From: Candidatus Sumerlaeota bacterium
Lineage (GTDB): Bacteria > CG03 > SLGR01
Length of the DNA stretch: 18,075 bases
Direction: 5' to 3'
NCBI GenBank assembly: GCA_007136585.1
Contig: SLGR01000058.1
Span: 1 to 18,075 of the forward strand
Part shown: one piece after another, positions 1 to 18,075 of the stretch
Numbering within the stretch: position 1 is the first letter of the stretch
Layout: every line of letters starts with the position of its first letter
The notes under the pieces: model-generated
The model's database searches: none
Seen by the model: only the letters and a program-made list of their open reading frames with translations
What the model was told of the DNA's origin: nothing
Position numbers and translations under genes: made by a program

Positions 1-3000
1 AACGTCCTTGCTGTTCTTCTTAGCGGGCCCGAGACAGATAGAAAGATACTGACTCCTGAAGAGGTTGCGGAGAAAGGGTATTCGGGTATGGTGGATGAAC
101 TTCTTAAATCACGCGGTATTGACCGTGTTGAGGTAAGCAGGCAGGATCCGGAAGTAGTCTTTGCAGGCGAGGATGCCTACGTTCTTTCCACGATAAGGAT
201 AGATGAGGATGGAAACAGGGTTCTTATGGTGCACGAGCTTTTCCTTGATGAGCTTATAGAACAGGCTAAAGAGGGGCGCTCGCCTCCCGAAGAGAGAAAA
301 GAGCTCGCATACCTTACCCGCCACGAGCAGATAGATTTTGATGCTCTTAACCGGAAAGACTCACCCGTATATCAGGCCTTTTCCGAGTACCTGGAGAAGA
401 AGGGACTGGATCCCGCAGCCCGCGATCATTCGGCTTTTCACAGTTTTCTTCTTGAACACGAACCTTTTAAGGAAACCCATACCCGAGAATATATTCAACT
501 TCTTAAGATAAAGAGCGATATATGGAACAGACTTGAAGCGGACCCGTACCCGGAAGAGATAACAGATATAGAAGAGTTCATAAGAAGTGAAATAGTCGAT
601 CTTTCCCTTAGGGTAAGCACCCGGGAGCTGGGAGAGGGCTTCTTAACCGATAATGACGTTTTTACTCTGGCCGGGGTTGAAACAGATGCGTCTACCGGAG
701 CCGAGACCCTGGTTATACACGAGCTTCTGATTAATACATTAAGGGGCCGGGCTCCTCCTGAGATAAGGTCTTTCACACAGCTTCTTCTTACGGACCGGGA
801 AGCGGCGCTCTCCCAGTATAAGAACGAGATAAAAGCAGAGAAACTTAGAGCCCAGCTTACCGCTTTCATAGAAAATTCCCTGATGAAAGAAGGAGCCGAC
901 CGGGAGGTCAGGGAACAGATACTCTCAGAAGCTATGGCAGCGGTAAACAGGATAGTGGAAAAGGTAAGTCAGGGAAGAATAGACCCGTCCGCGGAACTGA
1001 GGCTTTCATCGGCGGAATCAGAGAAAGAGATAAAATCCTCGGGGCAGCCGGTAAGGGCCGGGATGCTGGCGATGGCAGCCAACCCCATAACCTGGGGTCA
1101 TATAGTAGCGGCCCTTAACGCCATTGCCGAAGATGACTTAAGCCAGGTGGTCTTTGTTGTTTCGGGACCGGATGAACGGAAACCTGTACTTGGAAGCACT
1201 ATGGAAGAACGGCGTGAGATGGCAAGAGATTTCCTTCCGGGGTTCGGCGGTTTATTTGCCTACTCAGACATTTCCATGGAGGATCCGGCTGACGGCGAGA
1301 CCCAGATATGGAAACTTATGGAACTTAACCGGGATGTGGAACTGGTAAAGGCCTACCTTGTGGGAGACGACCACCAGCATGTGATAAGTCCGAAGAAAGC
1401 GAATGAAGCAGCCGCGGCCACCGGGCGGGAGGAACTGGAGCTGGAGGATATATTCAACCTTGAGTACTCACTGCTTGATACTATCGGAAAGCTTTACCGG
1501 ATGAGAAGGGAAAAAGCCTCCATCCTGGGTCCGGGGCAGGAAGTGGAGATAATTTTTATGGGTCGGGAACTTGGGCAGCCCCTTGCCCTGGAGAAGAAGG
1601 TTTATGACGAGATAGAGAAAGAGGGGTTTTTCAGCACCCTGGCCCCGCTGGGATTTGATGCCTCATCCACAAAGATAAGGAACGCGCTCCTGGGGATAGG
1701 GCCTGAGAGCGACCTTACCCTGCTCCCTGTGCCTCTACGGAAAAAGATAGAGAGCTACGACGAGTACCTGTACCACCTGGTTATAGACGAGGTCAACAGG
1801 TTTGCCGCTGAGCCGGTGGAACTTACCGATTCGCTCAGGAAACTTACGCCCAAAGAGCTCCTGCAGAAGGCGGAAGCCCTGAGAGACTCCGGTGAGAGAG
1901 TAACCCCCGGAAATATAACAGCCGATGAGATCACTGAGGAACCCCGGGTTAATGTAATAGAATCCGGAGATTTCACCGAGGGACTCCTGGAAGAATCCGG
2001 TAAGGAGATAGGTCAGCTTGAAGAAGTTTTAAAAGACCTCAACCTTGCAGGAGAGAGAGAAAGTGTGATTCAGTATGAAGAGATCCACGGCTGGAGAAGG
2101 ATTGGGGCAGAGACCTACGGGGCCATCGCGGAGATCCTCGTAGAGGATGAGGCCGGAAGAAGATATACCAGAAGGTTCATAGCCAAGGCCATAGTCAAGA
2201 TGGAACCGGGGAGAGTCGCCCGGGACTGGCTTGAACGTATGAGGTTCCTGGAGGATCTGGGGATAAAAACGCCCCGTATATACAACGATCACGAGCATGC
2301 TGTCCGTAAAGCGACTTTTTATCAGGAATGGCTTGAGTACGATGCTGACGAGGCGCTCAGAAACGCCGAAGACCGGCAGGCATACCGCTTTCTGGTAAGT
2401 GAACTGGCAAAAATAGCCGCTGCTTTGGATGCGGCCGGGTTTGCCCCCCGTGATTTCATAAGGGACCTGCGCAGCGACGGAGAGTCATTTTATTATACAG
2501 ATGTCGGGGAGGACCTTGGTGTTCCCGCGGAAGCTCCGGGCGAGCGGGCTAAAAACCAGCTCCTTGCAAGGTTCAGCGGCGAGGATATGGAATACGCCGC
2601 GCGTGAATACAACGCCGCCCTGGAAACTTTAACCCGGCCAGTTGCGGAGCCTGAACCTGAGCCTGAAATAGATAAAGAGTCTCTTGAAAGCGTTAAGGAC
2701 AGCATAGAGTACAGCGGGAAAAAATGGGCTTCGGTTGTTGATACATATTATAAGGGAGGAAAAACCGACCCTCACGTCAATTTTCGTAATAGAAGGGAAA
2801 ACCTCAATACGGTAGAGAGTCTCATCAGCTGGCTTAAGGAAATGAAGAATGACCTGGCGGAGATAAGAACTGAAGACAGGAGCAGGCTGCAGACGAGAAA
2901 TATGATGAGAGCCTTTGACGCTGTAATAAACGAATACACAGAAATAACAGAGAAGCTAATGGCTGTGAGAGACGGAAGGATGGATATTTCAGAGATTTAC

Positions 3001-6000
3001 GCAGATGAGTTTTCCGCTCTCTCATTTAAAACCGTTACTTCAGACGGGGTAATAACTGTTTCAACAGAGGATTACAGAGGACATTTCTTTTCTCTTAAAA
3101 TAAACCCCCTTAGCGGTGAAATAAGTATCTACGCCTATGATACAGAGATAGGCATAGACACTCCGGATTATATATTAAGAGAATTAATCAGGGCCGTACT
3201 TGAGAGCGCTGATCCGGAGCTCTCAGAGGTTCTTGAAAATAACCCGCAGGCCGGGAGATTTCTGGAAGATCAGCTGGTTTCTGAGGAAGCTGTCATTAAA
3301 AGAGCGGTTGTTTCCCGGGACGATTTACGGGAGGACGTGGATCCCGTATCCGAAGAAGACGCTGTGGTTATTGAAGAGACTCCTGAGCCGGTCACTCCTG
3401 AAATAAAGGAAGAGCCCGCTCCGGCCGTTACACCGGATGATACCGAAGGTATCAGGGAAATTCTTGATGATTTTATAAATAACGAATCCTTACGGGAGAA
3501 GGTCTACGAGTTCGCGGTAAGGTACCGAATCTTTCTCGGAATGAGCACCGAAGAAATTGTGGAGGCGTTAGGCCTTGTCTCCTCCGCCCTTGAGATTATT
3601 CAGGCTGAAGGGCATATTGCTGCTGATCCGGTAAAGGCCGCTATCATTGAAGCCTACCTGGAGAGGATCAGCGAGAACCCGGAGGCGCTTGAAACCGACA
3701 CAAAGGAAAAAATAGCGGAAAGTCTTAGGGGTTCCGTAAAAGAACTTATCGCCGCTTCTGACAAGGCCCCCCTGCTTGAGAGGGCTTCTGACAGGGTTTT
3801 CAGGGTATACCAGGACGCCCTTTCAAGGATTTACTCTCAGATCACAAATAACGTGACCTGGGGGTCGGATATAAGGCTTAACCTTATAAACGTATTAGCC
3901 GAAGTAAAGAGAAACATCAACAGGGTCACCTCCCGTAATTTCAGGTTCAGGAGGCTCCGCAGGAGGTATGACAGGCTTGTGGCGCGCAGAAACACCCTCG
4001 CGGGTGAAGCGGGTAAACTCCAGACTCCCGAGAGCAAACAGGCGCTGGCAGATATAAGTTTCAGAATATCGGTTCTGGAAAAGGCTATGCTTGAGGTTCA
4101 GCTTGAGGTACAGAGAAACCTTATAGAGAGGCTTAAGACCGTTGTAAGAACCGAAATGGCGGAGGAGGCCGATGCGGGAAGGGTAGAGGTGCTGGAGCGG
4201 GTTATCCGGGTTATAGAGACCGATACAGAGAAGAGGGTGCCTGCTTCCGACGGCAGCGAGATTGTAATCCCCAGAAAGCTCCCCGAAGGCCTGGTTGATA
4301 CTTCCCGTTCCATCATATACCGCTGGTCCCTGAGAATACTCCCAATGGGGTTTGCCGCCCTCTTTGCCTTTATTACGAACAACTTTCATCTTGCCGTTTC
4401 CATTCCGCTCTTTTTCCTGACTTACAGGGTGCTGGAGCCGCCTGTAAGAAACATCCTTATACTCATAGCCAGGATATTTATGAAAGATGACCATTATCCC
4501 TCAGTCGATAACTTGGAGAGGGCCATAAATATGAAGCGGATGCAGGGGGGTGTTTATAGGATGGGTATAGTTATGCCCAAATTCGCAGACAGTAAGGGAG
4601 TAGCCGACACCCCGTTCCATTACCAGATTATAAACCTCAAGAACCTCCAGCATACCATTGAAAAGTTCGGGACCGAGCATTTCCTTCCGTTTCTTATGGT
4701 TGTTTCCAATTCAATACCCAATAAACTTATAAAGGATTTTGCCGGGGTTCTGGATGAAAAGATTAAAAACGACAAGGAGAACCGGCTCGGTCTTAAAGAA
4801 AACAGAGAGCTTCTTACGGAGCTTTATAATGAGAAACATTCCGCCTACACCAGGAATAAATCAGAGCTTTTTGAGTTTTTCAGAGAGGCTGGATTTATGG
4901 AACGCGGCGCGGACGAGTACTACTGCCAGGTAAGGGCCCGGGTTCTTTTAAACGAAAGGGGCGGGTATAATGATACGTTTTTCCGCGAGCTCCGGGAGAA
5001 GTTCGGAATAAAACTTACAGATGGAGAGAAAGAGGGTATAAAGAGGATAGTAAGGGCGTACACGGAAGATTTTGAAAGTATTGTATCAAGGTTTCCGGAG
5101 AGCTCCCGCTCCGCAGCAGAGAGTCTCCTGGAAATTACTGAGCTTGACGAGGCCAGGGAGAATATACAGGAAGCTCTTCCCCAGCTCAAGAAGGTCCTTT
5201 CTGATATGGGATACACGGAAGAACTCATTGAGAAGAACCTGGAAGAGGTGCGGGCCCGGGAGCGTCTCAGGGAGATTGAGGAAAAATATATTGATAACCC
5301 GCAGGAACACCTGGGGACGGAGCTGACCCTGCCTTACTATGAGATAATGAGGACAGAGATGCTCCAGATTTTTGCGGATGCGATGTACGGAGAGAACGCT
5401 GTTCCCTGCCTCTACCTTCCCCACCAGAGCGCGCATTACGAAAAGGCCGGTCTTTATGAGGATTTAACCTCCGGCAAGGTTGTTCTTGAGCAGGATATAT
5501 CTGAGCGGGGCTGGAGAATGGGCCGGGTTGAGAGAGACAGCAGCGGAAAGGTCATAAAACGCGGAGATCCGGTTGAGAAGCTACACGTGGTTTATGATGC
5601 CGAAGCCCTTGAGACGGTCGAAAGGATAAAACAGCTTCAGTCGGACCTTGAGACGGCGGATGAGAACCGCCGGGCGGAGCTCAATGAGATTATATCCGGA
5701 CTCCTGCAGGAGATAGAAGAGCATAAACTCAACGAGCTTGTAAAACCCGCCGATTCACCAAACGCCTATAAGAGGAAACCGGGCGGATTTTTCAAGAAAG
5801 TCGGAAACGTTTTTGTTTTTATCCAGTTCATGTCCCGGGGTCGCACCTTTCCCGAAATATACACAGATTATACCACGGAGGGTTTGAACCACGTTTCGGA
5901 TCCGGGCACTTCCATGCTTTACCACGATCAATACGGCGCCCTTATCTCCGGCGACTTTGAGAAGGTCCTGGGGATTGAGTTTACAGGAAGTGACCTGGCC

Positions 6001-9000
6001 CGCCCCGAGGGTATTAACCTTCCCGATGAGAACGTGGTTGATAAGGTCACGCTTCTTGATGATAAGAATAATATACTTCCGGGCTCTGTTGAGGCGGGGC
6101 TGAATTACCTTGAGGACGACCGTCACCAGTATACTGTAATGGGCGGGCCGATGATAAGCGTGACCGAGCCGGCCTCTATCGCTACGGGGGATCCCATAAG
6201 TTCTCCCGGGCTTATTACCGATATATATTCCAGGATAGTTCATAACCTCTGGACCTCCTCTACGGAGTCCTGGCTTTTCAACCGCGCCTCTGCAGCGTTC
6301 GGGAAATGGATGCATGACCAGCGCGCCTACAACGCCAAGCACGAAGAGGAGCTTTTCCCGCCGGACAGGTCTGCCAGCCATGACTGGCAGGAGTCTTTCT
6401 TCTTCTGGTGCGAGGCTGTTTTCGGGGTGGATTCCAGGGTTTCCCGCCTGACCGGAAGGATACTCGGAAGAAGAGGCAGGTACAGGGTCTCGACGCTTGA
6501 ACTCACCGAGGACCAGGAGATACTGGAGTTCAAGCGCGGGCGCGAGGTTCTCATGTTCAGGGTTACCTATGACAGGGAACTTGAAGACTCAAGAAAACAG
6601 ACGGTATTGGAAAGACTCAACTCCCATACGGGAGAGTACGAGTTTGAAAGAACCTTTACCGGGATATCAGGTATGAGCAGAAGTGAGCAGGTAAAATACA
6701 TCTCCGGGTTTTACGACGGTGTATTTGAGGTGGGCGAGCGGGACCTGCTTACGGTTATACAGAAGATGATACGCAGCATCCGCTGGTACCTGGGCGATAA
6801 CCAGATGATATCAATGGTAGGCAACCTGATAAAATCCCTCATAGGTCCGGTCTCCCGCCCGGTTAATTATATTCTCAGCCGGACAGGGTTCGGAAAAAGG
6901 ATGCAGGATGCCGGACTCTGGCTGGGAGAGGGGTATATTGATAGAATGGCCCCCGCTGCCAGAGACCATTACCAGAAGCTGAGCTGGAGGCTGTGGGGAG
7001 AGGTCATTTTCGGGGCTTTTCTGATCTCATCCATGATAACGGTTGTGGTGCCGACCCTGGGCGGGGTTGTATATCCGGCGCTTATGATAGCCCAGTTTGC
7101 TTTTGTCGCTGTAGGTATAATAGGCATAGGCCAGTTTATAGCCCCTATATGGTACGAGTTTCAGCAGGCCTCAAGGGTCCTGAGAGACGGGGAAAGGATA
7201 TCCCCTGTAAGAGCAGCGGGGATTATTGTAAGGATGATAGGCGCGGGCCTGGGAAGGGTTTATACCAGCACAATGGTTGCTCTGGCAAATATAGTAATAA
7301 TTCCCTCCGCGTTTTTCTCAAAGGGGGGGATATACCATTCAATATTAAACCATATTCCTTTTGACTGGTTTGCCTCAAGTATGGGAGCTATAGCCGAACA
7401 GCGCGGGATCCCCTTTGAAGAGTACCGGAAGACATACGCTACGGCCCGGACCGTGGGAGTTACCATCCTGTCATGGTTTGCCGTATGTATCGCCCAGGGG
7501 CTAATGCCTTTTACGATTGTAAGCGCTTTGGGTATGGGGGTTATAGTTCTCAGCCTTACCACCGCCTCCTACTATGCCTGGAGATCCGGGCTTCCTACTC
7601 ATATGAGGGCTAAGATGAGCAGTTTTAAGGAGGCCTTGAGGGAGAGGGGCGGGGCCATGTTTATGCTCAGCCTTGTGCTCTTTTCCACCGTATTTCCGGT
7701 AATGTCGGATGTCATAAACGCGGGTGCTGCCATCTTAAACGAGATACTCCCCTGGGAGATCCGGACCCAGGAACAGATTGAGAGAGAGGCTCAGCTTCAG
7801 TGGGCCGAGGACGAGGTGGCGGCGCAGGCCCTGAGCCAGCTCGACGGGGAAGCCGTGAAGATACTTCTTACCCTTCAGGCCATGCAGGATTTCTCGGAGG
7901 AGAGAGATGTTGAGCTTAAGGAACTCTTTGAGGCTTTTGAAGAGGAGCTCAGAGTTTCAGGGGAGATAAACGACAGGGTAATAGAACTTATAAGCCGTGC
8001 GGAACCCGATAAGCAGTGGGAAAATGTGACAGATGCCGCCCAGGAAAATCTTTTTACCCTGGCCCATTATGAGAGAGTAGGGGAATCCATAGGGTGGGGA
8101 GATGAAAGGGGTCCCAACGCCTATGCCCATTTTGTTAATTTCTTCAAGGATAAGATCGGGATTGACGATTTTTTCAAAAGAACGCCGGTTGAGAGGATGC
8201 TTAATGAGCATAATATACGCACAGACGGAAGGTACTCGGGCAATCTTTCCTACTATCTTGCCGTAATTGACGCCTATATAGATAACGAGGTAGGCGGGTA
8301 TACCGATTTCAGTTCGGGAGAGTTCGGGCTCAGGGGACCCGAGCATCTTGTAAATGAGATAGAAGATACTTTCGGCATTACTCTTGAGGGGGACGGGGTT
8401 GAGGCGTTAAATAAACTTCTGACCGACAGGGATTTTTACAGGGTATGGGACCGGTGGCACTCTGATGAGAAGGTTAGCGTATTTATGACAAGCAGCGACA
8501 GGGAGGAATTGGAGCAGCTTCGTACCGTTACGAATTATATAAGGTTGGGCAAGGATGTTTCAGAACTTACCCCCCAGGAAGAGGAGCTCCTTAAACAGCT
8601 TAACAGGTTCCTCCTGGAAAATACTTTTCCCATAACTGTCTGCCCGAGGAACCGGGGGGATGCCTATGATGCCGCTTTTGAGAAAGCGCTCTCCTGGGTG
8701 GAGAAGCAGATAGTATACGAGAAATGGGTTGCCGAGGCTATGGGTGTGGATATAAACAGGGGTGAGATAACCTTTGAGGACAGGCGCGAGGAGTTTGAGC
8801 GTAAACGCCGGGAGCTTTACGACCAGACCAGACTCAGCGCCGCCGATGAGGACCAGCGGAGAGCTATTGAGAGAGAAATCTTCTTCAGGGATATCGAAGA
8901 GGAAAGAGAGTTCAGAAGAGAGCAGGAGGAGCTGGAACTTATCATAGGAGAGGTTTCCTCCCAGGCAACGTATTTCAGGTCTCTCGGGTACGACAGGGAT

Positions 9001-12000
9001 CAGATAATCTCATTTTTTAATTCTATGTACAGGCTCAAGAGCAACCCTGACGTTCAGTCGTGGCTCTCCAGGGTTCCCGCGGATGAGCACGAGGGGCTGC
9101 TGACATTCCTTGTTCACTGGCAGAACGCCCAGGCACAGGAGCGGGGGCTTACCTCCGAAGAGAGCGACCGGTGGATGGATAAGTGGCTGCATATACATGA
9201 GAAACTTATTTCAGATCCCGAAAGCTGGTATAACCAGCAGCACGCAAACCTTGAGCCTGAGGAGGCTGAAGGGTTTCTCGGGTCATATATAACCCTTCAG
9301 GTGGCTGTTATGGACCAGAGGGGTTGGGACCTTGAGACCGGGGACAGGTACATGGAACTCCTGGGAGAGAAACTCAGTCAGCTTGAAAACCATGAGTACA
9401 TAACATCCATAGAAGATACTGGAGAGAGGGAAGGAATGCTTCTTTATGCCGCGCAGTTCTGGATGGAGCATACCAACTGGCAGAACCTTGATGACTGGAG
9501 AGGGGCCCAGTGGAGTTACCAGGATGCAGATAACTGGCTTTACTTTCATATGGTTATTGAAAATAACGACTGGGTACTGGATGCCCTGGAAAATATTGAG
9601 CTTTCCGAAAGCGAGAAAGAGGCCGGTATTTCGCTTGAAGATAAAAAGAAGGGTTTTATCGGGGCCCAGGTAAACCTCGCGCTTAACCTTATGCTCACCT
9701 ACTCAAGCGACGAGGCCTATAGTGAGCTCTCAAACGAGGAACTGCGCGGCGTTGTAGAGAATAGACTTAACGATATTTTCGGCGCCATGGAAAGGCTTGA
9801 GGAGAGCAGGGCTTTTAATGATTACATAGAGGTTGAAGCCCGTCAGACCATGGAAATGCAGATTATGCTGAAGGTCCTTGAGAGAGGCGATGATCTGACT
9901 CCTGCGGAGATGGAGGAGATAAGGGCTGAAGTTGAAGCTTCCTTTGACGGGTTTGAGTTCAGGAACGCCAACCTCACGTATTTCGCCCTTTACCAGGATA
10001 TAATGGGTTTTACTGATAGTGAGCTTGAAAATTACCTTGATTTTTATGTCACCATATCCCGGAACCCGGCTGTAGAGACCTGGGTGAATGAGGTTGTAAG
10101 GGAAGCCGCCGCTGAGAACCTGCACGAGGCGGAGATTGACGGTCAGAGAAAGGGTTTTATAAGTTCCATAGTTTTCCAGGGTATGGCTCTTACCGATTCC
10201 CGCGGTTTTACCGCGGAAGAGGCGATGGAGTTTCTTGAAAAATGGATAGATACCAAGAAGGTTATCCTTGAGAATGAAGGGTTCGGTGCTATCCTTTCAG
10301 AGTATGACCGGGATTTACAGGAAGGTATTACGGGGTTTCTCGCCACTTATATTGTAGACCTTGAGATCACTCCCGAAGATACTTCCAGGCTTCTTGGAAA
10401 CCTGGTTATGGCCGCCGAGGCTTCGGAAGATACCCTGGACAGGGTCCTTTCATTTAATGAGCTTTTCTATTTTGCCAAGGAAATAACCAACCGGGCCGGA
10501 GGCGATCTGGCTACCAGGTTTCAGCTTGACAGGGAGTTCCGCCAGTTCAGCATAAACAGGGAAACCCAGGTCCTGAGCCTGGTAAGGGAGTTTTACGATA
10601 TAATAGGCGAAACTATACCGGAAGGTGATCCCGACGGGATACTTGAGCGCTACGAGCGAGAGGTCAGGCACGGGGCCACCGCGCAGGAGGTTCTTCAGAT
10701 GCTCCTTAAGGAGTTTCCCGGGTTCTACGATATGCAGGCGGAGAACTTTCTTGCGCAGAATTTCAGGGGAATGGAGCAGATGGTAAGCCGTGATACAGGC
10801 CTCCCCTATGACCGGGCTCTGCTTGCTGAGGACGGGACTGTGGCTGAAAATTATGAGCCTTCTTCTACCTCAAATATGGCTGTTTACCTGGGTTCAATAG
10901 TGACAATGCGCGACCAGGGGATAATAACCGGGGAGCATGCCAGGAATATCATAGGGCATACCCTCTGGTCAATGAGTAATCTTGAGACGACCGAGGACGG
11001 GCAGCTTTACAACTGGTACAGCGCCCGGACAGGAGATCCGATCCCTGTGCACGGAAAAATGGGTCTGGATGAGGACGGTGTTCCGGTAAGTATCACTCAG
11101 GGTTATTTTGTATCCTCGGTAGATAACGGAAACCTCATTATGGCCCTTGAGGGCGTCAGGGAAGCCTACTCTGAGGATGAAGAGATCGTTGAGCTTGTCG
11201 GAGAAATCCTTGAGCCGATGAAAGAAGGTTTCAGGGGGGCGTTCTATGACGAGGGTTACGGCGCTCTCCGCCTGGGGTACACCGTAACTGAGACCGATGC
11301 CGGTGAGTTCAGGTACGTTTCGCCCTATCATTACTCTGATCTTGGAAGCGAAGCCCGCGCTCCCATAGCGGTTCTGGAGGCTATGGGATACCTCCCGGCG
11401 GGGAGTTTTTCCTCTCTTACCTCGGAGCCGGTCACCGTAAATGTCGCAGGAGAAGAAGTTACACTCTTTAAGACGCACGACGGAGGGGTTTTTCAGTACC
11501 TTATGCCTGAGATATTCCTTGGAGAGAGAGCGCTTTCGGATGAATTCCGTGTAAACCACGAGAACCTTGCAGCTTTCATGATAGACCGGGGAGACGGCGC
11601 GCTTCCTGCCGCTTACTCGGCATCTTCCGCACCTGACGGCTCTTATATAGGAAATGCGGGGTTCAGGGAACTGGGTTCAAGAACCGATACTGAGGTAATA
11701 GAAGGTATCCTTACCCCCCATGCTATTTACCTTATGGGCGCGGTTGCCCCGGAGGCTGCGGAGACGGCTCTAAGCAACCTGCGCCGCGAACATCCGGAGC
11801 TTTTTCACGCTGGTTCGGGTTTTGCCGATTCAATTGATTTAAGCACAGGCGAGAAATCCGGAAGCATACTTATGCTCAACCACGGGATGAGCGCTATGGC
11901 CTCGGGCGATTTCTCCAGGTACGTGAGGGCTGCGGCAGGGGAAGAGGCTCTGAGGGATATATACTCTGCTCATCCCGGTTCCTCCGAGTTCGGAGCATCC

Positions 12001-15000
12001 GCGGTATCCGAGATGCCGGCCCTTGAGAGGTTTGATGAAACTACGGAGGGCGAGATAGAAATCCTCTCAGAGATAGATGCGGAGATATCCGATATTGAGC
12101 AGAGGATAGAAAGACTCGGTCCCGAGACTGGAGAGTATCTCTGGGGGCTGAGGGACCGGATTGAGGATCTCAGGGAGGAGAAAAGGGCCGTAATCAGCAG
12201 AGTTGACGCCCTCCATGATAACGCTGCTGTTATTGACAGGAATATAAGGGAGAGCCAGGTTGAGGCGTCAAAGAAGATGGCCGTGATGGCTCTGGGGGTA
12301 ATTGTTTTAGCCGTAGGCTACTCAAATATAAGCAGGCGGGTCAGAGACCGGATGGATGAGAGGCGTAAACGGGCAAAGGAGAGAAGACGCAGGGCCAGGG
12401 AGAAGCTTAAACCGCATACACCGGAGCAGCTGGTAGAATCTTTCAATAAACAGATCAAGGCTCCTGCCGCCGAGTTTAGATTTGACGGTTCGGTAAACCA
12501 GCCGGTGCTCCCGGACCTTCTGGCCAGGCTGGCAGAGGCCTACAGCGCCACCGAGCCGGGAGCCATAAGTTACTCAGTCTTTCACAACCCTGAAACCGCC
12601 TGGGGGATAAGGGCCGTCGACGAAAGCAATATTGAGATAAACCTTGCCTATTACAATAACCTCTCCGCTGAATCCGACAGGAAAAACTTCGCCTCTGACG
12701 CCGCCCAGGTGCTCGGCGGGTTAAAGTCGGTTGCCGAAGGCAGGGAGCCGGCTCCGTCATTCAGCCGGTACCTGGATAAACTCAGGGAAGTTTTTACCGA
12801 CCGGGAGGTCAGGGATATTACAAGGCTTTATGAACAGATAAACTCATACCGGGATGAGTTCCACGGAATGAGCCCGGAAGAGATCATCCGGCGCCACAGA
12901 AGCCTGAGAAGGCGCGTAACAGAAGATGGTGAGGAGTTAAGCCGGGTCCTTCCGGAAGCCTATGCCCTTATAAGGGAGCTTTTATTCAGGACGACTGGTG
13001 AGCGGCTGTATGATGTTCAGCTGGTGGCGGCCGTGGCCCTTGCCTACGCTCCGGAAAATATGAAAGGCACCGTTGCCGAGATGCTTACGGGTGAGGGAAA
13101 GACCCTTTCAGCGATAGCGGTGCTTTACCTTAACGCCCTGGCCGGAAAAGGGGCCTATATGGTGACTGCAAACCGCTACCTTGCCGAACGTGATGCCGCA
13201 GCCGCGGCAGAGGTTCTCTCACTGCTCGGAATGAGCGTTGGGGCTTTAGGCGAAACCCCGATGGATGCCAGGGTATCTGCAGAAGACGGGTCTCTCATAA
13301 GTTCCAGCCGCAAGGGCGCCTACGCTGCCGATATAACTTACGGGACACTCAGCGATTTTGCTTTCGATTATATGCGCGACCGCTCGGCCGAACCCTTTGC
13401 CAGGGTGCAGCGGGAAGACCCGTTTCCTTTTACAGTGGTTGATGAAGCCGATTCAATAATGATAGACGAGGCCTCCACCCCGTTTGTTATATCCAGGGAA
13501 GGGCGCGAAGCTCTTGAATTCCATCTGGCCCTGACTGAGATACTTGAAGCCGCCGATCTTGAAGACGGTGTGGATATTGAAGTGGACCACCGGCAGCGTA
13601 CCGTGAACCTTACCGATTCCGGGTATGACAGGATAGAGGAACTTCTTGCCGGAAGAGGGATACTCGCGGAAGGGGAGGGGATGATGGATTCCGAAGATTC
13701 CGAACTTATTCTCTACGCCCTTGACGCGGCCCTTCAGGCCCGGTTCCTCTTCAACAGGGGTATAGATTATATAGTTGAAAATAACGAGGTTATCCTGGTT
13801 GACCGCGAGACCCAGCGCCAGATGCCCGGAAGGAGACTTTCAAACGGTATACATCAGGCGATAGAGGCTCTGGAGGGCGTGGAAGTCCGGCCTGAGAGCC
13901 TGACGGCGGCCCGGATGACGATTCCCCATTACCTGGGAAAATTCAGTCGTCTGGCAGGTATAACGGGAACGGTCCGGAGCGCTTACGGGGAGTTTGAAGA
14001 GGTTTACGGGCTCTCGGTCAAGTTTATACCCGAGAGGATACCTTCCGTACGGGTGGACCAGCCCCCAGTTTACTACAGCACCCGGGAGCGGGCCTGGGAG
14101 GGGCTTTCCGGAACTATAAGCGATATGAGGGAAAAAGGGAGGCCTGTACTTATAATAGCCCACTCCATAAACGAGGCCGATGAGATAAGCGGGGCCCTCC
14201 GGGAAGCAGGTATAGAGCACAGGAAACTTACCGCTGAGAACGTATCGGAAGAGGCCGATATAATAGAATCCGCCGGAGTAAGCGGCGCCGTTACAGTAGC
14301 CACGGATATGGCCGGCAGGGGAACGGATATAAAAATAGATACTGAGGTTGAGAGGCGCGGGGGTCTGCATGTGGAGATAATGGGTGAATCCGCCACGGCC
14401 GGACGCGTAACCGCGCAGGCCAGAGGAAGGGCCGCAAGGCAGGGCCAGGCCGGTTCTTCCAGGGTTGTTATAACCGGCGAGGATGACCTTATAAGGGAAC
14501 ACGCCGACGGGAGGCTCAGGCGGGCTCTTGAGGAACTTGAGTCCGGCGCGGAACTCCCCGGGGATATTTATGAACGGATACTTGAACTTCAGCGCAGGGT
14601 GGAGTCAAACGCTGCCGAGACCCGCAAAGAATCAATGAAGTTTGATACCCCCGCGCAGGAGCTTGCGGATTCCCTCTATGAAAGGATATCCGGAATATAC
14701 GGGGCAACCGCTTCCGATTATATGGAGCTTCTTCTCAGATACGCCGATGAGGCGGTAGAAGAGATAGTAATAAGAACCTCATACGAATCTCAGCAGGAGT
14801 TTGAGGAAAAGATGGTAAACACCTTTGGTCCGGTTATATTAAGCGGTATCAGCCTCAGGCCCGGGAGACGGGATACGGCGGATGCGGTAAGGGAAAGGCT
14901 TAAGGACGCGCTCCGGAAATGGGGGGAATCGGGGCTTCAGGGAATGAACAGAAGGGTCTTCCAGACGGTGTTTTCCTCCCGCCTGGAAGAGGCTGTAAGC

Positions 15001-18000
15001 GTTCTGATGGAGGAAGCCGATACCCTGAAACTGAACGCTATCTCCAGGGCCCGGATAGAGCAGAAAAATCCGGAGGATATATACAGAAAGGAACTGGCTC
15101 GGTTTCATCAGGATCTTTTCAGAACAGTATATGAAGGGGCATTTTCGGAACTTACAGGAGAAAGGGGCGGAGTCTCAGCCGTATACCGGAAACCTACAGT
15201 AAGAGAACCGGAAGAAAGAGTTGAGGAGAGACCCGTCGAAGAACCCGCTGTGGATGCGGCCCCTTACCTAAGGGAAGTTGCCCGGAGTAAGCTGGGGCCG
15301 GCTCTCCAGGAACGTATAACTCCCGAGAATTTCACTCAGGCTCTTCGCAGGGCATCAGACGAACTTACCCCGGCTCAGTATGAAGACGGCACCGGTGACG
15401 AGGTTGTCTTTGAGCTCCTTATTGAGGCCCTCCGCGGTTCCTCTTCAAGAGTATCCAGGTATAGCACACGCACTCTCATGGACCGAATAGCGGTCCTCAG
15501 GGGCGCCGGGATAGAACTTTCGGTAACGAACCTTACACAGCCGGGGAGGTTTTACGGGGATGTTGAAGCAATAAGTTCAAGGCTATCTCCGGAAATGGCC
15601 CGGGTGTTTTTTGAAAATTCCAAATACTTTGCCCGTAACCCCGGTAAATTAGGTGTTCGTAACACTCGCGCTCATTTCTTAAACCGGGCCCCCAAGGTGA
15701 TGGAGGTTATAGAGGTTCTGCAGAGCGCGACAGGTATCCCCGATACCCGTAAGTACGAGCTTCTTAAGATATACCTCCGAGAGGATTATATGACTCCGCG
15801 CAAATTAAGAATACCCGCCGATATAAGGGATATAGCCCCCCGCGAACTGAAAAGATACCTTGTAACCCACGAACTTGAAGGAATAAGAAAAGAAACCGGT
15901 AAAGTTTTTAGAGAGTTTGCGCTTCCGGAACCGGCAGAAGAAGTTCCGGCTGAAGTGACGGTCTCTGAACCTGAGAAACCCGTTTACAGCCGGGAGCTCC
16001 AGACTTCGGAAGAACGTTTCGGAACAAAGCGTTACAGCCGGCTCCTGCTTAGCCCATCGGACCTCATCGGCCGGGAAGAGTTTGATAAGTACGGCACGGT
16101 AACAGGCGTATTCAACCAGGGTGTTGTTGAAGATAAAATGGTTTACCGGGTCTGGTATGAAGATGATAACAGAACCTCCGTAATAGGTGTGGCTGATATT
16201 GAGTACGAGAGCCGCTCGGGTGAGTACCGCGTAAGAAAGGATACCTTAAGGCCGCTTATCAGCCCTGAAGATGCCGTAGATTACGGGTACGAATCAATAG
16301 CCTCCGAGGACCCCCGCCTTACAAAGATAGATGATTACTACGTTATTTCCTACACCGAGGTGGTGGTGGATGAGGACGGGAGCTCATACGCCGTCCCCGC
16401 GTCCGCTCTTACGAAAGATTTTAGGACCATAGAACACAGGGGTCTCATAGCCTCGGACAGGTTCAGGGATTACTCCCATAAGGACGGCATCCTCCAGCAG
16501 CTTCCTGACGGGCGCATAGTTCTTATTCACAGGGTTAAGCCGGATATACAGGTCTTTGAGGTGGGGCGTTCCGTAGAAGATATTATCAGGCTGATAGAAG
16601 ACAGGGAATACCGGACCGCTGTATGGGAAGGTTACGAACTTGAGAATAATATAATAATCAGGGCCTCGGAAGATGAGTGGTACGGAGGCGGGGCTCCACT
16701 CGTAGAAGTAAAAGGTATGGAGGATATTAAATACCTCTTTACCGTTCACAGGGCTTTTTACGTTGTTGAGGACGGAGAAAGGGTAAGAAGGTACGTTGGG
16801 GAGATATCCGGCCTGGATGCGGATCTTAAGGTTGTTGCCGAGCCGCAGGTATTCATAACCCCGAGGATGGATTATGAGAAAGCGGAGAGCGCCACAGGGC
16901 GGGCCAGGGAGGTTTTTGAGGAGATAGGGCTCCTGGACCTTGAGAATACCTTCCCCGAGGGAGCTATTATAAGAGACGGGGTTCTTCATATCTTTTACGG
17001 GGCCGGGGATCTTCACTGCGCCGCGGCTACTGTACCCCTGGACAGGATAAGCGAACTCTTCGGGCGGGAATTGATGCCTGTCGCAGAGACCGTTTACGGG
17101 ACAACTGAAATAAATCAGTGGTCCGGAGGCCAGGATCTTACCCCTGCCGAGACAAGGTACCTTCAGGTACTTCTTAAGAGTATGCCGGCAGATGAGAGGT
17201 CCGCTCTTATGGATGAGGGGTTTGCTTCCAGGATAGCTCCCAAGATGGGAGCGGCCTCAGATGCTGTCGGAGCTGACGAAGCGCCTGAGTTAAGCGATAA
17301 TATTTACGCCAAACTGGGGGTAATGGATATTCTCAGCCGGGATAAGGATCTTCTGGGAAGGACGCTCAGGGTCCTTGCCTCATACGAGAGTGCCCGGGAA
17401 GCTTATGATATCTCCTCGTACAGCGATGAAGATACCCTTGAGGGATTTTCCCGTATCTACCGGGAAAACCTGGGTGATATTGACGTGATTGAGGGTGCGG
17501 CCATACAGGTATTCTTTAACGAGGTGCTTCTTACACCGCGTATGGGTTACACCCAGCCCGCCCTCAGGAAGACCCTTGAGCATATAATGGGAAGCAGGAG
17601 TTACGGGTACAGGCAGATACCCGAAGAGTTCCGTTCCCTTATAATAGATAAGGCCATCGGAATAAATGAAGAGTTCCAGGGCGAGGCCCGTATAATCCGT
17701 ACTGTCACCGGCACAGGATTCATTCAGGTTACAGATGAGATAGGCATAACCGGCCCTGTTTCCGGGATCAGGCATCTTATAAACGCTATACTTGGTATAG
17801 GCTCCGCGGCCGTCCTTCCGATCGTTCCGGTGGTCAGGCCCGGGGATAGCGGGATGGAAGGTATCCTTAACTCTATGTTCCTTAGAACAGGCGACGGTTT
17901 TATAGTTCTTCGGGAGAGGATACGCGCCATCCTGGGCGGGCGTGTTTCAAGCGGTATGATGCCGGATATAAACCAGGCCGCCTACATACTCTACTCCAAT

Positions 18001-18003
18001 TAA
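1..18003 (+). CDS. Giant multidomain membrane protein (GT84-like, glycoamylase-like, SecA-like, GH130-like), 5'-partial
   Basis: Frame 1 is open from base 1 to the TAA at 18001-18003, giving about 6,000 codons with no in-frame stop or visible frameshift. The first in-frame ATG is at 88. The 29 codons before it read as ordinary protein (for example LTPEEVAEKGYSG), and no well-spaced ribosome binding site precedes that ATG, so the gene very likely starts upstream of the window. The product carries, in order, a NadD-like domain, a kinase-like domain, a membrane hairpin, a GT84-like glycosyltransferase, a cluster of membrane helices, helical repeats, a glycoamylase-like domain, a further membrane helix, a SecA-type ATPase and a GH130-like propeller. 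GT84 followed by a glycoamylase-like domain is known from cyclic beta-1,2-glucan synthases, which work at the inner membrane; those are about 2,800 residues, less than half this length. I count only six cysteines. A surface-glycan synthesis or export role is inferred. Coding sense is certain; the overall function is not. Confidence 0.93.
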   Translation, partial: NVLAVLLSGPETDRKILTPEEVAEKGYSGMVDELLKSRGIDRVEVSRQDPEVVFAGEDAYVLSTIRIDEDGNRVLMVHELFLDELIEQAKEGRSPPEERKELAYLTRHEQIDFDALNRKDSPVYQAFSEYLEKKGLDPAARDHSAFHSFLLEHEPFKETHTREYIQLLKIKSDIWNRLEADPYPEEITDIEEFIRSEIVDLSLRVSTRELGEGFLTDNDVFTLAGVETDASTGAETLVIHELLINTLRGRAPPEIRSFTQLLLTDREAALSQYKNEIKAEKLRAQLTAFIENSLMKEGADREVREQILSEAMAAVNRIVEKVSQGRIDPSAELRLSSAESEKEIKSSGQPVRAGMLAMAANPITWGHIVAALNAIAEDDLSQVVFVVSGPDERKPVLGSTMEERREMARDFLPGFGGLFAYSDISMEDPADGETQIWKLMELNRDVELVKAYLVGDDHQHVISPKKANEAAAATGREELELEDIFNLEYSLLDTIGKLYRMRREKASILGPGQEVEIIFMGRELGQPLALEKKVYDEIEKEGFFSTLAPLGFDASSTKIRNALLGIGPESDLTLLPVPLRKKIESYDEYLYHLVIDEVNRFAAEPVELTDSLRKLTPKELLQKAEALRDSGERVTPGNITADEITEEPRVNVIESGDFTEGLLEESGKEIGQLEEVLKDLNLAGERESVIQYEEIHGWRRIGAETYGAIAEILVEDEAGRRYTRRFIAKAIVKMEPGRVARDWLERMRFLEDLGIKTPRIYNDHEHAVRKATFYQEWLEYDADEALRNAEDRQAYRFLVSELAKIAAALDAAGFAPRDFIRDLRSDGESFYYTDVGEDLGVPAEAPGERAKNQLLARFSGEDMEYAAREYNAALETLTRPVAEPEPEPEIDKESLESVKDSIEYSGKKWASVVDTYYKGGKTDPHVNFRNRRENLNTVESLISWLKEMKNDLAEIRTEDRSRLQTRNMMRAFDAVINEYTEITEKLMAVRDGRMDISEIYADEFSALSFKTVTSDGVITVSTEDYRGHFFSLKINPLSGEISIYAYDTEIGIDTPDYILRELIRAVLESADPELSEVLENNPQAGRFLEDQLVSEEAVIKRAVVSRDDLREDVDPVSEEDAVVIEETPEPVTPEIKEEPAPAVTPDDTEGIREILDDFINNESLREKVYEFAVRYRIFLGMSTEEIVEALGLVSSALEIIQAEGHIAADPVKAAIIEAYLERISENPEALETDTKEKIAESLRGSVKELIAASDKAPLLERASDRVFRVYQDALSRIYSQITNNVTWGSDIRLNLINVLAEVKRNINRVTSRNFRFRRLRRRYDRLVARRNTLAGEAGKLQTPESKQALADISFRISVLEKAMLEVQLEVQRNLIERLKTVVRTEMAEEADAGRVEVLERVIRVIETDTEKRVPASDGSEIVIPRKLPEGLVDTSRSIIYRWSLRILPMGFAALFAFITNNFHLAVSIPLFFLTYRVLEPPVRNILILIARIFMKDDHYPSVDNLERAINMKRMQGGVYRMGIVMPKFADSKGVADTPFHYQIINLKNLQHTIEKFGTEHFLPFLMVVSNSIPNKLIKDFAGVLDEKIKNDKENRLGLKENRELLTELYNEKHSAYTRNKSELFEFFREAGFMERGADEYYCQVRARVLLNERGGYNDTFFRELREKFGIKLTDGEKEGIKRIVRAYTEDFESIVSRFPESSRSAAESLLEITELDEARENIQEALPQLKKVLSDMGYTEELIEKNLEEVRARERLREIEEKYIDNPQEHLGTELTLPYYEIMRTEMLQIFADAMYGENAVPCLYLPHQSAHYEKAGLYEDLTSGKVVLEQDISERGWRMGRVERDSSGKVIKRGDPVEKLHVVYDAEALETVERIKQLQSDLETADENRRAELNEIISGLLQEIEEHKLNELVKPADSPNAYKRKPGGFFKKVGNVFVFIQFMSRGRTFPEIYTDYTTEGLNHVSDPGTSMLYHDQYGALISGDFEKVLGIEFTGSDLARPEGINLPDENVVDKVTLLDDKNNILPGSVEAGLNYLEDDRHQYTVMGGPMISVTEPASIATGDPISSPGLITDIYSRIVHNLWTSSTESWLFNRASAAFGKWMHDQRAYNAKHEEELFPPDRSASHDWQESFFFWCEAVFGVDSRVSRLTGRILGRRGRYRVSTLELTEDQEILEFKRGREVLMFRVTYDRELEDSRKQTVLERLNSHTGEYEFERTFTGISGMSRSEQVKYISGFYDGVFEVGERDLLTVIQKMIRSIRWYLGDNQMISMVGNLIKSLIGPVSRPVNYILSRTGFGKRMQDAGLWLGEGYIDRMAPAARDHYQKLSWRLWGEVIFGAFLISSMITVVVPTLGGVVYPALMIAQFAFVAVGIIGIGQFIAPIWYEFQQASRVLRDGERISPVRAAGIIVRMIGAGLGRVYTSTMVALANIVIIPSAFFSKGGIYHSILNHIPFDWFASSMGAIAEQRGIPFEEYRKTYATARTVGVTILSWFAVCIAQGLMPFTIVSALGMGVIVLSLTTASYYAWRSGLPTHMRAKMSSFKEALRERGGAMFMLSLVLFSTVFPVMSDVINAGAAILNEILPWEIRTQEQIEREAQLQWAEDEVAAQALSQLDGEAVKILLTLQAMQDFSEERDVELKELFEAFEEELRVSGEINDRVIELISRAEPDKQWENVTDAAQENLFTLAHYERVGESIGWGDERGPNAYAHFVNFFKDKIGIDDFFKRTPVERMLNEHNIRTDGRYSGNLSYYLAVIDAYIDNEVGGYTDFSSGEFGLRGPEHLVNEIEDTFGITLEGDGVEALNKLLTDRDFYRVWDRWHSDEKVSVFMTSSDREELEQLRTVTNYIRLGKDVSELTPQEEELLKQLNRFLLENTFPITVCPRNRGDAYDAAFEKALSWVEKQIVYEKWVAEAMGVDINRGEITFEDRREEFERKRRELYDQTRLSAADEDQRRAIEREIFFRDIEEEREFRREQEELELIIGEVSSQATYFRSLGYDRDQIISFFNSMYRLKSNPDVQSWLSRVPADEHEGLLTFLVHWQNAQAQERGLTSEESDRWMDKWLHIHEKLISDPESWYNQQHANLEPEEAEGFLGSYITLQVAVMDQRGWDLETGDRYMELLGEKLSQLENHEYITSIEDTGEREGMLLYAAQFWMEHTNWQNLDDWRGAQWSYQDADNWLYFHMVIENNDWVLDALENIELSESEKEAGISLEDKKKGFIGAQVNLALNLMLTYSSDEAYSELSNEELRGVVENRLNDIFGAMERLEESRAFNDYIEVEARQTMEMQIMLKVLERGDDLTPAEMEEIRAEVEASFDGFEFRNANLTYFALYQDIMGFTDSELENYLDFYVTISRNPAVETWVNEVVREAAAENLHEAEIDGQRKGFISSIVFQGMALTDSRGFTAEEAMEFLEKWIDTKKVILENEGFGAILSEYDRDLQEGITGFLATYIVDLEITPEDTSRLLGNLVMAAEASEDTLDRVLSFNELFYFAKEITNRAGGDLATRFQLDREFRQFSINRETQVLSLVREFYDIIGETIPEGDPDGILERYEREVRHGATAQEVLQMLLKEFPGFYDMQAENFLAQNFRGMEQMVSRDTGLPYDRALLAEDGTVAENYEPSSTSNMAVYLGSIVTMRDQGIITGEHARNIIGHTLWSMSNLETTEDGQLYNWYSARTGDPIPVHGKMGLDEDGVPVSITQGYFVSSVDNGNLIMALEGVREAYSEDEEIVELVGEILEPMKEGFRGAFYDEGYGALRLGYTVTETDAGEFRYVSPYHYSDLGSEARAPIAVLEAMGYLPAGSFSSLTSEPVTVNVAGEEVTLFKTHDGGVFQYLMPEIFLGERALSDEFRVNHENLAAFMIDRGDGALPAAYSASSAPDGSYIGNAGFRELGSRTDTEVIEGILTPHAIYLMGAVAPEAAETALSNLRREHPELFHAGSGFADSIDLSTGEKSGSILMLNHGMSAMASGDFSRYVRAAAGEEALRDIYSAHPGSSEFGASAVSEMPALERFDETTEGEIEILSEIDAEISDIEQRIERLGPETGEYLWGLRDRIEDLREEKRAVISRVDALHDNAAVIDRNIRESQVEASKKMAVMALGVIVLAVGYSNISRRVRDRMDERRKRAKERRRRAREKLKPHTPEQLVESFNKQIKAPAAEFRFDGSVNQPVLPDLLARLAEAYSATEPGAISYSVFHNPETAWGIRAVDESNIEINLAYYNNLSAESDRKNFASDAAQVLGGLKSVAEGREPAPSFSRYLDKLREVFTDREVRDITRLYEQINSYRDEFHGMSPEEIIRRHRSLRRRVTEDGEELSRVLPEAYALIRELLFRTTGERLYDVQLVAAVALAYAPENMKGTVAEMLTGEGKTLSAIAVLYLNALAGKGAYMVTANRYLAERDAAAAAEVLSLLGMSVGALGETPMDARVSAEDGSLISSSRKGAYAADITYGTLSDFAFDYMRDRSAEPFARVQREDPFPFTVVDEADSIMIDEASTPFVISREGREALEFHLALTEILEAADLEDGVDIEVDHRQRTVNLTDSGYDRIEELLAGRGILAEGEGMMDSEDSELILYALDAALQARFLFNRGIDYIVENNEVILVDRETQRQMPGRRLSNGIHQAIEALEGVEVRPESLTAARMTIPHYLGKFSRLAGITGTVRSAYGEFEEVYGLSVKFIPERIPSVRVDQPPVYYSTRERAWEGLSGTISDMREKGRPVLIIAHSINEADEISGALREAGIEHRKLTAENVSEEADIIESAGVSGAVTVATDMAGRGTDIKIDTEVERRGGLHVEIMGESATAGRVTAQARGRAARQGQAGSSRVVITGEDDLIREHADGRLRRALEELESGAELPGDIYERILELQRRVESNAAETRKESMKFDTPAQELADSLYERISGIYGATASDYMELLLRYADEAVEEIVIRTSYESQQEFEEKMVNTFGPVILSGISLRPGRRDTADAVRERLKDALRKWGESGLQGMNRRVFQTVFSSRLEEAVSVLMEEADTLKLNAISRARIEQKNPEDIYRKELARFHQDLFRTVYEGAFSELTGERGGVSAVYRKPTVREPEERVEERPVEEPAVDAAPYLREVARSKLGPALQERITPENFTQALRRASDELTPAQYEDGTGDEVVFELLIEALRGSSSRVSRYSTRTLMDRIAVLRGAGIELSVTNLTQPGRFYGDVEAISSRLSPEMARVFFENSKYFARNPGKLGVRNTRAHFLNRAPKVMEVIEVLQSATGIPDTRKYELLKIYLREDYMTPRKLRIPADIRDIAPRELKRYLVTHELEGIRKETGKVFREFALPEPAEEVPAEVTVSEPEKPVYSRELQTSEERFGTKRYSRLLLSPSDLIGREEFDKYGTVTGVFNQGVVEDKMVYRVWYEDDNRTSVIGVADIEYESRSGEYRVRKDTLRPLISPEDAVDYGYESIASEDPRLTKIDDYYVISYTEVVVDEDGSSYAVPASALTKDFRTIEHRGLIASDRFRDYSHKDGILQQLPDGRIVLIHRVKPDIQVFEVGRSVEDIIRLIEDREYRTAVWEGYELENNIIIRASEDEWYGGGAPLVEVKGMEDIKYLFTVHRAFYVVEDGERVRRYVGEISGLDADLKVVAEPQVFITPRMDYEKAESATGRAREVFEEIGLLDLENTFPEGAIIRDGVLHIFYGAGDLHCAAATVPLDRISELFGRELMPVAETVYGTTEINQWSGGQDLTPAETRYLQVLLKSMPADERSALMDEGFASRIAPKMGAASDAVGADEAPELSDNIYAKLGVMDILSRDKDLLGRTLRVLASYESAREAYDISSYSDEDTLEGFSRIYRENLGDIDVIEGAAIQVFFNEVLLTPRMGYTQPALRKTLEHIMGSRSYGYRQIPEEFRSLIIDKAIGINEEFQGEARIIRTVTGTGFIQVTDEIGITGPVSGIRHLINAILGIGSAAVLPIVPVVRPGDSGMEGILNSMFLRTGDGFIVLRERIRAILGGRVSSGMMPDINQAAYILYSN
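169..351 (+). repeat. N-terminal duplicated segment, copy 1 (protein-level repeat)
   Basis: Residues about 28-88. Two beta-strand-like stretches lead into MVHELFLDELIEQAKEGRSP, then PEERKELAYLTRHE. The second copy at 640-822 keeps the same order: strand, hydrophobic-HEL, helix, G-R-x-P-P-E-x-R, then an L-x-x-L-T-x-x-E helix. The match is at protein level only; the DNA has diverged, so this is an old duplication. Confidence 0.55.
640..822 (+). repeat. N-terminal duplicated segment, copy 2 (protein-level repeat)
   Basis: Residues about 185-245. It contains VIHELLINTLRGRAPPEIRS followed by FTQLLLTDREAAL, matching copy 1 at 169-351 in spacing and key residues (H-E-L, G-R-x-P-P-E-x-R, L-T-x-x-E). 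The copies start about 157 residues apart. Function unknown. Confidence 0.55.
1051..1800 (+). other. NadD-like nucleotidylyltransferase domain
   Basis: Residues about 322-571 look like the Rossmann-type nucleotidylyltransferase superfamily (NadD, CoaD and relatives), which transfer a nucleotidyl group from an NTP to a phosphate-bearing acceptor. A first strand GMLAMAANPITWGH ends in T335-W-G-H338, the (H/T)xGH nucleotide-binding signature. It is followed by VVFVVSG, an R-K-P segment and MEERREMARDF, in the order seen in NadD. The second signature, SSTKIR at residues 526-531, matches the ISSTxIR motif. The closing segment (VPLRKKIESYDEYLY) resembles the V-x-x-YI-x-x-x-x-LY end of NadD. The length of about 230 residues fits. 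The usual G-G-x-F/N-P glycines are replaced by A-A-N-P. Both catalytic signatures are intact, so activity is plausible, but the substrate is unknown. A domain of this kind inside a giant glycan-type protein is unusual. Confidence 0.72.
2059..2625 (+). other. Degenerate kinase / aminoglycoside-phosphotransferase-like domain
   Basis: Residues about 658-846 follow the plan of the protein-kinase/APH fold. A beta-rich start (EEIHGWRRIGAETYGAIAEI) is followed by FIAKAIVK with candidate ATP-anchoring lysines K700 and K704. Next come a helix, KTPRIYNDHEH as the third-strand region, a hinge-like FYQEWLEYDADEAL, and a helix leading to FAPRDFIRDL in the catalytic-loop position with D789. The final TDVGEDLG (D805) resembles the D-F-G / I-D-F-G metal-binding motif. 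The H-x-D-x-x-x-x-N catalytic loop is not cleanly conserved, so the domain may be inactive or highly divergent. It lies directly after the nucleotidylyltransferase-like domain, which could mean a coupled kinase plus nucleotidyltransferase activating a sugar or cofactor; that is speculation. Identification rests on pattern alone. Confidence 0.42.
2641..3444 (+). other. Glu/Pro linker, unknown alpha/beta domain, Glu/Pro linker
   Basis: A short E-P-E-P-E-P-E linker (about 2644-2670) opens this region, and a longer Pro/Glu/Thr linker (about 3367-3444, containing EETPEPVTPEIKEEPAPAV) closes it. Between them, residues about 867-1090 form charged helices followed by a compact beta-rich part (SFKTVTSDGVITVSTEDYRG and GEISIYAYDTEIGI). 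No catalytic motif is recognised. The flanking linkers suggest an independently folding domain. Confidence 0.45.
3445..4310 (+). other. Helical and coiled-coil region before the first membrane hairpin
   Basis: Residues about 1120-1408 are almost wholly predicted helix by composition: long amphipathic stretches, a very basic run (NFRFRRLRRRYDRLVARR, about 3937-3990) and a heptad-like Leu/Glu/Val segment (SVLEKAMLEVQLEVQRNL, about 4069-4122). The basic run just before the membrane hairpin would favour a cytoplasmic position under the positive-inside rule. No enzyme motif is seen. It may be a spacer or an oligomerisation stalk. Confidence 0.4.
4330..4480 (+). other. Membrane hairpin before the glycosyltransferase domain
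   Basis: Two hydrophobic stretches lie close together: ILPMGFAALFAFITNN (residues about 1417-1432) and LAVSIPLFFLTY (about 1435-1446). A weaker amphipathic segment NILILIARIF follows. The preceding region is basic, so a simple reading is in-out-in, which would leave the GT84-like domain in the cytoplasm. That matches cyclic glucan synthases, whose glycosyltransferase lies between membrane segments and uses cytoplasmic UDP-glucose. Confidence 0.6.
4561..6840 (+). other. GT84-like glycosyltransferase domain (cyclic beta-1,2-glucan synthase type) with large insertions
   Basis: GT84 domains polymerise glucose from UDP-glucose into beta-1,2-glucan. Residues about 1492-2251 keep landmark segments in the right order. 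An opening strand GIVMPKF is followed by KRKPGG at 1895 (compare the E-R-K-R-G-K of the family). Then come VTLLDDKNNILPG (D1991, D1992) in the L-D-A-D-T-x-L-P position, YTVMGGPMISV in the G-x-x-I-L-Q-P-R-V-S position, SASHDW (H2098, D2099) in the S-H-D-L-x-E-G position, and IRWYLGDNQMI (R2232, W2233, D2237, Q2239) matching the family's R-W-x-x-G-D-x-Q. The domain is far longer than usual because of insertions before 1895 and between S-H-D and R-W-x-x-G-D-x-Q. The metal-binding D-x-D is altered, so donor or activity may differ. Membrane helices flank it on both sides as in the known enzymes. The family call is fairly good; the glucan linkage is unproven. Confidence 0.66.
4909..5060 (+). repeat. 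NExGGYxD module, copy 1 (protein-level repeat)
   Basis: Residues about 1608-1658, inside the insertion in the GT84-like domain. The pattern Y-Y-x-x-V-x-A, N1622-E-x-G-G-Y-x-D, then a short helix, F-G-I-x-L-x-D-G recurs at 8242-8430. This suggests a small module used twice in the protein. Function unknown. Confidence 0.4.
6985..7740 (+). other. Membrane domain of about six helices after the GT84-like domain
   Basis: Residues about 2300-2551 contain successive hydrophobic stretches: VIFGAFLISSMITVVVPTL, ALMIAQFAFVAVGIIGIG, STMVALANIVIIPSAFF, VTILSWFAVCIAQGLM, ALGMGVIVLSLTTASYYAW and GAMFMLSLVLFSTVFPV. Loops between helices two and three and between five and six are basic (RVLRDGERISPVR; HMRAKMSSFKEALRER), while the sequence after the last helix is acidic. 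A strictly alternating six-helix path does not satisfy all three charge cues, so one stretch may be re-entrant or two may be one helix. GT84 enzymes also have membrane segments after the transferase, likely serving glycan passage or anchoring. Confidence 0.7.
7741..8955 (+). other. Acidic helical region with a highly charged coiled-coil-like stretch, function unknown
   Basis: Residues about 2552-2956. The first part is acidic helix. A more globular part contains the second NExGGYxD module (8242-8430) and an isolated cysteine in ITVCPRN. It ends in an extremely charged stretch (about 8755-8952, residues 2890-2955) full of R-E-E-x-E-x-R patterns, such as RREEFERKRRELYD and EEEREFRREQEELEL, which looks like a single long helix or coiled coil. 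No catalytic motif is recognised. It may be a rigid arm separating the membrane domain from the repeat region. Confidence 0.4.
8242..8430 (+). repeat. NExGGYxD module, copy 2 (protein-level repeat)
   Basis: Residues about 2719-2781. The order Y-Y-x-x-V-x-A, N2733-E-V-G-G-Y-T-D, a helix, then D-T-F-G-I-T-L-E-G-D-G matches the segment at 4909-5060, with an insertion of about 12 residues between the N-E motif and the F-G-I motif. Detected by eye only. Confidence 0.4.
8956..9318 (+). repeat. Helical duplication, copy A (protein level)
   Basis: Contains YFRSLGYDRDQIISFFNS, then NPDVQSWLSRV, EGLLTFLVHW, RGLTSEESDRWMDKWLHIHE and EGFLGSYITLQVA. Copy B at 9979-10371 carries counterparts of each in the same order. 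About 40 residues separate the matching W-L-S-R-V and R-G-L-T blocks in one copy or the other, depending on a small insertion. Confidence 0.6.
9979..10371 (+). repeat. Helical duplication, copy B (protein level)
   Basis: Contains YFALYQDIMGFTDSELENYL, then NPAVETWVNEV, KGFISSIVFQG, RGFTAEEAMEFLEKWIDTKK and EGITGFLATYIVD. It is the counterpart of copy A at 8956-9318, starting about 336 residues later. Copy B has about 17 extra residues after the N-P-A-V-E-T-W block. Confidence 0.6.
10690..11980 (+). other. Glycoamylase-like (alpha/alpha)6 domain, as in cyclic glucan synthases
   Basis: Residues about 3535-3965 match the glycoamylase-like family found in the middle of cyclic beta-1,2-glucan synthases and in stand-alone putative glucoamylases (relatives of GH144 and GH189). 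Landmarks in order: SSTSNMAVYLGSI (3592 onward), QLYNWYSARTGDPI (N3642, W3643, Y3644), YFVSSVDNGNL (D3679), GALRLGYTV, YSDLGSEARAPIAV (E3755), FQYLMPE (3802-3808), YSASSAPDGSY, ILTPHAIYLMG and LNHGMSAMA (H3932). These correspond to the family's S-P-T-N-x-G-L-Y-L, F-Y-N-W-Y, V-D-x-G-N-L, S-E-A-R, M-F-E-Y-L-M-P, G-L-T-A-S-D-x-P-D-G-Y, and H-x-Q-G-M-S segments. In cyclic glucan synthases this domain acts on the growing beta-1,2-glucan chain. Some conserved acidic positions look changed (H-x-Q-G-M is N-H-G-M; the S-D of T-A-S-D is S-S), so catalysis is uncertain. Family confidence is high; substrate is inferred. Confidence 0.8.
12040..12420 (+). other. Coiled coil, single membrane helix and basic cytoplasmic anchor
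   Basis: An acidic coiled-coil-like stretch (about residues 3985-4062, with IEILSEIDAEISDIEQRIE and DRIEDLREEKRAVISRVD) runs into one hydrophobic helix MAVMALGVIVLAVGY (residues 4064-4078). It is followed at once by a strongly basic run containing RRVRDRMDERRKRAKERRR and more arginines. By the positive-inside rule the acidic side would be outside and the basic side cytoplasmic, placing the SecA-like module in the cytoplasm where ATP is available. That would put the helical repeats and the glycoamylase-like domain on the outer side of the inner membrane. Confidence 0.65.
12781..15150 (+). other. SecA-family preprotein-translocase ATPase module
   Basis: SecA is the ATP-driven motor that pushes unfolded proteins through SecYEG. 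Residues about 4232-5021 keep nearly the full SecA order. YDVQLVAAVAL carries the Q-motif Q4311. AEMLTGEGKTLSA holds Walker A with K4338. VTANRYLAERD, AADITYGTLSDFAFDYMRD and VVDEADSIMIDEA (D4452-E-A-D4455) follow. The preprotein cross-linking region is present (VDHRQRTVNLTDSGYDRIEE), followed by GRRLSNGIHQAIEALEGVE, LAGITGT, ATDMAGRGTDI (R4744) and AQARGRAARQGQAGSSR (Q4777). A scaffold-like helix VESNAAETRKESMKFDT matches the SecA V-E-x-x-N-F-x-I-R-K segment. The length of about 790 residues is close to free-standing SecA. The C-terminal zinc-binding C-x-C tail is absent. Motor residues look intact, so ATPase activity is likely. Whether it moves protein, glycan or serves regulation is unknown. 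The cell almost certainly has a separate housekeeping SecA, so no gene symbol is given. Confidence 0.88.
15181..15995 (+). other. Helical domain between two Glu/Pro linkers, function unknown
   Basis: A linker rich in Glu, Arg and Pro (about 15199-15264, containing REPEERVEERPVEEP) follows the SecA module. About 215 residues (5061-5275) of mixed helix come next, including IAVLRGAGIELSVTNL and MARVFFENSKYFARNPGKLG. A second linker (about 15922-15995, containing LPEPAEEVPAEVTVSEPEKP) leads into the GH130-like domain. The helical part resembles death-like or HEAT-like bundles only in general character. No function assigned. Confidence 0.42.
16039..17070 (+). other. GH130-like glycoside phosphorylase five-bladed propeller
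   Basis: GH130 enzymes reversibly cleave beta-mannosides with phosphate (some members hydrolyse beta-1,2-mannosides). Residues about 5318-5661 follow the family's plan. LLLSPSDLIG takes the opening N-P-I/L position, VFNQGVV resembles V-F-N-P-G-A, and YRVWYEDDNRTSVIGVADIE is the L-Y-R-x-x-x-x-x-G-x-S-x-I-G-x-A-x-S blade. IASEDPRLTKIDDYYVISYT carries E-D-P-R with D5408, the position of the catalytic aspartate. YSHKDGIL is the K-D-x-x-L-F-P counterpart. GRIVLIHRVKPDIQ carries H5481-R, used for phosphate binding in the phosphorylases. WYGGGAPLVEV, VFITPRMDYE and LHIFYGAGDLHCAAATVPLD close the propeller. The length of about 340 residues is normal. The key aspartate and H-R are present, so phosphorylase activity is plausible; mannoside specificity is not proven. 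It stands where GH94 phosphorylase sits in cyclic glucan synthases. Confidence 0.78.
17071..18000 (+). other. C-terminal region, family not recognised
   Basis: Residues about 5662-5971. Mostly helical with LTPAETRYLQVLLKSMPADE and LGVMDILSRDKDLLGRTL. A Gly/Ile-rich part follows (IIRTVTGTGFIQV), and then a moderately hydrophobic stretch, IRHLINAILGIGSAAVLPIV (about 17770-17829), which could be a weak membrane segment or a buried helix. The last residues include IRAILGGRVSSGMM and the stop. No sorting motif, LPxTG, Por-type or type I secretion tail is visible. Function unknown. Confidence 0.42.
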
Positions 18004-18075
18004 GGCAACCCTGATTTCACGCTCCTTTTACTTTAAATTCACATATTTTTCAGATAAAAAAAGTATAATCAAAGC
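18004..18075 (+). other. Short AT-rich intergenic end of the window
   Basis: Seventy-two bases after the stop. No GC-rich hairpin with a T-run is visible, so there is no recognisable intrinsic terminator for the giant gene within the window. The AT-rich half contains the promoter-like elements listed separately. Confidence 0.5.
18038..18069 (+). promoter_or_regulatory. Possible sigma-70-type promoter for a downstream gene
   Basis: A perfect TATAAT lies at 18064-18069. A TTCACA (five of six to TTGACA) lies at 18038-18043. The spacer of 20 bases is longer than the usual 16-18, and no TGn extension precedes the -10. It sits in an AT-rich stretch after a gene end, which fits a promoter for a gene beyond the window but also allows chance. 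Confidence 0.35.

Follow-up and report, generated by a model that had tools for sequence, protein, structure and literature searches.

A giant mosaic protein of an uncultured bacterium carries GT84-like, SGL-clan, SecA and GH130-like domains in one chain

The window analysed here is a stretch of 18,075 nucleotides (contig C226, one of 257 in its assembly) from an uncultured bacterium, the soda-lake relatives of which are filed at NCBI as Elusimicrobia. It is occupied by one unbroken frame, which runs from the first base to a TAA stop codon at 18001–18003. The membrane protein that it encodes has 6,000 aa or more, and its N-terminus is missing as the frame enters from the contig edge. The first-pass annotation had described an uninterrupted frame at 4561–17070; the frame is indeed unbroken, but the extent given was too short. 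With 6,000 aa and a 5' end that is still open, the product exceeds the 5,000 codons in one ORF by which giant proteins are recognized, and the GC content by codon position follows one pattern from end to end of the ORF, indicating coding periodicity throughout. The features of this ORF are summarized in Table 1. The same annotation had also noted GT84-like segments, a glycoamylase-like domain, a nearly complete SecA module and a GH130-like domain, together with a missing GH94 domain, and all of these observations were upheld by our searches, with the GT84-like part as a distant relative only and the GH130-like match a weak one.

Table 1. Features of the window, with their coordinates, strand and basis
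Feature	Position	Strand	Basis or remarks
Single open reading frame	1..18003	+	5' end off contig; codon-position GC uniform
N-terminal modules	1..1041	+	blastp recurrence in other giant ORFs
NadD-like nucleotidyltransferase-superfamily domain	1042..1917	+	NPITWGH, GDDHxH, DASSTxIR; NCBIfam PRK00071
First predicted membrane segment	4360..4416	+	hydropathy; upstream of GT84-like domain
GT84-like glycosyltransferase core	6037..6819	+	hhalign to GT84 profile
GT84-like motifs	LLDDKNN 6052-6072; FGKWM 6298-6312; SHDWQES 6376-6396; RWxxGDxQM 6781-6807	+	
Cluster of ~6 predicted membrane helices	7003..7716	+	after GT84-like core
Linker region, ~960 aa	7798..10680	+	without family match
SGL-clan (alpha/alpha)6-barrel-like domain (glycoamylase-like)	10792..11964	+	phmmer, CGS HMM
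Single predicted membrane helix, then RRVRDRMDERRKRAKERRRRAREK	12259..12405	+	hydropathy, charge
SecA module	12769..15153	+	Pfam/HMM; PPXD about 13552-13866
SecA motifs	MLTGEGKT 13081-13104; DEADSIMIDEA 13441-13473; TDMAGRGTDI 14302-14331; RGRAARQG 14422-14445	+	
Short module, common to giant ORF C115 of same genome	15456..15912	+	38% identity, E 2e-24
GH130-like phosphorylase domain	16102..17049	+	PF04041; 7fip, 9fj8
GH130-like motifs	SEDPRLT 16303-16323; HRVKPDI 16528-16548; IFYGAGD 16990-17010	+	
C-terminal module	17113..18000	+	alignments; common to many large ORFs of genome and relatives

The GT84-like core was aligned by hhalign to a GT84 profile built from about 23 canonical synthases. 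The match was collinear, with a probability of 73–91% (79% with the window sequence placed first, up to 91% with that of G004 first), whereas reversed and shuffled controls reached at most 0.8%. This core was matched neither by Pfam nor in a profile search of the PDB that started from the GT84-like alignment, and AlphaFold2 modeling of the region from four input sequences gave no reliable fold (mean pLDDT only 34). Four genomes (that of the window and three others) each have a giant ORF with a GT84-like region, and the motifs DDKN, SHDWQES and RWxxGDxQM are invariant across these regions; a long insertion separates the SHD and RW motifs in the core. This profile-level match suggests a distant relative of GT84 only. 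A topology drawn from hydropathy and charge only would place the GT84-like, SecA and GH130-like parts inside and the SGL-like domain outside, the latter being bounded by the final helix of the cluster and by the helix that precedes a strongly basic stretch.

For the glycoamylase-like domain, the PF10091 model alone scored below its cut-off (24 bits vs. 27). However, phmmer searches matched this domain to EeSGL1 (8xuj; E 6e-16), TiCGS (8wy1; 7e-7) and NdvB/Cgs (8rf0, 8rf9; 5e-4), and the CGS HMM matched it through its GH189 part (9e-9). Judged by these scores, the domain appears nearer to the GH192 enzyme EeSGL1 than to TiCGS. Its putative general acid, Glu3784, sits in the sequence GSEARAP (11344–11364) and aligns with the ESR Glu of EeSGL1, the roles of catalytic residues in this clan being taken from earlier work (PMC12102758).

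The SecA module was matched by PF07517 (E 3e-74) as well as by the P-loop_SecA (5e-35), PP_bind (4e-23) and SecA_SW (1e-7) models, and in an HMM based upon 13 canonical SecAs it covered positions 9–503 and 540–818. The parts by which a SecA ATPase is recognized, viz. NBD1 and NBD2 with Walker A, Walker B and arginine finger, and the PPXD, could all be identified in its sequence. The genome's own SecA is separate, in a frame of 953 aa. A recent copy of this secA gene was considered and rejected, as the giant-chain SecA fell outside the SecA clade of the phylum on a very long branch, with at most 36% identity, its exact place in the tree not being trustworthy. SecA was also found in giant ORFs of other phyla, in two examples of 6,999 and 13,300 aa; these scored 56–59 bits, in contrast to 434 bits for the main stretch of the window SecA, which is far nearer to the canonical proteins and has kept its motifs. 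In a preprint on giant genes of this kind, most are reported to carry divergent SecA DEAD domains.

The GH130-like domain was detected by PF04041 just above the cut-off (27.5 bits vs. 26), and among PDB sequences it matched the beta-1,2-mannobiose phosphorylase 7fip (5e-5) and 9fj8 (4e-4). At sequence level its motifs align with those of 7fip; GH130 phosphorylases are beta-propellers in which EDPR is the catalytic and HR the phosphate-binding motif. No Pfam match to GH94 was found anywhere in the 6,000 aa, whereas the same library detected GH94 in a giant ORF of the same order with a score of 5e-68. The sequence thus shows a single chain in which a distant relative of GT84 is combined with an SGL-clan domain, a SecA that is nearly complete and a GH130-like domain, and in which the motifs on which the chemistry of GT84, the SGL clan, the SecA ATPase and GH130 depends are all kept.

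Parts of the remaining sequence are shared with other giant ORFs. By blastp, residues 1–132 and 201–380 recur in G004:C169 (twice), G001:C41, C142 and C136, and G000:C93. The NadD-like domain, which had not been noticed earlier, was matched by NCBIfam PRK00071 (E 9.5e-4) and by NadD in the PDB (E 0.23), and a paralogue on contig C24 is 61% identical to it. The C-terminal module of about 300 aa, likewise unnoticed, is present in 11 copies in this genome (G000), in 11 copies in a genome of the same family (G001) and in two copies in one of the same order (G004), and it mostly ends proteins that are large and otherwise unrelated. It is predicted to consist of helices (pLDDT mostly 74–92 for residues 11–200, 65 overall); searches with this model using Foldseek and VIA-align gave no convincing match, which is not evidence of a new fold. 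On C93+C24 the C-terminal module comes shortly after the NadD-like one, whereas in the window ORF 5,000 residues separate the two. The linker of about 960 aa had no family match in the Pfam search, and its residues 2767–2892 recur in the giant ORFs G003:C42 and G001:C127 (blastp). The giant ORF C115 listed in Table 1 also encodes PPDK. The paralogous modules are under purifying selection, with dN/dS values of 0.11–0.25; these values cover the NadD-like module and those at the N- and C-terminal ends only.

In other giant ORFs, from this genome or from its order, PPDK is joined with a methyltransferase, pyruvate kinase with cation efflux, and topoisomerase IB with gyrase C-terminal domains, and such combinations show that fusion of unrelated domains is widespread in this lineage. 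One further giant ORF from the order (G003:C25) contains GT1, a GH189-like domain and both GH94 domains. The exact GT84-SGL-SecA-GH130 set was absent from every other genome searched. The window protein belongs to a class of giant mosaic proteins that extends through the lineage, and it is neither an artefact nor a lone oddity.

The reading that we favor, with a probability of roughly one in three for the proposed mechanism as a whole, is that of a giant mosaic protein which likely serves to make and trim a glycan of the cell envelope, probably a beta-1,2-linked one. The GT84-like part would polymerise the glycan and extrude it through the protein's own membrane helices, the outer SGL-like domain would cut or transfer it, and the inner GH130-like domain may shorten the chains with phosphate from the cytosol and so stand in for GH94. 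ATP would be spent by the SecA part, most likely to drive the protein's own large external segment, or that of sibling giant proteins, across the membrane; this is the least supported step of the mechanism. A beta-1,2-linked glycan is suggested because the SGL-clan matches are beta-1,2-glucan enzymes and the GH130 matches beta-1,2-mannoside phosphorylases (PMC12102758), and a core like that of cyclic glucan synthases gains weight from the GH189-like and GH94 domains of G003:C25. The first-pass annotation had proposed a membrane megasynthase with an ATP motor that moves the glycan, a carrier protein or part of itself. This proposal is supported in part: its domain calls stand, and such an enzyme is possible; however, since other giant ORFs join domains that share no pathway, the domain set may not be an assembly line, and that part of the proposal calls for caution. 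The more specific version, a cyclic-glucan-synthase-like machine in which a GH130 beta-1,2-mannoside phosphorylase replaces the length control by GH94 and a working SecA of its own couples synthesis and trimming to ATP-driven transmembrane movement, appears improbable.

Alternatively, the protein could be a surface or secreted one that contacts or attacks other cells, as proposed for the giant proteins of Omnitrophota, with its carbohydrate domains acting on foreign polysaccharide, SecA aiding export of the giant chain and the C-terminal module serving as a sorting or anchoring tag. Giant ORFs, which are common in Omnitrophota and are also reported in Elusimicrobia and CG03, have been read as tools of predation or adhesion (PMC10066038; PMC12057145); the C-terminal module is shared by many different large ORFs, and M28 and M23 peptidase, VWA and LysM domains are found in sibling or related ORFs. 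This reading is only slightly less probable than the favored one. It is opposed by the GT84-like, NadD-like and SecA motifs, which belong to enzymes that work in the cytosol and depend on UDP-sugar or ATP; moreover, searches of the window ORF revealed no adhesin domain, and the N-terminal signal lies off the contig. It is somewhat less likely still that this lineage fuses genes with no common pathway into giant polyproteins, perhaps released later by proteolysis, the GT84/SGL/SecA/GH130 neighbourhood being accidental and each domain working alone. The glycan domains cluster both here and in G003:C25, and the order of GT84, membrane helices, SGL domain and phosphorylase mirrors that of cyclic glucan synthase, although sibling and related giant ORFs mix the unrelated domains named above, as well as helicase domains, and modules are shuffled between ORFs, as seen from the different spacing of the NadD-like and C-terminal modules on C93+C24. 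A decaying, non-functional fusion, in which the domains are remnants with some motifs kept by chance, would account for the very long SecA branch, the diverged SecA finger region and the weak GT84 and GH130 scores, but 18 kb lacking any stop codon, the uniform codon periodicity, the dN/dS values of the paralogous modules and the catalytic motifs kept in all four domains make it very unlikely. Lastly, an assembly chimera of unrelated genes joined in frame, for which the fragmented assembly and a contig start inside the ORF could be cited, is the least likely explanation of all, since periodicity is uniform, no junction shows a frame break, giant ORFs in independent assemblies contain modules that lie at several places in this one, and the SecA part is not the secA of this genome or of a close relative.

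These results indicate that the giant proteins of this lineage do not consist of unannotated sequence alone, but hold recognizable modules for glycan synthesis and a SecA that is almost complete, with its motifs intact. Two questions thereby become testable, viz. the role of giant bacterial proteins and the reason for SecA-type domains within them, and the common C-terminal module provides a handle by which the whole class can be found and tagged in one genome.

Compared with the SecA/SecA2 preprotein translocases, the SecA module has the same NBD1, PPXD, NBD2 and scaffold, and in these the Walker A, DEAD-type Walker B and motif V sequences and the arginine-finger region. It differs in being part of a giant chain, in having no zinc motif of the kind usual at the C-terminus, in its much diverged two-helix finger and in its identity to the canonical SecAs, which did not exceed 36% for any of those compared. 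The GH130-like domain shares with the beta-1,2-mannoside phosphorylases (7fip, 9fj8) the EDPR, HRxxPDI and YGAxD motifs, in that order in the sequence, and differs from them in its weak score and its fusion into a giant membrane protein. Canonical Cgs combines GT84, cyclase and GH94 phosphorylase in one membrane protein (PMC10901819). Like this cyclic glucan synthase (GT84 + GH189 + GH94; 8rf0, 8rf9), the window protein has a GT84-related core adjoining a helix cluster, an SGL-clan domain and a phosphorylase in one chain (PMC10901819). However, its GT84 is recognized by profile only, the linker of about 960 aa precedes its SGL domain, which seems nearer to GH192 than to GH189 and is predicted to lie outside rather than inside, SecA and a GH130-like domain stand in place of GH94, and the chain is at least twice as long. 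Neither this domain set nor the C-terminal module is described in the papers on giant proteins of this kind that were consulted. In its very large ORF, membrane helices and carbohydrate domains, the window protein resembles the giant proteins reported from Omnitrophota, Elusimicrobia and CG03 (PMC10066038), and it represents a new combination in a class, the giant mosaic proteins of bacteria, that is already known but poorly understood.

A frame of 6,000 codons, which is open from base 1 and whose N-terminus lies beyond the contig edge, extends across the window, contig C226 of a genome of 1.88 Mb in 257 contigs. The single uninterrupted frame claimed in the first-pass annotation (4561-17070) was confirmed and lies within this longer one. 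A chance ORF or a join with a shifted frame is made less likely by the codon-position composition, which is uniform along the entire frame.

Features of the window ORF and their positions
Feature	Nucleotides	Residues
Open frame, ending in TAA at 18001-18003	1-18003	
NadD-like nucleotidyltransferase domain	1042-1917	348-639
Hydropathy segment		near 1454
Hydropathy cluster		2335-2572
Single helix		4087-4105
Strongly basic stretch after this helix		4112-4135
C-terminal module	17113-18000	last ~300

Of the domains proposed earlier, the GT84-like region was not detected by Pfam or by a PDB profile search; however, it was recovered as a distant relative by profile comparison. An alignment of the window with the same region of three giant ORFs (same-family G001:C41, same-order G004:C169, and MGVE01000017.1) matched a profile made from about 23 canonical GT84 domains by hhalign with 73-91% probability, compared with at most 0.8% for reversed and column-shuffled controls, supporting a distant GT84 relationship at the level of sequence profiles. 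The match, which in the best query starts at a KRG motif, is collinear through LDxD, FGKG and SHD, and the RW motif follows in the correct order as a separate, weaker second segment. At the FGKG position the window alone differs among the four ORFs, having FGKW. The relatives come from genomes recorded as Elusimicrobia bacterium T1Sed10_83R1, CSSed10_371m and RIFOXYA2_FULL_47_53, the first two of which are named in what we take to be the style of soda-lake sediment MAGs. In our reading of the alignment, the counterparts of these motifs in Agrobacterium Cgs would be D624, D739 and R773, whose roles have been described (PMC10901819).

The other domains of the first-pass annotation were all borne out at the sequence level, as was the lack of GH94, for which Pfam gave no match in this ORF. 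The glycoamylase-like (SGL) domain matches EeSGL1 (8xuj, 6e-16), a Group 1 (GH192) beta-1,2-glucanase (PMC12102758), as well as TiCGS (8wy1, 7e-7) and Cgs/NdvB (8rf0 and 8rf9, 5e-4), and E3784 aligns with the general-acid Glu of EeSGL1. The GH130-like phosphorylase domain scores barely above the Pfam cut-off, but it matches the beta-1,2-mannobiose phosphorylase 7fip (5e-5) and retains the EDPR, HRxxPDI and YGAxD motifs. Four Pfam SecA models match the SecA module (E values 3e-74, 5e-35, 4e-23 and 1e-7), and an HMM built on 13 canonical SecA sequences aligns over positions 9-503 and 540-818. The motifs MLTGEGKT, DEADSIMIDEA, TDMAGRGTDI and RGRAARQG are intact, the two-helix finger is diverged, and the zinc motif is missing in comparison with canonical SecA. 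A recent duplication of the genome's own secA was ruled out. SecA-like domains, far more diverged than that of the window, are also found inside 6,999-aa and 13,300-aa ORFs from other phyla (G137:C22 and G102:C42). A 2023 giant-gene preprint reportedly describes divergent SecA DEAD domains on most full-length giant genes.

Two parts of the ORF, the NadD-like domain and the C-terminal module, had been overlooked. Copies of the latter are present in the window genome (11), a same-family genome (11) and a same-order genome (2), and in none of the 58 other genomes searched. In most copies it sits at the ORF end, and the large proteins that share it are mostly unrelated apart from it, with M28 peptidase, VWA, pyruvate kinase, HD or CAAX-peptidase-like domains upstream; it is possibly a sorting, anchoring or assembly tag. 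AlphaFold models it as a helical domain, for which no PDB match was found. The dN/dS among paralogous modules is 0.11-0.25, with dS near saturation in some pairs; a low-dS pair (dS 0.27) gave 0.11. Because contigs C93 and C24 share an overlap of 34 identical residues, they probably represent a single paralogous gene. In several paralogues (C93+C24, C85 and C254 of the same genome) the NadD-like domain, or only its following repeat, precedes the module, whereas 5,000 residues separate the two in the window ORF; this difference in spacing suggests that modules were shuffled between ORFs.

Other giant ORFs of the group combine quite unrelated domains. On one contig of a same-order genome (G003:C25), giant frames of 11,860 and 13,409 aa adjoin; the former carries GT1, GH189-like and both GH94 domains, so parts of the cyclic-glucan-synthase architecture reappear among the giant proteins of the order. 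A 9,931-aa frame of the same genome (G003:C42) contains HD, topoisomerase IB with HhH motifs, a DNA gyrase C-terminal propeller and a SNF2-like helicase. One large ORF of the window genome (C123) has cation-efflux domains alongside a pyruvate kinase barrel; in another (C115), PPDK is accompanied by methyltransferase and metallophosphatase domains. As a class, giant ORFs are already known, being established in Omnitrophota and reported in Elusimicrobia and CG03 (PMC10066038, PMC12057145), whereas no description of the window's domain combination, its motif-intact SecA or the shared C-terminal module was found in the accessible literature.

The domains and motifs of this protein are observed; its activities, its topology and the role of its SecA we infer. 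The hydropathy segments, read by the positive-inside rule, would place the SGL domain outside, with GT84, SecA and GH130 on the inner side. In our preferred mechanism, the GT84-like part would polymerise and extrude a glycan, which the SGL-like part could cut or transfer outside, while GH130 would carry out phosphorolysis inside; SecA may move the large outer segment of this protein or of sibling proteins. In Agrobacterium Cgs every soluble domain is inside (PMC10901819), and an outside location of the SGL domain would thus be a real difference from that enzyme.
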